Shown piece after piece: positions 1 through 64,000 of a stretch of 64,000 nucleotides of DNA. Position numbers and translations under genes: made by a program. Each line of letters starts with the position of its first letter. Position 1 is the stretch's first letter. This DNA is from Jiangella aurantiaca (GTDB taxonomy: Bacteria; Actinomycetota; Actinomycetes; Jiangellales; Jiangellaceae): NCBI RefSeq assembly GCF_004349105.1, contig NZ_SMLB01000002.1, forward strand, positions 124,001-188,000, in the 5' to 3' direction. The notes under the pieces were generated by a model. The model did no database searches. It had not been told where the DNA came from and saw only the letters and a list, made by a program, of their open reading frames with translations.

Positions 1-1
1 C

Positions 2-391
2 GCCCACACCGGCGACGCGACGTGGCAGGACTACGCCGTCGAGCTACGGGCCAAGGTGAAGACGGCCAACGGGAACGCCGGCGTCCTGTTCCGCTACGCC
101 GACGCCGGCAACTTCTACATGTACCGGCTGAACGCCTCGAGCCAGCGAGCAGAGCTGTACAAGCGAGTGGACGGAACCTTCACGTTGGTCGCAAGCCAGC
201 CCATGACCGTCTATGTAGACCGGTTCTACGACCTGCGGGTGGAGATCACCGGCGAGCACGTCGACGCGTTCGTCGACGACATCCAGCGGATCAACTGGAC
301 GAACCCGGTCGACCAGCTGAACGCCGGACGCATCGGCCTGCGCACGTACTCGTCCGGCGCGCACTTCGACGACATCGTCGTGAGCTCGTAG
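2..391 (+). CDS. C-terminal part of a jelly-roll (concanavalin A-like) protein, 5' end outside window
   Basis: The reading frame is open from the window edge to a TAG at 389-391, so only the last 129 residues are present. The visible part has alternating strands and phrases such as GVLFRYADAGNFYMYRL and RIGLRTYSSGAHFDDIVV. This is the pattern of DUF1080, CBM66 or LamG-like sandwich domains that often end secreted or carbohydrate-binding proteins. No catalytic motif is visible in this part. The downstream glucanase gene starts about 10 bases later, so the two are probably co-transcribed and the protein probably belongs to the same beta-glucan locus. The name of the full protein cannot be decided from the fragment. 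Confidence 0.6.
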   Translation, partial: AHTGDATWQDYAVELRAKVKTANGNAGVLFRYADAGNFYMYRLNASSQRAELYKRVDGTFTLVASQPMTVYVDRFYDLRVEITGEHVDAFVDDIQRINWTNPVDQLNAGRIGLRTYSSGAHFDDIVVSS

Positions 392-401
392 CGAGGTGAC
401 G

Positions 402-1133
402 ATGACCGCCGACCCCGACTGGAGCGACGAGTTCGACCAGGACGGCCTGCCCGACCCGAGCAGATGGAGCTACGCCGAGGGCGGGCACGGCTGGGGCAAC
501 GACGAGCTCCAGTTCTACACCGAGAGCCGGCTCGACAACGCCCGAGTCGAGGATGGCCGGCTGGTCATCGAAGCGCATCGGGAGGACTGGCACGGCCGCC
601 CGTTCACCTCTGCTCGGCTCGTCTCACGCGGCAAGGGTGACTGGCGGTACGGCCGCATCGAGGTGGTGGCCAGGTTGCCGCAGGGTCGCGGCACCTGGCC
701 GGCCATCTGGATGCTGTCGTCGAACGCGGACCGCCGCTGGCCGCGCGATGGCGAGATCGACATCATGGAACACGTCGGCCACGACCCCGGCGTGATCCAC
801 GCGAGCATCCACACCGCGGCCTACAACCACGTCGCGAAGACCCAGCGGACCGCCACCACGTCGGTACCGGACGCGCAGCAGACCTTCCACACCTACCGGC
901 TGGACTGGGATCACGAGACGATCAGCTGCTCGGTCGACGACCGGACGTACTTCAGCTACGCGCGCGATCCGGGCGCCGGGGTCGCCGAATGGCCGTTCGA
1001 CTCCGAGTTCCATCTGATCCTCAACCTCGCCGTGGGCGGGTTCTGGGGCGGCGAGCAGGGCGTCGATGAGGCCGCCTTCCCGGCCCGCATGGAGGTCGAC
1101 TCGGTCCGCGTGTTCGGGCACAGGGACACGTGA
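402..1133 (+). CDS. Glycoside hydrolase family 16 endo-beta-glucanase, probably intracellular
   Basis: This 243-residue protein is a compact GH16 domain with nothing added. The signature DGEIDIMEHVG places the nucleophile at Glu118, the assisting Asp at 120 and the acid/base at Glu123. The segments NELQFYT, GRIEVVARLP and PAIWML before it, and the WPFDSEFHLILNLAVGG end, are typical of bacterial laminarinases and lichenases that cut beta-1,3 or mixed beta-1,3/1,4 glucans. A GTG six bases upstream could also start the gene, but GAGG at 393-396 is better spaced for the ATG at 402. There is no signal peptide, so it probably acts on imported oligosaccharides together with the GH1 and GH5 enzymes downstream. 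The exact linkage specificity cannot be read from sequence. Confidence 0.85.
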   Translation: MTADPDWSDEFDQDGLPDPSRWSYAEGGHGWGNDELQFYTESRLDNARVEDGRLVIEAHREDWHGRPFTSARLVSRGKGDWRYGRIEVVARLPQGRGTWPAIWMLSSNADRRWPRDGEIDIMEHVGHDPGVIHASIHTAAYNHVAKTQRTATTSVPDAQQTFHTYRLDWDHETISCSVDDRTYFSYARDPGAGVAEWPFDSEFHLILNLAVGGFWGGEQGVDEAAFPARMEVDSVRVFGHRDT

Positions 1134-1150
1134 AGCGTTCTTGCCCCGCG

Positions 1151-1180
1151 TTAGTTCATGACTTAGATTATGAGATGAAT
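1151..1180 (+). promoter_or_regulatory. Candidate operator/promoter upstream of the ROK gene
   Basis: This AT-rich spot in a GC-rich surround holds two similar 11-mers, TTAGTTCATGA (1151-1161) and TTAGATTATGA (1163-1173), 12 bp apart. TAGATT at 1164-1169 could be a -10 box. GTTCAT and ATGAAT (1175-1180) also form a loose inverted repeat. ROK repressors commonly bind TTAGT-type AT-rich sites next to their own gene, so autoregulation is the likely role. This is inference. Confidence 0.4.
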
Positions 1181-1201
1181 CAGTGCATTGGGGGAGGACA
1201 C

Positions 1202-2422
1202 ATGGCGCTCGGCTCCACGGTGAGAGACCTGCGCAGGAGCAACCGGGCGCGGGCCTTTCGCAGCATCGTCCTCGCCGGCGAGACCACCCGCGCGGAGATC
1301 GCAGCCAGCTGTGGCCTGTCCACCGCGACGATCACCAACGTCGTCACCGATCTCATCGCCGACGGGCTCGTCGAGGAGGTCGGCTCGGTGCCGTCGAACG
1401 GAGGACGGCCGATCGCCCGGCTCTCCCCCCGGCCCCAGGGCGCCTACCTGATCGGCGCCGACGTCGGCGAGAACGGCGTGTTGGTGGAGCTGTTCGACCT
1501 GTCGCTGTCCACCGTCGACCGGGTCTTCACTGAGCTCCCCACCAACGTCGCCTCGCCCGCCGACGTGGGCCGGTCGTTGACCGACGCCGTCGAGACGATC
1601 CTGGGCCGCCGCCCGGACATCCGCGACCGCGTGATGGGCATGGGACTCGGCGTGCCGGGCCTGGTCGAGCGGACCGATGGGCGCACGACCATCTACGCGC
1701 AGAACCTCGGGTGGGCACCGACGGACGTGAACGACCTGGTCACCATCCCGGACCTGCCGGTCCAGGCGGACAACGGCGCGAAGACGCTCACCATGGCCGA
1801 GCAGTGGTTCGGAGCCGCACGCGGGGTCGACGACTGCGTCGTCGTGCTGGTCGGCCGCGGCATCGGCGCCGGCATCATCAGCGACAGCCGGCTGCTGCGC
1901 GGCCGGGCCAGCAGCGCCGGCGAGTTCGGCCACACGAAGATCTCGGTCGGCGGCCCGGTGTGTTCATGCGGCGGACGGGGGTGCATCGAAGCCCATGCCG
2001 GCGGCGGAAGCCTCGTGGCGCGGTGGCGCGAGGTGGCCGCCGCGTCCGGCGACCACCTCGACGATCTCGGTGACGAGGAGGCCCTGGCCAGGCTGCTCGA
2101 GGCGGCCGCCGACGGCGCCGAGGCCGCCGCGGCGATCGTCGACGAGGCGGTCGACCGGCTGGGCATCGGCCTGGCCAACCTGGTGAACCTGACCAACCCG
2201 GAAAAGATCATCCTTGGCGGCTGGGCCGGCATGCCGCTCCAGACCGCCCGCGGACCACAGCTCACCGAGGCGATCCGCCGGCACTCGCTGGCCCGCCCGG
2301 GCGAGCAGTTCACGCTCGAGCCGGCCGCGATGGGCGGCGACGCCGTCGCGCTCGGAGCCGCGCTGCTGTCTCTCGAGCAGCTCATCGAAGGAAACACTCC
2401 CCTGCCGAAGGTGCCCACGTGA
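1202..2422 (+). CDS. ROK-family transcriptional repressor
   Basis: 406 residues from the ATG that follows a strong GGGGGAGGA ribosome site. The N-terminus is a winged helix-turn-helix (TRAEIAASCGLSTATITNVV, about residues 30-50). The rest is a ROK/actin-fold sugar-sensing domain: LIGADVGENG (phosphate loop), MGLGVPGLVER, and the zinc signature CSCGGRGCIEAHAG around residue 255. Proteins of this architecture (NagC/XylR/Mlc type) repress sugar operons until a sugar or sugar phosphate binds. Its stop overlaps the GH1 start by four bases (GTGA), so it is co-translated with the beta-glucosidase and probably controls this beta-glucan locus, including its own promoter. A role as a sugar kinase is unlikely because of the DNA-binding domain. 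Confidence 0.88.
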   Translation: MALGSTVRDLRRSNRARAFRSIVLAGETTRAEIAASCGLSTATITNVVTDLIADGLVEEVGSVPSNGGRPIARLSPRPQGAYLIGADVGENGVLVELFDLSLSTVDRVFTELPTNVASPADVGRSLTDAVETILGRRPDIRDRVMGMGLGVPGLVERTDGRTTIYAQNLGWAPTDVNDLVTIPDLPVQADNGAKTLTMAEQWFGAARGVDDCVVVLVGRGIGAGIISDSRLLRGRASSAGEFGHTKISVGGPVCSCGGRGCIEAHAGGGSLVARWREVAAASGDHLDDLGDEEALARLLEAAADGAEAAAAIVDEAVDRLGIGLANLVNLTNPEKIILGGWAGMPLQTARGPQLTEAIRRHSLARPGEQFTLEPAAMGGDAVALGAALLSLEQLIEGNTPLPKVPT

Positions 2423-3816
2423 CCGATGCGTCCTTGCCGCCCGCTCCCGACGACTCTCCCCGCCTCGACGCCTTCCCCGCCGACTTCCTGTGGGGCGCCG
2501 CGACCGCCGCCTATCAGATCGAAGGCGCGGTCGACTCCGACGGGCGCAGACCGTCGATCTGGGACTCGTTCGCGCACTCTCCACGGGCCACGCTGAACGG
2601 CGACACCGGCGACATCGCCTGCGACCACTACCACCGGTGGCGCGACGACTTCGACCTGGTGAAGAGCCTGAACCTGAACGCCTACCGGTTCTCGGTGTCG
2701 TGGGCGCGGCTGCAGCCGACCGGCCGCGGACCGCTGAACGCGCTCGGCGTGGCCCACTACCGCGCCCAGCTGGAGCGGCTCCTCGCGCTGGGCATCCGGC
2801 CGTTCGTCACGCTCTACCACTGGGACCTGCCGCAGGAGCTCGAGGACGCGGGCGGGTGGCCGGTCCGCGAGACCATCGACCGCTTCGCCGAGTACGCGTC
2901 GCTGACGGCCGAGGCCCTCGGGGACCTGGCCGCCGACTGGATCACGACCAACGAGTCGTGGTGCCAGGCGTTCCTCGGCTACGGCGAGGGCAAGCACGCC
3001 CCGGGCCGCCGGGACTGGCGGGCCGCCGTCGCCGCCGCGCACCACCTGAACCTCGCCCACGGTCTGGCCGTGCGGGCCATCCGCGCCGCCCGGCCCGGCG
3101 CGAGCGTCGGCACAGCGCAGCTGGTCGTCGACTTCGTCCCGGCGTCGTCGGCGCCGGCCGACATCGCCGCGAGCCGGCGGTGGGACGCCCACCACAACCA
3201 GACCTTCCTCGGCCCGCTCGGCGGCGGCGGTTACCCGGCCGACGTGCTCGACCTCTACAGCGCCGACGGCCTGGCCGACCTGCTCCGGCCCGGCGACGAC
3301 GCCGTCATGGCCGAGCCCATCGACTTCCTCGGGGTCAACCACTACCAGCAGGTGGTCGTGGCTCACGACCAGAACGCGGCGGTGCCGCTTCGTGCGCGGG
3401 ACACGCCGGCCGAGCCCGCGCTGACGTCGCTGGGCTGGTCGGTCAAGCCCGAGTCGTTGCGCAACGTCCTGGTCCGCGTCGCGGGCGAGTTCCCCGACCT
3501 GCCGCTGTACGTCACGGAGAGCGGCGCGTCGTTCGACGACTACGTCGATCCGCACGGCCAGGTGATCGACCACGAACGGGTCGACTACCTGCGCCGCTAC
3601 CTGGCCGCCGCCGGGGATGCCATCAAGGAGGGCGTCGACCTGCGTGGCTACTTCGCGTGGTCGCTCCTGGACAACTTCGAGTGGGCCGAGGGCTACCGCA
3701 AGCGGTTCGGCCTCATCTATGTCGACTACGCCACCCAAGCCCGCATCCTCAAGGCCAGCTCCGTCTGGTATCGCGACCTGATCAGCGACCATGCGGCCCT
3801 GTCGAGGCCGGCATGA
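2419..3816 (+). CDS. Glycoside hydrolase family 1 beta-glucosidase
   Basis: 465 residues, the usual length for bacterial GH1 (clan GH-A). The N-terminal signature FLWGAATAAYQIEGA is intact, and SWARL, LYHWDLPQ and FAWSLLDNFEWAEGY follow in order. The acid/base is Glu179 in TTNESW, where most relatives have NEP. The nucleophile is Glu367 in YVTESGASF, where most have TENG. Both glutamates are present, so the enzyme should be active, but the flanking residues are unusual. It has no signal peptide and would release glucose from imported beta-linked oligosaccharides. The start is a GTG overlapping the ROK stop, and the end overlaps the GH5 start as ATGA, so translation is coupled through the operon. 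Confidence 0.9.
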   Translation: MTDASLPPAPDDSPRLDAFPADFLWGAATAAYQIEGAVDSDGRRPSIWDSFAHSPRATLNGDTGDIACDHYHRWRDDFDLVKSLNLNAYRFSVSWARLQPTGRGPLNALGVAHYRAQLERLLALGIRPFVTLYHWDLPQELEDAGGWPVRETIDRFAEYASLTAEALGDLAADWITTNESWCQAFLGYGEGKHAPGRRDWRAAVAAAHHLNLAHGLAVRAIRAARPGASVGTAQLVVDFVPASSAPADIAASRRWDAHHNQTFLGPLGGGGYPADVLDLYSADGLADLLRPGDDAVMAEPIDFLGVNHYQQVVVAHDQNAAVPLRARDTPAEPALTSLGWSVKPESLRNVLVRVAGEFPDLPLYVTESGASFDDYVDPHGQVIDHERVDYLRRYLAAAGDAIKEGVDLRGYFAWSLLDNFEWAEGYRKRFGLIYVDYATQARILKASSVWYRDLISDHAALSRPA

Positions 3817-5381
3817 CCGCGGCAACGTTCGACGGATTCGTCCACGCCGACGGCGACCGGCTCGTCGACGGCGAGGGGCGGCGGCTGCAGTGGCGCGGCA
3901 TGGGCCTGGGCAACTGGCTGCTGCCCGAGGGATACATGTGGGTCCTGCATGGCGGCCCGCAATCACCGCGGGCCATCGAGTCGATGATCAGCACACTCGT
4001 GGGTCAGCCACGCGCCACCGAATTCTGGCGCCGGTTCCGCGACGTGTTCATCGCCGAGGCCGACATCGCCCGAATGGCCGCCGAGGGGTTCGACCACGTC
4101 CGGCTGGCGATCAACGCCAGGGTCGTCATGTCCGACGACGCTGCGCCGCTGGACGACGGCCTCGCCCTGGTCGACCGGCTGATCGACTGGTGCCGCACGC
4201 ATCGGCTGTGGGTCGTCCTCGACCTCCACGGCGCACCCGGCGGACAGACCGGCACGAACATCGACGACTCCCCCAACGGCCGCCCCGAGCTGTTCGAGGA
4301 CCCGCGCCATCGCGAGCGCACCATCGAGCTCTGGAGCATGCTCGCGCGCCGGTACCGCGACGAGACCGTCGTCGCCGGTTACGACCTGCTCAACGAGCCG
4401 ATCCCCGATGACTACCAGCACCGGTACGCCGATGACCTCGCTGGGATCTACCGAGACCTCACCACGGCCATCCGGGCCGTCGACCCGAACCACCTGATCA
4501 TCTACGAGGGCAGCCACTGGGCCACCAACTGGAGCATCTTCACCGAGGTCTGGGACGCCAACTCCATGCTCCAATTCCACAAGTACTGGTCCCCGCCGGA
4601 CCGGCCGAGCATCCAGCAGTACCTCGATGCCCGCACCCGGCTCGGGCTGCCGATCTACATGGGCGAGGGCGGCGAGAACGCCCTCGACTGGTTTCAGACG
4701 ATGTTCCAGCTCCTCGAGGACCACGAGATCGGCTGGAACTTCTGGCCATGGAAGAAGATCGACACCACGACGTCACCGTGCTCGATCGACCCGCCTCCCG
4801 GCTGGTCGGACATCGTCGCCTGGGCAGCAGGACAGGCTCCGCAACCGTCCGCCGACGACGCTGCCAAGGTTCTCGACGACCTCCTCGACCGGATGCGACT
4901 CAATCGGTGCACCTACCGGCCCGATGTGGTCAACGCGATGATGCGCCGTGTCCCGCTCCGGCTGCCGGCGACGGGCTTCACCTTCGACGCCGGCGGCGCG
5001 TCGCGCCCCCGCGGGGCACAGCCGTTGGCGGGATTCCGTGACGACGACGGCGTAACTGTCCGGTTCACCGGCGACGGCGAGCCCGACTGGGCACATGCCT
5101 CGTACAGCCAGCCCGCCGAAGGATTCGAGGTCGTGCTGGACACCGGTGACTGGGTGGAGTACGAGATGACACTGGCGGCCCCCGGCGTCCTCGAGGTCAC
5201 CGTCGAGGTCGGTGGCGTGGCGTTCCCGGACGTCGCCGTCGACGGCGTCAGCCTCGAGCCGTCCGGCACCGCAGGCCTGTACCGCACGCCGGTGCCGATC
5301 GCCGCGGGCACGCATCGCCTCCGGGTCACCGCCACGCGCGGCGACACGTCGCTCGTCGCCCTCACGGTCGCGCCCGGGTAG
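3813..5381 (+). CDS. Glycoside hydrolase family 5 glucanase with C-terminal CBM6-like domain
   Basis: 522 residues starting at the ATG that overlaps the GH1 stop. The first ~370 residues are a GH5 barrel: RGMGLGNWLLPEG, DHVRLAIN, WVVLDLHGAPGGQTG, acid/base Glu195 in DLLNEP, and nucleophile Glu285 in YMGEGGEN, followed by GWNFWPWKK. Residues from about 390 to the end are beta-rich with SYSQPAEGFEVVLDTGDWVEYEM, which matches a CBM6-like module. There is no signal peptide, so the protein is probably cytoplasmic like the GH16 and GH1 enzymes before it. GH5 enzymes of this kind include exo-beta-1,3-glucanases and endo-glucanases, and the neighbourhood favours beta-glucan. The nucleophile context GEGG rather than GEFG is a small deviation. 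Confidence 0.85.
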   Translation: MTAATFDGFVHADGDRLVDGEGRRLQWRGMGLGNWLLPEGYMWVLHGGPQSPRAIESMISTLVGQPRATEFWRRFRDVFIAEADIARMAAEGFDHVRLAINARVVMSDDAAPLDDGLALVDRLIDWCRTHRLWVVLDLHGAPGGQTGTNIDDSPNGRPELFEDPRHRERTIELWSMLARRYRDETVVAGYDLLNEPIPDDYQHRYADDLAGIYRDLTTAIRAVDPNHLIIYEGSHWATNWSIFTEVWDANSMLQFHKYWSPPDRPSIQQYLDARTRLGLPIYMGEGGENALDWFQTMFQLLEDHEIGWNFWPWKKIDTTTSPCSIDPPPGWSDIVAWAAGQAPQPSADDAAKVLDDLLDRMRLNRCTYRPDVVNAMMRRVPLRLPATGFTFDAGGASRPRGAQPLAGFRDDDGVTVRFTGDGEPDWAHASYSQPAEGFEVVLDTGDWVEYEMTLAAPGVLEVTVEVGGVAFPDVAVDGVSLEPSGTAGLYRTPVPIAAGTHRLRVTATRGDTSLVALTVAPG

Positions 5382-5404
5382 ACCCCAAACGGGCCCACCC
5401 GGGC
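5372..5404. terminator. Candidate bidirectional terminator hairpin
   Basis: GCCCGGGT (5372-5379) and ACCCGGGC (5397-5404) are perfect 8-bp inverted repeats around a 17-base loop. They lie at the junction of two convergent genes, GH5 ending at 5381 and the beta-helix gene ending at 5420. There is no T-run, as is common in high-GC actinomycetes. Confidence 0.45.
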
Positions 5405-5419
5405 GACCTGCGAAATCTC

Positions 5420-7111
5420 CTATCCGGCGTCGGCGCCGATGTTCGGCGGGTTCGGGATCGGGTCCTGGAAGTAGTCCAAGCCACCGTTGCCGACGATGTT
5501 CACGCCGGCGCGCAGTGCGGGCGAGCCGGACTGCAGTCGATACGCCGACGGGCACGGCTGCGGACCGGTACCCGATGCCGGTGTCCAGGAACAGGTGCCG
5601 CCGTTCCCGGCCGAGGCGAACAATGGGTTGCCCCACACCGGTCCCGTCTCGAGGCCGGCCGCTTGCCAGGCCGCGAACGAGCTGTGCGTGGTACCGCCCC
5701 AGCGCCACCACGGAGTGCCGGTCGTGTAGTAGAGGTTGTTCGAGATCGGCATTCCGGTCTGACCGTTGGGGTTGTAGTAGAAGTGCCCGGGCCGGCCGTA
5801 CTGGTCCCGGTTGGCGAGGTGGCAGATGTTGTTCTTGATCTGCGATCCGCTCGCCCACGTCCCGCCGGCGTAGCCGAAGAAGAAGCACGCGCTCGCGGTG
5901 CTCTTCGAGCTCTGGTTGACGTTGCTGAAGAACGTATTGCCGTAGATGGACAGCGCTCCCGTCGGTGCCCGCGGCACGACCCCCATCAGGCCGCCCTGCG
6001 CCTTGATGGTGTCGTCGTTCTCGGAGATGTTGTAGCGGAACGTGTTCGGCCCCCACGGCTTCCCGCCGGGGCTGTCCACATAGGCCAGCAGGCCGTTACC
6101 CGCGTTGTCGTGTGTGTAGTTGTACTCGACGACGGAGTTGTCCACGCCGCCGTCGAGGTCGATGCCGTCCCAGTCGCAGCCGCTGACATAGCTGGGGTAC
6201 GGCTCGACGTTGTACACCTCGTTGTAGCGGATGGTGATGTGGCTCGAGGTGTAGGCGAGGATGCCGGCCGTTCCGCCGCAGGACGTCACGTTGGCGCCGA
6301 TGTCGTGCACCTTGTTGTGCTGGATGACGGCACCGTTCCACCCGTTCGCGGTGATGGCACCGCCCACGGTCTTGGGGAGCATGCCCAGGTTGTAGACGTT
6401 GTTCCCGTCGACCATGACGTCGGTGATGTTCTGCCCGTAGCCCCAGCCCCCGATGGCTGGTCCGTCGGCCGAGGTCTTGGAGGCCCCGTACAGATGGTTG
6501 TCGAGGATCTGGATGTCGTTCATCGGCCCGTTGTTGCCGTTCACCGCGTACCCGATGATCTGGATCGCGCCGCCGAAGCTGCTGGAGCTCCCCGCCGGAG
6601 TGGTGAATCCAGTGATGCGCGAGTTCGAAATGACGATGGACTGCGTCGGTTCCGAGGATTCCTGGTTCTGGAGCAGGACGCCGGCGGCCGTCGTGCCGCC
6701 GTTGACGAGCTTGACGTTGTTCAGGCGGAATCCGCTCACGTTGTCCACGGTGACCGCTGCCGAGTAGTCGCCTGTGCAGTTGGACCTGATCGTCGCCTGG
6801 CCCGAACCGTAGGAGTACACCCGGAACGGCGTCGTCGCCGAGGAGTTCGGCACGTTTCCGGAGTCGAACACCAGGCAGCCGGTGAAGGTCTGGCCGCCCT
6901 CGAAGTAGACGAGACTCCCCTGGGGGAAGGTGAAGGCGTTGACCTTCCCGATGGTCCGCCATGCCTCGCTGGGAGACAGGCCACTGTTGTTGTCGTCGCC
7001 GTTGGGAGAGACGTAGTACGTCCCCGCGGCGCCGTGGGCTGGACCGAGCGCGACCAAGGACGTGGCCGCCGTCAGCAACGCTGCGATCACGGACAAGCGT
7101 CTGGATCTCAT
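5420..7111 (-). CDS. Secreted right-handed beta-helix protein, pectate-lyase-like fold
   Basis: 563 residues. A Sec signal peptide (RRLSVIAALLTAATSLVALG) ends near AHGAAG at residue 28. The mature start TYYVSPNGDDNNSGLSPSEAW is typical of the polysaccharide-lyase-like superfamily. The body is a string of beta-helix coils rich in Asn, Gly and Val, such as IVISNSRITGF, IQILDNHLYGAS and VVEYNYTHDNAGNGLLAY. Such proteins bind or cut acidic or branched plant polysaccharides outside the cell, but I see no motif fixing the family. The start has a good site (GAGGTGAAAGAGG). It faces the beta-glucan operon across a shared terminator and is transcribed alone. Function is inferred from fold only. Confidence 0.75.
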   Translation of the reverse strand: MRSRRLSVIAALLTAATSLVALGPAHGAAGTYYVSPNGDDNNSGLSPSEAWRTIGKVNAFTFPQGSLVYFEGGQTFTGCLVFDSGNVPNSSATTPFRVYSYGSGQATIRSNCTGDYSAAVTVDNVSGFRLNNVKLVNGGTTAAGVLLQNQESSEPTQSIVISNSRITGFTTPAGSSSSFGGAIQIIGYAVNGNNGPMNDIQILDNHLYGASKTSADGPAIGGWGYGQNITDVMVDGNNVYNLGMLPKTVGGAITANGWNGAVIQHNKVHDIGANVTSCGGTAGILAYTSSHITIRYNEVYNVEPYPSYVSGCDWDGIDLDGGVDNSVVEYNYTHDNAGNGLLAYVDSPGGKPWGPNTFRYNISENDDTIKAQGGLMGVVPRAPTGALSIYGNTFFSNVNQSSKSTASACFFFGYAGGTWASGSQIKNNICHLANRDQYGRPGHFYYNPNGQTGMPISNNLYYTTGTPWWRWGGTTHSSFAAWQAAGLETGPVWGNPLFASAGNGGTCSWTPASGTGPQPCPSAYRLQSGSPALRAGVNIVGNGGLDYFQDPIPNPPNIGADAG

Positions 7112-7470
7112 GCCTCTTTCACCTCTTCGCCGATGAATCGGTTCGGATGCACGAAGTCGATGGGGCGCCGAGCAGGGCGCATTGCCCCATGGAACGGCTG
7201 CGCGCAGGCGTACTTCACGCTCCTTTCCGGAAGCTTTAGTTACGGCTTAAAAGAAGCCGTGCAACAAGACGTTACTGCGAATGTCACGATCTCGTCAAGA
7301 TCCTGACAAGTCCGATAGGCCGCACTGTGCGATCCCATTCGCACGGGGGTTGTGTGTGACGGTGTCGTCCGGACCTCGGGTCAGGTCAGCTGCACCCGGC
7401 GCCGCGCGTCTGCGCCGCAAGCGCGCTTGGCGTCGCGGTAGCCGGCGATGACGTGGGATCGCCACCATGA
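7112..7470. other. Intergenic region with an inverted repeat upstream of the beta-helix gene
   Basis: No gene is seen in this stretch. It is less GC-rich than its surroundings and should hold the promoter of the beta-helix gene, which reads leftward. ACGGCTT (7242-7248) and AAGCCGT (7254-7260) are perfect inverted repeats separated by AAAAG, about 130 bases upstream of the start. This could be an operator or a small hairpin. I found no matching copy elsewhere in the window. Confidence 0.4.
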
Positions 7471-7680
7471 CGCCTTCCGCAGCGAACTCCCCCAGTTGCT
7501 CGGCCGGCGCGACGGCTGGTCGTGGCCCGCTTCGGCGACGGCGATCCGGTCGGCGTCGGCGCGCTCAAGCCCGCCGATGACGCCACGGCTGAAGTCAGAC
7601 GGATGTACGTGCGTCCCGCGGCACGGGGTCTCGGCGTCGGCCGCGCGATTCTCGCCCAGCTCGTGGCCGATACGCGGTGA
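7448..7680 (+). pseudogene. Frameshifted, truncated GNAT acetyltransferase remnant
   Basis: Translation ending at the TGA 7678-7680 reads GDGDPVGVGALKPADD, then EVRRMYVRPAARGLGVGR, then AILAQLVADTR. This is the acetyl-CoA-binding motif A of a GNAT enzyme (R-G-x-G-x-G/A) with its preceding strand. Upstream, a different frame carries DAFRSELPQLLGRRDGW, which looks like the N-terminal half, so at least one frameshift lies near 7505-7520. The rest of the domain after motif A is missing. No start codon with a ribosome site fits. The fragment is followed immediately by an unrelated fibronectin fragment, so this is a decayed junction and not a working gene. Confidence 0.6.
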
Positions 7681-8000
7681 GCAGCAACGTCGTCACCGTC
7701 ACCACCCCGCCGGCCACTGACACCGTCGCGCCGACCGCTCCGACGAACCTGCGCGAGACGACCGCGGGCTGCGAGGAAGCCTGGCTGACCTGGAACGCGT
7801 CGTCTGACGACGCCGACCCGGCATCGTCGCTGCGCTACGACGTCTACGTCAACGGCGTCAGGCAACCGGTCGACAGCCACAGCCCGATCAGCCACACCTC
7901 CACCGTCGCCGACGCGGCCGCGCCGGGCCTCAACACGTTCGTCGTCCGCGCCGTCGACACCTCCGGCAACATCTCGCCGCCGAGCAACCCGACCCTTCTC
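7677..8000 (+). pseudogene. Orphan fibronectin type III domain fragment
   Basis: The frame opened by GTG 7677 encodes one recognisable FnIII repeat: DTVAPTAPTNLRETTAG, AWLTWNASSDDADP, RYDVYVNGVRQPV, and FVVRAVDTSGNISPPSNP at the end. FnIII modules like this normally link domains of secreted glycosidases. Here there is no signal peptide, no catalytic domain and no credible ribosome site, and the GNAT remnant ends inside its start. The frame runs on to 8114 through a Gly/Ala/Pro-rich tail (LGGGGVSRHG) that no longer looks like FnIII. It is best read as debris of a larger secreted enzyme. Expression as a small protein cannot be excluded. Confidence 0.55.
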
Positions 8001-8111
8001 CGTGATCGACTCGGTGGCGGCGGTGTGAGCCGCCATGGGCAGCGCATCCAGGCACTGCCCGCTGCGGCGGCCGGGTGTCCGTGCCCGGGGGCCGGTCATG
8101 GTCGCCGGTGG

Positions 8112-8144
8112 TGACATGAGCGCCAATTGTTGGCGCTGGTGTCA
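8112..8144. repeat. 33-bp hyphenated palindrome
   Basis: TGACA-TG-AGCGCCAA-TTG-TTGGCGCT-GG-TGTCA: two 8-bp arms and two flanking 5-bp arms match perfectly, with only the two bases between them unpaired. It lies in the gene-free stretch between the FnIII fragment and the vanH promoter. It could be the scar or end of a lost mobile element, a large operator or a hairpin. No partner copy was found in the window. Confidence 0.6.
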
Positions 8145-8168
8145 ACACGCCCGGGTCGTGTTCGGTGC

Positions 8169-8187
8169 CCTGGCCGAGTCGGCCAGG
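8169..8187. repeat. Small GC-rich hairpin upstream of the van genes
   Basis: CCTGGCC (8169-8175) and GGCCAGG (8181-8187) flank the 5-base loop GAGTC. It lies about 100 bases before the vanH control element and may terminate read-through from the left. The remaining bases from 8000 to 8290 show no other structure I can name. Confidence 0.4.
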
Positions 8188-8290
8188 CCCGCGGGGGTGG
8201 CGGCTAACACGCGGGTCTTCCGGCTCGCTCCGCCGAACTACGTGAGGGCTCACCGGCGGCCAGGTGCAACCTACGTTACCGGCCGGTAGC

Positions 8291-8320
8291 ATATCGTCGC
8301 CATATCGAAAACCACATACG
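8291..8320 (+). promoter_or_regulatory. Likely VanR-controlled promoter of vanHAX
   Basis: ATATCG occurs at 8291-8296 and 8302-8307, an 11-bp step that fits the direct-repeat sites of OmpR-type response regulators. CATACG at 8315-8320 lies 18 bp after the first ATATCG and could be the -10. The same arrangement, with the flanking words CCACATACGTGCTG and AGCATGAG, recurs before vanY at 13576. Conservation of two promoters of one resistance pathway supports VanR binding. The protein-DNA contact is inferred. Confidence 0.65.
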
Positions 8321-8353
8321 TGCTGGCAACACCACGCTGCCTTAAATGGAAGC

Positions 8354-9394
8354 ATGAGCTACAGCGAACCAGCACGGACAGCGGCCCGCCGCCCCCGATC
8401 GCTGGTGCTCGCGTCCTCCTCGGCCGTCCCAAAATTGGGAATGACGATCTATGGATGCGGGCAGGACGAGGCCGGTCTGTTCCAAGAGCTGGCGCCTCGC
8501 TTTGGCGTTGTGCCGACCATCACAGAGGCAGCGGCGTCCGAAGCCAATATCGAGCTCGCATTCGGAAATCGATGCATCAGCGTGGGCCACAAGACGCGGG
8601 TCACCAATCCCACTCTTCTCGCGCTTCGCGAAGCCGGCGTCGTGTATATCTCCACACGAAGCATCGGATACAACCATATAAATGTGACGTATGCGGAGAG
8701 CGTCGGCATGACCGTCGAGAACGTCGCCTATTCGCCCGACAGCGTGGCGGATTACACACTGATGCTGATGCTGATGGCGGTGCGAAATGCGAAGTCCATC
8801 ATTCGCCGCGCCGATGTTCATGACTACAGACTGAACGATACACGCGGGAAGGAACTACGCGATCTGACCATCGGGGTGATCGGAACAGGACGCATCGGCG
8901 CCGCGGTCATGCATAGGCTGCGAGGTTTTGGCTGCCGAATATTGGCCTACGACAGTCGCCCCAAGACCTCGGCCGCCTACGTTCCACTCGATGAATTGTT
9001 ACGGCAGAGCGACATTGTAACGCTCCATACGCCGCTCAATGCGGATACCCACCATCTCCTCGATGGTCGGCGTATCGATCGGATGAAGCACGGTGCGTTC
9101 ATCATCAACACCGGACGCGGTTCACTTCTTGATACCGAGGCCCTTGTTCCCGCACTGGAGAGCGGCAGACTGGGCGGCGCGGCGTTGGATGTCCTCGAAG
9201 GAGAGGAAGGAATATTCTACGCCGACTGCAGAAACAAAACCATCGAAAGCAAACCGCTATTGCGGCTGCAACAGCTCCCGAATGTAGTCATCAGTCCGCA
9301 CACCGCCTATTACACCGACCACGCTCTGAGCGACACCGTTGAGAACTCCATCATCAATTGCTTGAGGTTTGAAAGCAGGAACCAGCATGGCTAG
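8354..9394 (+). CDS. vanH: D-lactate dehydrogenase VanH
   Basis: 346 residues of the D-2-hydroxyacid dehydrogenase family. It reduces pyruvate to D-lactate, the substrate that VanA joins to D-alanine. The NAD-binding motif is GVIGTGRIGAAV near residue 178. The catalytic region includes STRSIGYNHINV, HTPLNADTHHLL, INTGRGSLLDTEALV, ALDVLEGEEGIFYADC and SPHTAYYTDHAL, all typical of VanH. The ATG at 8354 follows only a weak GGAAG site, but the vanY start has the same AGCATGAG context. The gene overlaps vanA by 8 bases. Its codon use (AAA, ATA, AAT, TTG) is visibly less GC-biased than flanking genes, which suggests that the vanHAX block was acquired. Confidence 0.95.
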   Translation: MSYSEPARTAARRPRSLVLASSSAVPKLGMTIYGCGQDEAGLFQELAPRFGVVPTITEAAASEANIELAFGNRCISVGHKTRVTNPTLLALREAGVVYISTRSIGYNHINVTYAESVGMTVENVAYSPDSVADYTLMLMLMAVRNAKSIIRRADVHDYRLNDTRGKELRDLTIGVIGTGRIGAAVMHRLRGFGCRILAYDSRPKTSAAYVPLDELLRQSDIVTLHTPLNADTHHLLDGRRIDRMKHGAFIINTGRGSLLDTEALVPALESGRLGGAALDVLEGEEGIFYADCRNKTIESKPLLRLQQLPNVVISPHTAYYTDHALSDTVENSIINCLRFESRNQHG

Positions 9395-10433
9395 GTTGAA
9401 GATCGGGATCATATTCGGGGGCAGTTCTGAAGAACATCCCGTGTCCGTCAAATCTGCGCAAGAGGTTGCAAGGAGCCTCGATACCGACAAGTATGAACCG
9501 TTCTACATCGGGATCACGAAGAGCGGTGCTTGGAAGCTCTGTGACGGGCCTGACGCACATTGGGAAAATGGCGGTGGCCGTCCGGCTGTGCTGTCACCGG
9601 ACAGCAGCGTCCACGGGCTGCTCGTTCTGGAGCAGGGACGATACGAAACGATCAGTCTGGACCTGGTGTTGCCCGTCCTGCACGGCAAGCTCGGCGAGGA
9701 CGGCGCGATGCAAGGCTTGTTGGAGCTCTCCGGCATCCCTTACGTGGGCTGCGATGTCCAGAGTTCCGCTCTGTGTATGGACAAGTCCCTTGCTTACATC
9801 GTCGCACGAAGCACGGGAATCGCCACGCCGAACTTCTGGACCGTCGCGGCGAATGAGAACATCGATCCCGACCGGCTCACCTATCCAGTCTTCGTGAAGC
9901 CGGCCCGCTCGGGGTCGTCTTTCGGCGTCAGCAAGGTATCTGGAGAAGAGGAGCTGCCGAGTGCGGTGAAAGCGGCTCGACAGTACGACTCGAAGCTGTT
10001 GTTCGAAGAGGCTGTCGTCGGCAGCGAGGTCGGCTGCGCAATCCTGGGGAACGATCTGGATCTGATCGCAGGTGAGGTAGACCGAATCGCCTTGTCGCAT
10101 GGCTTCTTCAGGATCCATCAGGAGAGTCAGCCCGAAACCGGCTCCGAGAACTCGACACCAATCGTTCCCGCTGACATTTCGGCAGAGTCACGCGCGCTCG
10201 TTCAGCAGACGGCGAAGGACATTTATCGCGCCCTCGGATGCAGGGGGCTGGCGCGGGTGGACATGTTCCTCACGGAGGATGGAACAGTAGTCCTCAACGA
10301 GGTCAATACCTTCCCGGGCATGACCTCATACAGCCGTTACCCGAGAATGATGGCTGCCGCAGGGTTGCCGCTTGCCGACGTGATCGACCGGATGGTGTCG
10401 TTGGCGTTGACAGGAAAGCCCGATGACCGGTGA
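9387..10433 (+). CDS. vanA: D-alanine--D-lactate ligase VanA
   Basis: 348 residues of the ATP-grasp D-Ala-D-Ala ligase family. It makes the D-Ala-D-Lac depsipeptide that lowers glycopeptide affinity for cell-wall precursors. GIIFGGSSEEHPVSV starts the protein, VKPARSGSSFGVSKV is an ATP-binding segment, and DMFLTEDGTVVLNEVNTFPG carries metal ligands. The omega-loop FRIHQE places His at residue 244, the same number as the His that selects D-lactate in enterococcal VanA, and SENSTPIVPADIS follows as expected. I use the ATG at 9387 after AGCAGGA; a start at 9369 is possible but poorer. It is coupled to vanH (8-base overlap) and vanX (11-base overlap). Confidence 0.96.
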   Translation: MARLKIGIIFGGSSEEHPVSVKSAQEVARSLDTDKYEPFYIGITKSGAWKLCDGPDAHWENGGGRPAVLSPDSSVHGLLVLEQGRYETISLDLVLPVLHGKLGEDGAMQGLLELSGIPYVGCDVQSSALCMDKSLAYIVARSTGIATPNFWTVAANENIDPDRLTYPVFVKPARSGSSFGVSKVSGEEELPSAVKAARQYDSKLLFEEAVVGSEVGCAILGNDLDLIAGEVDRIALSHGFFRIHQESQPETGSENSTPIVPADISAESRALVQQTAKDIYRALGCRGLARVDMFLTEDGTVVLNEVNTFPGMTSYSRYPRMMAAAGLPLADVIDRMVSLALTGKPDDR

Positions 10434-11031
10434 CTTTGTCATTGTCGACGACCTTGTACCCGGAATACGCTGGGATGCCAAGTACGCCACCTGGGACAAC
10501 TTCACCGGGAAGCCGGTGGACGGATATCTGGCAAATCGAATTGTCGGCACGAGAGCTCTGTGTAAAGCCCTGGAAAGAGCGCGAGAATGCGCCGAATCCC
10601 TTGGCTTCGGCTTGCTCCTGTGGGACGGCTATCGCCCGCAACGTGCGGTAGACTGCTTTCTGCGCTGGTCAAAAGAGCCGGAGGACGGCCGGACGAAGTT
10701 GCGACACTATCCGAATATCGACAGATCCGAGATGGTTGAAAAGGGATATGTGGCAGCCAGATCGGGCCACAGTCGGGGCAGTGCCGTTGACTTGACACTC
10801 TATCACCTGGCCACCCGTGAACTCGTACCCATGGGTGGGAACCATGATCTGATGGATTCGATCTCCCATCATGGAGCAATAGATGTCACGCCGGTCGAAG
10901 CGAGAAACCGGCAATACCTGTGTTCCATCATGGAGGCGAGCGGCTTCAATCGGTACGACTGCGAGTGGTGGCACTACACGCTGAAGGACGAACCTCATCC
11001 AGACACCTACTTTGATTTTCCCATCACCTAG
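10423..11031 (+). CDS. vanX: D-Ala-D-Ala dipeptidase VanX
   Basis: 202 residues, normal for VanX (peptidase family M15D). It hydrolyses the D-Ala-D-Ala dipeptide made by the housekeeping ligase, so that mainly D-Ala-D-Lac reaches the peptidoglycan precursors. The zinc ligands are in the canonical positions: His116 and Asp123 in SGHSRGSAVD and His184 in EWWH, with the catalytic Glu at 181. The substrate-side Arg lies in LLWDGYRPQRAV. The ATG at 10423 lies inside the 3' end of vanA, so translation is coupled. There is no signal peptide, consistent with cytoplasmic action. Like vanH and vanA, it is visibly less GC-rich than the surrounding genes. Confidence 0.96.
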   Translation: MTGDFVIVDDLVPGIRWDAKYATWDNFTGKPVDGYLANRIVGTRALCKALERARECAESLGFGLLLWDGYRPQRAVDCFLRWSKEPEDGRTKLRHYPNIDRSEMVEKGYVAARSGHSRGSAVDLTLYHLATRELVPMGGNHDLMDSISHHGAIDVTPVEARNRQYLCSIMEASGFNRYDCEWWHYTLKDEPHPDTYFDFPIT

Positions 11032-11082
11032 TCCACTGCCGTCTGCAGTGTGGACACACCTGAGACGTCGACAGGGGAAGGC

Positions 11083-11556
11083 ATGCAGATACGACTGGCA
11101 CACACCTCCGACGCCGCGGCCGTCAACGAGCTGCTTCACCAGCTGGGCTATCCCCAAGACGGCACCGCGACAACGGCAAACCGGATCCAGGCGTGGAGTG
11201 ACGACCCCTCCAGCGCAGCCTATGTGGCCGATGCCGACGGCGACCTCAACGGCCTTGTCGCGGTCCACGTCAGCCCGTTCTTCGAGCGCACCGGCTCGTG
11301 GGGTCGGATCGTGGCGCTGATCGTCTCCGATCGAGCACGCCGCCAGGGCGTCGGTGGTCACCTCGTCACAGCGGCGGAATCGTTCGCTGCGAGTCGTGGA
11401 TGCGTACGCATGGAGGTCACCAGCGCAGACCGCCGCAACGACGCACACGAGTTCTACCGGCGCTGCGGGTACGTCGACCAAACAGGAAGGTCATCCCGGT
11501 TCCTACGCGATCTCGACGACACCAGCGAGATCGCTCGGCGACGGGAGCAGGAGTGA
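11083..11556 (+). CDS. GNAT-family N-acetyltransferase next to vanX
   Basis: 157 residues from the ATG at 11083 (MQIRLAHTSDAAAV is a typical GNAT start; an upstream GTG at 11050 would add 11 residues). Motif A is IVSDRARRQGVGGHLVTAAE, and motif B is present as NDAHEFYRRCGYV. The family moves an acetyl group from acetyl-CoA to an amine, but the substrate cannot be told. Base composition returns to high GC here, unlike vanX, so the gene may not have arrived with vanHAX. Its stop overlaps the GTG of a murG-like remnant (GTGA), which suggests the pair once formed a unit concerned with cell-wall precursors. A role in glycopeptide resistance is speculation. Confidence 0.75.
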   Translation: MQIRLAHTSDAAAVNELLHQLGYPQDGTATTANRIQAWSDDPSSAAYVADADGDLNGLVAVHVSPFFERTGSWGRIVALIVSDRARRQGVGGHLVTAAESFAASRGCVRMEVTSADRRNDAHEFYRRCGYVDQTGRSSRFLRDLDDTSEIARRREQE

Positions 11557-11732
11557 CGGCACCGCGCGTCGTTGTCGCCGGCGGCCATTCGGCCGGGCAC
11601 ATCGAGCCCACGATGTACCGCCGCGCGCCGAGTGTCCGCTCACGCCACCGCCGTCGGGATCCCGCGGTGTCCGGCGCATCTGACGCGGACGTCGTCCTGG
11701 CCCGGCACGTGCTCACCGCGGTCGCCGAGTGA
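11553..11732 (+). pseudogene. Internally deleted murG-like remnant
   Basis: The 59-codon frame starts at a GTG overlapping the GNAT stop and reads TAPRVVVAGGHSAGHIEPTM. This is the N-terminal glycine-rich loop of MurG, the transferase that adds GlcNAc to lipid I. The frame then becomes Arg-rich and finishes ASDADVVLARHVLTAVAE, which resembles the C-terminal helix of actinobacterial MurG proteins. About 300 codons of the two Rossmann domains are absent. The likely reading is a large internal deletion that kept both ends. It may once have been a dedicated MurG for depsipeptide lipid I. An unrelated small ORF is possible, but the loop motif is distinctive. Confidence 0.5.
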
Positions 11733-11753
11733 CGTAGGTCCGCCTCGTGTTTG

Positions 11754-12863
11754 TCATCTGCCAGTGTGCGGTGACGCGGCGGGTAGTCGCACCGTGACTC
11801 GGAGCCCGCCAGCGGGCCGGGGGGTGACGGTGAGGGTGCCGTCGTGTGCCTGGGCGATGCTCTTGACGATGGCCAGGCCGAGGCCGACACCTGCGTGGTC
11901 ACTGCGTATGCGTTGGGTGCCGCGCTGGAACGGTTCGGTGAGGGTCGAAACCAGTTGTGGTGAAAGCTTCTCACCGGTGTTCTCGACGGAGAGCATGACG
12001 GACTCGGGCTGGATGGCGGTGGTGACCTGCACGGTGCCGTGTTCGGGGAGATTGTGGACGATGGCGTTGTGTACGAGGTTGGTGGTCATCTGCAGCAAGA
12101 GAGCGTGTGAGCCGCTGGTGGGGGTCAGGTCGCCGGACGTCTCGATGGTGATGCCGTGCTTCTCCGCAAGGGGGAGAAGTGTCTCGGTGGCCTCCTCCGC
12201 TATCAGGGACAGGTCGACAAGCTCTCGGGTGAAGGATCGCTGATCGGTGCGGCTGAGCAGGAGCAATGCTTCGGTGAGGTCGATCGCTCGGGCGTTGACG
12301 GCGTGGAGGCGGTCGACGAGCACACCGGTGTCGCGGCTCAGATCGTTGCGGGCGACGTCGAGAAGCGTCTGCGTGATCGCCAGTGGGGTGCGCAGTTCGT
12401 GTGAGGCGTTGGTCGCGAATCTCCGCTGTTCGGCGACGTGTGATTCGAGCCGGGCGAGCATGGTGTCGAACGCGTCGGCGAGTTCGCGGAACTCGTCTCT
12501 GCGACCCGGTAGCCGGATTCGGTGGGAGAGCGATCCGTCCGCGGCCATGCGTGTGGCGTCAGTGATTCGGGTCAGGGGGGCGAGCATGCGGCCGGCCAGG
12601 ATCCATCCTCCCACGAGGCCGAACACCAGCAGGAACGCCAACGCTGCGACTGCCACTAGAGTGAAGGCTCGCTGGGCGCTGGAGCGGCCGGGAGCGAACG
12701 CCCCGCCGATGCCAGATCTCGTGTCTCTGATGATCGCAGCCTGGGGGAAGTACCGCATGAGGACCACCCACAGGGCGAGTAGCAGGGCACCTGCGAGCAC
12801 GAGGAATCCGGCGTAGCTGAGGGTGAGTTTCAGGCGAACGCTCAAACCGGGCGCCCTATCCAC
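11754..12863 (-). CDS. vanS: Sensor histidine kinase VanS
   Basis: 369 residues from the GTG at 12863, which follows AAGGAG by six bases and overlaps the vanR stop. TM1 is LTLSYAGFLVLAGALLLAL, followed by an external loop of about 35 residues, then TM2 (TLVAVAALAFLLVFGLVGGWI). Next come a HAMP segment (RMLAPLTRITDATRMAADG), the H-box NASHELRTPLAITQTLLD, the N-box LLQMTTNLVHNAIVHN, and G-boxes ending GVGLGLAIVKSIAQAHDGT. The short loop fits actinomycete VanS proteins that sense glycopeptide at the membrane. It should phosphorylate VanR. Close pairing with vanR and adjacency to vanHAX and vanY support the name. Confidence 0.88.
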   Translation of the reverse strand: MDRAPGLSVRLKLTLSYAGFLVLAGALLLALWVVLMRYFPQAAIIRDTRSGIGGAFAPGRSSAQRAFTLVAVAALAFLLVFGLVGGWILAGRMLAPLTRITDATRMAADGSLSHRIRLPGRRDEFRELADAFDTMLARLESHVAEQRRFATNASHELRTPLAITQTLLDVARNDLSRDTGVLVDRLHAVNARAIDLTEALLLLSRTDQRSFTRELVDLSLIAEEATETLLPLAEKHGITIETSGDLTPTSGSHALLLQMTTNLVHNAIVHNLPEHGTVQVTTAIQPESVMLSVENTGEKLSPQLVSTLTEPFQRGTQRIRSDHAGVGLGLAIVKSIAQAHDGTLTVTPRPAGGLRVTVRLPAASPHTGR

Positions 12864-13551
12864 GGTCGGCTCCTTCACGTCCGGTGCCGGATGCCGTGTC
12901 GATGCGGTAGCCGACGCCGGGGACGGTGGCGATGAGCCAGGGTTCGCCGAGCCGTTTGCGTAGTGCCGATACGGTGATGCGCACGGCGTTGGTGAAGGGG
13001 TCGGCGTTCTCGTCCCAGGCCCGTTCCAGCAGCTCTTCGGCACTGACGACACCGCCTTCGGCAGTGACGAGGACTTCGAGGACGGCGAACTGTTTCCGGG
13101 TGAGCGCGACGTAGCGGCCGTCGCGGTAGACCTCGCGGCGGAACGGATCCAGCCGCAGGCCTGCGATCTCTCGCACGGGGGGCCTGTTGTGACCGCGCCT
13201 GCGGTCGAGCGCTCTGAGCCTGAGCACGAGTTCTTTGAGCTCGAACGGCTTCGTGAGGTAGTCGTCGGCACCGAGTTCGAACCCGGTGGCCTTGTCGTCG
13301 AGCCGGTCGGCGGCGGTGAGCATGAGGATCGGCATACCGCTGCCGGAGGCGACGACACGTTTGGCGATCTCGTCACCGGAGGGCCCGGGAATGTCGCGGT
13401 CGAGGACGGCGATGTCGTAGGCGTTGGTGCTCAGCAGCTGCAGAGCGGTGTCGCCGTCGCCGGCGATGTCGGCGGCGATCGCTTCCAGGCGCAGCCCGTC
13501 GCGGATGGCCTCAGCCATATACGGCTCGTCCTCGACGACCAACACACGCAT
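12856..13551 (-). CDS. vanR: Response regulator VanR (OmpR family)
   Basis: 231 residues. The receiver domain has the acidic pair in VVEDEPYM, phospho-acceptor Asp51 in AVLDRDIPGPSG, and the conserved Lys in LGADDYLTKPF. The C-terminal winged helix includes YVALTRKQFAVLEVL, FTNAVRITVSALRKRLG and VPGVGYRI. It is expected to activate vanHAX and vanY through the ATATCG direct repeats at 8291 and 13576. The second site is only about 25 bases upstream of its own start, so vanRS may also be autoregulated. Overlap with vanS (8 bases) shows a coupled pair. A very similar regulator is found at 18191. Confidence 0.9.
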   Translation of the reverse strand: MRVLVVEDEPYMAEAIRDGLRLEAIAADIAGDGDTALQLLSTNAYDIAVLDRDIPGPSGDEIAKRVVASGSGMPILMLTAADRLDDKATGFELGADDYLTKPFELKELVLRLRALDRRRGHNRPPVREIAGLRLDPFRREVYRDGRYVALTRKQFAVLEVLVTAEGGVVSAEELLERAWDENADPFTNAVRITVSALRKRLGEPWLIATVPGVGYRIDTASGTGREGADRG

Positions 13552-13575
13552 GCTCTCGATGCTACGAGCCGGTGC

Positions 13576-13605
13576 ATATCGTCGGCGTATCGAAATCCAC
13601 ATACG
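13576..13605 (+). promoter_or_regulatory. Likely VanR-controlled promoter of vanY (divergent from vanR)
   Basis: ATATCG at 13576-13581 and GTATCG at 13587-13592 repeat with the same 11-bp step as before vanH. CATACG at 13600-13605 again lies 18 bp after the first repeat. The match to the vanH element continues through CCACATACGTGCTG and to the AGCATGAG start context. It lies between the divergent vanR and vanY genes and could serve both. Confidence 0.65.
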
Positions 13606-13638
13606 TGCTGACAACACCTCATCGCCTTGTCTGTCAGC

Positions 13639-14316
13639 ATGAGTCAAACCGCAGCAGCACGAACAACGACCCGGAGGACGCTCGGGCCCGTCGCCGTCGG
13701 CGTGGTCATCGTCACCGCCGCGATCATCGGGACCTTCGTCTATCGGTCGGCGTCGTCGTCGGCGTCCTCGTTGAACGATGTCCGTCGCGGCGACCACAGT
13801 GGTGCGACTACCGACCACGGCGGTGCCGTCACCGACGGTGCCGTCACCGAGGATGACGGTGACCTCCCTGACGGCGTGACAGTGTTCGACGACCAGTATC
13901 CCGGCGTCGCCAACCTCGACCCCGATCTGCTCAAAGCCCTACGGGAAGCGGCGACGGATGCCGCTCACGACGGCGTCAAGTTCAACGTCAACAGTGGCTG
14001 GCGTTCCCCGGAGTACCAGAATCAGCTTCTTCGCGAGGCGGTCTCGAAGTACGGCTCGAAAGAGGAAGCCGCCCGGTGGGTCGCCACCGTGGACACGTCT
14101 CCTCACGTATCCGGGGACGCGATCGACATCGGGCCCTCCGATGCCAGGGCGTGGCTGTCCGAACACGGCGCTGAGTACGGGCTGTGCCAGATCTACCGCA
14201 ACGAACCCTGGCACTACGAACTGCGCCCCGAAGCCATCGATCACGGTTGCCCGGCCATGTATGCCGACCCCACGCACGATCCAAGGATGCGCAGCGACCG
14301 GCCGGCCTCAGGCTAG
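13639..14316 (+). CDS. vanY: Membrane-anchored D,D-carboxypeptidase, VanY type (peptidase M15B)
   Basis: 225 residues. A single N-terminal membrane segment (LGPVAVGVVIVTAAIIGTFV, about residues 15-34) is followed by a Ser/Asp/Gly-rich linker and an M15 peptidase domain. Zinc ligands are His156 and Asp163 in SPHVSGDAID and His192 in EPWHYE, with catalytic Glu189. The substrate segment is VNSGWRSPEYQNQLL. Such enzymes remove the terminal D-Ala from pentapeptide stems outside the membrane, backing up VanX by destroying residual glycopeptide targets. The start (ATG 13639) shares its context with vanH, and its promoter carries the VanR repeat. The last four bases overlap the convergent permease gene at a CTAG palindrome. 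Confidence 0.85.
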   Translation: MSQTAAARTTTRRTLGPVAVGVVIVTAAIIGTFVYRSASSSASSLNDVRRGDHSGATTDHGGAVTDGAVTEDDGDLPDGVTVFDDQYPGVANLDPDLLKALREAATDAAHDGVKFNVNSGWRSPEYQNQLLREAVSKYGSKEEAARWVATVDTSPHVSGDAIDIGPSDARAWLSEHGAEYGLCQIYRNEPWHYELRPEAIDHGCPAMYADPTHDPRMRSDRPASG

Positions 14317-15521
14317 ACCGTCGCCAGGGCCACGGTGGGTGGCATGCGCGCCGCGCGGGCCGCGGGGTACGCGCCGGCGATGGCACCGACGAGAACGGTG
14401 GCGGCCGCAGCGCCGGCGAGCACCCACACCGGCAGGGCGAATGGCCAGTCCCTGGTCTGGGCGAACGCGGCGGTCACGACGCCGCCGAGAGCTGCGCCAC
14501 CGATTCCCCCCAGGCCGGCGAGCAGGACGGACTCGCCGAGGAACTGGCGGCGGACGTGGGCGCGGGTGGCTCCGAGCGCGCGCCGCAGGCCGATCTCGGA
14601 GCGTCGCTCCAGGACGGCGATGACCATTGTGTTGGCCACACCGATGCCACCGACCAGCAGCGCGACCCCGCCCAGGGCGAGCAGCAGGGTCGTGAGGGTC
14701 TCGTCGGCGGCGGCTTGGGCGGCAAGGGCGTCGGAGGGCCGGCTGACGGAGACCTCTTCGGGGTGGTCGGGATTCACGGTGGCTGGGAGGACGGCCCGGA
14801 CGTCGTTCACCGCGTCTTCGTCGGATCGCTCGTAGATCGTCGTCGGGGAGCCGTCGAAGCCGAGGGTGTCCTCGGCGACGGGCCAGCCGATCAGGACCGA
14901 CGAGTCCAGCTCGGGTGCCAGCGGCACCGGGTCGAGGATCCCGACGACGGTGAACCACTCGCCGGCGAGCCATACCTGGACGCTGCCGTCAGTGTGGTCG
15001 ATGCCGAGGCGTTCGGCGGCGTCGGCGCCGAGCACGACCGCCGGGAACTGGGCGAGTGCGTCATCGAGCCAGCGTCCGGAGGCGACCGTGCCCGAGACCG
15101 TGTCGAGAAGATCGGGCCGGGCCGCGTTCACCGAGAGCCCGTTGGTCTGTTCTTCGGGAATGTGCTGGTTGCGGAAGACCGAAGCGTCGTCGACCGCGCC
15201 GATGGCGCTGACGGCGGTGACGGGGCCGACACGGGCGACCATGCCGACGCTTTCGGGGGGAAGCTTGGCCTCACCTCCCATCAGCTGCTGGCCCGGGGTG
15301 ATGGTCAGCAGGTTGGTACCGAGCCGGCGAAGCTGGTCGTTGACCTGTTCACGGCTGCTGGCCGAGATGCCGACCACGGCCACCATCGCGGCGATGCCGA
15401 CGGCGATGCCCAGCGCGGACAGCACGGCCCGCAGCGGCCGCGTGCGCAGTCCGGAGAGAGCGACGCGGATGGTGTCGCGGCCGCGCAGCCGCGAAGCCGG
15501 GGGTGCGGACGTGGCCGTCAT
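14313..15521 (-). CDS. MacB/FtsX-type ABC transporter permease
   Basis: 402 residues. TM1 is in SALGIAVGIAAMVAVVGISAS. A large extracytoplasmic domain of about 230 residues follows, then three C-terminal membrane segments (TLLLALGGVALLVGGIGVAN, a Gly-rich ESVLLAGLGGIGGAALGGVV, and VLAGAAAATVLVGAIAGAYP). The loop ERRSEIGLRRALGATRAHVRRQF is the hallmark of MacB-like permeases. These use cytoplasmic ATP hydrolysis to drive conformational work or export at the membrane, often of antimicrobials or envelope factors. The gene is third or fourth in a minus-strand operon with ATPase, adaptor and lipoprotein, and overlaps the ATPase by four bases. The substrate is unknown, but the place between vanY and a sensor pair suggests an envelope role. 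Confidence 0.85.
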   Translation of the reverse strand: MTATSAPPASRLRGRDTIRVALSGLRTRPLRAVLSALGIAVGIAAMVAVVGISASSREQVNDQLRRLGTNLLTITPGQQLMGGEAKLPPESVGMVARVGPVTAVSAIGAVDDASVFRNQHIPEEQTNGLSVNAARPDLLDTVSGTVASGRWLDDALAQFPAVVLGADAAERLGIDHTDGSVQVWLAGEWFTVVGILDPVPLAPELDSSVLIGWPVAEDTLGFDGSPTTIYERSDEDAVNDVRAVLPATVNPDHPEEVSVSRPSDALAAQAAADETLTTLLLALGGVALLVGGIGVANTMVIAVLERRSEIGLRRALGATRAHVRRQFLGESVLLAGLGGIGGAALGGVVTAAFAQTRDWPFALPVWVLAGAAAATVLVGAIAGAYPAARAARMPPTVALATV

Positions 15522-16261
15522 CGTTCTGCCGTCCTTTCGTCGGATTCGATCCGGCCGTCGAGGATGTGCACCTGCCGGGGCAGCTCGGCGGCCACGCCGT
15601 GGTCGTGGGTGATGACCACGATGGTCGTTCCGCTGCCGCGGAGCTCGTGCAGGAGCTCGAGCACCGCGGCGCCGGAGGCGGAGTCCAAGGCGCCGGTGGG
15701 CTCGTCGGCGAGCAGCAGCGCCGGCTGGCCGACAAGCGCCCGGGCGACGGCGACCCGTTGCCGTTGGCCGCCGGAGAGCTGGTGTGGCTTGTGGTGCATT
15801 CGGTCGGCGAGCCCGACCCGGGTCAGTGTCCGCCGTGCCCTGGCCCGGCGGTGGCGCTGGGCGATCCCGGTGTAGAGCAGTCCGTCGGCGACGTTGTCCA
15901 GGGCTGTCACCCCCGGAGAGAGGAAGAACTGCTGGAACACGAACCCGATCCGATGCGCGCGCATCGCCGACAGCTGCCGGTCGGACAGGTCGTCGACGTC
16001 GTAGCCGTCGATGCGCACGACGCCGGCATCGGCCCGGTCCAACGTGCCCAGCACGTTGAGCAGGGTCGTCTTTCCCGAGCCTGACGGTCCGACGATGCCG
16101 ACGAGCTCACCCGGGTCGATCCGCAGGTCGACGCCGTCGAGCGCTCGCACCGGTGGGCTCCCGGGATAGACGCGGCGGACCTCGCTCAGGAGGACGACGG
16201 GTTCCCTCGTGTCCGAGATCGCGTCGGGCAGCGCTGCCGTGGCCTGGATGCGCGTGCTCAT
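15518..16261 (-). CDS. MacB/LolD-type ABC transporter ATPase
   Basis: 247 residues. Walker A is GPSGSGKTTLLN, the Q-loop lies in IGFVFQQFFLSPG, the signature is LSGGQRQRVAVARAL, Walker B is LLLADEPTGALD, and the H-loop is TIVVITHDHGVA. This matches ATPases that pair with MacB/FtsX permeases. It starts with an ATG inside the stop of the adaptor gene (ATGA) and its end overlaps the permease start, so three subunits are translated as a unit. It should dimerise under two copies of the permease at 14313. It cannot serve the four sugar importers elsewhere in the window, which need a MalK-type ATPase with a C-terminal regulatory domain. Confidence 0.9.
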   Translation of the reverse strand: MSTRIQATAALPDAISDTREPVVLLSEVRRVYPGSPPVRALDGVDLRIDPGELVGIVGPSGSGKTTLLNVLGTLDRADAGVVRIDGYDVDDLSDRQLSAMRAHRIGFVFQQFFLSPGVTALDNVADGLLYTGIAQRHRRARARRTLTRVGLADRMHHKPHQLSGGQRQRVAVARALVGQPALLLADEPTGALDSASGAAVLELLHELRGSGTTIVVITHDHGVAAELPRQVHILDGRIESDERTAER

Positions 16262-17409
16262 CGGCCGGCCGCCCCGACGACGGTTCCCTCGGCGATGTCC
16301 GCGCCGCTCACCTCTACCTTGCCGTTGGCGAACATGCCGGTCTCGACCGGAACGATGTCCGTCGTGCCGTCAGCGCGGACGACTTCGAGTCCGAACCCGC
16401 CCCCGGCCAATGCGAGCAGGGCGTTGACGGGGACGACGAGGACGTCCTCACGGGTCTCGACGTTCACGACGACGTCGACCGGCGCCCCGATCAGCGCCTC
16501 GTCGACCGGGTCGGTGAGTGTCACCTCCACCTCGGTGATGGTGTCGTCGGCGCCCGGGTCCTCGTCGTCCCCGCCGCCTCCTCCGCCGTCGCCTTCGCCC
16601 GACGTGTCCTCGACCACCGTGGAGGAGGTCACCGTCCCGGCCGCCTCCTGGCCACCCGGCAGCCGGACGGAGACCCCGGTGCCGACGTCGACGAGACCTC
16701 GGTCAGCGACGTCGACCTCGAGCGACACGATCTGGTCGGCTGCGGTGATGCCGAGAACCTCCGTATCGGGGGTGACGGTGTCGCCGAGCGCGACCTTGAT
16801 CCCGTCGACGCGTCCCGCCTGGGGAACGACCACGACGTCGGCCGGGCCGACCGTGCCGGTCTTCTCGGCGCCGATGTCGTCTTGCCACTCCCTGACGGCC
16901 TGGGCCGTGTTCCAGGTGTACTCGTCATCGACGTCGAACCCGTCGTAGCCGAGCTCGGCGAGGTTCTGCTCGAGCATCTCGACGTCAGCCCCCTCGGTGC
17001 CCGGTGACAGCTCGCGATACATGGGGACCGACCCGATCACGGCGATCACCGGCTGCTCGTCCAGGCGATAGAGCTCGGTGCCACGGCTGACCGCCGACTC
17101 CTGGGCGGCGAGCCCGGTGACCGTTCCGTCACCCTTCGCCTTGACAGCCAGCGGCGTGCCGTAGCCGAGCGTTCCAGTCAACGACTCGGCTCTGGTCAGC
17201 GTCTCCCTGGTGACATCCGCCGTCGCCGCGGGACTGGTCGACGCGTCCGCCGGTGCCGATGAGTCGTTCCGGACGGCGAACCAGTACGACGCGCCGGCGC
17301 CGCCGGCCACAACGAGAGCCATGGCCAGCCACAGCAGCCGCCGTCGTCGTGGACGGTCGTCGACGTCCAGCTCCACGTCCTCTGGTCGCGACATGACGTC
17401 CTGGCTCAT
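16258..17409 (-). CDS. Peptidoglycan-binding efflux adaptor (MacA/RND membrane-fusion type)
   Basis: 383 residues. One N-terminal membrane anchor (LLWLAMALVVAGGAGASYWFA) is followed by barrel-sandwich strands around a peptidoglycan-binding domain (SPGTEGADVEMLEQNLAELG through NTAQAVREWQDDIG, about residues 137-175), then more adaptor strands (VVPQAGRVDGIKVALGDTV). An acidic Gly/Asp insert (about residues 267-285) is low complexity. Gram-positive adaptors like this sit on the outer face of the membrane and couple a MacB-like exporter to the wall. The peptidoglycan-binding domain suggests it senses or contacts wall stems. It overlaps both neighbours by four bases. Confidence 0.82.
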   Translation of the reverse strand: MSQDVMSRPEDVELDVDDRPRRRRLLWLAMALVVAGGAGASYWFAVRNDSSAPADASTSPAATADVTRETLTRAESLTGTLGYGTPLAVKAKGDGTVTGLAAQESAVSRGTELYRLDEQPVIAVIGSVPMYRELSPGTEGADVEMLEQNLAELGYDGFDVDDEYTWNTAQAVREWQDDIGAEKTGTVGPADVVVVPQAGRVDGIKVALGDTVTPDTEVLGITAADQIVSLEVDVADRGLVDVGTGVSVRLPGGQEAAGTVTSSTVVEDTSGEGDGGGGGGDDEDPGADDTITEVEVTLTDPVDEALIGAPVDVVVNVETREDVLVVPVNALLALAGGGFGLEVVRADGTTDIVPVETGMFANGKVEVSGADIAEGTVVGAAGR

Positions 17410-17990
17410 GACGCGTCGCCTTGCGTGTCTGGCTGTCCACCGAACACCTGGTCGTTGCAGGTCTGCTCGGCCGCTTCGAAGTCCGGGTCCCCCACGATCT
17501 CCGGGCCTATCCCGATGCCCTCGCCAGGTTTGGGATCCTCGAACGCTTCGACGCCGTTGTCACGCATGCACTGCGCGAACGCCAGCATGTCCTCGCGATC
17601 CTCGTCCTCGCTGCCCTCAGGGGGAGCTGGCGGAGCTACGTCCTCGCACGCGGCGAGAGCTTCGTCGGAGTTCGATGGATCGCCCTCGTTCTGGAGCTGG
17701 ATGCCCTCGCCCGGCGCCGGGTCCTCCACGTCGAGGCCATGGTCGCGCAAGCACTGCGCGTACTCCAGCAGCCTGTCGTGCAGCTCGTCCTCGCTCAGCG
17801 GCTCCCCGCCGTTGCCGCCGCTGCCGTCGTCCCCGCTGCCTTCGTCGCTGCTGTCGGGCGGCGTGCTGCTGTCCGCGGATGCCACCGGGTCGCCGCCGTC
17901 GCCGCTTCCACCGTCCGACCCGCAGCCGGTGAGAGCCAGCAGTGCGGCCAACGGCAGCGCTGTCAGCGCCATTCGAAGTCGGGTTCGCAT
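17406..17990 (-). CDS. Small acidic lipoprotein with an internal repeat
   Basis: 194 residues. The signal ends in LTGC, a lipobox, so the protein is probably anchored at the membrane surface after residue 22. A Ser/Gly/Asp linker follows. Then a module occurs twice: EYAQCLRDHGLDVEDPAPGE and AFAQCMRDNGVEAFEDPKPG. Each carries one Cys in AQC and a conserved GEG, and further Cys residues lie in AACED and TCND, so disulfides are possible. Proteins of this look are common in actinobacteria next to MacAB-like transporters, but I know no assigned function. As first gene of the operon, it is likely an accessory surface subunit of the exporter. Confidence 0.7.
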   Translation of the reverse strand: MRTRLRMALTALPLAALLALTGCGSDGGSGDGGDPVASADSSTPPDSSDEGSGDDGSGGNGGEPLSEDELHDRLLEYAQCLRDHGLDVEDPAPGEGIQLQNEGDPSNSDEALAACEDVAPPAPPEGSEDEDREDMLAFAQCMRDNGVEAFEDPKPGEGIGIGPEIVGDPDFEAAEQTCNDQVFGGQPDTQGDAS

Positions 17991-18043
17991 TGTCGTCTCG
18001 ATTCCTGTCGGGGGCCGGCCGAGTGCCGGCGCGTTGCCACCCA

Positions 18044-18115
18044 GGAAACCGAGAACACCGTTTCCGCAGCGTTTCCGTGGCGCCGAACGGTGCTCGCTCA
18101 CGGTGCTAACGGAAA
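18044..18115. promoter_or_regulatory. Divergent control region with CGTTTCCG direct repeats
   Basis: CGTTTCCG occurs at 18059-18066 and 18070-18077, again with an 11-bp step. GGAAAC (18044-18049) and CGGAAA (18110-18115) are inverted copies on both sides. The region separates the minus-strand exporter operon (start 17990) from the plus-strand two-component genes (start 18191). It is the natural site for the response regulator at 18191. The word differs from the VanR repeat, so the two systems probably have separate targets. Confidence 0.5.
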
Positions 18116-18190
18116 AGAAACACACGGGTCGGCGACAATGACCGTGCGGGGCGGCGTCGACGCCGCCCCGACCAGCGAGAGAGGCGGGAC

Positions 18191-18847
18191 ATGCGGGTGT
18201 TGGTGGTCGAGGACGAGCCGAGACTCGCCGGCGCGATCGGCGAGTGGCTGCGCAACGATACCCATGCCGTCGACGTGGTCCACGATGGCGCCGCGGCGTT
18301 GGAACGCATCGGCGTCAACGACTACGACGTCGTCGTCCTCGACCGCGACATTCCGCTCGTCCACGGCGACGACGTCTGCCGGGAACTCGTCGAGGACGTT
18401 TCGGGCGCGCGCGTGCTGATGCTCACAGCCGCCGCCGAGGTGGTCGACCGGGTGACCGGGCTCCGGCTGGGCGCCGACGACTACCTGACCAAGCCGTTCG
18501 CGTTCGCCGAGCTCAGCGCCCGAGTCCACGCGCTCGGCCGCCGCTCCCGTCCTGCCGCTCCCCCTGTGCTGCGCCGGGCGGGCATCATCCTGGACCCGGG
18601 CCGTCACGAGGTCTTCCGTGAGGGCCGGCTGGTGCCACTGTCCAAGAAGGAGTTCGCGGTACTCACCGAACTGCTGCGCGCCGACGGGGCCGCTGTCTCC
18701 GCCGAGCACCTGCTGGAGAAGGTCTGGGACGAATTCGCCGACCCGTTCACCGGGGCCGTGCGGCTGGCCATTCTCAAACTGCGCCGCAAGCTCGGCAACC
18801 CGCCGGTCGTCGAGACCATCGCCGGTGTGGGATACCGCATACCGTGA
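18191..18847 (+). CDS. OmpR-family response regulator, close relative of VanR
   Basis: 218 residues. The receiver has Asp51 in VVLDRDIPLVHG, Thr in MLTAAAE and Lys in GADDYLTKPF. The DNA-binding half has VPLSKKEFAVLTELL, ADPFTGAVRLAILKLRRKLG and IAGVGYRIP. The layout and many words match VanR at 12856 (LDRDIP, ADPFT-AVR, GVGYRI), so the two regulators are paralogues. It overlaps the kinase gene by four bases. It is divergent from the MacAB-like operon, with a repeat region between, and most likely controls that operon. I would not call it vanR. Confidence 0.88.
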   Translation: MRVLVVEDEPRLAGAIGEWLRNDTHAVDVVHDGAAALERIGVNDYDVVVLDRDIPLVHGDDVCRELVEDVSGARVLMLTAAAEVVDRVTGLRLGADDYLTKPFAFAELSARVHALGRRSRPAAPPVLRRAGIILDPGRHEVFREGRLVPLSKKEFAVLTELLRADGAAVSAEHLLEKVWDEFADPFTGAVRLAILKLRRKLGNPPVVETIAGVGYRIP

Positions 18848-20118
18848 GACGCCGAAGGTTTGTCGACGTGCTCCCGATCCGGATCAGCCTGCGCACCAGA
18901 CTGACCGTCATCTACGGAGCCATGTTCCTCGTCGCCGGCGTCGTTCTCCTCGGCACGACTTACGCGCTGTTCAACCAGCAGTTGTCCGGCTCTTCTTTAG
19001 AGATCAGTTTCTCCAACTCGACCGACGGGGAGGACCAGCCCCCGCCCCAAGAGGACGCACCCCCAGGAAACCAGATCGTCACCGGCGAGGGACAAGTCCT
19101 CACCGACGAAGCGGCCACGGACTGGCTGGAAGGGCAGGAGCAACGGCTACGGGACTCAGCCGTCACGTCACTGATCGCCCAAGGGGGAATTGCACTCCTG
19201 CTCGTGGGCGGCGCCGCGGCCGGATTCGGATGGCTCGTGGCGGGCCGCGTACTCGCGCCCCTGCACCGCGTCACCGAGACCGCACGACGCATCGCCGCCG
19301 CCCCCGCCGCCGACCGCGGCCTCCACGAACGTATCGCCCTCATCGGCCCCGACGACGAAGTCAAGGAACTCGCCGACACCTTCGACACGATGGTTGCCCG
19401 CCTGGACCGGTCCTTCGATGGCCAGCGCCGTTTCGTCGCCAATGCCTCACACGAGCTACGAACGCCGCTCACACTGAGCCGGGGCCTCGTCGAGCTGGCC
19501 ATGCACCGGCGATCGGCCTCCGATGACGTCAAACGCCTGGGTGAAGACCTCCTGGAGATCAACACCGGCCACGAGCGCCTGATCAGCGGCCTTCTCATGC
19601 TGGCCAAAGCCGAGAACGAAGTGGTCGAACGGTTCCCCGTCGACCTCGCCGACGTCGTCGACCACGTCATCGCCCAAACGGCCGAGGAAGCCCAACAGTG
19701 CGAGGTCGACGTGCAGGACGAGGCCGAAGAGGCCGTGACGGACGGCGACGCACTCCTCCTCGAACGCCTCGTGCACAACCTCGTCGAGAACGGCATCCGG
19801 CACAACGACCCCGAGGGCGGCTGGGTTCACGTCAAGAGCCGGACCGACCCCAGCGCGGGAGTGGTCGAGCTGGAGTTCAGCAACACCGGACCCGTCGTCC
19901 CGCCGTACGAGGTCAATGCCCTGTTCGAACCATTCCGCCGCCTCGGCACCGACCGCCTCGCCACCGCGAAAGGCGCCGGCCTGGGACTGTCCATCGTTCG
20001 CGCCATCGCGCGAGCACACACGGGCGACGCCACCGCCCGCCCCCGCGACGACGGCGGCCTCGTCGTCACGGTCACACTCCCCACGAGCTCCCAGACCAGC
20101 CCTCCGGCTCGCTCATAG
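18844..20118 (+). CDS. Sensor histidine kinase paired with the 18191 regulator
   Basis: 424 residues. TM1 is in LTVIYGAMFLVAGVVLLGTT, then an external domain of about 90 residues rich in Asp, Glu, Gln and Pro, and TM2 in LIAQGGIALLLVGGAAAGFG. HAMP follows (RVLAPLHRVTETARRIAAAP), then the H-box NASHELRTPLTLSRGLVELA, the N-box LVHNLVENGIRHND, and GAGLGLSIVRAIARAHTGD. The external loop is longer than in VanS and carries PPPQEDAPPG, so a different ligand is likely. Translation is coupled to the regulator (GTGA). Candidate stimuli are envelope stress or the substrate of the adjacent exporter. This is inference from position. Confidence 0.88.
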   Translation: MRRRRFVDVLPIRISLRTRLTVIYGAMFLVAGVVLLGTTYALFNQQLSGSSLEISFSNSTDGEDQPPPQEDAPPGNQIVTGEGQVLTDEAATDWLEGQEQRLRDSAVTSLIAQGGIALLLVGGAAAGFGWLVAGRVLAPLHRVTETARRIAAAPAADRGLHERIALIGPDDEVKELADTFDTMVARLDRSFDGQRRFVANASHELRTPLTLSRGLVELAMHRRSASDDVKRLGEDLLEINTGHERLISGLLMLAKAENEVVERFPVDLADVVDHVIAQTAEEAQQCEVDVQDEAEEAVTDGDALLLERLVHNLVENGIRHNDPEGGWVHVKSRTDPSAGVVELEFSNTGPVVPPYEVNALFEPFRRLGTDRLATAKGAGLGLSIVRAIARAHTGDATARPRDDGGLVVTVTLPTSSQTSPPARS

Positions 20119-20157
20119 GCCTCGCCCGTCACAGTCGTCCCGTTGCGTTACCTCACC

Positions 20158-20211
20158 AGGCGTTCTCCTGCTTCACCCGGCATGCATGGGTGGTAGAGCA
20201 GGGGAACGCCT
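20158..20211 (+). terminator. Long hairpin after the two-component operon
   Basis: AGGCGTTCTCCTGCT (20158-20172) pairs with AGCAGGGGAACGCCT (20197-20211), 15 bp with one G-T wobble. An inner CACCC/GGGTG pair extends the stem. It starts 40 bases after the kinase stop. There is no T-run, but stem strength and place fit a terminator that separates the envelope region from the esterase cluster. Confidence 0.65.
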
Positions 20212-20247
20212 AGTGACGTGGACGCGCGAGCTCGCCATTGGGAGTCG

Positions 20248-20296
20248 TTGCACAATATGCAACACGATCGCTGTCATTTGCAATCACCTCTTGACA
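20248..20296 (+). promoter_or_regulatory. IclR-type operator and -35 box before the CE1 esterase
   Basis: TTGCACAATATGCAA (20248-20262) is a palindrome (TTGCA-N5-TGCAA). A half site TTGCAA follows at 20278, and TTGACA (20291-20296) could be a -35 with a CACGAT -10 at 20312, although the spacing is short. Nearly the same palindrome lies at 22852 beside the iclR gene and at 41440. Binding by the IclR protein at 22047 is inferred. Confidence 0.6.
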
Positions 20297-20384
20297 CAGC
20301 CGCACCCTCTCCACGATGGTTCCCACGATGTAATCGATCAGCCGTCAACGGCCTGATCGACTCGCCCAACGGAGGGAGAGGTAC

Positions 20385-21980
20385 ATGCACCTGCCACAGC
20401 CCCGCCGGACGCCGGCGTCCCCGCCGGGCAGGCGGCTGATGCGCTCACTGCTGGCCGGTCTCGCGGTCGCCGCGGCGATGACGGCCGGAGCGATCGCGAC
20501 GGCCGCGACGGCCGCGCCGTCCGAGCCGCTCGGACCGGAAGTCATCCGGACGGATCAGCCGCCCACCGGGTACTCCGTCACCTTCAGGTACCAGCCGCCC
20601 CAAGGCGTCGAGTCGGTCCACATCTACGGCGACTGGTTCTACTCCCACCCCGAGAGCGTGACCTGCAACGACTGCGGGGACGGCCGGCACCCGTCGGAAT
20701 GGAGGCTGGGCGACATCGCCGCCACGCCGTGGCGGATCCTGCCGATGGAGCGCGGGGACGACGGAGTCTGGTCGATCACGGTGCCGCTGCCCGCGGGAAG
20801 CTTCCGCTACGCCTTCACCCACGACTGCACCAACGTGCTGGCCACTGGCTGCACGCTGCACGACGACCCGGCGAACCCATGGAAGATCCAGCCTCAGTAC
20901 GCCGGTGCGCCGGGAGCGGTGCGCAGCACGATCTACGTCCCGGAGAGCAAGAAGTTCCCGACCTACGACACCGACTACCAGGCCCCGCCCCGGCCCAACA
21001 AGGCCGGCACCCTGGAGACGCGACGCTACCCGTCCCCGCTGTCCACCAACCCGGTCGGCGTCCACGACATCGTCGTGTACCTGCCGCACGACTACGACCC
21101 CGATCGGGCGACGCCGTATCCGACGCTCTACCTGAGCCACGGCGGTGGCGACCACTCGACCGCCTGGACGATGCAGGGCGTGGCCCACCACATCCTGGAG
21201 AACGCGATCCAGGACGGCGCGGCCCAACCGATGGTCATCGTGTCGACCGACTTCAACGGCCTTCCCGGCGGAAACCTGGGCTACGTCAACGAGCTCAGGA
21301 ACAACGTCATCCCGTTCGTGGAGCAGAACTACAACGTCTCCACCCGGGCCGAGGACCGTGCCTTCGGCGGATTCTCCGCCGGCGGGAGCCGCGCCTACAC
21401 GCTCATGTACGACCACACCGCGCTGTTCGGCTACCACGCCGCCTGGAGCGCGGGCGGACCGCAGGCCAGCCAGGTGCAGATCGACCGCATGAAGGGCGTG
21501 GCCGGCGGAATCATGATCGGCACCGGCCTCCAGGACCGCCTGGGCAACATCGCCGAGAACTCGCAACGCAACGCCGCCGCGCTGAAGGCGGCCGGCGTCG
21601 ACGTCGACGAGTACAACGTTCCGGGCGTCCACACCTGGCACGTCTGGCGGCCATTGCTGAACCACTACCTGCGCGAGCTCGTTTTCCGTGCCACGGCGAC
21701 GGAGCTCGGCATCGACACCGAGCCGGCCGGCGGTTCCGGCAACGTGCGGCTCACCGCCGTTGCCACGATCGATCCCGTGACGACGAGCGTCACCGCACCG
21801 TCGGGCACGGTGGACTTCTACGCCGGCGACCAGTACCTCGGTTCCGCGCCGGTGAGGGACGGCGCTGCCCGATTCCACCAGACCGTCGACGGCGCGCTGC
21901 TCGACGAACCGGTGATCGCCCACTACCGGGGCGACGAGCTGTTCAACGAGTCGCGGAGCACACCCGCCGAGGCTCACTGA
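20385..21980 (+). CDS. Secreted carbohydrate esterase family 1 protein with N-terminal CBM48-like and C-terminal Ig-like domains
   Basis: 531 residues after a GGAGGGAGAGG site. The signal peptide spans about residues 19-44 (LLAGLAVAAAMTAGAIATAA). Residues ~55-170 form a beta-sandwich (SVTFRYQPPQGVESVHIYGD, YAFTHDC) like the CBM48/E-set domains before feruloyl and acetyl-xylan esterases. The alpha/beta hydrolase domain has YPTLYLSHGGGDHSTAW, nucleophile Ser331 in GGFSAGGS and His416 or His419 in PGVHTWH. The last ~90 residues look like an Ig-like repeat (TSVTAPSGTVDFYAGDQYLG). It should cut ester decorations (feruloyl or acetyl) from hemicellulose outside the cell. An IclR-type operator lies upstream. 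The exact ester is not predictable. Confidence 0.82.
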   Translation: MHLPQPRRTPASPPGRRLMRSLLAGLAVAAAMTAGAIATAATAAPSEPLGPEVIRTDQPPTGYSVTFRYQPPQGVESVHIYGDWFYSHPESVTCNDCGDGRHPSEWRLGDIAATPWRILPMERGDDGVWSITVPLPAGSFRYAFTHDCTNVLATGCTLHDDPANPWKIQPQYAGAPGAVRSTIYVPESKKFPTYDTDYQAPPRPNKAGTLETRRYPSPLSTNPVGVHDIVVYLPHDYDPDRATPYPTLYLSHGGGDHSTAWTMQGVAHHILENAIQDGAAQPMVIVSTDFNGLPGGNLGYVNELRNNVIPFVEQNYNVSTRAEDRAFGGFSAGGSRAYTLMYDHTALFGYHAAWSAGGPQASQVQIDRMKGVAGGIMIGTGLQDRLGNIAENSQRNAAALKAAGVDVDEYNVPGVHTWHVWRPLLNHYLRELVFRATATELGIDTEPAGGSGNVRLTAVATIDPVTTSVTAPSGTVDFYAGDQYLGSAPVRDGAARFHQTVDGALLDEPVIAHYRGDELFNESRSTPAEAH

Positions 21981-21994
21981 CCCTTCGGCAACCC

Positions 21995-22030
21995 CTGGGG
22001 CGGTGCCTCCTACCGGCGGCGCCGCCCCAG
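21995..22030. terminator. Bidirectional terminator hairpin
   Basis: CTGGGGCGGTGCC (21995-22007) pairs with GGCGCCGCCCCAG (22018-22030), 13 bp with one G-T wobble and a 10-base loop. It lies between the convergent esterase and iclR genes, which end at 21980 and 22047. Confidence 0.65.
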
Positions 22031-22046
22031 GCGCGCCGGCCACGAC

Positions 22047-22838
22047 TCAGCCGACCGCCGGCTCGGCCGTCGCCGGCACCGCCGCAGCACCGGTCGTGTA
22101 GCCGAGTTCCGCGGAGATCGACGCCGCCGTGTCGAGCAACAGCGGAAGTCTCGCCTCCAGCTGCGGCAACGTCGCGATCACCTCGATCGCCGTGATCGAG
22201 ACGGCGGCGATGACCTGGCCCCGCGAGTCCCTGATCGGTGCGGCCACGCACATCACGTAGGCGTCGTGCTCGCCGTTGTCCGTCGCCCAGCCGCGCTCGC
22301 GCACTTGGATGAGCTCGAGCTCGAGCGACCCACGGTCGGCGAAGGTCGTGTCCGTGTACCGCTGGAACGTCACGTGTGAGAGCAGTCGATCGCGCTCTTC
22401 TCGAGGCAGATGCGCCAAGATCACCTTGCCGACGGCACTCGCGTAGATCGATACCGCTCGCCCGACCCGCGACGGCAGCTTCACGGCGTCGAAGGCGGGA
22501 CTGTCGACCTTGTCGATGTAGATGATCTCGTCGCCGGTCAGCTGGGCCAGGTGCACCGTGTGGCCGGTCTCCCGCTGGAGCCGGCGCAGGTGCACCGAGG
22601 CGAACTGGCGAAGGTCCATCGAGCCGAGCGCCAGCTCGGACAGCTCGATGAGGCCGCTCCCGAACACGTACGTCCCCGCCCCGGTCTTCCGGACGAACCG
22701 CGCCGCCTCGAGCGTCTGGAGAATCCGGAGCGCCGTCGACTTGTGGACGCCGAGCACCTCCGAAGCCTCGGAGAGGCTCAGCGGGTGCTCCGCGGACCTC
22801 CTGATGAGCTCGATCGCGCGTTGGATCGTCTGAGACAC
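22047..22838 (-). CDS. IclR-family transcriptional regulator
   Basis: 263 residues. The N-terminal helix-turn-helix is LSLSEASEVLGVHKSTALRI and the wing follows as KTGAGTYVFG. The C-terminal IclR effector domain begins near LRRLQRETGHTVHLAQLTGD, continues with SRVGRAVSIYASAVGKVILA, and ends with CVAAPIRDSRGQVIAAVSIT. Two GTG starts are possible; the one at 22838 lies five bases after GGAGG and is preferred over 22844. It is divergent from the sugar importer and convergent with the esterase. Palindromes TTGCA-N5-YGCAA near both, and near the second esterase at 41 kb, are its likely sites. IclR proteins often repress until an aromatic or sugar-acid ligand binds. Confidence 0.88.
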   Translation of the reverse strand: MSQTIQRAIELIRRSAEHPLSLSEASEVLGVHKSTALRILQTLEAARFVRKTGAGTYVFGSGLIELSELALGSMDLRQFASVHLRRLQRETGHTVHLAQLTGDEIIYIDKVDSPAFDAVKLPSRVGRAVSIYASAVGKVILAHLPREERDRLLSHVTFQRYTDTTFADRGSLELELIQVRERGWATDNGEHDAYVMCVAAPIRDSRGQVIAAVSITAIEVIATLPQLEARLPLLLDTAASISAELGYTTGAAAVPATAEPAVG

Positions 22839-22851
22839 GCCCACCTCCAGA

Positions 22852-22922
22852 TTGCACTATACGCAACGAACACGCTGCGATGTGCAACCACGACTTGACA
22901 CCGTTGCATATGTTTCTACGAT
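22852..22922 (+). promoter_or_regulatory. Importer promoter with IclR-type operators
   Basis: TTGCACTATACGCAA (22852-22866) is a TTGCA-N5-CGCAA palindrome right at the iclR start. Further half sites are GTGCAA (22882), TTGCATATG (22904) and TTGCAC (22925). The promoter reads TTGACA (22895-22900), 16 bases, TACGAT (22917-22922) toward the binding-protein gene. Half sites lie in the spacer and just after the -10, as expected for a repressor-controlled promoter. Confidence 0.65.
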
Positions 22923-22975
22923 CGTTGCACGCCTTTAACGTTCAACCAGTGCCACGACTCCCTGAGGAGCACCCG

Positions 22976-24235
22976 ATGAGAAAACCCCGCGTTCGCCGCG
23001 CCACGGTCGCCGCGGCCACCGTGGTCGGCCTTGCCGCCGTCGTCTCGACCGGATGCGGCTCCGACTCCGGCTCGGGCTCGGGCTCGGACGGCGGTGTCAC
23101 CACACTCACGTTCGCCGCCTCGACCTTCGGCGATCCCGGCCGAGGGCCGCAGCTACAGGAATGGATCGACGAGTTCAACGCGAGCCAGGACGAGATCCGA
23201 GTCGAGGCCGCATCGGTCCCGTACCCCACCTTCGGACAGACGGTGCTCACCCAGATGGGCGGCGGCGAGGGTCCTGACCTCGTCCGCTTCGACATGCCCG
23301 AGTTCGAGGCCGCCTCGGACGCCGGCCTGATCGCGCCACTCGACGACCTGATCGACGTCAGCGAGTACGACCTGCTCGAGCAGCCGGACCAGTTCATGGT
23401 CCACGACGACGTACGGCACGGAATCATCTTCGAGGCGTCCAACTACGCCATGTTCTACAACGCCGATCTCATTCCGGAGCCGCCGACGACGTATGACGCG
23501 TTCTTCGAGACCGCGCAGGCGTTGACGAGTGGCGACGTCTTCGGTCTGGCGTTCCGTCAGACCGAGGCCGAAGAGGCGGGGGTCTGGCAGGACATCTTCA
23601 ACTACGTCTACGGCTTCGGCGGCGCCTGGTCCGACGGTGAGAACCTCACTATCAACTCGCCGGAGAACCTCGAGGGCCTGCAGGCCTACAAGGACCTCTA
23701 CGACGCGAACGTCATCCCGCGGGGCGCCGACGCGGCGACCTTCCGCCGCATGTTCGCCGAGGGCAAGGTCGCCATGGAGCTCAACAACGGCGGCTACGCC
23801 ACGCACCTGCGCGCCGAGAGCCCCGATCTCAACTTCAACGTCGCCCCCATCCCCTTCCCGGAGCGCAGTCAGGGCGCCATCCTCGCACCGATCGTGATCA
23901 ACGAGGCGAGCTCGGCCAAGGACGAGGCGGCCACATTCATCCAGTGGGCCCTCGAGCCGGAGAACCAGGTGAGCCTGCAGGAGATCCTCGGCGCGAGCAG
24001 CGTCGCGACGGCCACTGAGCGCACCCCCGAGTCACTGCAGGAGCTGCCGTTCCTGCCGACGTTCGACGAGCTCACCGACTCCAGCCTCCCGCAGATCGTC
24101 CTCGGCTTCGAGGCTCAGACGCCGGACATCCGCAAGATCGTCGTCCAGAACGTCATCGCCGCCCTCCAGGGCACGGTCGACCTCCAGACCGCCCTGGACA
24201 CCGCCCAGGAGCAGGCGACCGAACTGGTCGGCTGA
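22976..24235 (+). CDS. Sugar ABC transporter substrate-binding lipoprotein
   Basis: 419 residues from the ATG after GAGGAG. The signal ends at the lipobox VSTGC, so the mature protein is lipid-anchored outside the membrane. The fold is that of family 1 solute-binding proteins: TLTFAASTFGDPGRGPQLQE, IEVNP-like early region replaced by IRVEAASVPYPTFGQ, GEGPDLVRFDMPEF, FEASNYAMFYNADLI and the helix RRMFAEGKVAMELNNGG. It captures a sugar or oligosaccharide for the permeases at 24302 and 25243. The nearby secreted esterase and sugar-acid dehydratases suggest a plant-wall sugar or uronate, but the ligand cannot be read from sequence. Confidence 0.88.
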   Translation: MRKPRVRRATVAAATVVGLAAVVSTGCGSDSGSGSGSDGGVTTLTFAASTFGDPGRGPQLQEWIDEFNASQDEIRVEAASVPYPTFGQTVLTQMGGGEGPDLVRFDMPEFEAASDAGLIAPLDDLIDVSEYDLLEQPDQFMVHDDVRHGIIFEASNYAMFYNADLIPEPPTTYDAFFETAQALTSGDVFGLAFRQTEAEEAGVWQDIFNYVYGFGGAWSDGENLTINSPENLEGLQAYKDLYDANVIPRGADAATFRRMFAEGKVAMELNNGGYATHLRAESPDLNFNVAPIPFPERSQGAILAPIVINEASSAKDEAATFIQWALEPENQVSLQEILGASSVATATERTPESLQELPFLPTFDELTDSSLPQIVLGFEAQTPDIRKIVVQNVIAALQGTVDLQTALDTAQEQATELVG

Positions 24236-24301
24236 CTCGACGACGCCGGGGCGACATCGACTCGCCCCGGCGTCACTACCGTGACGAAGGACACCCACTC
24301 G

Positions 24302-25246
24302 ATGACCGTGCTCGAGCAGACGAGAGCGCCTCGATCCGAGGCGGCCAGGCGCCGGCGTAGCCCGCTGGGCAGCAGATGGACGCCCTACGTGTTCCTCGCC
24401 CCCGCGGCCGCTTTCATCATCCTCTTCCAGGGCGTTCCACTCGCTCAGGAGATCTACCTGAGCTTCACCCGGACATCGCTGCTCAACCCGACGCGCAGCA
24501 CGTGGGTGGGACTGGAGAACTACGCCCACATCTTCGGCGACGACGACTTCCGGCGTACGCTCCGGACCACGCTCGTCTACGTCGTCGCATGCGTCGCCGG
24601 CTCCGTCGGGTCCGGGCTGCTCGTGGCGCTCCTCCTCAACCGGAACTTCCGCGGCCGCGGTATCGCCCGCGCGCTCGTGACCGTGCCGTGGGCCGCGCCG
24701 GGCATCGCCGTCGCCCTCATCGCGACCTGGATGCTCAACCCCCAGTACGGAATCGTGAACCGGTTCCTCAACGCCATCGGACTCGGTGTCCCCGGGGGCA
24801 CGATCCTCGACAGCCCGACCTATGCCCTTCCGGCGATCCTCGTGACGACCATCTGGCAGCTCTTCCCCCTGACCTCCGTGGTGCTGCTCTCGGCCCTGCA
24901 GGCCGTCCCCAAGGACCTGACCGAGGCGGCGACGATGGACGGCGCGGGCCGGTGGTGGACGTTCCGGGCCGTCACCTGGCAGGTCATCAAGCCGACGGTG
25001 GGTCTGCTCGCCCTGCTCATGACGATCTGGTCGATCCGGCGGTTCGAGCTCATCTGGCTGATGACCAAGGGCGGCCCGGTCGGTTCCACCGAGACGCTCG
25101 TCATCGACCTCTATGCCCAGGCGTTCGACTCCAAGCAGCTCGGAACGGCGGCCGCGATCGGCATGGTCGGCGTCGTCATCTCCCTCATCGTCATCGCGGG
25201 CAGCAGGCTCGTCGCCCGCGGCGCCGCGAAGGAGGGCCTCCGGTGA
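24302..25246 (+). CDS. Sugar ABC transporter permease, MalF/UgpA type
   Basis: 314 residues from the ATG at 24302 (AAGGA upstream; the GTG at 24281 lacks a site). Six membrane segments are expected, the first being YVFLAPAAAFIILFQGVPL. The EAA loop that contacts the ATPase reads LTEAATMDGAGRWWTFRAVT, and the late MTKGGPVGSTETL motif is typical of MalF-like subunits. Its stop overlaps the next permease start (GTGA). Together with the binding protein at 22976 it forms an importer, but no ATPase gene follows, so a shared MsiK-type ATPase elsewhere must supply energy. Confidence 0.9.
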   Translation: MTVLEQTRAPRSEAARRRRSPLGSRWTPYVFLAPAAAFIILFQGVPLAQEIYLSFTRTSLLNPTRSTWVGLENYAHIFGDDDFRRTLRTTLVYVVACVAGSVGSGLLVALLLNRNFRGRGIARALVTVPWAAPGIAVALIATWMLNPQYGIVNRFLNAIGLGVPGGTILDSPTYALPAILVTTIWQLFPLTSVVLLSALQAVPKDLTEAATMDGAGRWWTFRAVTWQVIKPTVGLLALLMTIWSIRRFELIWLMTKGGPVGSTETLVIDLYAQAFDSKQLGTAAAIGMVGVVISLIVIAGSRLVARGAAKEGLR

Positions 25247-26073
25247 ACCGTCTCCACATCGGTCTCACCCTGCGCATCGTCGCCGTCCTCGCCGTCATGG
25301 GGATCGCCGTCTTCCCGTTGTACTGGATGTTCGTCACCGCGCTGTCCAGCGACGCCGACCTGTTCGCCTCGGAGGCCCGGCTCTGGCCCGACTTCTCACA
25401 GTTCGGAGTCTTCGTGGACGCGCTGGCCGAAGGCGAGACGGTGCGCTGGCTGCGCAACAGCCTGGTGATCGCCGTCGGCACGACCGCCATGTCGATCGGC
25501 CTGGGCATCCCACTCGGCTACGCGCTCTCGCGATTCTCCTTCCGGGGCAAGGTCCTGACGACGGTGGTGCTGCTGCTCACGCAGATGCTCCCCGAGGCGC
25601 TCATGGTCGTGCCGCTCTTCTCGCTGTTCAACCGCTTCGACCTGCTCGACTCGCTGATCGGTCTGATCCTGGCCAACTCCGCGTTCGTGCTGCCGATCGT
25701 CGCCCTCATCCTCAAGGGTGCGATCGACGGCATCCCGCGCGAGCTCGAGGAGGCCGGCCGGGTCGACGGCGCCCGGCCGCTCACGATGCTGGTGCGCATC
25801 AACGTGCCCCTGATCGCGCCGTCGATCGCGGCCGCCGCGGTCATCGCGTTCTTCCACGCCTGGAACGAGTTCGTGTTCGCGGTGACGTTCATCTACGCGC
25901 CCGAGACCCAGCCGGCCTCCGTGGGCATCGCAAGCTTCATCGGTGAGGTGGGCACTCCTGTCCAGACAGTCATGGCGGTGGCCTTCATGTTCACCCTGCC
26001 CGCCGTCGCGTTCTACCTGTTCGCGCAGAAATACGTCGTCGCCGGCATGACCGCCGGCGCAGTCAAGGGCTGA
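25243..26073 (+). CDS. Sugar ABC transporter permease, MalG type
   Basis: 276 residues starting at a GTG inside the stop of the previous permease. Membrane segments include IVAVLAVMGIAVFPLYWMFV and the pair around SLVIAVGTTAMSIGLGIPLG. The EAA loop reads LEEAGRVDGARPLTMLVRIN, and the C-terminal YVVAGMTAGAVKG is the usual end of MalG-type subunits. It pairs with the 24302 permease as a heterodimer channel in the cytoplasmic membrane. The sugar-acid dehydratase gene begins seven bases later, so uptake and breakdown are in one transcript. Confidence 0.9.
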   Translation: MNRLHIGLTLRIVAVLAVMGIAVFPLYWMFVTALSSDADLFASEARLWPDFSQFGVFVDALAEGETVRWLRNSLVIAVGTTAMSIGLGIPLGYALSRFSFRGKVLTTVVLLLTQMLPEALMVVPLFSLFNRFDLLDSLIGLILANSAFVLPIVALILKGAIDGIPRELEEAGRVDGARPLTMLVRINVPLIAPSIAAAAVIAFFHAWNEFVFAVTFIYAPETQPASVGIASFIGEVGTPVQTVMAVAFMFTLPAVAFYLFAQKYVVAGMTAGAVKG

Positions 26074-26080
26074 CCACGAT

Positions 26081-27262
26081 ATGAAGATCACTTCGGTCGA
26101 CACCATCGCCGTCGACTTCTACCGGACCAATCTCGTCATTGTCCGGGTGCGCACTGACGAGGGCATCGTCGGGCTCGGCGAGGCGACCCTCGAGGGCAAG
26201 GAGCGCGCCGTGCAGGGGGCGGTCGCCGAACTCGCCGAGGCGGTGACCGGGCTCGACCCCACCCGGATCTCCGGCACCATCTACGAGCTGGCCCGAGACT
26301 GGTACTGGCGCGGTGGCCCGGTGATCATGACGGCCCTGAGCTCGTTGGAGATGGCGCTGTGGGACATCTCGGCCCGTGAGCTGGGGGTGCCGGTATCGCG
26401 CCTGTTCGGCGGCGCAACCCGTGACCGGGTGCGTGCCTATGCGAACGGCTGGTTCTCCGGCGCCGTCACGCCCGATGACTATGCTGCCGCGGCACGGCGA
26501 ACGATCGAGGCCGGCTTCCGCGGCCTCAAGTGGGACCCGTTCGAGAATCACGACCTCACCATCACCTCCCAGCAGCTCGATCGCGTGCTCGCGCAGATCG
26601 ACGCGGTCCGCTCCGCCGTCGGGCGCCACGTCGAGCTGTTCATCGAGGGCCACGGCCGGTTCGACGTCCGGCATGCGGTCAAGATCGCACGTGAGATCGC
26701 GCAGTTCGATCCGGTCTGGTTCGAGGAGCCCTGTCCGCCGGACAATCTCGACGCGCTCGCCGACATCCGCCGCGCCTCGCCGGTGCCGATCGCGGCCGGC
26801 GAGCGCTGGTTCGGCAGGCAGGGCTTCGCCCCCGCCCTCGCCCGGCAGGCCGTCGACTTCGTCCAGCCCGACGTGACCCATGCAGGCGGCCTCTCCGAAC
26901 TGGCCTTCATCTCGACGCTCGCCGCGACCAGCTACGTGGGCTTCGCGCCGCACAACCCGAGCGGGCCGCTGAGCACGGCCGCGACTCTGCAGCTCGGTGC
27001 CAGCCTGCCCAACTTCCACTATCTGGAGATCATGGCGTCCGACGTCCCGTGGCGCCCGCGGATCACCAACGAACGTCTCACGCTGACCGAGGAAGGAGAT
27101 GTCATCATCCCCGCCTGCATCGGACTCGGCATCGAGCTCGACCTGGAGGAGATCGCACGCCACCCGTTCACGCCCCATCCCATGCGCTTGTTCGAGGACG
27201 CCGCCTACGACATCCGTCCCCGTGACGAGCGGTCCTTCTTCAACCTTGGAGCCGACGAATGA
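26081..27262 (+). CDS. Enolase-superfamily sugar-acid dehydratase (galactonate dehydratase-like)
   Basis: 393 residues. The N-terminal capping domain begins MKITSVDTIAVDFYRTN, and the barrel has metal-binding acidic residues in LFIEGHGRFD, FEEPCPPDN and AAGERWF. The His in GHGR and the His in FAPHNPSGPLS fit the acid/base pair of the galactonate/mannonate dehydratase branch. These enzymes remove water from aldonic acids to give 2-keto-3-deoxy acids. The next gene, which overlaps it by four bases, is an FAH-family enzyme that could take the product further. The actual acid (galactonate, arabinonate, xylonate or an anhydro-sugar acid) cannot be decided here. Confidence 0.82.
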   Translation: MKITSVDTIAVDFYRTNLVIVRVRTDEGIVGLGEATLEGKERAVQGAVAELAEAVTGLDPTRISGTIYELARDWYWRGGPVIMTALSSLEMALWDISARELGVPVSRLFGGATRDRVRAYANGWFSGAVTPDDYAAAARRTIEAGFRGLKWDPFENHDLTITSQQLDRVLAQIDAVRSAVGRHVELFIEGHGRFDVRHAVKIAREIAQFDPVWFEEPCPPDNLDALADIRRASPVPIAAGERWFGRQGFAPALARQAVDFVQPDVTHAGGLSELAFISTLAATSYVGFAPHNPSGPLSTAATLQLGASLPNFHYLEIMASDVPWRPRITNERLTLTEEGDVIIPACIGLGIELDLEEIARHPFTPHPMRLFEDAAYDIRPRDERSFFNLGADE

Positions 27263-28461
27263 CCCTGCCCGCGCCGGAGGCGGTCGACGCCTGGTTCGGA
27301 ACCGCTGCCGACGCGCTGCCGGACGATGCGGCCGAGAGCGTGCTGATCGGCCGTGTCTGGGACCCCGCCGCGGGAGGACCGTCGCCCGTGGTCGTGCGCG
27401 ACGGTGAGCTCCTCGATGTGAGCGACGGGTTCCCGACCGTCCGCGACATCTGCGAGCTGCCCGACCCGGCGGTCGTCGTCGCCGGCCTCGACGGCAGACC
27501 GATCGCAGATGTCGCGCAGGTGCTGGCGAACACCGGGGCGGCGGCCCGTGACACCACCCGTCCGTGGCTGCTCGCGCCCGTGGACCTGCAGGCGTTGAAG
27601 GCTGCTGGCGTGACGTTCGCGGTCTCGATGATCGAACGCGTCATCGAGGAACGGGCGCGCGGCGACCTCGCGCTCGCAGCGGACATCCGCCACCGGATGC
27701 TCGCCGACGTCGGCGACGACTTCCACGACCTGACGCCGGGCTCCGAAGAGGCATCGCGTCTCAAGGACCTCCTGATGGCCGAGGGAGCCTGGAGTCAGTA
27801 CCTGGAGGTCGGGATCGGACCGGACGCAGAGATCTTCACGAAGGGCCAGGTCCTCTCCGCCGTGGGGACCGCCGTCCCCGTCGGCGTGCTCGCGGCGTCG
27901 ACGTGGAACAACCCGGAGCCCGAGGTGGCACTCATCGTCCAGTCCAGCGGCCGGGTCGTGGGCGCGACCCTCGGTAACGACGTGAACCTGCGTGACGTCG
28001 AGGGCCGGTCCGCCCTCCTGCTGCCGAAGGCGAAGGACAACAACGCGTCCTGCGCGCTGGGGCCGTTCATCCGCCTCTTCGACCACCGCTTCGGCCTGGA
28101 CCGGGTGCGCGAGCTCGAAGTGGGTCTCGACATCGAGGGCGAGGACGGGTTCGGCCTCGACGCGGTCTCGGAGATGTCGCGGATGTCGCGCGACCCGGAA
28201 GCACTGGTGCGACAGCTGATCGGTCGCCACCATCACTATCCAGACGGTGCGGTCCTCATGCTCGGCACCATGTTCGCCCCCATCCAGGACCGCGACCGGC
28301 CCGGCGAGGGTTTCACCCACAAGCTCGGTGACATCGTGAGAATCAGCTCACCGGCGCTGGGCACGCTGGTCAACCGCGTCCGGCACGCCGAGGACTGCGA
28401 ACCGTGGGACTTCGGCGTCCGCGCGCTCATGGGCAATCTCGCGACGAGAGGACTGCTGTGA
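27259..28461 (+). CDS. FAH-family enzyme, likely 2-keto-3-deoxy-sugar-acid dehydratase or hydrolase
   Basis: 400 residues of the fumarylacetoacetate hydrolase superfamily in its longer form. The metal site is suggested by WNNPEPEVALIVQ (Glu-x-Glu), and GATLGNDVNLRDVEGRSA is the conserved core. KAKDNNASCALGPFIRLFD follows, as in 2-dehydro-3-deoxy-D-arabinonate dehydratases of the oxidative pentose route. That enzyme makes 2-oxoglutarate semialdehyde from the product of an aldonate dehydratase, which is exactly the preceding gene. The pair overlaps as ATGA. The pathway assignment is inference from family plus neighbour; the substrate chain length and stereochemistry remain open. It is the last gene of the IclR-controlled operon. 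Confidence 0.78.
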   Translation: MTLPAPEAVDAWFGTAADALPDDAAESVLIGRVWDPAAGGPSPVVVRDGELLDVSDGFPTVRDICELPDPAVVVAGLDGRPIADVAQVLANTGAAARDTTRPWLLAPVDLQALKAAGVTFAVSMIERVIEERARGDLALAADIRHRMLADVGDDFHDLTPGSEEASRLKDLLMAEGAWSQYLEVGIGPDAEIFTKGQVLSAVGTAVPVGVLAASTWNNPEPEVALIVQSSGRVVGATLGNDVNLRDVEGRSALLLPKAKDNNASCALGPFIRLFDHRFGLDRVRELEVGLDIEGEDGFGLDAVSEMSRMSRDPEALVRQLIGRHHHYPDGAVLMLGTMFAPIQDRDRPGEGFTHKLGDIVRISSPALGTLVNRVRHAEDCEPWDFGVRALMGNLATRGLL

Positions 28462-28551
28462 CGGTCGTCATCGCCGTCGACCTGATCGTGCACGTCATGA
28501 GCGGGCGACAGCAGAGGACGCTGGGAGCCGGCACGCTGACTCACGCAGGAC

Positions 28552-29571
28552 TCAGCGGGTCGATTCGCGCAACGCCAGCTGGGCGGTCACGATCGTCGTC
28601 ACCGGGTCCGGCGCGTCCTTGCCGCCGTCTCGGGCCGCGGCGACACGATGCTCCAGCAGTTCGAGGACTCGATCGGCCATCGTCTCGTTGCCCGGTTCCA
28701 CGGACGACAGACGAGGCACCAGGAACTCGGTCTCCTTGCCGTTGTCGAAGCCGATCACCTGGACGTCGCGCGGCACCTCGACCCGTAGGTCGGCCAATGC
28801 CCTCAGCACGCCCATCGCGGCGGCGTCGGTGAGCGCGAAGACGCCGTCGAACGCGATGCCGGACTCATGCAGCCGCCTCACGGCCTGGAACCCGGCCCCG
28901 GGGTCGAAGGACTCGACCTCGACCACCAGCTGCTCGTCGACCTGGACGCCGAGCTCGACGTGGGCCTGACGATAGCCGCGAGTCCGCAACGACGGCATGT
29001 CGTCGACGTGGTCGTCATGCCGGCCGCCGACGACGGCAATACGCCGCGACCCGGTCGTGAGCAGGTGCTGGGTGGCCTGCCGAGCACCGCCGACGTTGTC
29101 CATCATGACGTGGTCGAAGGTCTTCGGAACCGGCCGCTCGCCGATGAACACGACAGGCGTCTCGAAATGCAGTTGATCCAGGTCGGCGGCGTCGACGCGC
29201 AACGGGCTGATGACGACGCCGTCGTACATGCGCAACCGGCCGAACGAGATGGCCTCGAGCTCGCGTTCGGCGTCGCCCCCGGTCCGCTCGACGACGAGGT
29301 GCAGGCCACGCTTCTCCACGCCCTTGGCGAGCCGGCTGGCCAGTTGCGCGTAGTAGGGCCGGTCGATGTCCGGGACGATCAGCCCGACGGCACCGGTGCG
29401 GCCCGCACGCAGGTGCCGCGCGGCGAGGTTCACCTGGTAGCCCAGCTTCGAGATCGTCGCGAGCACCCGCAGCCGGGTCTCCGCGCTCACCCCGGGCCGG
29501 CCGTTGATCACGTTCGACACCGTCATAGCCGACACGCCGGCCTCATGTGCCACATCGATCATCCGCACCAC
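28552..29571 (-). CDS. LacI-family regulator at the end of the arabinose-type operon
   Basis: About 339 residues. The headpiece is VAHEAGVSAMTVSNVINGRP, then the hinge ARHLRAGRTGAVGLIVPDI. The sensor domain includes FIGERPVPKTFDHVMMDN, GSRRIAVVGGR, GVFALTDAAAMGVLRAL and QVIGFDNGKETEFLVP. In-frame GTG codons at 29571 and 29568 and an ATG at 29562 are all possible starts; the earlier ones fit the usual spacing before the first helix. It lies 50 bases after the IlvD-type gene on the same strand, so it is likely co-transcribed with the operon it regulates. A second LacI protein (37913) is divergent from the same operon. Confidence 0.88.
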   Translation of the reverse strand: MVRMIDVAHEAGVSAMTVSNVINGRPGVSAETRLRVLATISKLGYQVNLAARHLRAGRTGAVGLIVPDIDRPYYAQLASRLAKGVEKRGLHLVVERTGGDAERELEAISFGRLRMYDGVVISPLRVDAADLDQLHFETPVVFIGERPVPKTFDHVMMDNVGGARQATQHLLTTGSRRIAVVGGRHDDHVDDMPSLRTRGYRQAHVELGVQVDEQLVVEVESFDPGAGFQAVRRLHESGIAFDGVFALTDAAAMGVLRALADLRVEVPRDVQVIGFDNGKETEFLVPRLSSVEPGNETMADRVLELLEHRVAAARDGGKDAPDPVTTIVTAQLALRESTR

Positions 29572-29621
29572 AGACCCATCATCCCCCGCCGCTGGCCCGA
29601 AGACGACGACCCGCCTGAACG

Positions 29622-31355
29622 TCAGTGCGACTCGCGAGGTACGGCGGCCCCGCGCGAGCCGACCAGGAAGTCGAAGTCGGCGCCGCGATCGGCCTGCAGC
29701 ACGTGCTGGGTGTAGAGCCAGCCGTAGCCGGTGCCGTGCACCGGCTCCGGAGGCTTCCACGCCGCGTGCCGCCGCTCCAGCTCGTCGTCGTCGACGTCGA
29801 GGGTGAGCGTGCGGGCGGCGACGTCGAGCGTGACGATGTCGCCGGTGCGGACGAACGCCAGCGGCCCGCCGACCGCCGACTCGGGCGCGACGTGCAGCAC
29901 GACGGTGCCGTAGCCGGTGCCGCTCATGCGGCCGTCGCAGATGCGCACCATGTCGGTGACCCCGGCGCGCAGCAGCTTCGTCGGGATCGGCACGTTGGCC
30001 ACCTCCGGCATGCCCGGGTAGCCGCGCGGCCCGGCGCCGCGGATGACGATGACGTCGTCGGCCGCGACGTCGAGGCCGGGGTCGTCGCACACCTCGTGGT
30101 AGGCCTCCGGGGTGTCGAACACGACCGCCCGGCCGGTGTGCCGCAGCAGCGCCGGCGACGCGGCCGACTGCTTGACGACGGCGCCTCCCGGGGCGAGGTT
30201 GCCGCGCAGCACCGCGGTGCCGGAACCGGCCGGCTGCAGCGGCTCGCCCAGCGGGCGGATCACCTCACGGTCCCAGCACTGAGCGGCCGCGACGTTCGCC
30301 CCGACCGACCGCCCGGTGACCGTCAGCGCGTCGCCGTCGAGCAGCCCGGCTTCGGCGAGGTCCCGCAGGACGACCGGCAGGCCGCCGGCGTAGCAGAAGT
30401 CCTCCATGAGGAACCGGCCGGACGGCATGAGGTCGACGACCGTTGGCACCGGCCGGGCCAGCTCGTCGAAGTCGTCGAGCGACAGCTGGACACCGAGCCG
30501 CCCGGCGATCGCCAGCAGATGGATGATCGCGTTGGTCGACCCGCCGATGGCCGCGTTGGCCCGGATGGCGTTCTCGAACGCCGCGCGGGTCATGATCGCG
30601 CTCGGCCGCAGGTCCTCCTCGACCATCGCGACGATGCGCCGGCCGGCCTCCTGCGCGACCTCGAACCGGCGCATGTCGACCGCCGGCCACGTCGCCGACC
30701 CGGGCAGCTGCATGCCCAGCGCCTCCGCCATGCAGGCCATCGTCGACGCCGTCCCCATCGTCATGCAGTGGCCGTTGGACCGGGCCATGCAGCCCTCAGC
30801 GACGGCGACCTCCTCCTGGGTCATCCGGCCGGCCTTGAGGTCCTCCTCGAACTTCCACACGTGCGTGCCCGAACCGACGTCCTGGCCGCGGAACTTACCG
30901 TTGAGCATCGGGCCGCCGGTGACCATGACAGCCGGCAGGTCGACGCTGGCCGCACCCATGAGCAGCCCCGGCGTGGTCTTGTCGCAGCCGGACAGCAGCA
31001 CGACGCCGTCCAGTGGGTTCGCCCGGATCAGCTCCTCGGCCTGCATGGCCAGCAGGTTCCGGTAGAACATCGCCGTCGGCCGGATCAGCGTCTCGCCGGT
31101 CGCCATGACCGGGAACTCCAGTGGGAAACCGCCGGCCTGCCAGACGCCGCGCTTCACCGCTTCGGCGACGCGGTTCAGGTGCGCGTTGCACGGGGCCAGC
31201 TCCGACCACGTCGACGCGATGCCGATGACCGGCCGCCCGTCGAACACCTCGGCGCCGAAGCCCTGGTTGCGCATCCACGACCGGTAGATCATGCCGGACC
31301 GGCCGGCGGCGCCGAACCAGGCCCGGCTGCGGCGGATCGCGTCCTCGGCCGTCAT
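29622..31355 (-). CDS. IlvD/Edd-family sugar-acid dehydratase
   Basis: 577 residues, the length of aldonate dehydratases of this family. The iron-sulfur cluster ligands lie in STWSELAPCNAHL, LLSGCDKTTPG and AVAEGCMARSNGHC. PTKLLRAGVTDMVRICDGRM and SGTGYGTVVLHVAPESAVGG close the active site. The pattern fits L-arabonate, xylonate or galactonate dehydratases better than branched-chain IlvD. It starts with an ATG overlapping the stop of the GH5 gene. With GH51 releasing L-arabinose in the same operon, L-arabonate is a reasonable substrate, though the dehydrogenase and lactonase that would make it are not in this cluster. Confidence 0.85.
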   Translation of the reverse strand: MTAEDAIRRSRAWFGAAGRSGMIYRSWMRNQGFGAEVFDGRPVIGIASTWSELAPCNAHLNRVAEAVKRGVWQAGGFPLEFPVMATGETLIRPTAMFYRNLLAMQAEELIRANPLDGVVLLSGCDKTTPGLLMGAASVDLPAVMVTGGPMLNGKFRGQDVGSGTHVWKFEEDLKAGRMTQEEVAVAEGCMARSNGHCMTMGTASTMACMAEALGMQLPGSATWPAVDMRRFEVAQEAGRRIVAMVEEDLRPSAIMTRAAFENAIRANAAIGGSTNAIIHLLAIAGRLGVQLSLDDFDELARPVPTVVDLMPSGRFLMEDFCYAGGLPVVLRDLAEAGLLDGDALTVTGRSVGANVAAAQCWDREVIRPLGEPLQPAGSGTAVLRGNLAPGGAVVKQSAASPALLRHTGRAVVFDTPEAYHEVCDDPGLDVAADDVIVIRGAGPRGYPGMPEVANVPIPTKLLRAGVTDMVRICDGRMSGTGYGTVVLHVAPESAVGGPLAFVRTGDIVTLDVAARTLTLDVDDDELERRHAAWKPPEPVHGTGYGWLYTQHVLQADRGADFDFLVGSRGAAVPRESH

Positions 31356-32752
31356 CGGGTCACTCTCCGGGTCTTGGATGCGTCGCGAAGGACGTCGGCG
31401 AGTGTGCGGCGCACGTGGCTCTGGTCGAGGGCGAAGGAGTCCGCGAGCCGTTCCGCCTCGTTGGGGGTGACGCCTTCGAACGCCCTCGCGAAGTCGCCCA
31501 CCATGGCCTCGGCGAGCATCACATGACGCACATGCCCGTGGATCCACCGACGAGCACCCCACGGATAGGGCTGGAAGTCGGGGAACTCCCGCTCGAACAG
31601 CTCCTCGATGGGCTCCAGGATGTGCCGGATCTCCCCATCCGTCGACCCCCAGGAGTCGACGCCGAGACGCGCCTTCTTCTCCACGACCGGCGCCACCCGC
31701 TGCGCGTACGGCGAGGCTGGATCGACGGTCACCAGACCCTGCAATCCGATGTCCTTGTACGTCCAGAGCGCCCAGCTCGCCTCGTGCCGGCGATAGATCT
31801 CCAGCTGGTCCTCGAGCAGGCGATAGCGCTGCTCGTCCCGAGCGGGATCGCCGGTGTACACGGGGCCGAACTCACCGACCCAGATGGGCGTGCCGGTCTG
31901 GCGCATGTACTCGGTGCGAGCGAGGAACGTCTTCTCCACGTGGTCGCGGTCGACGTACTCGCCTCTGCTGACGCCGGGATAGGGACCGCCGTCGACGAAG
32001 CCGGGCAGAGCGTAGTCGTGGGCGGTGTAGACGCAGTTCGGCAGCGGGTCGCCCAGCTGGTCGAACTGGGTCGAGTAGCGGTTGCCGTCGAGGAAGAGGA
32101 TGTGGTCCGGATCGACGGCGCGAATGGCCGCTTCCAGGCGCCGGTAGAACGGTCCGATCGTCGTGCCTTCGGCGTCGCCGGGCTCGTTGACCGGGTTGTA
32201 CCCCGCCACCCAGGCGTTGCCCCTGTAGTGCTCGGCCAGTCGCTGCCAGAGGTGCACGACCCGGTCCTGGAACTGCCGCTGGCTCCAGAAGTGGGCCCAC
32301 TGCGTGGGGTTGTCGCTGTGCCAGTGCTGGTTCTGCGCGCCCGGCACCGCATGGAGGTCCAGGATGGTGTATAGCCGGTGCCGTGCGCAGGCGTCCACCA
32401 CCCCATCCAGCAGCGCGAACCCCTCGGGCTCGAGCTCGAACGGCGCCGCATCGTCCTCGAAATGGCGGTAGTTGAACGGGACGCGGACCGAGTTGAGCCC
32501 GAGGCCGGCGAGCAGGGCCGCGTCGTCGTCGGTGAAGAAGACGGAGAGGAAGCGGTCGAAGAACCGCTTGTAGCCCTCCTCGCCGAGGACCCGGCGCAGC
32601 GCCTTGCGCTGCTGCGACTCCGTCCCGGGGTAGCCAGTGATGAAGTTCTCCATGTTCATCCAGCCACCGAGACCGACACCGCGCAACACCACCGGCCTGT
32701 CACCGGCGACGATCCGGCTTCCGTCGACTCTCAGGACGGGTTTCCTGCTCAT
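31352..32752 (-). CDS. Glycoside hydrolase family 5 enzyme, probably intracellular
   Basis: 466 residues. The barrel shows RGVGLGGWMNMENFITGYPG, LNSVRVPFNYRHF and YTILDLHAVPGAQNQ. The acid/base is Glu190 in NPVNEPGD, the nucleophile is Glu294 in IWVGEFGPVY, and LWTYKDIGLQGL follows. About 100 extra residues at the C-terminus (from LFEREFPDF) lack a known module. There is no signal peptide. GH5 members with this long GYPGTE segment are often annotated as exo-acting glucosidases or mannanases, but I cannot name the subfamily. It is between GH51 and the sugar-acid dehydratase, so it probably trims an imported arabinose-bearing oligosaccharide. Confidence 0.83.
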   Translation of the reverse strand: MSRKPVLRVDGSRIVAGDRPVVLRGVGLGGWMNMENFITGYPGTESQQRKALRRVLGEEGYKRFFDRFLSVFFTDDDAALLAGLGLNSVRVPFNYRHFEDDAAPFELEPEGFALLDGVVDACARHRLYTILDLHAVPGAQNQHWHSDNPTQWAHFWSQRQFQDRVVHLWQRLAEHYRGNAWVAGYNPVNEPGDAEGTTIGPFYRRLEAAIRAVDPDHILFLDGNRYSTQFDQLGDPLPNCVYTAHDYALPGFVDGGPYPGVSRGEYVDRDHVEKTFLARTEYMRQTGTPIWVGEFGPVYTGDPARDEQRYRLLEDQLEIYRRHEASWALWTYKDIGLQGLVTVDPASPYAQRVAPVVEKKARLGVDSWGSTDGEIRHILEPIEELFEREFPDFQPYPWGARRWIHGHVRHVMLAEAMVGDFARAFEGVTPNEAERLADSFALDQSHVRRTLADVLRDASKTRRVTR

Positions 32753-32792
32753 GGGCGTCCTCTCTTGACTCCGAGGGTGTCGTGCGCCGAGC

Positions 32793-34301
32793 TCAGCCCA
32801 GCGTCAAGGCGGTCCAGGAGACGGGCGGCAGCGAGACCGTGACCGTGCCGTCGATCAGCGCGGCCGTCGGGTTCACCACCGGACGCACCCGGTCCTGCTG
32901 TTCCAGGGTGTTGGCGGCGTGCGGATCCTTGTCGCCCAGCGTCCACGCGTCGCGGACACCGACCTGGCCGAGCATCCGCACGTCGATCTCGACCTCCGCT
33001 TCTGTCTCCTCGTCGCGGTTGACGAGGAACACCGCCGTTGAGTTGCTGCCGGCGTCGTGCGTCGCCACCGCGTCGATCACGGTGACGTCACCGTGCAAGG
33101 CCGACGTGTACGTTGGGCTGTCCAGCTTGAGTTCCAGCGCCTCGCCGCGCGCCAGTCGCGAGGTGAGCGCGAAGGGGTAGAACGTGGTCTGCCGCCAGGC
33201 CGGTCCTCCCGGCTCGGTCATGATCGGCGCGATGACGTTGACCAGCTGCGCCAGGCTGGCCGACGTCACCCGGTCGGCGTGCCTGATGAGTGAGATGAGC
33301 AGGTTGCCGAAGACCACCGCGTCCATCACCGAGTAGGTGTTCTCGAGCAGCCGGGGTGCGATCGGCCAGTCGTCGATGCCGGTGTGGCGTTCTCGCCTGT
33401 AGCGCGACTGGTACCAGACGTTCCACTCGTCGAAGGAGATGTACATGGTCTTGCTGCTGCGACGCTCGGCCTTGACGTGGTCGGCGGTGGCCGCGACCGA
33501 CTCGATGAACCGGTCCATGTTCACCGCCGAGGCGAGGAAGCTGGCGTAGTCGCCGTCCTTCGGCTCGTAGTAGGCGTGGCACGAGATGTAGTCCACCTCG
33601 TCGTACGTCGCTTCCAGCACGGTCCGTTCCCAGCCGCCGAACGTCGCCATCTGCGCGCTGGAACTGCCGCAGACGACGAGCTCGAGTCCGGGATCGACCT
33701 GCCGCATCGCCCGGGCGGTCTTGGCGGCGAGGCTCGCGTACTCCTCGGCGGAGCCGTGGCCCAGCTGCCACGGCCCGTCCATCTCGTTGCCGAGGCACCA
33801 CATCCTGATGTCGTGAGGCGCCGGCGTGCCGTTCGCGATGCGCAGGTCGGACAGCCGCGTGCCCGAGGGCACGTTGGCGTACTCGAGGACGTCAAGCGCC
33901 TCGTGGACGCCGCGCGTCCCGAGGTTCACCGCGTACATGAGCTCACTGCCGACCTTGCGCAGCCAGGCGGCGAACTCGTCCAGGCCGACCTCGTTCGTCT
34001 CGGTCGAGTGCCAGGCGAGGTCGAGGCGGCGCGGGCGCTGGTCGCGGGGGCCGATGCCGTCCTCCCACCGGTAGCCCGACACGAAGTTGCCGCCGGGATA
34101 GCGGATGGTGGTCACCCCGAGCTCTCGGACCAGGGCGATGACGTCCTCGCGGTATCCCTGCTCATCGGCGGTCGGATGGGTGGGCTCGTAGATGCCGTCG
34201 TAGACGCATCGGCCGAGATGTTCGACGAAGGAGCCGAACAGACGGCGGTTGACGGTGCCGACGGTGAAGTAGGGGTCGATGGTCAGGTGAGCGCGGTTCA
34301 T
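32793..34301 (-). CDS. abfA: GH51 alpha-L-arabinofuranosidase
   Basis: 502 residues, the usual AbfA length. The N-terminus FGSFVEHLGRCVYDGIYEP and IRYPGGNFVSGYRWEDGIGP are diagnostic. The acid/base is Glu173 in CLGNEMDGPWQLGH and the nucleophile is Glu292 in ISFDEWNVWY. The C-terminal beta-sandwich ends with LPPVSWTALTLG. The enzyme is cytoplasmic (no signal) and removes L-arabinofuranose from arabinan or arabinoxylan oligosaccharides. It follows the importer genes by 42 bases and has an AGAGGA ribosome site. Its presence defines the operon as arabinose-releasing. Confidence 0.93.
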   Translation of the reverse strand: MNRAHLTIDPYFTVGTVNRRLFGSFVEHLGRCVYDGIYEPTHPTADEQGYREDVIALVRELGVTTIRYPGGNFVSGYRWEDGIGPRDQRPRRLDLAWHSTETNEVGLDEFAAWLRKVGSELMYAVNLGTRGVHEALDVLEYANVPSGTRLSDLRIANGTPAPHDIRMWCLGNEMDGPWQLGHGSAEEYASLAAKTARAMRQVDPGLELVVCGSSSAQMATFGGWERTVLEATYDEVDYISCHAYYEPKDGDYASFLASAVNMDRFIESVAATADHVKAERRSSKTMYISFDEWNVWYQSRYRRERHTGIDDWPIAPRLLENTYSVMDAVVFGNLLISLIRHADRVTSASLAQLVNVIAPIMTEPGGPAWRQTTFYPFALTSRLARGEALELKLDSPTYTSALHGDVTVIDAVATHDAGSNSTAVFLVNRDEETEAEVEIDVRMLGQVGVRDAWTLGDKDPHAANTLEQQDRVRPVVNPTAALIDGTVTVSLPPVSWTALTLG

Positions 34302-34343
34302 GATCCTCTTTGGCGGTCGACGGGCGGGGGGACGTCTGCCGGC

Positions 34344-35228
34344 CTACTTCAGGCTCCCGATGGCCAGCCCACCGCGCCAATGGCGCTGCAGCGTGAGGAA
34401 GGCGATGATCAGCGGGATGACCGAGACGAGAGACCCCATGATGATGATGCTCCAGAGCGACGTACCGCCGGAGTTGTTGGCCGAGGCGATCCCCTGCCAC
34501 TGACCGATGCCGACCGTCACGGGGTACAGGTCGTTGTCCGACAGCATCGCCAGCGGCAGGAAGTAGTTGTTCCAGGTGGCCACGATCGACAGCAATAGGA
34601 CGGTCACCATCGCGGGTCGCATCAGCGGAAGCGCGACCTGGAGGAATGACCGCACCTCACCCGCACCGTCGACGCGTGCGGCGTCGAGGAGCTCGTCGGG
34701 AACGGCGTCGCGCACGTAGACGTGCATCAGATACACCCCGAACGGGTTGAGCAGCGACGGCAGGATCACCGCCCAGATGGTGTTCGTCAGCCCCAACCGG
34801 GAGAACATGATGAAGGTCGGGATGACCAGCGCGGTGGCCGGCACCATCACCGCGCCCAGCAGGACGGCGAAGCTGAACCGCCGGCCGGCGAAGCGGTACT
34901 TCGCGAAGCCGTAGCCGGCCAGGACGGCCAGCGCGGTGGCGCCGACACCGCCCACGACGGCGTAGAGCGTGGAGTTCAGCAGCCATCGCGCATAGATGCC
35001 GCCGCTGTGGGTGAACAGCTCCTGGAGATTGCCGATGAAATCGACGTTGTCGGAGAACCAGAGCGCGTTCCCTCCGCCGAAGAGTCCGGCGGCGTCCTTG
35101 GAACTGTTGACGACGACCCACCAGAACGGCACCAGGAAGTAGACGAGCAGGAAGCCGAGGAGGACCTGCAGCGGCAGGTAGCGCTGCGGCCGCCGGCGAC
35201 GCGAGGCGACGTCGATGTGTGCGGTCAT
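34344..35228 (-). CDS. Sugar ABC transporter permease, MalG type (arabinose operon)
   Basis: 294 residues. TM1 is LLGFLLVYFLVPFWWVVVNS, and further segments follow around ALAVLAGYGFAKYRF and LGAVMVPATALVIPTFIMF. The EAA loop is LLDAARVDGAGEVRSFLQVA. It begins four bases inside the previous permease stop. Together with the 35225 permease it forms the channel for the oligosaccharide bound by the 36258 lipoprotein. The end lacks the usual VxGxxxGAVKG tail and finishes HWRGGLAIGSLK, a known variant. Confidence 0.9.
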   Translation of the reverse strand: MTAHIDVASRRRRPQRYLPLQVLLGFLLVYFLVPFWWVVVNSSKDAAGLFGGGNALWFSDNVDFIGNLQELFTHSGGIYARWLLNSTLYAVVGGVGATALAVLAGYGFAKYRFAGRRFSFAVLLGAVMVPATALVIPTFIMFSRLGLTNTIWAVILPSLLNPFGVYLMHVYVRDAVPDELLDAARVDGAGEVRSFLQVALPLMRPAMVTVLLLSIVATWNNYFLPLAMLSDNDLYPVTVGIGQWQGIASANNSGGTSLWSIIIMGSLVSVIPLIIAFLTLQRHWRGGLAIGSLK

Positions 35229-36169
35229 GACAGGAAGCTCCCCCGCTTGCGGGTCGCGAACAGGAAGACGTAGACGCAGACGAAGACGACGCCTCCGAGC
35301 GCGAACGAGATGGCCGATCCGTAGTTGAAGTTCGCCAGGCCGAACGCCTGCTGGTACGCGTACATGTTCGGCGTGAAGTCCGGTCCGATCGCGCCGGCGG
35401 CGAGGTCACGGAGGATCTTCGGCTCGTTGAAGAACTGCAGCGTTCCGATCAGCGCGAACACCAGGATGAGGAGCAGCGCCGGCGTGATCAGCGGGATCTT
35501 GATCCGCAGCGTGATCTGCCAGGTACTGGCGCCGTCGATGCGCGCGGCCTCGTACAGGGTCGGATCGATGCCCTGCAACGCGGCGTACAAGATGATCATG
35601 TAGTAGCCGGCCCACTGCCAGGTGACGATGTTGAGCAGGCCGTAGAAGATCAGGTCGTTGCTGAGGAAGTCCGGAGCCGAGGCGCCGAACAAGCCGAAGA
35701 TGTCCCCGAGCGGGCCGAAGTTCTTGCTGTACAGGAACCCCCACATGAGGGCGCCGATGACCGCGGGAATCGCGTAGGGGAGGAAGATCATCAGCCGGGA
35801 GAACCGCGCGAACGCCGACGTGACGATGTCGAGGATCAGCGCCATCGCGAGCGAGATCAGCATCTGGACCGGGATGAGGACGAGCGAGAACCGGATGACG
35901 AACCACGCACCGTCGAGGAAGCTCGGATCGGTGAACGCCTTCGTGTAGTTGTCCAGGAGGACGAAGCTCGTCCCGCCGATCAGCGCCTTCCGGAACAGGC
36001 TGAGGTAGAGGGCGTACACGAGCGGCGCGACGAGGAAGGCGAGGAAGACCACGCCAAACGGCCCGATGAACAGCCACCCGATGAGCTGCTCGCGCAGGGG
36101 TACCTTGGGCGCTTTGCGTCTGGTCTTCTCGGCGCGCGGTGGCGCGGTCTCGCTGATCTGCAGGGTCAT
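35225..36169 (-). CDS. Sugar ABC transporter permease, MalF type (arabinose operon)
   Basis: 314 residues. A basic start (EKTRRKAPKVPLREQ) precedes TM1 (LFIGPFGVVFLAFLVAPLVY). Other segments lie around VLIPVQMLISLAMALILDI and LLILVFALIGTLQFF. The EAA loop is LYEAARIDGASTWQITLRIK. The late part has an insertion (AAGAIGPDFTPNMYAYQQAF) where many relatives have TxGGP. The gene follows the binding protein by 88 bases and overlaps the MalG-type gene. Energy must come from an ATPase encoded elsewhere. Confidence 0.9.
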   Translation of the reverse strand: MTLQISETAPPRAEKTRRKAPKVPLREQLIGWLFIGPFGVVFLAFLVAPLVYALYLSLFRKALIGGTSFVLLDNYTKAFTDPSFLDGAWFVIRFSLVLIPVQMLISLAMALILDIVTSAFARFSRLMIFLPYAIPAVIGALMWGFLYSKNFGPLGDIFGLFGASAPDFLSNDLIFYGLLNIVTWQWAGYYMIILYAALQGIDPTLYEAARIDGASTWQITLRIKIPLITPALLLILVFALIGTLQFFNEPKILRDLAAGAIGPDFTPNMYAYQQAFGLANFNYGSAISFALGGVVFVCVYVFLFATRKRGSFLS

Positions 36170-36257
36170 GCTCCAGCTCCGGAAAATCTGTGGACGGCGA
36201 GGAGGGAGGTGGCGGGGGCCGGGCCGTCGGAGAACGAGCCGACCCCCGCCCGTCGGG

Positions 36258-37631
36258 TCACTGGACTGTGAAGCCCTGTTCCTCCGCGTAGCTCACGACG
36301 TCGTCCTGCAGCCGGTCCGCGGCTTCGGAGCCGGTGATCGAGCCCTGGTTGAGCGCACCGAGCTGCTCGGTCATGGCGTCGTAGTAGTACTGCTGCAGCG
36401 GGCTGTAGGTGAAGCCCTCGTAGGCGTTCGCCGCCGGGACGTAGACCTCCTTGTTCGCCTGCTGCCCGCCGAAGAACTCCACCTCGAGGTCGACGAAGGC
36501 CGGGTCCTCCAGCGCGTTGAGGTTCAGCGGGAAGATGACCTGGTTGGTCCAGCCGTCGGTGAGCGACGCCTCGTCGGCGTAGATGCCGAAGGCGACCTTC
36601 GCCGCCAGTTCCGGATCGGAGGCCTGGCTGGTCACCGAGAAGGCCGAGCCGCCCCAGTTCACCTGCACCGGGTTGGCGGGGTCCCACTGCGGCAACGGCG
36701 CGACCGCGAACTGACCGGAGTCCGCTCCTTCGCCCACGCCGGCACCGGTGAGGTAGCCCGGCGCCCAGGCCGCGGAGATGTAGGTGGCGTAGTCGCCGTT
36801 GATCACGCCGGAGATGTACTCCGGAGTGAACTGGTCCTGGGTGCCGACCAGGCCCTTCTCGACGAGGCCGCCCCAGTACTCGAGGACGTCCTTCGACGCC
36901 TGGTCGTTCAGGGCGATGCCGATGTTCTCCGGATCGTCGGTGTCGTAGGCGAACGGGCTCGCGCCCTTCTGGATCTGCAGTGCCATCATGACCGCCGGCA
37001 CGTTGGCGCCGAGGTCACCGAACAGCGGGCCGCCGGCATCGCGCACCGTCTGCGCGGCCTGCTCGTACTCGGCCCACGTGGTGGGTGGCGTGATGCCGTA
37101 CTGCTCGAAGATGTCCTTGCGGTAGATCATCCCCATCGGACCGCCGTCGACCGGCACGCCGTAGACCGCGTCGCCGACCGAGACGTCCTGCCAGGCGCCC
37201 TCGCTGTAGTCGTCCTTGACGTCCTCGTAGCCGTAGTCGCTGATGTCGACGAGTGCGTCCTGCACCTGGAAGGTCGGGATTCGGTCGGCCTCGATCATGA
37301 TGACGTCGGGCGCGCCGGTCCCGGCGGCGATGGCGGTCTGGAACTTCTCGTACTCGTCGCCGCCCTCGCCGACGTTGGTCCAGCACACCTGGACCTCGTC
37401 GTTGAGCTCGTTGAAGTTGTCGACGACCAACTCCATGTTCGGGTACCAGGCCCACAGCGTCACCGCGGGCAGGTCCGGCTTGGGAATGGTGTTCGTGCAG
37501 TTGCTGGCGTCGGACCCGCCGCCACCACCACCATCGCTGCTGCTGGTTCCGTCATCTCCCGACGAGCAGGCGACGAGTGTGCCGGCGAGGACGAGGGTCG
37601 CCGCCGCGGCAAGGAATGGCTTGCGCTTCAT
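36258..37631 (-). CDS. Sugar ABC transporter substrate-binding lipoprotein (arabinose operon)
   Basis: 457 residues. The signal ends at the lipobox TLVAC and is followed by a Ser/Gly linker. The mature protein has VTLWAWYPNMELVVDNFNEL, GAPDVIMIEADRIPTFQVQD, YGVPVDGGPMGMIYRKDIFE, PPTTWAEYEQAAQ and VINGDYATYISAAWAPG, typical of family 1 solute-binding proteins for oligosaccharides. It is the first gene of the minus-strand operon that continues to the IlvD and LacI genes. Its promoter, TTGCCA-N16-TAAACA, is overlapped by a LacI-type palindrome. The ligand is probably an arabino-oligosaccharide given GH51 downstream; this is inference. Confidence 0.9.
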   Translation of the reverse strand: MKRKPFLAAAATLVLAGTLVACSSGDDGTSSSDGGGGGGSDASNCTNTIPKPDLPAVTLWAWYPNMELVVDNFNELNDEVQVCWTNVGEGGDEYEKFQTAIAAGTGAPDVIMIEADRIPTFQVQDALVDISDYGYEDVKDDYSEGAWQDVSVGDAVYGVPVDGGPMGMIYRKDIFEQYGITPPTTWAEYEQAAQTVRDAGGPLFGDLGANVPAVMMALQIQKGASPFAYDTDDPENIGIALNDQASKDVLEYWGGLVEKGLVGTQDQFTPEYISGVINGDYATYISAAWAPGYLTGAGVGEGADSGQFAVAPLPQWDPANPVQVNWGGSAFSVTSQASDPELAAKVAFGIYADEASLTDGWTNQVIFPLNLNALEDPAFVDLEVEFFGGQQANKEVYVPAANAYEGFTYSPLQQYYYDAMTEQLGALNQGSITGSEAADRLQDDVVSYAEEQGFTVQ

Positions 37632-37755
37632 TGCGTGTGTTCCCTTCGGGATGCTGAGGACGTCGTTGTCGGCGCGTCGCCGGGCGGCCCGGAACCGGCT
37701 CCCGGGACGGACGCTTCTGGCACCCCTGCACCGGGCCGTGTGGCCGCGAAGATCG

Positions 37756-37797
37756 TTTATAACGTTGTATGTTTAGCGATAAAGCTGACTATGGCAA
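37756..37797 (-). promoter_or_regulatory. Promoter and LacI-type operator of the arabinose operon
   Basis: On the minus strand, TTGCCA (37797-37792), 16 bases, TAAACA (37775-37770) form a promoter toward the binding-protein gene. The word TTTATAACGTTGTATG (plus strand 37756-37771), centred on AACGTT, covers the -10 and start area. Nearly identical words occur at 41421 and, weaker, 41343 before the tandem esterase gene. The adjacent divergent LacI protein (37913) is the likely binder. Confidence 0.6.
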
Positions 37798-37912
37798 TCC
37801 GCTCCGCCAGTGTCAAGACCGCTCGGCAGCCCTGCGCTCGACACATTTCTGCGCAGGTCGGCCCATAGAATGCGGGTACGGCACGGGCGCGCACGCGGAG
37901 CGAGGAGGACAC

Positions 37913-38947
37913 GTGATCCCGACGATGCACGACGTCGCGCGGGTGGCCGGGGTCTCCATCAAGACCGTCTCGAACGTGATCAACGACTTCCCCCACGTCC
38001 GGCCGTCGACACGCATGCGCGTGCTCTCGGCCATCGAGCAGCTCGGCTACCGGCCCAACCTGTCGGCGCGAGGGCTGCGGTCGGGCCGCACCGGGGTCAT
38101 CGGGCTGGCGGTGCCCGAGCTGCGGCAGAATTACTTCGCCGAGCTCGCCGACTCGATCATCCGTGCGGCGGAGAAGCACGACCTCGGCGTCCTGGTCGAG
38201 CAGACGAGCGGCGATCGCGACCGTGAGATCGCGGTGGTCACCGGCGCCGGACGCCTCCGCCTCACCGACGGGCTGCTGTTCAGCCCGGAACGACTGGGCC
38301 AGGACGACCGCCACCTCCTCCGGCCCACGTTTCCCTTCGTGCTGCTGGGCGAGCGGATCTTCGGTGGCCCCACCGACCACGTGACGATGCACAACGTGAG
38401 CTCGGCGAAGGCAGCCGTCGAACATCTGCTCGGGATCGGCCGGCGGCGCATCGCGCTCATCGGGGCGCACCCGGACCAGCGCGAGGAGGTGCGTCCGGCG
38501 GACCTGCGCCTGCGCGGCTACAAGGCCGCGCTCGAGGCAGCCGCGATCCCCGTCGATCCACAGCTCATCCGAGCCGTGGCGCCGTGGCATCGGGAGAACG
38601 GCGCGGAGGCCATGCGCGACCTCATCGCGGCGGGCATCCCGTTCGACGGCCTGTTCGCCCTCAACGACACGCTGGCGCTCGGTGCGCTGCGCGCACTCGG
38701 CGAAGCGGGCTGGCGCGTCCCCGACGACGTCGCCGTCATCGGGTTCGACGACATCGACGAAGCACGGTTCTCCGTTCCGTCGCTGTCCAGCGTCGATCCC
38801 GGGCGCGACGAGATCGCGGAGACCGCCGTCGAACTCCTCGTCGAGCGCATCAACGAGCGGGACGACGAGCGGCTGCCGCCGCTCCTCGTCAAGTCCGAGT
38901 TCCGGATCGTCGCCCGCGAGTCCACCGGGTTCGGCCGGTCCAGCTGA
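37913..38947 (+). CDS. LacI-family regulator divergent from the arabinose operon
   Basis: 344 residues from the GTG after GAGGAGGAC. The headpiece is PTMHDVARVAGVSIKTVSNV, with hinge ARGLRSGRTGVIGLAV. The sensor domain includes FVLLGERIFGGPTDHVTMHN, GRRRIALIGAHPD, GLFALNDTLALGALRAL and AVIGFDDIDEARFSVPSLSS. It resembles the LacI protein at 28552 in layout, so the operon is flanked by two repressors. The shared region between this gene and the binding-protein gene holds an AACGTT-centred operator. It probably represses both the arabinose operon and the tandem esterase gene at 39017 until an arabinose-containing inducer binds. Confidence 0.9.
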   Translation: MIPTMHDVARVAGVSIKTVSNVINDFPHVRPSTRMRVLSAIEQLGYRPNLSARGLRSGRTGVIGLAVPELRQNYFAELADSIIRAAEKHDLGVLVEQTSGDRDREIAVVTGAGRLRLTDGLLFSPERLGQDDRHLLRPTFPFVLLGERIFGGPTDHVTMHNVSSAKAAVEHLLGIGRRRIALIGAHPDQREEVRPADLRLRGYKAALEAAAIPVDPQLIRAVAPWHRENGAEAMRDLIAAGIPFDGLFALNDTLALGALRALGEAGWRVPDDVAVIGFDDIDEARFSVPSLSSVDPGRDEIAETAVELLVERINERDDERLPPLLVKSEFRIVARESTGFGRSS

Positions 38948-38953
38948 CCGGCG

Positions 38954-38986
38954 GCGTGGCCGGCCGGGATCGCCGGCCGGCCACGC
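38954..38986. terminator. Perfect 14-bp bidirectional terminator hairpin
   Basis: GCGTGGCCGGCCGG (38954-38967) and CCGGCCGGCCACGC (38973-38986) pair without mismatch around the loop GATCG. It lies between the convergent LacI (ends 38947) and esterase (ends 39017) genes. No T-run follows. Confidence 0.75.
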
Positions 38987-39016
38987 GCACCTGTGGGGCA
39001 CCTTCACCGGACCTCG

Positions 39017-41215
39017 TCAGTCCTGCCTGAACAGCAGCGGCGCGAAGTCGATGAGGTTCTTCTGCCACGCATCCCACCCGTGCGGGCCGGGCGTGGGCCC
39101 GTCGTACTCGTACTCGATTCCGAGCTGGTCCATGACGGTCAGGGAGTTCATGAAGGACGGGTAGACGAAGTCCGTGGGATCGCCGACGTAGACCTTCAGC
39201 AGTGTGGTGCCGTCGTTGATCGCCTCGGCGTCGACCCCCGTCGCGCTGCCGAACCCGGCCGAGAACGCTCCGACGTAGGCGAATTTCCCAGGATGCGTCT
39301 TGAGTACGGTGAAGGTCTGCCCCCCGCCCATCGACAGACCGGCGAGGGCGCGGCGGGCCGGATCGTCGGACACGTTGTACCGCTCGAGCGACACGGGGAC
39401 GATGTTCTCGAGCAGCTCGCGGGTGAAGTTCGACGAGTTGCCGTTGCCCATCACCACCACCATCGGCTCGAGGTTCCCGTCGAGGTAGTGGTTGTCGAGG
39501 ATCTGCTTGGCCCGCCCCATCTCGATCCAGTCCGTGTAGTTCTGGCCGCCGCCGTGCTGCAGGTAGAAGACGGGGTAGGGCTCGGCGCGATCGGGGTCGT
39601 ACCCGGGCGGCGTCCAGACGTACGCCTTCCGCTCCGCCCCGGCGACCGTGCTCTGGTACGTCAACGTCTCGACGGTGCCGCCCTGCCCCTCCGGGACGTC
39701 GGCGAGCAGGCGCGCCGACTCTCCGGGGATGAAGAACGTGCTCCAGGTCGGTTCCGTGGTCACCCGGGTCGGGTTCGACGTGTCCTTCGTGGAGACGCGG
39801 TCGACGATGAGCCGGTAGTAGTGGAAGCCGGGCTTCAGCGGGCCGACGGTGGCACGCCACCGGTCACCGACCCGGGACATCTCCACGCGGATCCAGCTGC
39901 CGCCGGGCGCCCAGTTGCCCCACACGGTGACGTTCTGCGCGTCCTTGAACTCCGTGGTCGTCTCGAACGTGACGAACCCGTCCTCGGTGATCCACGGCGT
40001 CGGAGTGGTGCCGGCCGGCGGCTGGCGGAACTCGGCCTCGAGCGGAAGGTGCCCAGGGCTCGGGCCCTCGTCCGGTGCGTCGCGGAACAGGCGCGGCACG
40101 AAGTCGATCAGGTTCTCCTGCCAGGCGTTCCAGTTGTGGCCGCGATCGGGGTTGACGCCGTCGAACTGGTACTCGACGCCGGCCTCGTCGAACTGCCGCA
40201 TCAATCGGTAGTTGTAGTTGTAGGCGAGGTCGGTGACGTTGCCGGTGTACAGCCGCAGCAGCTCGGTGCCCTCGTTGATCTCCTCGGCGTCCACACCACT
40301 GGCGCTGCCGAACACGAATCCCGCGAACGACCCGATGTAGGCGAACTCGCCCGGGTGTTCGAACAGCGTGCTCAGCGTCTGGTAGCCGCCCATCGAGAGC
40401 CCGGCCAGCGCCTGCTGGGACGGACTGTGCGAGATGTTGTAGTCGTGCCGGGCCTCCCGCATGATGTTCCGCAGCAGCTCCTTCTGGAAGTCCGGCACGT
40501 TGCCGTCACCCATCACGACGACCATCGGCTCGATCTCGCCACGGAGCGTGAGGTTGTCGAAGATCTGCTTGGCGCGTCCGACCTCGACCCAGTCGCGGTA
40601 GCCCTGCGCGCTCCCGTGCTGCAGGTACAGCACCGGGTACGGCTCCTTGCGGCCGGCGTCGTAGCCCGGCGGCGTCCAGACGAGCGCGGACCGTTGCCCG
40701 CGCGTGACCGTGCTGCGATACGTCATCGTCTCGACGGTGCCGCCCTGCCCCTGGGGCACGTCGGCCAGGAGGTCGGCGGAGTCACCAGGGACGAAGAAGG
40801 TGCTCCACTCCGGTTCCGACGCGACGCTCGTCGGGTTCGTCGGGTCCTTGACCACCTTCGTGTCGTCCGCGGTGAACTGGTAGTAGTACAGGCCCGGCTC
40901 GAGCGGCCCCATCACCGACGTCCAGTTGCCCCCGCGTCGCGTAAGGCCCCACTGGGCCCAGTTGGCCGACGGGCCGAAGTTGCCCTCGGCGACGATCTGG
41001 GTCACGTCACCGAACGCGGCCTGAGCCTCTTCGGCCGAGATCGTGAACGTGACGAAGCCGTCGTCGTCCACGGCGACCCACGGCGTTTCCGCCATCACCG
41101 CGGGTGGTGCCGCCACCAAGGCGGCCACGGCCATCGCGGCGCCGACGAGGAGGGCCGCCAAGCGCCGCCCGATCCCGATGCGGCGCGTTCGTCTCTGGCG
41201 AGATGCCATCACCAT
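39017..41215 (-). CDS. Secreted protein with two tandem CBM48-CE1 esterase modules
   Basis: 732 residues from the ATG at 41215 (AGAGGA four bases before; a second ATG lies at 41209). The signal peptide (LAALLVGAAMAVAALVAAPP) ends near VMAETP. Module 1 has a sandwich domain (TQIVAEGNFGPSANWAQWG, LYYYQF) and an esterase with Ser274 in AGLSMGGYQ and His in GHNWNAW. Module 2 repeats this with VTVWGNWAPGGSWIRVE, FHYYRL, Ser628 in AGLSMGGGQ and His in GPHGWDAW. Both active sites look complete. The sequence STVxxxxRxAxVWTPPGYD occurs in both. Feruloyl or acetyl esterase activity on arabinoxylan is likely. It is monocistronic. Confidence 0.85.
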   Translation of the reverse strand: MVMASRQRRTRRIGIGRRLAALLVGAAMAVAALVAAPPAVMAETPWVAVDDDGFVTFTISAEEAQAAFGDVTQIVAEGNFGPSANWAQWGLTRRGGNWTSVMGPLEPGLYYYQFTADDTKVVKDPTNPTSVASEPEWSTFFVPGDSADLLADVPQGQGGTVETMTYRSTVTRGQRSALVWTPPGYDAGRKEPYPVLYLQHGSAQGYRDWVEVGRAKQIFDNLTLRGEIEPMVVVMGDGNVPDFQKELLRNIMREARHDYNISHSPSQQALAGLSMGGYQTLSTLFEHPGEFAYIGSFAGFVFGSASGVDAEEINEGTELLRLYTGNVTDLAYNYNYRLMRQFDEAGVEYQFDGVNPDRGHNWNAWQENLIDFVPRLFRDAPDEGPSPGHLPLEAEFRQPPAGTTPTPWITEDGFVTFETTTEFKDAQNVTVWGNWAPGGSWIRVEMSRVGDRWRATVGPLKPGFHYYRLIVDRVSTKDTSNPTRVTTEPTWSTFFIPGESARLLADVPEGQGGTVETLTYQSTVAGAERKAYVWTPPGYDPDRAEPYPVFYLQHGGGQNYTDWIEMGRAKQILDNHYLDGNLEPMVVVMGNGNSSNFTRELLENIVPVSLERYNVSDDPARRALAGLSMGGGQTFTVLKTHPGKFAYVGAFSAGFGSATGVDAEAINDGTTLLKVYVGDPTDFVYPSFMNSLTVMDQLGIEYEYDGPTPGPHGWDAWQKNLIDFAPLLFRQD

Positions 41216-41342
41216 TGATCCTCTCTGTCCTGAGTCCGCCGTCGTCCGGTGCAGCGCAGGAGACGACGGATGCGACCACCGAGAGAGCCGATCACCCTCG
41301 GCTGTGCGGGCGGGCGGTTGCGACGTGCGGGGCCCCTCCTCA

Positions 41343-41358
41343 TTTACAACGTCGGCAA
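41343..41358 (-). promoter_or_regulatory. Weak copy of the AACGTT operator upstream of the tandem esterase
   Basis: TTTACAACGTCGGCAA matches the first nine positions of the 37756 operator (TTTATAACGT) with one change and diverges on the right arm. It lies about 130 bases before the esterase start, closer than the strong copy at 41421. It could be an auxiliary LacI site for looping. Confidence 0.35.
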
Positions 41359-41420
41359 AACTCGCCCGCGGCCCATGCTGGCGGCGCGGCTCGGAGGGTG
41401 TCAATACTTCTGGCGCCGCA

Positions 41421-41454
41421 TTTATAACGTTGTGATTGATTGCATCATGCGCAA
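41421..41454 (-). promoter_or_regulatory. Adjacent LacI-type and IclR-type operators upstream of the tandem esterase
   Basis: TTTATAACGTTGTGAT (41421-41436) matches the 37756 operator at 14 of 16 positions. Four bases later, TTGCATCATGCGCAA (41440-41454) matches the IclR-type palindromes at 20248 and 22852 (TTGCA-N5-YGCAA). A half site TATGCGCAA follows at 41469. The pair lies about 200 bases before the esterase start, in a gene-free stretch (41216-41495) that is otherwise unremarkable. Dual control by the local LacI and IclR proteins is the simplest reading. Confidence 0.55.
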
Positions 41455-41495
41455 CGCTTCGATCCGATATGCGCAACGCCGCGTCGTGCGGCGGG

Positions 41496-42523
41496 TCATA
41501 GGTCCGTCTGGAGAACGCCGCGCTCGCGCAGGTCTGCCCACAGCCCAGGAGGCACGTCGGCCTCCGAGCGTCGCAACGTGGCGGCGACCTGTGCCGCGTC
41601 CCGAACCCCGACGACCGTCGAGATCACAGCGGGATGCGCACGGGCGAAGGCGAGTGCGGCCTCGGGAAGGGTCACGCCCCAGTCCTCGCATGCGGCGGCG
41701 ATGCGGTGTGCTCGCTCGATCACCTTCGGCGGCGCCTGTTCGTAGTCGTAGGTGGCCGTGGTCGGGGGTCGCTCACTGGCGAGCAGGCCCGAGTTGTACA
41801 CACCGGCGATCACGACGCCCACTCCTTCGGCCTGAGCGGCGGGCAGCAGGTCGTACAGCGCCCCTTGCTCCAGCAGGGTGTACCGCCCGGCACACATGAC
41901 GACGTCCACATCGGTCTCCTGGACGAACCGCGCGAGCATGGCCGATCGGTTCATGCCGGCCCGATGGCTCCGATGACGCCTTGGTCACGCAGTGCGATCA
42001 GCGCGGGGATCGCCTCCGTCGCTGCCTCGTGCCAGTGGTCGTCCGGATCGTGCAGGTAGACGATGTCGATGCGGTCGAGTCCGAGGCGGTTCAGGCTCGC
42101 CTCGAAGGACCTGCGGACGCCGTCACGGCTGAAGTCCCAGACTCGCCGGTGATCCGCGGGCACCGCGAAGCCCTCGGCGTCGCGCAGGTGCGCCGTCTCC
42201 GGGGATGGCACCAGCAACCTGCCCACTTTGGTCGAAACGACGTACTCTTCACGCGGGTGCTGCCGCAGCGCCGCGCCCAGTCTGCGCTCGGACAACCCCA
42301 GGCCGTAATGCGGAGCGGTGTCGAAGTACCGGATCCCTGCGGCCCATGCCGCGTCGACGGCGCGGGCGAACGGTCCGTCAGACGTGGCCCGGTACAGGTT
42401 GCCGCCCTGGGCGGCGCCGAATCCCAGGCCGGTCAACTCGACGCCGGGCCTGCGGGGCAGCTGCCGGCGGTCCATCAGTGGCCGAGCCGGCCGGAGTCGC
42501 CGCGGTAGACCACTGCCGTCCAT
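41496..42523 (-). pseudogene. Aldo/keto reductase (fucose/aldose dehydrogenase-like) split by a frameshift
   Basis: Two frames together make one aldo/keto reductase. The upstream part, from the ATG at 42523 behind GGAGGAGCG, has ELTGLGFGAAQGGNLYRAT, FDTAPHYGLGLSERRLG, EYVVSTKVGR and DIVYLHDPDDHW with the catalytic Asp, Tyr, Lys and His. It stops at TGA 41951 after GVIGAIGPA. The downstream part begins MNRSAMLARFV at 41954 and continues through VVMCAGRYTLLEQ to EADVPPGLW. Relatives read GxGMNRSAM without a break, so one base (probably a G near 41955) is missing. This is either a true mutation or a sequencing error. Intact relatives oxidise L-fucose or D-arabinose, which would suit this operon. 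Confidence 0.75.
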
Positions 42524-42601
42524 CGCTCCTCCATCGTTGGTCCGTGGTGGCCGGTCGTGGGGCGCACCGCTGCGGCGGCGCGCCACACGACCGGGCTCGT
42601 C

Positions 42602-45538
42602 TCAGGTGACGCTGAAGTCGGCGAAGCTGAACTGACCGGTCACGCCGGCTGCGTGGGAGGTGGCGATCAATCCGGCGTCCTGGGTGGACGCGATGCCGGC
42701 CAGCGTCACCGTGGGGCCGACCTTGATCCACGTGCTGCCGTTCGTCGAGTAGTAGCCGCTGACCTGGGTGCCTTCGCGGACCAGGCGGACCCAGGCCGGC
42801 GCTCGGACGCCGCCGGCTCCGCTGAAGGAATCGAGGTACCCGTTGCCGTTGGCGTCCCACTGGAACGCGACGCCGTTCCCCGGTGTGACGACCATGACGG
42901 CGTAGCCGGCAGACGATCCGGCGGCGGTGACGTCGTTGCGGATCACCACACCGGCCTTGGCCCACGGGTTGGTGTTGTCCATCTGAGTGACCCGCGCCGT
43001 CACGGTCGCCGTGTCGCCGACCGCGTCATCCTGGTAGATGGTGCCGTACTCGTCGAAGGCGCCGCCGCCGTCCTGCCAGATGTCCGCGCCCGCGGTCAGG
43101 ATGGCGAACTGGCCGCCGGCCTCGGCGAACCGGCTCGGTACCGACCCGTAGCTGGCGAGGGACGTCAGCGGGTTCAGCGCGGTCAGCGTCAGCGACCTGT
43201 TCACCGCATACTGCAGGCCGTCGGCACGCAGGCTCAGCGCCGCCTGCACCGTGGCCTGGCTGACCGGGCTCGAGAACGACGCCGGCGCGGTGACCGTCCA
43301 CGACACGGTGGCCGACGCGCCCGGGTCCAGTGCCGGGCTCAGCGGCTTGCCCTGACGTACGGCCGCCCAGCCCTCGGGAACGCTGATCCCGGCGGTCAGT
43401 CCGGACACCCGCTCGTCGGTCAGGTTCGCGACCGTGGCGGTCACCGTGGTGGCGCCGCCGGCGTCCAGGCTCACCGGATCGGCCGTCAGGAAGGCCCCGA
43501 CCGGCGGGCGCTGGGGATCTGCCGGGCCGCGGTACTTCCCCTCGGGCCCAGCCTCGAAGATCACTCGGCTGGCCTCGATCGGGAGGTTGCCACCGGTGAC
43601 GGCGACGTTGTCGCGGACGATGTTGCCGCGGCTACCGTTGACGAGGCCGGTGATGGCCGAGTTGGTCGCGTAGTTGCCGATGAGCGTGAGGTCGCCGGTG
43701 CGGTTGCCGTTCTGGTTGTTCGCGTGCGCCCACTGGCCGGCGTTGTTGAGGAAGACGTTGCCCGACGCGGAGATGTAGCGGGAGCCCTCGTCGAAGTAGA
43801 GACCGAGCTGCCGGCTGTTCTCGCAGAGGTTCTCGTCGATCGTGCTGCCCGGCATCGCCGACAACGTGTAGATGCAGCCGGCGTCGAACATCGTCTGGAT
43901 GACGTTGCGCACGTAGTTGCCCACGATGCGCACGTCCTTCAAGGTCGTCGGCGTCTCGTAGATCGGCTGGAAGTCGTAGAGGCCACGATTGATGTACTCC
44001 GGACTGCCGCCGGGGTCGTTCGCCCCCCAGCCGTAGCCGACGCCGATGCCCGTGTAGGGCATGTCGGACACGTAGTTGTGCTCGATGGTCAACCCGCTGA
44101 CGTAGCTGGCGAAGATCGCGTCCTGGTCGAGATATTCGAGCGCGGTGGAGTACACGCGGTTGTTGCTGATCAGTATGTCCTTGTTCACCATGCGCAGGTC
44201 GGGTGGGTGGTGAGCGTCCGGCTGCACGCCTCCGACGACGATGCCGCCGCCCGCGCTGGCGGTGAAAGTGCTGCCCACGACGGAGACGTCGCTGGCGCCC
44301 AGGCCGACGCCCGTGGAGTGGGCGTTGGCATCGTTCCCGATGCCCAGGCCGACCGATCCCAGGTTCACGAACGTGCCGTCGACGACGCTGATGTTCTCGG
44401 CCGCCGACACCTGCACCGCCGCCGGGGCCTGCCACCAGTGGTTGCGGGATGCCTCGAAGCCGCGGCAGCCGACGGCGCACGACGTGAACGCGTCAGCGGG
44501 CCGGTCCGGCTGCACGCCGTTGATGAACGTGCCGGTCTGCTGGTTGGCGTAGCCGTTCGAGGAACTGGGGTGCAGCCACGTCGTCCCGGTGAAGGTGATG
44601 CCCTCGAAGCGCAGGTTCCGAACGGGCTCGTCGTACGTGCCACCCACCTCGACCAGCGTCTCCAGCCGGGGCAGCTCGACCGTGGCGCTGCTCAGGTCTT
44701 GTCCGTCGAGCGGCTTGTAGTACAGAACGCCCGCCGCCGTGTCGAGATACCACTCGCCGCCCTCGTCGAGGAAGCTCTTCGAGTTGAGCAGGAAGTACCG
44801 CGGCGTCCGGAAGGGAGAGGTCACGGAGTCGTAGCCGTAGGTGTTGTTGTCCCAGGCCGGCTGCTGCATGACGACGGTCGTGCCGGAGATGCTCTGCACG
44901 GGTGCGAACCGGTTGGTGAACGACTGCAGCGCCTGGAACTCGATCCGCTCCTGCTGCGGAAGATCCGCCAGGTAGGCGAGATTCGGATCGTTGAGCGTGA
45001 AACCGGTCGGGTTGAGGGTGATGGCCGTCCGGGGCAGGCTGATCCGCGCCTTCTGAGCCACGACGCCGTTCACATAGAGCTGCCGGCTGTCGAAACCGGT
45101 TCCGACGTCGGCCTTGTAGACGCCGGTCGTAGGGTCGTCGAGCTCCCAGCCCGTGACGGGCCGTGCGCCACTCAAGACCGGCTCGGCGCCCGGTGCGGCC
45201 TGCCAGGTCACGGTGTGACCGTCGCGCCCGGAGTCGTCGGCGTCGAATCGCAGCGGCTGGTCGAGCCGGTAGGTGCCGTCGAGCAGCTGCACGGTGACGT
45301 CGCCGTCGTCCGCCAGATCGCGGACGCGGCGCTGGGTCTCCTCCAGCGTCGCCAGCGGCTCGGCCCGGGTGCCTGGGCCGGCGTCATCGGCGCCGGGCGC
45401 ACCGGTCGGCGCCACGACGATCACCTGCGCGGTCTGCGCGGCGGCCGGTGGCGCGGCGGCGAGCACCGTGGTGACAGTGACTGCTGCGATGGCCGCGGCA
45501 GCCGTCGTTCGTACGTTCAGGTCGCGTAAGAGACGCAC
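42602..45538 (-). CDS. Large secreted beta-helix protein, possibly GH141-like
   Basis: 978 residues. The signal peptide (IAAVTVTTVLAAAPPAAAQ) is followed by VVAPTGAPGADDAGPGTRAE and TVQLLDGTYRLDQPLRFDAD, then TVTWQAAPGAEPVLSGARPV. This opening is typical of beta-helix glycosidases such as GH141. Coils follow to about residue 680 (DILISNNRVYSTALEYLDQD, CIYTLSAMPGSTIDENLCEN). Then come an NEW3-like sandwich (DPVSLDAGGATTVTATVANL) and a C-terminal DUF1349 or CBM-like domain ending QFSFADFSVT. It probably attacks a branched plant polysaccharide outside the cell. It belongs to the operon of the 48639 importer. The family name is tentative because I see no diagnostic catalytic motif. Confidence 0.72.
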   Translation of the reverse strand: MRLLRDLNVRTTAAAAIAAVTVTTVLAAAPPAAAQTAQVIVVAPTGAPGADDAGPGTRAEPLATLEETQRRVRDLADDGDVTVQLLDGTYRLDQPLRFDADDSGRDGHTVTWQAAPGAEPVLSGARPVTGWELDDPTTGVYKADVGTGFDSRQLYVNGVVAQKARISLPRTAITLNPTGFTLNDPNLAYLADLPQQERIEFQALQSFTNRFAPVQSISGTTVVMQQPAWDNNTYGYDSVTSPFRTPRYFLLNSKSFLDEGGEWYLDTAAGVLYYKPLDGQDLSSATVELPRLETLVEVGGTYDEPVRNLRFEGITFTGTTWLHPSSSNGYANQQTGTFINGVQPDRPADAFTSCAVGCRGFEASRNHWWQAPAAVQVSAAENISVVDGTFVNLGSVGLGIGNDANAHSTGVGLGASDVSVVGSTFTASAGGGIVVGGVQPDAHHPPDLRMVNKDILISNNRVYSTALEYLDQDAIFASYVSGLTIEHNYVSDMPYTGIGVGYGWGANDPGGSPEYINRGLYDFQPIYETPTTLKDVRIVGNYVRNVIQTMFDAGCIYTLSAMPGSTIDENLCENSRQLGLYFDEGSRYISASGNVFLNNAGQWAHANNQNGNRTGDLTLIGNYATNSAITGLVNGSRGNIVRDNVAVTGGNLPIEASRVIFEAGPEGKYRGPADPQRPPVGAFLTADPVSLDAGGATTVTATVANLTDERVSGLTAGISVPEGWAAVRQGKPLSPALDPGASATVSWTVTAPASFSSPVSQATVQAALSLRADGLQYAVNRSLTLTALNPLTSLASYGSVPSRFAEAGGQFAILTAGADIWQDGGGAFDEYGTIYQDDAVGDTATVTARVTQMDNTNPWAKAGVVIRNDVTAAGSSAGYAVMVVTPGNGVAFQWDANGNGYLDSFSGAGGVRAPAWVRLVREGTQVSGYYSTNGSTWIKVGPTVTLAGIASTQDAGLIATSHAAGVTGQFSFADFSVT

Positions 45539-45580
45539 GGCGATGTCCGTCCTTCCTTCACGGTGGGTAGGGCGTGGAAC

Positions 45581-46813
45581 TCAGAGCTGAGCGCTGTGCG
45601 GCAGGTCGTTGTCACTGATCGGGGGGTGCTGAAGCGGGCCCAGCGGGTAGCGCGCCCCTCCGGGGCGGCGGCCGGTGGCGGCCAGCCGCCGGCCCGCGGC
45701 CTCGGGCCGCACGTGTGGCCCGCTGGGGGTGGACGGGCGGCCGCCGCCGACGCTCGACGCGATCGCGTCCTCGTCGACCTGGATGCCCAGCCCGGGCGAG
45801 TCACCGAGCGTGAACGCACCGTCCTCGATGCCCAGGTCGAGGACGATGCCGTGTGGTGGCCGCAGGTCCTGCAGCTCACTCACGATGTGATTCGGCACGC
45901 AGGTCGCGGCGTGCAGCAGCCCGACGGGGGTGTTGCCGATCGGGCTCACGGGCAGATCGTGCGCGTGGGCGACCATCGAGGTGCGCAGGAAGTGGCTGAT
46001 CCCCCACACCGCGCTGGTCTGCACGATGTCGACCGCACCGGCGGCGAGCAGCGGCCGGAACTGCTCGAGGCCGGTGAGGTTCTCGCCGGTGGCGACCGAG
46101 GCACGGATCCCGCGCCCGACCACCGCATGGCCTTCGGCGTCCCAGCGGCGCACCGGCTCCTCGACCCAGGCGAGGTCGAGGGTCCGCTCGAGCTCGCAGA
46201 TGTGGCGGACCGCCTGCTTGCGCGTCCACGACTCGTTCACGTCGAGCATCAGGCTGGGCCGCAGTCCGCGGCCCGCCTCGGTCAGGACCTCTCGGACCAG
46301 GGTGAGCCGGTGTCGGTCCTGCTCGATGTCCAGGCCGCCCTTGAGCTTGGCGGCCCGCAGGCCGACCGCGGCGTAGAGCTCGTACGCCGCGACCAGTTCG
46401 TCGTCCGTCAGCCCGATGTCCAGGCCAGAGGCATAGGCCGGGACCCGCCGGTCCCTGCCGCCCAGGAGCCGCCAGAGTGGCTCGCCGGCGGCCTGGGCCT
46501 TGATGTCCCACAGCGCTGTGTCGAACGCGCCGATGGTGCCGAAGACGGCACCGGCGTGGCCGGTCTTGAACGTCTGGCGCAGCATGCGGTCGTAGAGCGC
46601 GGTCACGCCGCGTGGGTCCTCGCCCTCGAGCGCGGCGAAGATCGCGTCGGCTTCGATGTGCGACCCCAGACCGACGCCGGTGATTCCCTCGTCGGTGTCG
46701 ACCAGGATGATCGGAACCGATGTGACGCCGTCGGTGAAGACCCCGTTGGCGTCGCCGACGGGACGGCCCCACTCCTGGACCGTCGTGAGGGTACGAAACC
46801 CGGTGATCCGCAT
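45581..46813 (-). CDS. Enolase-superfamily enzyme (mandelate racemase/muconate lactonizing group)
   Basis: 410 residues. The capping domain starts MRITGFRTLTTVQEWGRPVG. In the barrel, the Lys pair lies in RAAKLKGGLD, and metal ligands are in LMLDVNESW, WVEEPVRRW and ATGENL. The region HAHDLPVSPIGN would hold the opposite acid/base. This suits sugar-acid dehydratases or racemases of the MR group, distinct from the galactonate-like enzyme at 26081. The last ~55 residues (from GGGRPSTPSG) are Arg/Pro/Gly-rich and look unstructured. The start is one base after the permease stop, so it belongs to the importer operon. The substrate is presumably derived from what the neighbouring beta-helix enzyme releases. 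Confidence 0.78.
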   Translation of the reverse strand: MRITGFRTLTTVQEWGRPVGDANGVFTDGVTSVPIILVDTDEGITGVGLGSHIEADAIFAALEGEDPRGVTALYDRMLRQTFKTGHAGAVFGTIGAFDTALWDIKAQAAGEPLWRLLGGRDRRVPAYASGLDIGLTDDELVAAYELYAAVGLRAAKLKGGLDIEQDRHRLTLVREVLTEAGRGLRPSLMLDVNESWTRKQAVRHICELERTLDLAWVEEPVRRWDAEGHAVVGRGIRASVATGENLTGLEQFRPLLAAGAVDIVQTSAVWGISHFLRTSMVAHAHDLPVSPIGNTPVGLLHAATCVPNHIVSELQDLRPPHGIVLDLGIEDGAFTLGDSPGLGIQVDEDAIASSVGGGRPSTPSGPHVRPEAAGRRLAATGRRPGGARYPLGPLQHPPISDNDLPHSAQL

Positions 46814-46814
46814 G

Positions 46815-47645
46815 TCAGCCCTTCGTGGAGCCGGCGGTCACGCCGTCGGCGATCTGGCGCTGGAAGAAGAGGTAGATCATCAGGACGGGAAGAGCGGCGA
46901 TGAGCACCCCGGCGGCGAAGGTGGGGATGTCGTCGGAGTACTGCCCTCGCAGCGCCGTCACCCCGACCATGAGCGTGCGATGCTCGGCCGATGGCATGAG
47001 CAGCAGTGCAATGAGCACGTCGTTCCAGCAGAACAGTGCGTTCAGGATGCCTACGGACAACAACGCCGGCCGCCCGATCGGCAGCATGATTCGTCGATAG
47101 ACGCCGTACAGCGTGTTGCCGTCGATCCTGGCCGCGTCGATGATGTCCGCGGGAATGCCGGCGTAGTAGCTGGTCATCAGGAAGATCGTGAAGGGCAGGA
47201 ATTGCGCGACGTAAGTCAGGATCAGGCCCGGGTACGTGTCGAGCAGTCCAGTGTCAGCCATCGTCCGGGCGAGCGGAACCATGATCACCTGGAAGGGGAT
47301 GAACAGCGCGGCCAGGCAGCCCAGGAACAGTGCCCGCGAGCCCTTGAAGCGCAATTGCCCCAGGGCGAAGCCGGCCATGGATCCGAGGAGTAGCAGGACG
47401 GCAACCGAGCACCCCACCACAATGATGGAGTTGACGAAGTACCGGGCCATCCCGACGCTGTTCCAAGCGGCGTCGATGTTGTCCCAGCGCAGCGACTCGG
47501 TCACGGAGAAGCGGTTGAGGATGTACTCATGACGCGTCTTCATCGCGACGTTGGTGGTGAAGACCAACGGGTAGATCGTGGCCAGCGCGAGCAGCGCCAT
47601 GGGTGCGGCGACGAACCACTTTCCCGAACGCACACCGCCGCCCAT
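46815..47645 (-). CDS. Sugar ABC transporter permease, MalG type
   Basis: 276 residues. TM1 lies in VAAPMALLALATIYPLVFTT, and the third to fourth segments around VLLLLGSMAGFALGQL and LGCLAALFIPFQVIMVPL. The EAA loop is IIDAARIDGNTLYGVYRRIM, and the end is IADGVTAGSTKG, a classical MalG tail. Its ATG shares one base with the stop of the partner permease (TGATG). It is part of the operon 49919 to 41496. No ATPase gene is present. Confidence 0.9.
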   Translation of the reverse strand: MGGGVRSGKWFVAAPMALLALATIYPLVFTTNVAMKTRHEYILNRFSVTESLRWDNIDAAWNSVGMARYFVNSIIVVGCSVAVLLLLGSMAGFALGQLRFKGSRALFLGCLAALFIPFQVIMVPLARTMADTGLLDTYPGLILTYVAQFLPFTIFLMTSYYAGIPADIIDAARIDGNTLYGVYRRIMLPIGRPALLSVGILNALFCWNDVLIALLLMPSAEHRTLMVGVTALRGQYSDDIPTFAAGVLIAALPVLMIYLFFQRQIADGVTAGSTKG

Positions 47646-48592
47646 CAGTCCTCCCTCCCCGATCGGCGCAGAATGCTGATCTGCACGAGCCCGACGACGA
47701 GCATGATCAAGAAGAGGACCGTAGATGCTGCCGAAGCCAGCGCCGGCCGGTTCATCTGCCCCTGCTGGATCCAGATGTAGTACTCCGGCAGATACGTAGA
47801 GCCCTCCGGCCCGCCGCTCGTCATGACATAGAGCAGGCCGAACATCGCCGTGAGCATCCCGATCATGGTGGTCACGAAGACGAACTGGATCGTGCGGGAC
47901 AGCCCTGGGATGATCACGTGCCGGATCACCTGGTGCAGTGCGGCGCCGTCGACGCGCGCGGCATCCAGCAGCGCCGAATCCAGGGTGGCGAATCCGGCGA
48001 GGAAGACGACCAGCGCCATGCCGAATGTCGCCCAGATGTGCACGCCGACGACCGCGAAAATGGCGACACCGGGATCGCCGAGCCAGTCCACGGGGGCAAT
48101 GCCGACGCTTCGGAGAAGGCTGTTGAGTGGGCCGTCAAATGCCAGGAGGAGGTTGAAGATCGCGCCGACGATCACGGGCGACAACACCGCCGGAAAGAAG
48201 TACACGCTCCGGAAGAAGCGATGACCTGGAACTCGCAGGTAGATGAACGTCGCGAGGAGCCCGGGGATCGCTACGGCCACCGGCAGAAGCAGCACCAACA
48301 GTCCGACGTTTCGCAGCGCCTGCTGGAACAGCGGATCGTCGAACAGGGCCGCGTAGTTGTCCAGGCCCACCGGCTGACCGTTGCGGTCGCCATCGCCGGT
48401 GAACGAGAAGTTCACCCCCAGCAACAGCGGATACAGCCGCAACCCGACGATGATCAGTACAGCGGGCGCGACCAGGACATACGGTGCCCAGCGCTCCCAA
48501 CCCCGGCTTCTGGAGCGGGCCGGTGGGCGGCGGGCCGGACCGGGCCGATCGTCCATGGTCCGGGTGTTTGTCCCGTCGGCCAACCCCACCAT
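47645..48592 (-). CDS. Sugar ABC transporter permease, MalF type
   Basis: About 315 residues if the first ATG (48592) is used; an ATG at 48556 would shorten it by 12. An AGGAGG near 48625 is far from both, so the start is uncertain. TM1 is YVLVAPAVLIIVGLRLYPLL. Others lie around VGLLVLLLPVAVAIPGLLA and VVGVHIWATFGMALVVFLAG. The EAA loop is LLDAARVDGAALHQVIRHVI, and MTSGGPEGSTYLPEYYIW is the MalF-type late motif. It lies 46 bases after the binding-protein gene. Confidence 0.88.
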   Translation of the reverse strand: MVGLADGTNTRTMDDRPGPARRPPARSRSRGWERWAPYVLVAPAVLIIVGLRLYPLLLGVNFSFTGDGDRNGQPVGLDNYAALFDDPLFQQALRNVGLLVLLLPVAVAIPGLLATFIYLRVPGHRFFRSVYFFPAVLSPVIVGAIFNLLLAFDGPLNSLLRSVGIAPVDWLGDPGVAIFAVVGVHIWATFGMALVVFLAGFATLDSALLDAARVDGAALHQVIRHVIIPGLSRTIQFVFVTTMIGMLTAMFGLLYVMTSGGPEGSTYLPEYYIWIQQGQMNRPALASAASTVLFLIMLVVGLVQISILRRSGRED

Positions 48593-48638
48593 GCCGGGAG
48601 GGCCGGCCGGCGGCAGCGAGGCTCCTCCTGGCACTCGA

Positions 48639-49919
48639 TCAGCCCGCCTGGTCCGAGGCCGCCAGCTGCGCGACCGCATCGTCCACGGTGACCGATCCGC
48701 TCAACAACTGCTGGGACAAGCGGTGGATGAGCTCCAGCGTCTGCGACGACAAGGCCACGTGCAGGGCCTGCCTTCCGGTCTGGATCTCCTCCACGATCGT
48801 CGACACGGCAGGGCCGGCATCGGACACGTCGATCGTGGTGTCGGAGACGATCGCGCCGGCATCGGCATGGAAGGCTTCCAACGCCTCCGTGGAGGTCAGC
48901 GAGCGCACGAGGTCAGCAGCCAGGTCCGGGCTCGTCGTCCAGTTCATCACCGCGTACCCGATGCCGCCGTCATACGGCAGACTCGGACTCGCCTCCGGGT
49001 TCACGACGGGAGCCAGCATCACACCGACGTTCTCCGCGCCGAGGAACTCGTTGAAGTCCTTCCAGTGACCGATGTCCGACATCAGGCCGATCATGTTCGC
49101 CGCCTCACCGGCCTGGAAGATCCCGAACGAGTCGTTGAACATCGCCGTCGAGTTCGCACCCTCGTTGTTGAGTCCGGTGTCACCGGCGGCCTTCCACAGC
49201 TCGAAGATCTGCTTCACACCCGGCGACGACCAGTCCCGATCACCGGCGATCCAGTCGTCGTACTCCTGCGGCGTGAGAACGGCCGAACCCATGGCAGACA
49301 GGAAGAACTCGATGCCGTAGCCTTCCTTGTTGCCGAGCGCGATGCAGTCGGCCCCGGTCGCCGTCTTGATGGTGCCGCAAGCGGCAACGAAGTCGTCCCA
49401 CGTCGTGGGCGGGCTCTCCGGGTCGAGCCCGGCCTCGTCGTACAGCGCCTTGTTGTAGTAGATCGGGTGGCCCTGCAGCGTCACCGGCGCTGCGAATACC
49501 GCACCGTCCTGGCTGAACGCCTCCCACCCTGCGAGACGCTCCCGATCCTCGGCCACGTAATCATCGAGCGGGAGCAGGGCGTCCACTCGGTCACGGATCT
49601 GACCACCGCCGTTGAAGAGCACCACATCGGGCCCCTCGCCCGCCTGGATCGCGGTGCCCAGCAGCGTGTAGTACTGCTCGAACGGCTGCGCCACGAACTC
49701 GACGGTCACATCGGGGTGCTTCTCCGCGAAGTCGGCCTTCGCCTGCTCGAAGTAGGCGGCCGCGTTCTCTTCACCTGATTTCCAGTCCCAGACCACCAGC
49801 GTGTCTTCGGAGCCGCCGGAGCCGCCGGTCGACGAGGACTCCGGCTCCGAGGCGCTGCCGCAGCCGGCCAACGCCAGTCCCCCGATCAGGGCCGCGGACC
49901 ACAGTGTTCGCTGCTTCAT
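48639..49919 (-). CDS. Sugar ABC transporter substrate-binding lipoprotein
   Basis: 426 residues. The signal ends at the lipobox LALAGC, followed by a Ser/Gly linker. The mature domain has LVVWDWKSGEENAAAYFEQA, HPDVTVEFVAQPFEQYYTLL, GEGPDVVLFNGG, GHPIYYNKALYDEAGLDPES and PTTWDDFVAAC, as in family 1 sugar-binding proteins. It leads the minus-strand operon with two permeases, an enolase-superfamily enzyme and a beta-helix glycosidase. Its promoter (TTGACG-N17-TACGTT) overlaps TGACGT repeats shared with the divergent GntR gene. The ligand is unknown. Confidence 0.9.
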   Translation of the reverse strand: MKQRTLWSAALIGGLALAGCGSASEPESSSTGGSGGSEDTLVVWDWKSGEENAAAYFEQAKADFAEKHPDVTVEFVAQPFEQYYTLLGTAIQAGEGPDVVLFNGGGQIRDRVDALLPLDDYVAEDRERLAGWEAFSQDGAVFAAPVTLQGHPIYYNKALYDEAGLDPESPPTTWDDFVAACGTIKTATGADCIALGNKEGYGIEFFLSAMGSAVLTPQEYDDWIAGDRDWSSPGVKQIFELWKAAGDTGLNNEGANSTAMFNDSFGIFQAGEAANMIGLMSDIGHWKDFNEFLGAENVGVMLAPVVNPEASPSLPYDGGIGYAVMNWTTSPDLAADLVRSLTSTEALEAFHADAGAIVSDTTIDVSDAGPAVSTIVEEIQTGRQALHVALSSQTLELIHRLSQQLLSGSVTVDDAVAQLAASDQAG

Positions 49920-49973
49920 TGCTGCTCACCCTCCAGAAAGTGGCCGTGTACCGGCATGTCCAGGATGTGCGCA

Positions 49974-50018
49974 AACGTAACTCGTATGACGTGTGACGTC
50001 AATCGAGTGACGTATACT
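49974..50018. promoter_or_regulatory. Divergent promoters with TGACGT repeats, likely GntR operator
   Basis: TGACGT occurs at 49987, 49994 and 50008, and the middle copy is part of the palindrome TGACGTCA (49994-50001). Leftward, TTGACG (50002-49997), 17 bases, TACGTT (49979-49974) is the binding-protein promoter. Rightward, TATACT (50013-50018) is a good -10 for the GntR gene. One repressor on the TGACGT array could shut both. Confidence 0.6.
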
Positions 50019-50063
50019 CTCTCTCCGGCTACGGCGCGTGGACCAGGGCCACCGGAGGGGGAC

Positions 50064-50834
50064 ATGACCGCATCGCAGGACACGACCGTGAGCGCCGCGG
50101 CGCCTCCGGTCTGGGCGCATCGACCCGCGAACCTGGCCAAGGCGGTCACCGCGGAACTGGTCCAGCGCATCGTCCGTGGCCACCATCCGCCGGGCACGGC
50201 ACTGCCGCCGGAGCCGGCGCTCTGCGAGGCGTTCTCGGTGAGCCGGACCGTCGTGCGCGAGGCCGTGAAGATCCTGCAAGAGAAGGGCCTGGTGCAGATC
50301 CGCCAAGGCTCCGGCACGATGGTGCAGCCGCCAGCCGCATGGAACATGCTCGACGAGCTGGTCCTCGGCGCCACCATCGCCGAGGACGACAGCCTCTCCA
50401 TACTCGACGACCTCGTCGTCACGAGGCGGCTGCTGGAGTCGGACATGGCGAATGTCGCCGCCCGGCTGTCCACACCCGAGGTCATCGATCAGCTCAGGGC
50501 ACTGGTCGATCGCATGGACCAACTCGTCGATGATCATGCGTCGTACCATGAGCACGACAGAGCCTTCCACGACACCGTCATGCGAGCCTCGGGCAACCGC
50601 ATCGCACGCGGCGTTGTCCGGTCGCTGGAGAGCCAGGTGGTCAACACCGCACGGTACATGGGCCAGACCGCTCGGGAGCTGTGCATCGCGTCGAACCGCG
50701 GTCACCGGCGAATCTACGAGCGAATCGCCGCCCATGATCCCGACGGCGCCGCCGAGGCGATGTTCACCCACATCACCGAAGCATGGCTCGTGCGCCGCAG
50801 CGGACGAGGAGACCCCGAACGCTTGATCCGTTGA
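50064..50834 (+). CDS. GntR-family regulator, FadR subfamily
   Basis: 256 residues from the ATG after GGAGGGGG. The winged helix is GTALPPEPALCEAFSVSRTV, then REAVKILQEKGLVQIRQGSG. The C-terminal FCD domain carries metal-binding residues in RRLLESDMANVAA, HDRAFHDTVMRASGN and SNRGHRRIYERIAAHD. FadR-type GntR proteins usually bind small organic or sugar acids. It is divergent from the 48639 operon, across TGACGT repeats, and so probably responds to the sugar acid handled by the enolase-superfamily enzyme there. Confidence 0.88.
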   Translation: MTASQDTTVSAAAPPVWAHRPANLAKAVTAELVQRIVRGHHPPGTALPPEPALCEAFSVSRTVVREAVKILQEKGLVQIRQGSGTMVQPPAAWNMLDELVLGATIAEDDSLSILDDLVVTRRLLESDMANVAARLSTPEVIDQLRALVDRMDQLVDDHASYHEHDRAFHDTVMRASGNRIARGVVRSLESQVVNTARYMGQTARELCIASNRGHRRIYERIAAHDPDGAAEAMFTHITEAWLVRRSGRGDPERLIR

Positions 50835-50913
50835 TCACACTGTCAGGGCTGGCACGCGGTGAACCTGGAGGCGGCCAAGCCACACGCCGGAGGAGCGAAC
50901 GGACAGACGCGAC

Positions 50914-51948
50914 CTAGCTGCGGCGCCTGCGACTCTCGTCCGGTCGTCCCGTGCTGGCCCGCTCGACCAGCTCCCAGGTGCCGAAGCGGATGCTCGTCGT
51001 CGGCCCGCCATCGATGGCCTCCCGCAGGATCCGCACCGCCGCGGCGCCAAGGCCGTCGATGTCCATGCGCATGGCCGTGAGTGCGGGACGCGGCAGCTCG
51101 CACAGTGGCGAGTCGTCCCAGGCGATGATGGACAGCTCGTCCGGAATGCGGATGCCGAGATCGTGAGCGGCGCCGATGGCGCTGACCGCCATCACGTCGT
51201 TGTCGAAGATGATGGCACTCGGCGCATCCGGAGAGTCCAGCAGAGCGCGCGTCGCCTTCGCGCCCTGTTCACCGGTGTAGTCGGCGTCGACGATGACCGC
51301 GGACTCCATGCCGAACGTCCGAGCCGCGGCCCGATAGGCCGTGTCACGTTCCCGGGTGTGGATGAAGGCCCGCATGCCGCGGACGCGGGCGACCCGGCGG
51401 TGCCCCAGGTCGGCGAGATGGCCGACGGCGGCGTCCATCGCCGGTCTCGTATCGACCCACACCGACGGGAGGTTCGAACCGCGCAGCCGTCCGAGCAGGA
51501 CGGCCGGGAGCCCGAGCTCGGCAACGAGGTCCGCACGATGGTCGTTGACCCGCAGGTCCAAGAGGACGACGCCGTCGACCTGCCGCTGGCTCCACCACCG
51601 CCGGTAGATCTCCAGCTCCCGCTGTGGCTCCTCACCGACCATCTTGAGCAGCAGACCGGTCTGCTCGGTCCGCAACTCGGTCTCCATGCCGGCGATGAGC
51701 CGGACGAAGTACGGCTCGGCCGCGAGCAGTGACGGGTTCCGCGCGAGGACCAGTCCCACGACGTTCGCCCGCGCGCCGGACAGGGCTCGCGCAGCGCTGC
51801 TGGGCCGCCACCCGAGCGCTTCGGCGGTGGCGAGGATGCGTTCCCGGGTCGCCGGTGAGACGCCCGGCTTGCCGTTGAGTGCGAACGACACCGCGCTCTT
51901 CGATACGCCGGCGCGCTCGGCGATGTCATTGATGGTGCGGCGTTTCAC
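50914..51948 (-). CDS. LacI-family regulator of the agarase-like operon
   Basis: 344 residues from the GTG six bases after AGGAGG. The headpiece is NDIAERAGVSKSAVSFALNG, with hinge ARALSGARANVVGLVLARNP. The sensor domain has VLLGRLRGSNLPSVWVDTRP, GHRRVARVRGMRAF, AIIFDNDVMAVSAIGAAHDL and SIIAWDDSPLCELPRPALTA. It lies back to back with the 52192 operon. The 244-bp gap holds one CTAAACCGG word and two exact CACTAAACCGCTCCAGTT repeats, which are its likely operators. The Ser-Ala-Val-Ser recognition helix differs from the other two LacI proteins here, in line with the different operator. Confidence 0.9.
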   Translation of the reverse strand: MKRRTINDIAERAGVSKSAVSFALNGKPGVSPATRERILATAEALGWRPSSAARALSGARANVVGLVLARNPSLLAAEPYFVRLIAGMETELRTEQTGLLLKMVGEEPQRELEIYRRWWSQRQVDGVVLLDLRVNDHRADLVAELGLPAVLLGRLRGSNLPSVWVDTRPAMDAAVGHLADLGHRRVARVRGMRAFIHTRERDTAYRAAARTFGMESAVIVDADYTGEQGAKATRALLDSPDAPSAIIFDNDVMAVSAIGAAHDLGIRIPDELSIIAWDDSPLCELPRPALTAMRMDIDGLGAAAVRILREAIDGGPTTSIRFGTWELVERASTGRPDESRRRRS

Positions 51949-51992
51949 GCAGGCCTCCTGGTGTCGTTGCGCGCGGCGATCGGCGGGACCGA

Positions 51993-52140
51993 TGCTAAAC
52001 CGGTTTTTGATGATCGTAGCGCGACGCGGCCGGCCACGGTCCGGCGCTCCGGCATCTGAATGTAACACCGTTGACACTAAACCGCTCCAGTTGTACCGTT
52101 CTCCACACCTTGACCGCTCGCGCACTAAACCGCTCCAGTT
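51993..52140 (+). promoter_or_regulatory. Promoter with repeated 18-bp LacI-type operators
   Basis: CACTAAACCGCTCCAGTT occurs twice without change, at 52075-52092 and 52123-52140, 48 bp apart. A related palindromic word CTAAACCGGTTTTTG starts at 51994 near the lacI start. TTGACA (52071-52076) and TACCGT (52094-52099), 17 bp apart, make a good promoter whose spacer is almost filled by the first repeat. The second lies downstream of the start point. This is a classical layout for steric repression with cooperative sites. Confidence 0.7.
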
Positions 52141-52191
52141 CTCGTGCTCGTCATCAACCGATTCCGATCAGGGAGAAGGAGTTCGTGAGCC

Positions 52192-53742
52192 ATGCTCTCT
52201 CGACGACACATGCTTCTCGGCGCCTCGGCACTGGCGGCCGGCGCGCTGGGCCTCACCCGCCCACTGCCGGCCGCCGCGGCGTCTCCTGTGGTTGACCGGT
52301 ACGGCCAATACCTCCATCAGGACTGGCCGGGCAAGGTCATCTCGGACGAACAACTGCGACGGGAGTACGCGGAGGAGGCCCGGCGGCTGGCCGGCGTGCG
52401 TTTCGACGGGGCCACCTACGACCGCTACGGCGGACGGCGCAGCCTCGGGCGACGAGCCGCCACCGGATACTTCCGGCTGGAGAAGGTGGACGGCCGCTGG
52501 TGGTTCGTCACACCGGACGGCCACCTGTTCTTCCTCAAGGCCGTCGACGCGTTCTCCTACCAGGAGTGGGGGTACGGCACCCTGTACAAGAACGCCGATG
52601 GGAGCCCTCGCGAGGTCTTCGAGGAGCTGCCCGATCCGGCCGAGTTCGCGCCCGCGTACGCCGTCGTCGAGAACGGCCTGCACACGGTGAACTTCGTCAT
52701 CGCCAATCTGATGCGCAAGTACGGTGCCGACTTCCAGGAGAAATGGCGTGAGATCAGCCGGCGGCGGATGATCGACTGGGGATTCAACGCCCAGGGCAAG
52801 TGGCACCGCGACCCGTCCGTCGTCATGCCTTACATCGAACGGGCTCCCACGCCCGCCGACGTCATCCGGGTCCTGTGGGGCATCGACCCGTTCGACCCCG
52901 ACTTCGCGGCCAAGCTCGACCACGCGTTCGACGCCTTCGGGCTGCGCGGCTTCCGCGACGACCGGTGGCTGGTCGGCTACTTCTTCGAGAACGAGCGTGG
53001 CTGGAACCGTGACGTCGTGGCCGCCGTCGTCCGGCGGGGCGCGGACCTCCCGGCGAAGCGCGCGTTCGTCCGGCATCTCGCCGATGCCTACGGTGACGAC
53101 CTGGCGAGGGTGAACGCGACACTGGGCACCAGCGCTCGGTCGTTCCGCGAGCTCGCAGACCTGGCGATCGACATCAACCGGGTGCCCGCCCACGACGTGT
53201 CGGGGTTCATCACGCTGGCAGCGAAGACCTATTTCCGCGAGGTGCGCAACGCGATCCAACGGCACGATCCGCACCACCTGTTCCTCGGCTCGTCGTTGGT
53301 GCCCACCTGGCGGACGAGCCGGGAATGGAACGTCGGCGGCATCGAGTATCTGGACGCGATCTCGTTCGACTGGTATTCGAACGACGCCAGCGTCATTCGC
53401 CAGTACGAGATCCACGACAAGCCGATTCTCAACATCGAGTTCTCGTTCTGCTATCCGGACCGCGGCCTGACGTCGCACAACCGGTCGATCACGGCCGACA
53501 GCATCGCGGGTCGGGGCGAGATGTTCCGGGACTTCGTCCGCGCCCAGGCACTGAGCCCGGCGTTCGTGGGCTACGCGTGGTTCGTGCACTACGACCAGGC
53601 CGTGACCGCCAAGCCGGGCGCGACCGAGGCGTTCAACATGGGGCTGATCAACCAGCAGGACCAGCCGTACCACGAGATGACCGACATCATGCGCGCGACG
53701 AACCGTGACCTGGAGCTCGTGCATCTGACCACCACCAGCTGA
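52192..53742 (+). CDS. Secreted GH50/agarase-like glycoside hydrolase, TAT-type signal
   Basis: 516 residues. The N-terminus LSRRHMLLGASALAAGALGL looks like a twin-arginine signal, so the enzyme may be exported folded. The body has VDGRWWFVTPDGHLFFLK, WGYGTLYKNADGSPREVF, MIDWGFNAQGKW, Glu268 in YFFENERGWN and Glu416 in ILNIEFSFCY, which are the candidate acid/base and nucleophile of a clan GH-A barrel. The GHLFFL/FNAQGKW pattern resembles GH50 and agarase-related proteins. True agar is unlikely to be the only substrate in this plant-wall setting. It is the first gene of the operon and is paralogous to the 56996 protein. Family assignment is moderate. Confidence 0.68.
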   Translation: MLSRRHMLLGASALAAGALGLTRPLPAAAASPVVDRYGQYLHQDWPGKVISDEQLRREYAEEARRLAGVRFDGATYDRYGGRRSLGRRAATGYFRLEKVDGRWWFVTPDGHLFFLKAVDAFSYQEWGYGTLYKNADGSPREVFEELPDPAEFAPAYAVVENGLHTVNFVIANLMRKYGADFQEKWREISRRRMIDWGFNAQGKWHRDPSVVMPYIERAPTPADVIRVLWGIDPFDPDFAAKLDHAFDAFGLRGFRDDRWLVGYFFENERGWNRDVVAAVVRRGADLPAKRAFVRHLADAYGDDLARVNATLGTSARSFRELADLAIDINRVPAHDVSGFITLAAKTYFREVRNAIQRHDPHHLFLGSSLVPTWRTSREWNVGGIEYLDAISFDWYSNDASVIRQYEIHDKPILNIEFSFCYPDRGLTSHNRSITADSIAGRGEMFRDFVRAQALSPAFVGYAWFVHYDQAVTAKPGATEAFNMGLINQQDQPYHEMTDIMRATNRDLELVHLTTTS

Positions 53743-53769
53743 CCGCCCGCACCACGAAGGAGTGTTCCC

Positions 53770-55152
53770 ATGAACGTGAGGTCGTCCAGGACCGCCGCGC
53801 TCGCGATCGCGATCATCTCGGTTGCCGGCCTGGCAGCCTGTTCGGACAGCGACGACGCGGCCGGCGGGTCCGGATCCGGTGACGTCGTCCAGATCACCGT
53901 CGCGGACCTGCCACCGAGCACTGAGGAGGCCCGCCGTGAGCAGTTCCTCGACAAGGTCGCGGCCTTCGAAGCGGAGAACCCGGACATCGACATCGAGCCG
54001 GCCGAGGGGAAGTGGGAGGCCAACACGTTCGCCGCCAGGCTCGCCTCGGGCGAGCTGGAGACGGTGTTCCGGGTGCCGCTGACCGAGCCGCAGGCCCTGA
54101 TCGCTCGCGGTCAGGTGGCCGACATCACCGACGAGGCCGCGGACCTGCCGCACTTCGACACCGTGGACGAGCGGGCCCTGGCTCCGGTCCAGGACGAGTC
54201 CGGACGCCTGTTCGGCATCCCCACCGACCTGTACGCGATGGGCCTGCTCTACAACCGGGAGCTGTTCACCCAGGCGGGCCTCGACCCGGACGACCCGCCC
54301 GCCACCTGGGACGACGTGCGCGCGGCCGCGCGGCAGATCGCCGAGCGGACGGGCGTGCCCGGCTTCGCGTTCCCCACCATCAACAACACGGGCGGCTGGG
54401 TGTTCACCTCGATGGTCTACTCCTTCGGCGGCCGGCTGCAGGACGACGACGGCGACGAGGTCTCCTCCACCCTCACCGACGATCCGGCCGTGGAGGCGCT
54501 GGAGTTGCTGAAGGCGATGCGCTGGGACGACCAGTCGATGGGTACCCAGCATCTGAGCGAGGCGCTCGAGGTGGTCAAGGCGTTCGCGGCGGGGCAGGTC
54601 GGCATGGTGATCGGGCTGCCCAGCCAGTACCGCGACTACGCCGTCCAGTACAGCGGAAGCCCCGAGGCCTTCGGCGTGACGGCGCTGCCGACCGGATCGG
54701 AGCCGTCCACGCTGCTCAGCGGCGCCGTGATGATGGTGAGTCCGAAGGCGAGCGACGAGCAGCGTGCCGCCGCCGTCAAGTGGATCGACTTCAACTACCT
54801 GCGCAGCAAGCACGACGCCGACATCGCCGGCGAAGGAGCCGCCGCCCAGGCCGCCGACGGGCTCCCGGTCGGCATCCCGAAGGTGCCGTTCTACGGCGAT
54901 GAAGTCGTCGCCGCCGTGCTGGCCGCCGAGAGCGGGCACGTGAACGTCCCGCTGGAGAACTTCCAGCCGTTCGTCGACCGGCTGGAAGGGCAGGAGTTCG
55001 TGCCGGAACCGAGGGTCGCGGCACAGGAGGTGTACGGCGCCCTGGACTCCGCGCTGCAGGCTGTGCTCACCCAGCAGGACGCCGACCCCGCCGCCGAGCT
55101 GGCGGCCGCCGACGACAAGGCCAGGGCCGCGATCGATCGGGCACAACGGTGA
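53770..55152 (+). CDS. Sugar ABC transporter substrate-binding lipoprotein (agarase-like operon)
   Basis: 460 residues from the ATG behind AAGGAG. The lipobox is GLAAC. The mature part has VQITVADLPPSTEEARREQF, IDIEPAEGKWEANTFAARLA, IPTDLYAMGLLYNRELFTQA, PATWDDVRAAAR and VKAFAAGQVGMVIGLPSQY. It is somewhat longer than the other binding proteins here, and its C-terminal helix is Ala/Asp-rich. Its stop overlaps the MalF-type permease (GTGA). The ligand is probably the product of the two secreted agarase-like enzymes that bracket the transporter genes. Confidence 0.89.
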   Translation: MNVRSSRTAALAIAIISVAGLAACSDSDDAAGGSGSGDVVQITVADLPPSTEEARREQFLDKVAAFEAENPDIDIEPAEGKWEANTFAARLASGELETVFRVPLTEPQALIARGQVADITDEAADLPHFDTVDERALAPVQDESGRLFGIPTDLYAMGLLYNRELFTQAGLDPDDPPATWDDVRAAARQIAERTGVPGFAFPTINNTGGWVFTSMVYSFGGRLQDDDGDEVSSTLTDDPAVEALELLKAMRWDDQSMGTQHLSEALEVVKAFAAGQVGMVIGLPSQYRDYAVQYSGSPEAFGVTALPTGSEPSTLLSGAVMMVSPKASDEQRAAAVKWIDFNYLRSKHDADIAGEGAAAQAADGLPVGIPKVPFYGDEVVAAVLAAESGHVNVPLENFQPFVDRLEGQEFVPEPRVAAQEVYGALDSALQAVLTQQDADPAAELAAADDKARAAIDRAQR

Positions 55153-56084
55153 CGACGCTCACCACCGACCGGCCGGTGACCGCGCTCGCGCGGCCCGGCC
55201 CCGGTAGGCGCCCGCGGCGGCGATCGCGGCACGGGCTGGCCGCGCTGGTGTTCCTGCTGCCGACGCTGGTGGTGTTCACGTACTTCGGCTGGTGGCCGAT
55301 CCTGCGCGGCGTCGTGCTCAGCGTCCAGGAGACCAACCTGGTCAGCGATCCTCGCTGGGTCGGGCTGGACAACTTCCGGACGCTGCTCGCCGACCCGTTG
55401 TTGTGGACCGCCGTGCGCAACACCGCATGGTTCGCCCTGTTGGCGCTGCTGTTCGGGTTTCCTGCCCCGATCCTCCTGGCGGTGGTCATGTCCGAGCTGC
55501 GCCGGCTCGGCGGTCTCTTCCGGGTGCTGGTCTACCTGCCGGTGGTCGTGCCGCCGGTCGTGGCGGTCCTGTTGTGGAAGTGGTTCTACGACCCCGGCAA
55601 CGGGCTGTTCAACGAGGTCCTGGGGCTGATCGGGCTGGGGCCGTACCCGTGGCTGCAGTCCACCTCGTCGGCCATGCCGAGCCTGGTGCTCGAGGCGACC
55701 TGGGCCGGCGCCGGAGGCACGGTGCTGATCTACCTGGCGGCACTGACCAGTGTGCCGTCGGAGCTGTACGAGGCCGCGGAGACCGACGGCGCGTCGGTCT
55801 GGCGCCGGCTCTGGCACGTCACGCTGCCGCAGTTGCGGGGCGTGCTGCTGCTCATGCTCTTGTTGCAGGTCATCGGCACGTTGCAGGTGTTCACCGAGCC
55901 GTTCGTGCTGACCGACGGCGGCCCGGCGGACTCCACCGTCACGATCCTGCTGCTGATCTACCGGTATGCCTTCGTCTACGGCGACTACGGCCTGGCCACC
56001 GCCCTCAGCGTGCTCCTGGCGGTCGTGCTCGGCGTGCTGTCGGCGATCTACCTCCGTCTCACCCGCTCGTGGAGCACGACATGA
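55149..56084 (+). CDS. Sugar ABC transporter permease, MalF type (agarase-like operon)
   Basis: 311 residues from a GTG overlapping the previous stop. TM1 is LAALVFLLPTLVVFTYFGWW. Further segments lie around LLALLFGFPAPILLAVVM and LVYLPVVVPPVVAVLLWKWF. The EAA loop is LYEAAETDGASVWRRLWHVT, and LTDGGPADSTVTILLLIYRY is the MalF late motif. It overlaps the next permease by four bases (ATGA). The two subunits and the lipoprotein form an importer that lacks its own ATPase. Confidence 0.9.
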   Translation: MTTLTTDRPVTALARPGPGRRPRRRSRHGLAALVFLLPTLVVFTYFGWWPILRGVVLSVQETNLVSDPRWVGLDNFRTLLADPLLWTAVRNTAWFALLALLFGFPAPILLAVVMSELRRLGGLFRVLVYLPVVVPPVVAVLLWKWFYDPGNGLFNEVLGLIGLGPYPWLQSTSSAMPSLVLEATWAGAGGTVLIYLAALTSVPSELYEAAETDGASVWRRLWHVTLPQLRGVLLLMLLLQVIGTLQVFTEPFVLTDGGPADSTVTILLLIYRYAFVYGDYGLATALSVLLAVVLGVLSAIYLRLTRSWSTT

Positions 56085-56971
56085 CGACGTCCGACACCGC
56101 ACGGGGGCTGCTCTCCACGCATGACCGGCGCGGTCTGCGCATCCGTGGGATCTTCGTCCCCGTCCAGGTCCTGCTCTTCGTGGCGGTGGCACTCGCTGGC
56201 CTGGTCCCGTTGTTGTGGATGGCGAAGGGCGCCATCTCGCCCACCCAGGAGCTGTTGCGCGAACCGTTGCGGCTGTGGCCGTCCGACCCGCAGTGGACGG
56301 TGCTGTCCGACGCATGGTCGCGGCTGCGGATCGGGCACTACCTGTTCAACACGGTGGTCCTGGTGGGGGGCTCCTGGCTGGTCCAGCTCATCGTGGCCGC
56401 CACCGGAGCGTTCGCCCTGTCGATCCTGCGGCCGTGGTACGGGCGCTATGTCGAGGCCGCGGTGCTGGCGACGCTGTTCGTCCCGGGGACCGTCTCGTTG
56501 ATCGCGCTCTACCTGACCATCCTGGACCTGCCGGTCACCGGCGGCTCCATCGCCAACACGCCGCTGGCCATCTGGCTGCCCGCCGGGGCCAACGCGTTCA
56601 ACTTCCTGATCATGAAACGGTTCTTCGACGCCATCCCGCGGGAGCTGTTCGAGGCGGCCGAGGTGGACGGCGCCGGCCCATGGCGGCTGTTCGTGCAGAT
56701 CATGCTGCCGATGTCGCGGCCGATCATCGCCGTGGTGTCGCTGCTGTCGGTGATGAGTGCGTGGAAGGAGTTCCTCTGGCCGCTGGTGGCCATCTCCGAC
56801 GCCGAGCGCCAGCCGCTGGCGGTCGCGCTGCCCCGCCTCGCGGAGTCGTCGGAGCTGAACCAGCTGATCGCGGGGATGCTCATCGCCACCGTGCCGCCAT
56901 TGCTGCTGTTCCTGGTCTTCCAACGTCACATCATCCGCGGTGTCGGCGGCTTCGCCGGCGTCAAGGGCTGA
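56081..56971 (+). CDS. Sugar ABC transporter permease, MalG type (agarase-like operon)
   Basis: 296 residues starting inside the stop of the 55149 permease. TM1 is VQVLLFVAVALAGLVPLLWM. Other segments lie around TVVLVGGSWLVQLIVAATGA and LATLFVPGTVSLIALYLTI. The EAA loop is LFEAAEVDGAGPWRLFVQIM, and the end is IIRGVGGFAGVKG. The second agarase-like gene begins 24 bases later. Confidence 0.9.
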   Translation: MTTSDTARGLLSTHDRRGLRIRGIFVPVQVLLFVAVALAGLVPLLWMAKGAISPTQELLREPLRLWPSDPQWTVLSDAWSRLRIGHYLFNTVVLVGGSWLVQLIVAATGAFALSILRPWYGRYVEAAVLATLFVPGTVSLIALYLTILDLPVTGGSIANTPLAIWLPAGANAFNFLIMKRFFDAIPRELFEAAEVDGAGPWRLFVQIMLPMSRPIIAVVSLLSVMSAWKEFLWPLVAISDAERQPLAVALPRLAESSELNQLIAGMLIATVPPLLLFLVFQRHIIRGVGGFAGVKG

Positions 56972-56995
56972 CGACCACACGAGGAGGTGCGGCAC

Positions 56996-59900
56996 ATGCC
57001 GCGACGACCAAGGCTGCTCGCGCCCGCGGTGGCCTCGATCCTGCTGACCGGACTGCTGGGCGTGACGGGCGCGGGTGCGCACACGACCACCGCCACGGCG
57101 CTGGACGGGAACTACGCCTACACCCAGGCGCCGACCGACGGCGGCGCACCCGACCAGGGCCAGACCGGCGTCATCTCGATGGCCGACGGCTTGGTCGGCG
57201 ACGGCGACGCCGGCACCACCGCGCGGTGGATGGGCGACGGTGTGCGGTCCTACACCTCGGTCAGCGTCGTCGTCGACCTGCTGCGCGACTACCCGCTGGA
57301 CCAGATCACCGTCGTGAGCAATGCCCCCAACGTCTACTTCGGCGTGAAGTCGGTCGAGATCCGCACGCGGGCCGAGGCCGACAGCGGATACACGACCATC
57401 CTCGAGCAGCCGTGGTACGGCACCGCGCATCCGCTGCCCGTCGGGTCGGACCTGCGCCAGGAGCTCAGCGCACCAATGGACGGCCGGCACGCCCGCTTCG
57501 TCATCGTCACGCTGGACCGGCTGCACCGATGGCAGCACATCCCGCTCACCGAGCTGGCCTTCTCGGTCGCGGCCGGCGAGCCCGGCCAGGATCCGTCACC
57601 GGCCCTGACCGCCGACGAGCTGCGCGCAGAGACGGCGAAGCCCACTGCGCCGATCCCGAGAGATGGCATGGTCGACACCGGCGCGTACCTCGCCAGTGCC
57701 GCGGCGTACGACGGAACGGCGGCCGACAAGGGCGGCGGTGTCGTGCCGTTCGGCCACAGCGCGATGTTCGACCGGAACCCCGCCACCTATGCCGGCTGGC
57801 GCGGCAGCGCGACGGCGCCGAAGACCGTGGCCCTGGTCTACGACCTGTTCGCCGACCATCCGCTGGAGAGCATCCGCATCGTCAGCGACGCACCGAACCA
57901 GTACTGGGCGTTCGACGAGATCACGGTGACGTACCGTGCGGAGGACGACACGGCCTACGCCGTCGCGACCAGAACGACGCGCGACCGGAGCTCACCGGAG
58001 TTCGAGCTGACGGTCCCGATGGAGAACACGGTCGCCCGGTTCGTGCGCATCGAGATGACCCGGCAGAACCAGTGGCTGCACGTCCCGGTCAACGAGGTCG
58101 AGATCGCCGTCGGCGACGGCTCCGCCGACCCCGAGCCCGCGCCGCCGCTCGGCATCGACGGGATGCGGACGGAACTGCAGAGTGACACCCGGCTGGTCGA
58201 CGAGTACGGCCAGTACCTCTACCAGGACTGGGCCGGCAAGGTGACATCCGACCGGCAGCTGCGCGACGAGCGGGACGACGAGGCCGCGCGGCTGGCCGGT
58301 GTGGAGCACGACCCGACGCGCCACGACACCTATGGCGGGCTGAAGGGCCTGGGCGATCACGGTGCCACGGGCTACTTTCGGCTGCAGAAGGTCGACGGCC
58401 GGTGGTGGTTCGTCACCCCCGAAGGACACCTGTTCTTCCTGAAGGGAGTCGACGCGACGTCGCCCGAGGAGTGGGGGTACGGCACCCTGTACCGGCATCC
58501 GGACGGCCGCCCGCGCGACGTCTTCGGGTCATTGCCGGACCCGGAGACTTACGCGGACGCGTACACCAGCAACGAGCGAGGGCACGCAGTCAGCCTGCTG
58601 AAGGCGAACCTCATGAAGAAGTACGGCCTCGACTACGGACCCGGATGGCGGGACATGACCACGCGCCGGCTACGCGACTGGGGCTTCAACGCCCAGTCCA
58701 AGTGGAGCCCGGACCGGCGACTGCCGTTCCCGCGCATCGAGTGGGTGTCCGCACCGGCCGACGCCGTCCGCGTCCTGTGGGCGATCGACCCGTTCGACCC
58801 CGAGTTCGACGAGAAGCTGGACCGGCACATCGACATCGAGCGGTTCGCCACCGACCCGTGGGTCATCGGCTACTTCTTCGACAACGAACGGGGCTGGAAC
58901 CGCGATGTCGTGGCGGAGATCCTGCGCCGCACCGACGGGCTGGCCGCCAAGACGGCCTTCGTCGACCACCTGGCGCAGCGATTCGGCCGCGACCTCGCCG
59001 CCGTCAACGAGCTGCTCGGTACCGACGCGGAGAGCTTCGCCGAGCTGGCCGGCACGCCGCTGAACGTCGCGGCCGTGCCCGCGGACGTCGTCACCACGTT
59101 CATCACGCTGGCGTCTGACGCCTACTACGAGGCCGTCGACCACGCCATCGCGCGGCAGGACCCCAACCACCTCTTCCTGGGCTCCGCGCTCGTCCCCACC
59201 TGGCGGACCAGCCTGGAGTGGAACGTCGGCGGGCTGGACCACGTCGACGCGATCTCGCTGGACGTGTACAGCGACAGCGCCGGCTACCTCGAGCAGTACG
59301 AGGCCTACGACACGCCGGTGCTGAACCTGGAGTACTCCTTCAGCTGCCACGACCGGGGCATGCGCGCCATCAATGCCGCGACGCGGTGCGTGGGCGAGGG
59401 CGACGCGGGCATCGCCGACCGTGGTCACAAGTTCGCGGCCTTCGCCGAGGCGCAGGCGGCGAGCTCGGTGTTCGTGGGCTCCGGCTGGTTCGTCTACTAC
59501 GACCAGTCCGCCGCGGGCCGTCCCGGCGACGGCGAGAGCTTCAATTTCGGCCTGGTCAACCAGCAGGACCAGCCGTACACGGCGATGACCGACATCATGC
59601 GCGAGACCAACGCCGACCTCGAACTGGCGCACCTGCTCGGCACCGCCTGCACCAGGGTCGTGTCCGGCGAACCCACCGGGCCACTGGTCGTCGACGACGG
59701 CATCACCTGCCTCGACGGCGCCACGGTTCGCGGGTCGGTGACCGTCGGCCAAGGCGCCGGGCTCGCCGTCGTGGACTCGACCGTGACCGGCTCGGTGTCG
59801 GCCACCGGCGCCGCCACCGTCGTGCTGTTGCACTCGCGGCTACGCGGCCCGGTGTCGATCAACGACAGCACCGGCCGCGTGCTGATCTCCGGCAACCAGA

Positions 59901-60001
59901 TCGACGGCCGCCTGACCTGCACCGGCAACGACCCCCCTCCGGACGACGGCGACCGGCCCAACGTCGTGCGCGGCACCTCCTCCGGGCAGTGCCGATGGTG
60001 A
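56996..60001 (+). CDS. Large secreted GH50/agarase-like enzyme with two discoidin-like domains and a C-terminal beta-solenoid
   Basis: 1001 residues from the ATG eight bases after GAGGAGG (a GTG at 56987 is less well placed). The signal ends near GAGAHTT. Two paralogous galactose-binding-like domains follow: one with VVVDLLRDYPLDQITVVSNA and RWQHIPLTELAFSV, the second with ALVYDLFADHPLESIRIVSD and QWLHVPVNEVEIAV. The catalytic domain (about residues 395-880) parallels the 52192 protein, with GRWWFVTPEGHLFFLKGVD, Glu631 in FFDNERGWN and Glu779 in LNLEYSFSC. The last ~90 residues repeat GSVTVGQG and GSVSATGA words, a small beta-solenoid seen at the ends of actinobacterial exoenzymes. The substrate is shared or sequential with the smaller paralogue. 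Confidence 0.7.
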   Translation: MPRRPRLLAPAVASILLTGLLGVTGAGAHTTTATALDGNYAYTQAPTDGGAPDQGQTGVISMADGLVGDGDAGTTARWMGDGVRSYTSVSVVVDLLRDYPLDQITVVSNAPNVYFGVKSVEIRTRAEADSGYTTILEQPWYGTAHPLPVGSDLRQELSAPMDGRHARFVIVTLDRLHRWQHIPLTELAFSVAAGEPGQDPSPALTADELRAETAKPTAPIPRDGMVDTGAYLASAAAYDGTAADKGGGVVPFGHSAMFDRNPATYAGWRGSATAPKTVALVYDLFADHPLESIRIVSDAPNQYWAFDEITVTYRAEDDTAYAVATRTTRDRSSPEFELTVPMENTVARFVRIEMTRQNQWLHVPVNEVEIAVGDGSADPEPAPPLGIDGMRTELQSDTRLVDEYGQYLYQDWAGKVTSDRQLRDERDDEAARLAGVEHDPTRHDTYGGLKGLGDHGATGYFRLQKVDGRWWFVTPEGHLFFLKGVDATSPEEWGYGTLYRHPDGRPRDVFGSLPDPETYADAYTSNERGHAVSLLKANLMKKYGLDYGPGWRDMTTRRLRDWGFNAQSKWSPDRRLPFPRIEWVSAPADAVRVLWAIDPFDPEFDEKLDRHIDIERFATDPWVIGYFFDNERGWNRDVVAEILRRTDGLAAKTAFVDHLAQRFGRDLAAVNELLGTDAESFAELAGTPLNVAAVPADVVTTFITLASDAYYEAVDHAIARQDPNHLFLGSALVPTWRTSLEWNVGGLDHVDAISLDVYSDSAGYLEQYEAYDTPVLNLEYSFSCHDRGMRAINAATRCVGEGDAGIADRGHKFAAFAEAQAASSVFVGSGWFVYYDQSAAGRPGDGESFNFGLVNQQDQPYTAMTDIMRETNADLELAHLLGTACTRVVSGEPTGPLVVDDGITCLDGATVRGSVTVGQGAGLAVVDSTVTGSVSATGAATVVLLHSRLRGPVSINDSTGRVLISGNQIDGRLTCTGNDPPPDDGDRPNVVRGTSSGQCRW

Positions 60002-62469
60002 GCGCGTCCGGCACGTACCGCCCCCTGCACGACGGCTGGACGCTGTCACCTGACGGCGGCCCGGCGGTGCCGCCCCCGGTCGCCGCGGGGCCGGTGCCGG
60101 CGATCGTGCCCGGCTGCGTGCACACCGACCTGCTCGCGGCGGGGCTCATACCCGACCCGTACCTCGGCGACGCCGAGCACCGGCTGGGGTGGATCGGGCG
60201 GACGGCCTGGACGTACCGGACGTCGTTCGACTGGTCCGGCACCGCCGCCGACCGGGCCGACCTCGTCTGCGACGGGCTGGACACCGTCGCGACGGTCACC
60301 GTCAACGGCGTGGAGGTGGGCCGCACCGCCAACATGCATCGCGGGTACCGCTTCGACGTATCGAGCCTGCTGGTGGAGGGGGACAACGACCTCGCTGTGC
60401 GGTTCGACTCCGCCTACGACTACGCCGAGGGCCTGCGGGACGTGCTGGGTGACCGGCCGAACGCGTACCCTGAGCCGTTCCAGTTCATCCGGAAGATGGC
60501 TTGCAACTTCGGGTGGGACTGGGGCCCGACGCTCGTGACCGCCGGAATCTGGCAGCCGATCGGCCTCCACTCGTGGTCGACGGCCCGGCTCGCCCGGGTC
60601 CGCCCGCTGGTGACAGTGGACGGCGCGACCGGGCTGGTGACGACCCACGTCGAGCTCGAGCGCGCGACGAGCGAGCCGGTGACGGTGAGCGTCGCGGTGG
60701 GCGAGCTGGCCCGGGCGGACGTGGCCGTGCCGGCCGGTGAGCGTTCCGTCGTCGCCGGACTCACCGTGCCAGGAGTCGCGCGCTGGTGGCCGCGCGGCTA
60801 CGGCGAGCAGCCGCGCTATCCGCTCGAGGTCGTCCTGCGGGACGGCGCGGGGCGGCTTCTCGACTCGTGGTCGCGGTCGATCGGGTTCCGGTCCGTGCGG
60901 CTGGACACTTCGCCGGACGCCGACGGCAGCGCCTTCACCGTCGTCGTGAACGACGTCCCCGTCTTCGTCAGGGGCGTCAACTGGATCCCCGACGACTGCT
61001 TCCCGGCGCGGGTCGGACCCGAGCGCTACCGCGCCCGGCTGACGCAGGCGTGCGAGGCGAACGTCAACACGGTGCGGGTGTGGGGCGGCGGGCGGTACGA
61101 GTCCGACGCGTTCTATGACCTCGCCGACGAGCTCGGCCTGATGGTGACACAGGACTTCCTGTTCGCCTGCGCGGCCTACCCAGAGGAGGAGCCGCTCCGC
61201 GGCGAGGTCGAGGCCGAGGCACGCGAGCAGGTCATCCGGCTGGCGTCGCATCCCAGCTTGGTCATGTGGACGGGGAACAACGAGAACCTCATGGGCTTCC
61301 ACGACTGGGGCTGGGCGGACCAGGTGAACGGGCGCAGCTGGGGATCCGGCTACTACTTCGACGTCCTTCCGGCCGTCGTCGCCGAGCTGGACGCGACCCG
61401 GCCGTACTGGCCCGGCAGCCCCTACTCCGGCCACCCGGACCGCGACCCCAACGATCCCGGCCACGGCAGCACGCACATCTGGGACGTGTGGAACACCCAT
61501 GACTACACCCACTACCGCTCGTACCGGCCTCGGTTCGTCGCCGAGTTCGGGTACCAGGGTCCGGCGGCCTACGCGACGCTGCGCCGCGCCGTCGGCGAGA
61601 GCGGGCTGGCCGTGGACTCGCCCGAGCTGGCGCACCGGCAGAAGGCCGTCGACGGTGACGCGAAGCTGCGCCGGGGGCTCGACGCGCACCTGCCGGCACC
61701 ACGCGACTTCGACGACTGGCACTACCTGGCTCAGCTGAACCAGGCCCGTGCGGTCCGGACCGGCATCGAACACTTCCGTGCCCTGCGGCCGCACTGTATG
61801 GGCACCATCGTCTGGCAACTGAACGACTGCTGGCCGGTGACGTCGTGGGCGGCCATCGACGGGGACGGGCGGGCCAAGCCGATGTGGTACGCGCTGCGCG
61901 AGGCCTACGCCGACCGGTTGCTCACCGTCCAGCCCCGCGACGGCGCACTCTGGCTGATCGCCGTCAACGACGCCCGGACGGCCTGGCAGGTCGACGCCGT
62001 CGTCGCCCGCCACACCCTGGACGGCACCGTCCAGGCGAAGACTCTGGTGAGCGTTCGGGTGGCTCCGGGATCGGCGCGGGCGGTCCCGCTGAGCCCGGAC
62101 GTGACGACGCCCGCCCACCCCGAGGCGGAGTTCATCCTCGCCGAGGCCGCGGGCCCGACACCGGACCGAGCCTGGTGGTTCTTCGCCGAGGACCGCGACG
62201 TCCGTTATCCAGAGCCGCAGTACCACGCGGCGGCCGAGCCGCACACCGACGGCGTGCGGGTCACCGTCACGGCCGAGACGCTGCTGCGTGACCTGACCTT
62301 CTTCCCGGACCGGCTGGATCCGGACGCCGTCGTCGACGACGCCCTGGTCACGCTGCTGCCGGGCGAGTCGGCCCGGTTCACGATCCGCACCGCCGCACCG
62401 CTCGACCTCGACCGGCTCACCTCCCGGCCGGTCCTGCGCTGCCTCAACGACCTCGGAGTCAACCGATGA
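59995..62469 (+). CDS. GH2 beta-mannosidase, probably intracellular
   Basis: 824 residues starting at an ATG that overlaps the previous stop by seven bases. It has the three-part GH2 layout: a sugar-binding domain (VPGCVHTDLLAAGLIPDPYL, WTYRTSFDW, MACNFGWDWGPTLVTAGIW), an Ig-like domain, and a barrel with ARVWGGG-type NTVRVWGGGRYESDAFYDL. The acid/base is Glu430 in TGNNENLMG and the nucleophile is Glu517 in RFVAEFGYQG. IVWQLNDCWPVTSWA is typical of beta-mannosidases. There is no signal peptide. It would release mannose from the non-reducing ends of imported oligosaccharides. Some relatives act on glucosamine or other beta-sugars, so mannose is likely but not certain. Confidence 0.87.
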   Translation: MVSASGTYRPLHDGWTLSPDGGPAVPPPVAAGPVPAIVPGCVHTDLLAAGLIPDPYLGDAEHRLGWIGRTAWTYRTSFDWSGTAADRADLVCDGLDTVATVTVNGVEVGRTANMHRGYRFDVSSLLVEGDNDLAVRFDSAYDYAEGLRDVLGDRPNAYPEPFQFIRKMACNFGWDWGPTLVTAGIWQPIGLHSWSTARLARVRPLVTVDGATGLVTTHVELERATSEPVTVSVAVGELARADVAVPAGERSVVAGLTVPGVARWWPRGYGEQPRYPLEVVLRDGAGRLLDSWSRSIGFRSVRLDTSPDADGSAFTVVVNDVPVFVRGVNWIPDDCFPARVGPERYRARLTQACEANVNTVRVWGGGRYESDAFYDLADELGLMVTQDFLFACAAYPEEEPLRGEVEAEAREQVIRLASHPSLVMWTGNNENLMGFHDWGWADQVNGRSWGSGYYFDVLPAVVAELDATRPYWPGSPYSGHPDRDPNDPGHGSTHIWDVWNTHDYTHYRSYRPRFVAEFGYQGPAAYATLRRAVGESGLAVDSPELAHRQKAVDGDAKLRRGLDAHLPAPRDFDDWHYLAQLNQARAVRTGIEHFRALRPHCMGTIVWQLNDCWPVTSWAAIDGDGRAKPMWYALREAYADRLLTVQPRDGALWLIAVNDARTAWQVDAVVARHTLDGTVQAKTLVSVRVAPGSARAVPLSPDVTTPAHPEAEFILAEAAGPTPDRAWWFFAEDRDVRYPEPQYHAAAEPHTDGVRVTVTAETLLRDLTFFPDRLDPDAVVDDALVTLLPGESARFTIRTAAPLDLDRLTSRPVLRCLNDLGVNR

Positions 62470-63848
62470 CCAGCAACGTCTTCGACATCCGGACACACGG
62501 AGCCCTGGCCGGCGCCACCCGCCCGCAGACCGCAGCCGTCCAAGCAGCCATCGACGCGGCCCACAGCGCCGGCGGCGGCACGGTGTACGTGCCGCCGGGG
62601 ACGTACCTCACCGGCGGCATCGAACTGCGGAGCAACGTCACGCTGCACGTCGAGGCCGGCGCGACCCTGCTCGGCAGCCCGGACCTCGCCGACTATCCGC
62701 CCCACGCGGGGCCGCCGCCGAACTCCGACGCCAACGACCGCCATCTGATCTTCGCGCGCGATGCGGAGAACGTCGGGATCACCGGCCTGGGCACCATCGA
62801 CGGCAACGGTCCGGCGTTCTGGGAGCCGCGCGGCCGCCCGCCGGTCGAGCCCGATGAGCTGTGGCGCGACGTCATCGCCTGGGACTGGAAGCCGGCCGGG
62901 GACAACGAGCGCCCCTCCCCCATGATCGAGCTGGTGGAGTGCGGCAACGTCCGGGTCGAGAACGTCACGCTGCGCAACTCGCCCGGCTGGACGCTGCGGC
63001 CCATCGGCTGCGAGACCGTGCTCATCCGCGGGGTGCGGATCCGCAACCCCGTCCACGGGCCGAACACCGATGGCATCGACCCCACGTGCAGCCAGAACGT
63101 GCTCATCGCCGACTGCGACATCGACACCGGCGACGACGCCATCTGCATCAAGAGCGAGAACCCCTACGGCGAGCTCCGGGTGACGCGCAACATCACGATC
63201 ACGAACTGCGTCCTGACGACCTGCTGCAACGGCCTGAAGATCGGCACCATGACGCGCGGCGGGGTCGAGAACCTGACGTTCTCCAACTCGGTGATCCACA
63301 ACGGCGAGGTCCCGCTGAACGAACGGGTGATCGCCGGCCTCGCGCTGGAGGTCGTGGACGGCGGCTGGATCGACGGGGTCGTGGTCACCGGCATTCGGAT
63401 GCAGAACACCCGCACGCCCGTGTTCATCCGGCTGGGCAACCGCGGGGTCGGTCAGCGCGTGCCGACTCCCGGCACGCTGCGCGGCATCATGATCTCCGAC
63501 GTGCACGCCACCGGCGCGGTGCTCACATCATCGATCACCGGGCTGCCCGGCCACCACGTCGAGGACGTCACCCTGCGCAACGTCCGCATCGCGACCGACG
63601 AGCGTGGCCGGCCGGAGTGGGCCGGCCTCGACGTGCCCGAGGTGCCGGCCGACTACCCGGAGGCCCGCATGTTCGGCCGGCTCCCCGCCTACGGCCTCTA
63701 CTGCCGGCACGCCACCGGTGTGCGGCTGACCGACGTGCGGGTGGTGCCGTCGTCGCCCGACCCGCGGCCGATGGTGGTGTGCGACGACGTCGACGACATC
63801 CAGGTCGACGGTGCGCCCTTCCTCCAGGAGGCCGTCCGTGCCGGGTGA
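62466..63848 (+). CDS. GH28 polygalacturonase-family enzyme, probably intracellular exo-type
   Basis: 460 residues starting with an ATG in the GH2 stop (ATGA). The beta-helix opening is TVYVPPGTYLTGGIELRSNV. The catalytic Asp residues are Asp202 in GPNTDGIDPT and Asp223/Asp224 in IDTGDDAICIKS. The usual GHG loop is CCNGLKIGTMT, with Asn in place of His, as in exo- or rhamnogalacturonan-type members. There is no signal peptide, so it acts inside the cell, removing galacturonate or a related sugar from imported oligomers. It ends 11 bases into the next gene, a uronate-dehydrogenase-like ORF, which fits galacturonate as product. Confidence 0.87.
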   Translation: MTSNVFDIRTHGALAGATRPQTAAVQAAIDAAHSAGGGTVYVPPGTYLTGGIELRSNVTLHVEAGATLLGSPDLADYPPHAGPPPNSDANDRHLIFARDAENVGITGLGTIDGNGPAFWEPRGRPPVEPDELWRDVIAWDWKPAGDNERPSPMIELVECGNVRVENVTLRNSPGWTLRPIGCETVLIRGVRIRNPVHGPNTDGIDPTCSQNVLIADCDIDTGDDAICIKSENPYGELRVTRNITITNCVLTTCCNGLKIGTMTRGGVENLTFSNSVIHNGEVPLNERVIAGLALEVVDGGWIDGVVVTGIRMQNTRTPVFIRLGNRGVGQRVPTPGTLRGIMISDVHATGAVLTSSITGLPGHHVEDVTLRNVRIATDERGRPEWAGLDVPEVPADYPEARMFGRLPAYGLYCRHATGVRLTDVRVVPSSPDPRPMVVCDDVDDIQVDGAPFLQEAVRAG

Positions 63849-64000
63849 CCCTGCCGGAGCCGGGCGGCCGGGCTCGAGCCCCGGGCAACGGCTGCTGATC
63901 ACCGGCGCCGCGGGCGGCGTCGCCGATCAGCTCCGGCCTCGCCTGCGACGCCCAGGGCGCACGCTGCGGCTGCTCGACGTCAGACCGCCGGCCGAGCCGG
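63838..64000 (+). CDS. NAD-dependent epimerase/dehydratase-family protein, uronate dehydrogenase-like, 3' end outside window
   Basis: The first 54 codons run to the window edge. The GTG start at 63838 follows AGGAGG by seven bases and overlaps the GH28 stop by 11 bases. After a Gly/Pro-rich leader, RLLITGAAGGVADQLRPRLR is the first Rossmann strand and glycine loop (TGAAGGVA) of the short-chain epimerase/dehydrogenase fold, and TLRLLDVRPP is the second strand with its nucleotide-binding Asp. The GAAGGVA loop with LRLLDV is typical of uronate dehydrogenases, which oxidise galacturonate to the galactarolactone. A sugar epimerase is the main alternative, because the catalytic Tyr-Lys pair is not in view. 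Confidence 0.6.
   Translation, partial: MPGDPAGAGRPGSSPGQRLLITGAAGGVADQLRPRLRRPGRTLRLLDVRPPAEP

Follow-up and report, generated by a model that had tools for sequence, protein, structure and literature searches.

Recurrent decay of one active site among homologues of a tandem CBM48-CE1 esterase from Jiangella aurantiaca

The locus and its tandem esterase gene

The window, that is the whole 64,000-nucleotide stretch of Jiangella aurantiaca DNA analysed here (contig NZ_SMLB01000002.1, positions 124,001 to 188,000), contains a tandem esterase gene that is encoded with an arabinofuranoside/oligosaccharide uptake locus. The genes concerned, in coordinates of the window, are the following.

31352..32752, minus strand: GH5-type glycoside hydrolase
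32793..34301, minus strand: GH51 arabinosylfuranosidase ArfA (NF051901, 719 bits against a cutoff of 625)
34344..36169, minus strand: two sugar ABC permeases
36258..37631, minus strand: sugar ABC transporter substrate-binding protein
37769..38947, plus strand: LacI-type regulator adjoining the esterase (Pfam and synteny)
39017..41215, minus strand: tandem CBM48-CE1 esterase gene, 732 aa plus stop (open reading frame and Pfam)

The presence of ArfA links the locus to arabinofuranosyl side chains, and the neighbouring genes point to arabinoxylan as the target, with removal of its acyl groups, putatively feruloyl or acetyl, as the most likely function of the esterase. A starch role of CBM48 was considered and set aside; the locus encodes an arabinosylfuranosidase and proteins of sugar uptake. 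An Rfam search of the window gave no match to an RNA element. On the other side of the esterase gene lies an aldo/keto-reductase-like gene, recognized by eye (41496-42586, minus strand), which is split into two frames (42586-41951 and 41954-41496) with an ATGA overlap; the split is either a genuine frameshift or an artefact of assembly. It is followed by a gene for a 978-aa right-handed beta-helix protein (42602-45538, minus strand), which has a NEW3 domain and matches GH141 below threshold, and which may be another enzyme acting on side chains of xylan or pectin.

The features of the tandem esterase are given below, with the number of non-redundant homologues in which each catalytic residue is present.

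41090..41215, minus strand: probable signal peptide, residues 1-42 (by eye: Arg-rich n-region, hydrophobic core, AVMA end)
40082..41083, minus strand: module 1 (M1), residues 45-378, with CBM48 at about 45-158 and CE1 at about 159-378
40394..40396, minus strand: M1 nucleophile Ser274 (47/80)
40229..40231, minus strand: M1 acid Asp329 (80/80, including homologues without the M1 Ser and His)
40136..40138, minus strand: M1 His360 (35/80)
39020..40030, minus strand: module 2 (M2), residues 396-732, with a linker to about 405, CBM48 at about 406-512 and CE1 at about 513-732
39332..39334, minus strand: M2 nucleophile Ser628 (80/80)
39170..39172, minus strand: M2 acid Asp682 (78/80)
39080..39082, minus strand: M2 His712 (79/80)

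Both Pfam and the predicted structure give the layout CBM48-CE1-CBM48-CE1. The original prediction of one polypeptide with two complete CBM48-CE1 modules is borne out by the open reading frame, whose minus-strand orientation that prediction did not give, by Pfam (PF00756 Esterase at 1.1e-31 in two stretches; PF16561, the CBM48-like AMPK1_CBM, at 1.8e-6, with two stretches at E<=1) and by the matches of each module alone to solved CBM48-CE1 esterases (5e-36 for M1, 3e-54 for M2). In the predicted structure the CE1 domain of M1 matches the XynZ FAE (1jjf, Z 30.7) and M2 matches CBM48-CE1 chains. A CBM48 lies directly N-terminal to CE1 in M2, which aligns through it with 8bbp (model 359-688), and the CBM48 region of M1 is aligned with the solved CBM48-CE1 esterases by sequence. 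Both modules carry the GxSxG elbow and a Ser-His-Asp triad (S274/D329/H360 and S628/D682/H712); the motifs cited in the original prediction, GLSMGGYQ and GHNWNAW in M1 and GLSMGGGQ and GPHGWDAW in M2, are all present, and the catalytic His residues align. The modules share 55% identity in the tree alignment (179/324 in a pairwise one). Taken together, these features identify the product as a predicted secreted CBM48-CE1 carbohydrate esterase with two head-to-tail copies per chain.

The CBM48 domains differ at E77/W432 and F80/W435 (M1/M2), the Trp pair of M2 being conserved, and sugar contact may be concentrated in M2, with W432/W435 in place of Glu77/Phe80. In alignments with solved chains the loop after the VVVM-NG strand is mostly missing from both modules, and this reduction suggests that both pockets may be open.

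Origin and spread of the tandem

The nearest named relatives are in Jiangella rhizosphaerae (91%) and J. anatolica (88%), and 28 of the 29 loci from named genomes match over most of the query, the other being an interrupted second copy in Ruania. Full-length tandems occur in 9 of 22 genomes of the family to which the window belongs. At the class level 17 of 393 genomes match at E<=1e-40 and, among the places listed, these are full-length tandems except for one that is split by an insertion lying inside its reading frame; at the phylum level the single matching genome among 396 is that of the window itself. Matches are further found in all 15 genomes of one genus, in 40/297 genomes of the family of that genus and in 5/299 of another family. 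The distribution is thus patchy but consistent, and the tandem is conserved across several Actinomycetes families. No clean single-module descendant was found in the surveys of the class, of the phylum, of that genus and of the latter two families; the exceptions listed are the split copies of genome G402, contig-end pieces from G401 and, in G814, a frame of 102 aa.

The homologues compared below derive from 95 tandem open reading frames, which were reduced to 80 by removal of identical or contained sequences; the split or partial L033/L100, L079/L089, L087/L091, L080 and L088 and the duplicate fragment L055 fall outside the 80. Of the 80 homologues, 78 make up set A1 and 62 make up set A2. 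In a tree from which L009 and L025 were left out, M1 and M2 fall on opposite sides of a branch (SH-like 95/96). The split is retained when single-module paralogues and PDB chains are added (SH-aLRT 98/96), and M1 and M2 together stand apart from these paralogues and the three PDB chains (96) in a tree of 34/80 homologues, where the outgroup of three PDB chains and 13 single-module paralogues meets them on long branches. The formation of separate clades by M1 and M2 across several families indicates one old duplication that preceded the spread over these families, and rules out a recent duplication in Jiangella.

Single-module relatives are also present near tandems. A CE1 esterase gene with an Ig-like tail (20385-21980, plus strand) lies in the same locus region at about 19 kb from the tandem, to which its product is 33% identical over residues 510-724; unlike the tandem it has one module, and it belongs to a clade separate from M1 and M2. 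Similar single CE1 genes lie no more than 6 kb from the tandem in the Microbacterium loci L009, L011, L014, L019 and L031.

Active-site conservation in the two modules

Five features were scored in each module: the Ser, Asp and His of the triad, both glycines of GxSxG and the HG oxyanion motif. All five are present in M2 of 78 of the 80 homologues, the exceptions being a sequence cut by a contig end (L025) and a divergent paralogue (L101), versus 29/80 for M1, in which the HG oxyanion motif is found in 30/80. The M1 triad is lost in 46/80, which is no measure of prevalence, since about half of the homologues come from one family (f17) and the contig scan relied on peptide patterns taken from the window protein, those of both His motifs included. 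On a 78-row tree built from M2 columns only, with L025 and L101 (which also has a TAG) omitted, parsimony requires at least three changes in the state of the M1 triad: one in a clade of 41 rows, nearly all from f17 and joined by a second copy in Plantactinospora (L094), one in a clade of three rows (L066, L067, L125) and one in Ruania L032. Scored singly on the same tree, the M1 Ser requires 12 changes and the M1 His two. Parsimony alone does not separate gain from loss of the M1 motifs; loss is the natural reading because the motifs are present in M2, in single-module homologues and in solved enzymes. A further group from Plantactinospora, Virgisporangium, Jidongwangia and others (L015, L016, L024, L026, L027, L116) keeps the M1 Ser, Asp and His, and its members show either a changed elbow or loss of the HG motif.

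The reverse pattern is seen in Microbacterium, in which M1 stays GLSMGG and M2 varies (GLSAGG or GLSLGG, NHGGGQSW); the variation of M2 next to a fixed M1 implies that selection acts differently on the two sites from one lineage to another. In Microbacteriaceae loci such as L012, L018 and L022, M2 has GLSAGG or GLSLGG and NHGGGQ(S/T)W in place of GLSMGG and QHGGGQNY, which suggests a change in M2 specificity in that lineage.

The differences around the active sites that were noted originally between the modules of the window protein are stable in part. The contrast of SMGGYQ with SMGGGQ does not hold, as the M1 elbow of close relatives reads SMGGFQ, SMGGGQ or SMGGSQ; the residues just before the His do differ consistently (N355/T708, D357/G710, G359/P711), each being conserved in at least 90% of the 33 homologues whose M1 triad is intact, in M1 as in M2. 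Two differing modules with intact triads are likewise supported for the window protein and its nearest lineage, where 9 of 9 unique sequences have all five features in both modules.

Several observations bear on whether an M1 without its triad is still maintained. For the CE1 part of decayed-M1 proteins the median dN/dS is 0.36 in M1 versus 0.21 in M2 of the same pairs, and M1 is also the faster module in intact-M1 proteins (0.20 versus 0.11); these values were obtained by NG86 from disjoint pairs only (21 and 14) and are rough in such high-GC genes. With ratios below 1, selection on the decayed M1 appears to be relaxed yet still constraining. AlphaFold2 (AF2) models of the window protein (pLDDT 94.3, pTM 0.89) and of a decayed relative lacking both the M1 Ser and the M1 His (L105; pLDDT 93.0, pTM 0.89) are of similar quality, and the M1 CE1 of the latter superimposes on AmFae1A (5cxx) with a Z of 27.0 and an rmsd of 2.1 over 227 aligned residues, so that the decayed M1 is predicted to fold fully. 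A pTM of 0.89 for two equal modules would imply a fixed relative placement and does not identify the contact face.

The genomic setting is shared as well. The binding-protein gene adjoining many tandems of the largest decayed clade is 77-82% identical to that of the window (79% for L105), and at least 41 of the 80 homologues lie near such a binding protein (at least 45% identity) or ArfA, in a set where many loci have flanks of 1.5 kb only.

Disrupted copies of M1 were also observed. In Ruania albidiflava a second copy (L033 3562-7749) has its M1 broken by a transposase-encoding insertion with reverse-strand frames at 4683-5651 and 5678-5998, and the neighbouring tandem copy, L032, is the one that has lost the M1 Ser. 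Both copies in G402 (L079, L087) have an M1 frameshift with missing residues and M2 in another frame; as they are found twice in one genome, these frameshifts are perhaps real.

Roles of the two modules and comparison with known systems

The loss of the M1 triad on at least three occasions with persistence of the tandem suggests that M2 is the conserved catalyst and that M1 is kept at least in part for a non-catalytic role. The reading somewhat favored here is that M1 is kept at least partly for such a role, likely as a covalent partner or as a xylan-holding arm, and it counts in favor of this reading that decayed and intact tandems have the same neighbor, the binding-protein gene. M2 would be the obligatory catalyst, acting through the usual Ser-His-Asp acyl-enzyme route as judged from its triad and fold, and M1 would, as a best guess, be a covalently attached partner that replaces the second protomer of a CBM48-CE1 homodimer, or else the arm that holds xylan. 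Fusion of two units could thereby provide a homodimer-like pair within a single chain, and one of the active sites would then be free to decay. More tentatively, the tandem can be viewed as a fused homodimer of which one half has repeatedly become a pseudo-esterase serving as a structural or substrate-holding partner, with Jiangella retaining the ancestral two-site state; by the triad criterion its M1 is probably still a second esterase. Conservation of the M1 site throughout the Jiangella lineage argues that M1 is used there and so counts against the non-catalytic role, as do the faster evolution of M1 than of M2 in intact-M1 proteins and the chance that, where M1 has decayed, its former chemistry is carried out by other CE1 enzymes of the same genome.

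The two active sites were originally proposed as the reason for the tandem, serving two ester types or densely decorated xylan. As a family-wide account this is not supported, with at least one M1 feature missing in 51 of the 80 homologues and the tandem persisting, and the tandem is probably not kept just for its two active sites. Two working sites are possible in the lineage of the window, and so, in Jiangella, is action on two ester types or dense decoration, although this would not be what keeps the tandem in the family as a whole. A division of labor between two working esterases of different specificity, as in DmCE1B of Dysgonomonas mossii (PMC8040265), is a rather unlikely general explanation; it draws on the intact triads of the Jiangella lineage and on the stable differences next to the His and in the CBM48 domains, and is opposed by the instability of the elbow difference and by the repeated loss of the M1 site from tandems that persist with their neighboring uptake gene. 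Improbable, too, is a benefit of dosage or avidity, in which two like sites of the same specificity and two CBM48s raise turnover on densely decorated xylan: the identity and common fold of the modules would suit it, but it leaves unexplained why the tandem rather than a single module survives the death of M1, with full-length tandems being what the class-level survey finds among the places listed, apart from the one split by an insertion. The view of M1 as a functionless relic under relaxed selection and heading for loss accommodates its higher dN/dS after decay and the disrupted copies in G402 and Ruania, and is nonetheless improbable given ratios well under 1, an Asp329 retained in all 80 homologues, the whole fold predicted for L105 and the near absence of single-module descendants from the genomes surveyed.

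The family offers a natural experiment, in which the same tandem occurs with both sites or with only one. Comparison of a Jiangella protein with a decayed-M1 relative would show whether the second module acts as a second catalyst or as a partner, and would caution against inferring two activities from two CE1 annotations.

Among known systems, the closest solved structure to M2 is wtsFae1B (6RZN, 8BBP, 8BF3), a single CBM48-CE1 feruloyl esterase with the same domain order (Z 36.9, rmsd 2.3, 323 aligned). Unlike the tandem, its crystal construct has one module; it is 39% identical to M2 and 32% to M1 over the available stretch, and is longer by about 16 residues between the VVVM-NG strand and the next helix. 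Bi1033-CE1 and Bi1039-CE1 of Bacteroides intestinalis (6MOU, 6MOT, 6NE9) likewise combine an Ig-like (CBM48-type) domain with CE1, with one module per chain and pairing as homodimers in place of the fusion. Their dimers involve both domains (PMC7815789), and a common dimer interface to which both domains contribute is reported for known CBM48-CE1 structures (PMC8040265, PMC7815789).

CE1-CE1 fusions have been published for Bacteroidota. According to PMC8040265, DmCE1B has two CE1 domains sharing 35% identity that flank one CBM48, the N-terminal CE1 being a feruloyl/acetyl esterase and the target of the C-terminal one elusive; no affinity was found for the DmCE1 CBM48s, and the full-length protein is reported to be dimeric in solution, from which it follows that fusion need not replace dimerization, a point against the partner model. 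The window protein is similar in having two CE1 domains in a secreted chain and a xylan locus, and has the CBM48-CE1 fold of 7B5V/7B6B, which comprise the CBM48 and C-terminal CE1 of DmCE1B (Z 32.5, rmsd 2.7, 320 aligned). It differs in having two CBM48 domains rather than two CE1 domains around a single one, and in the 55% identity of its modules. On this architecture, and on the tree with its small, long-branched outgroup, the tandem as a whole is rejected as an orthologue of DmCE1B, and the duplication in the window protein is, on these grounds, judged independent. Searches of open-licence literature, by titles and the starts of abstracts, yielded nothing on a CBM48-CE1 tandem from Actinobacteria or on a pseudo-esterase of the CE1 family, and the papers retrieved on esterases in Jiangella did not mention the genus; as far as the literature so searched shows, a chain of two CBM48-CE1 units, one of which has repeatedly lost its active site, is undescribed. 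Fll4 of Flavimarina (CE6-CE1a-CE1b) also has two fused CE1 domains and, unlike the window protein, a CE6, and no activity is reported to have been detected for its CE1b (PMC12247016). In both of the studied CE1-CE1 fusions, DmCE1B and Fll4, one activity is assigned and one is elusive.
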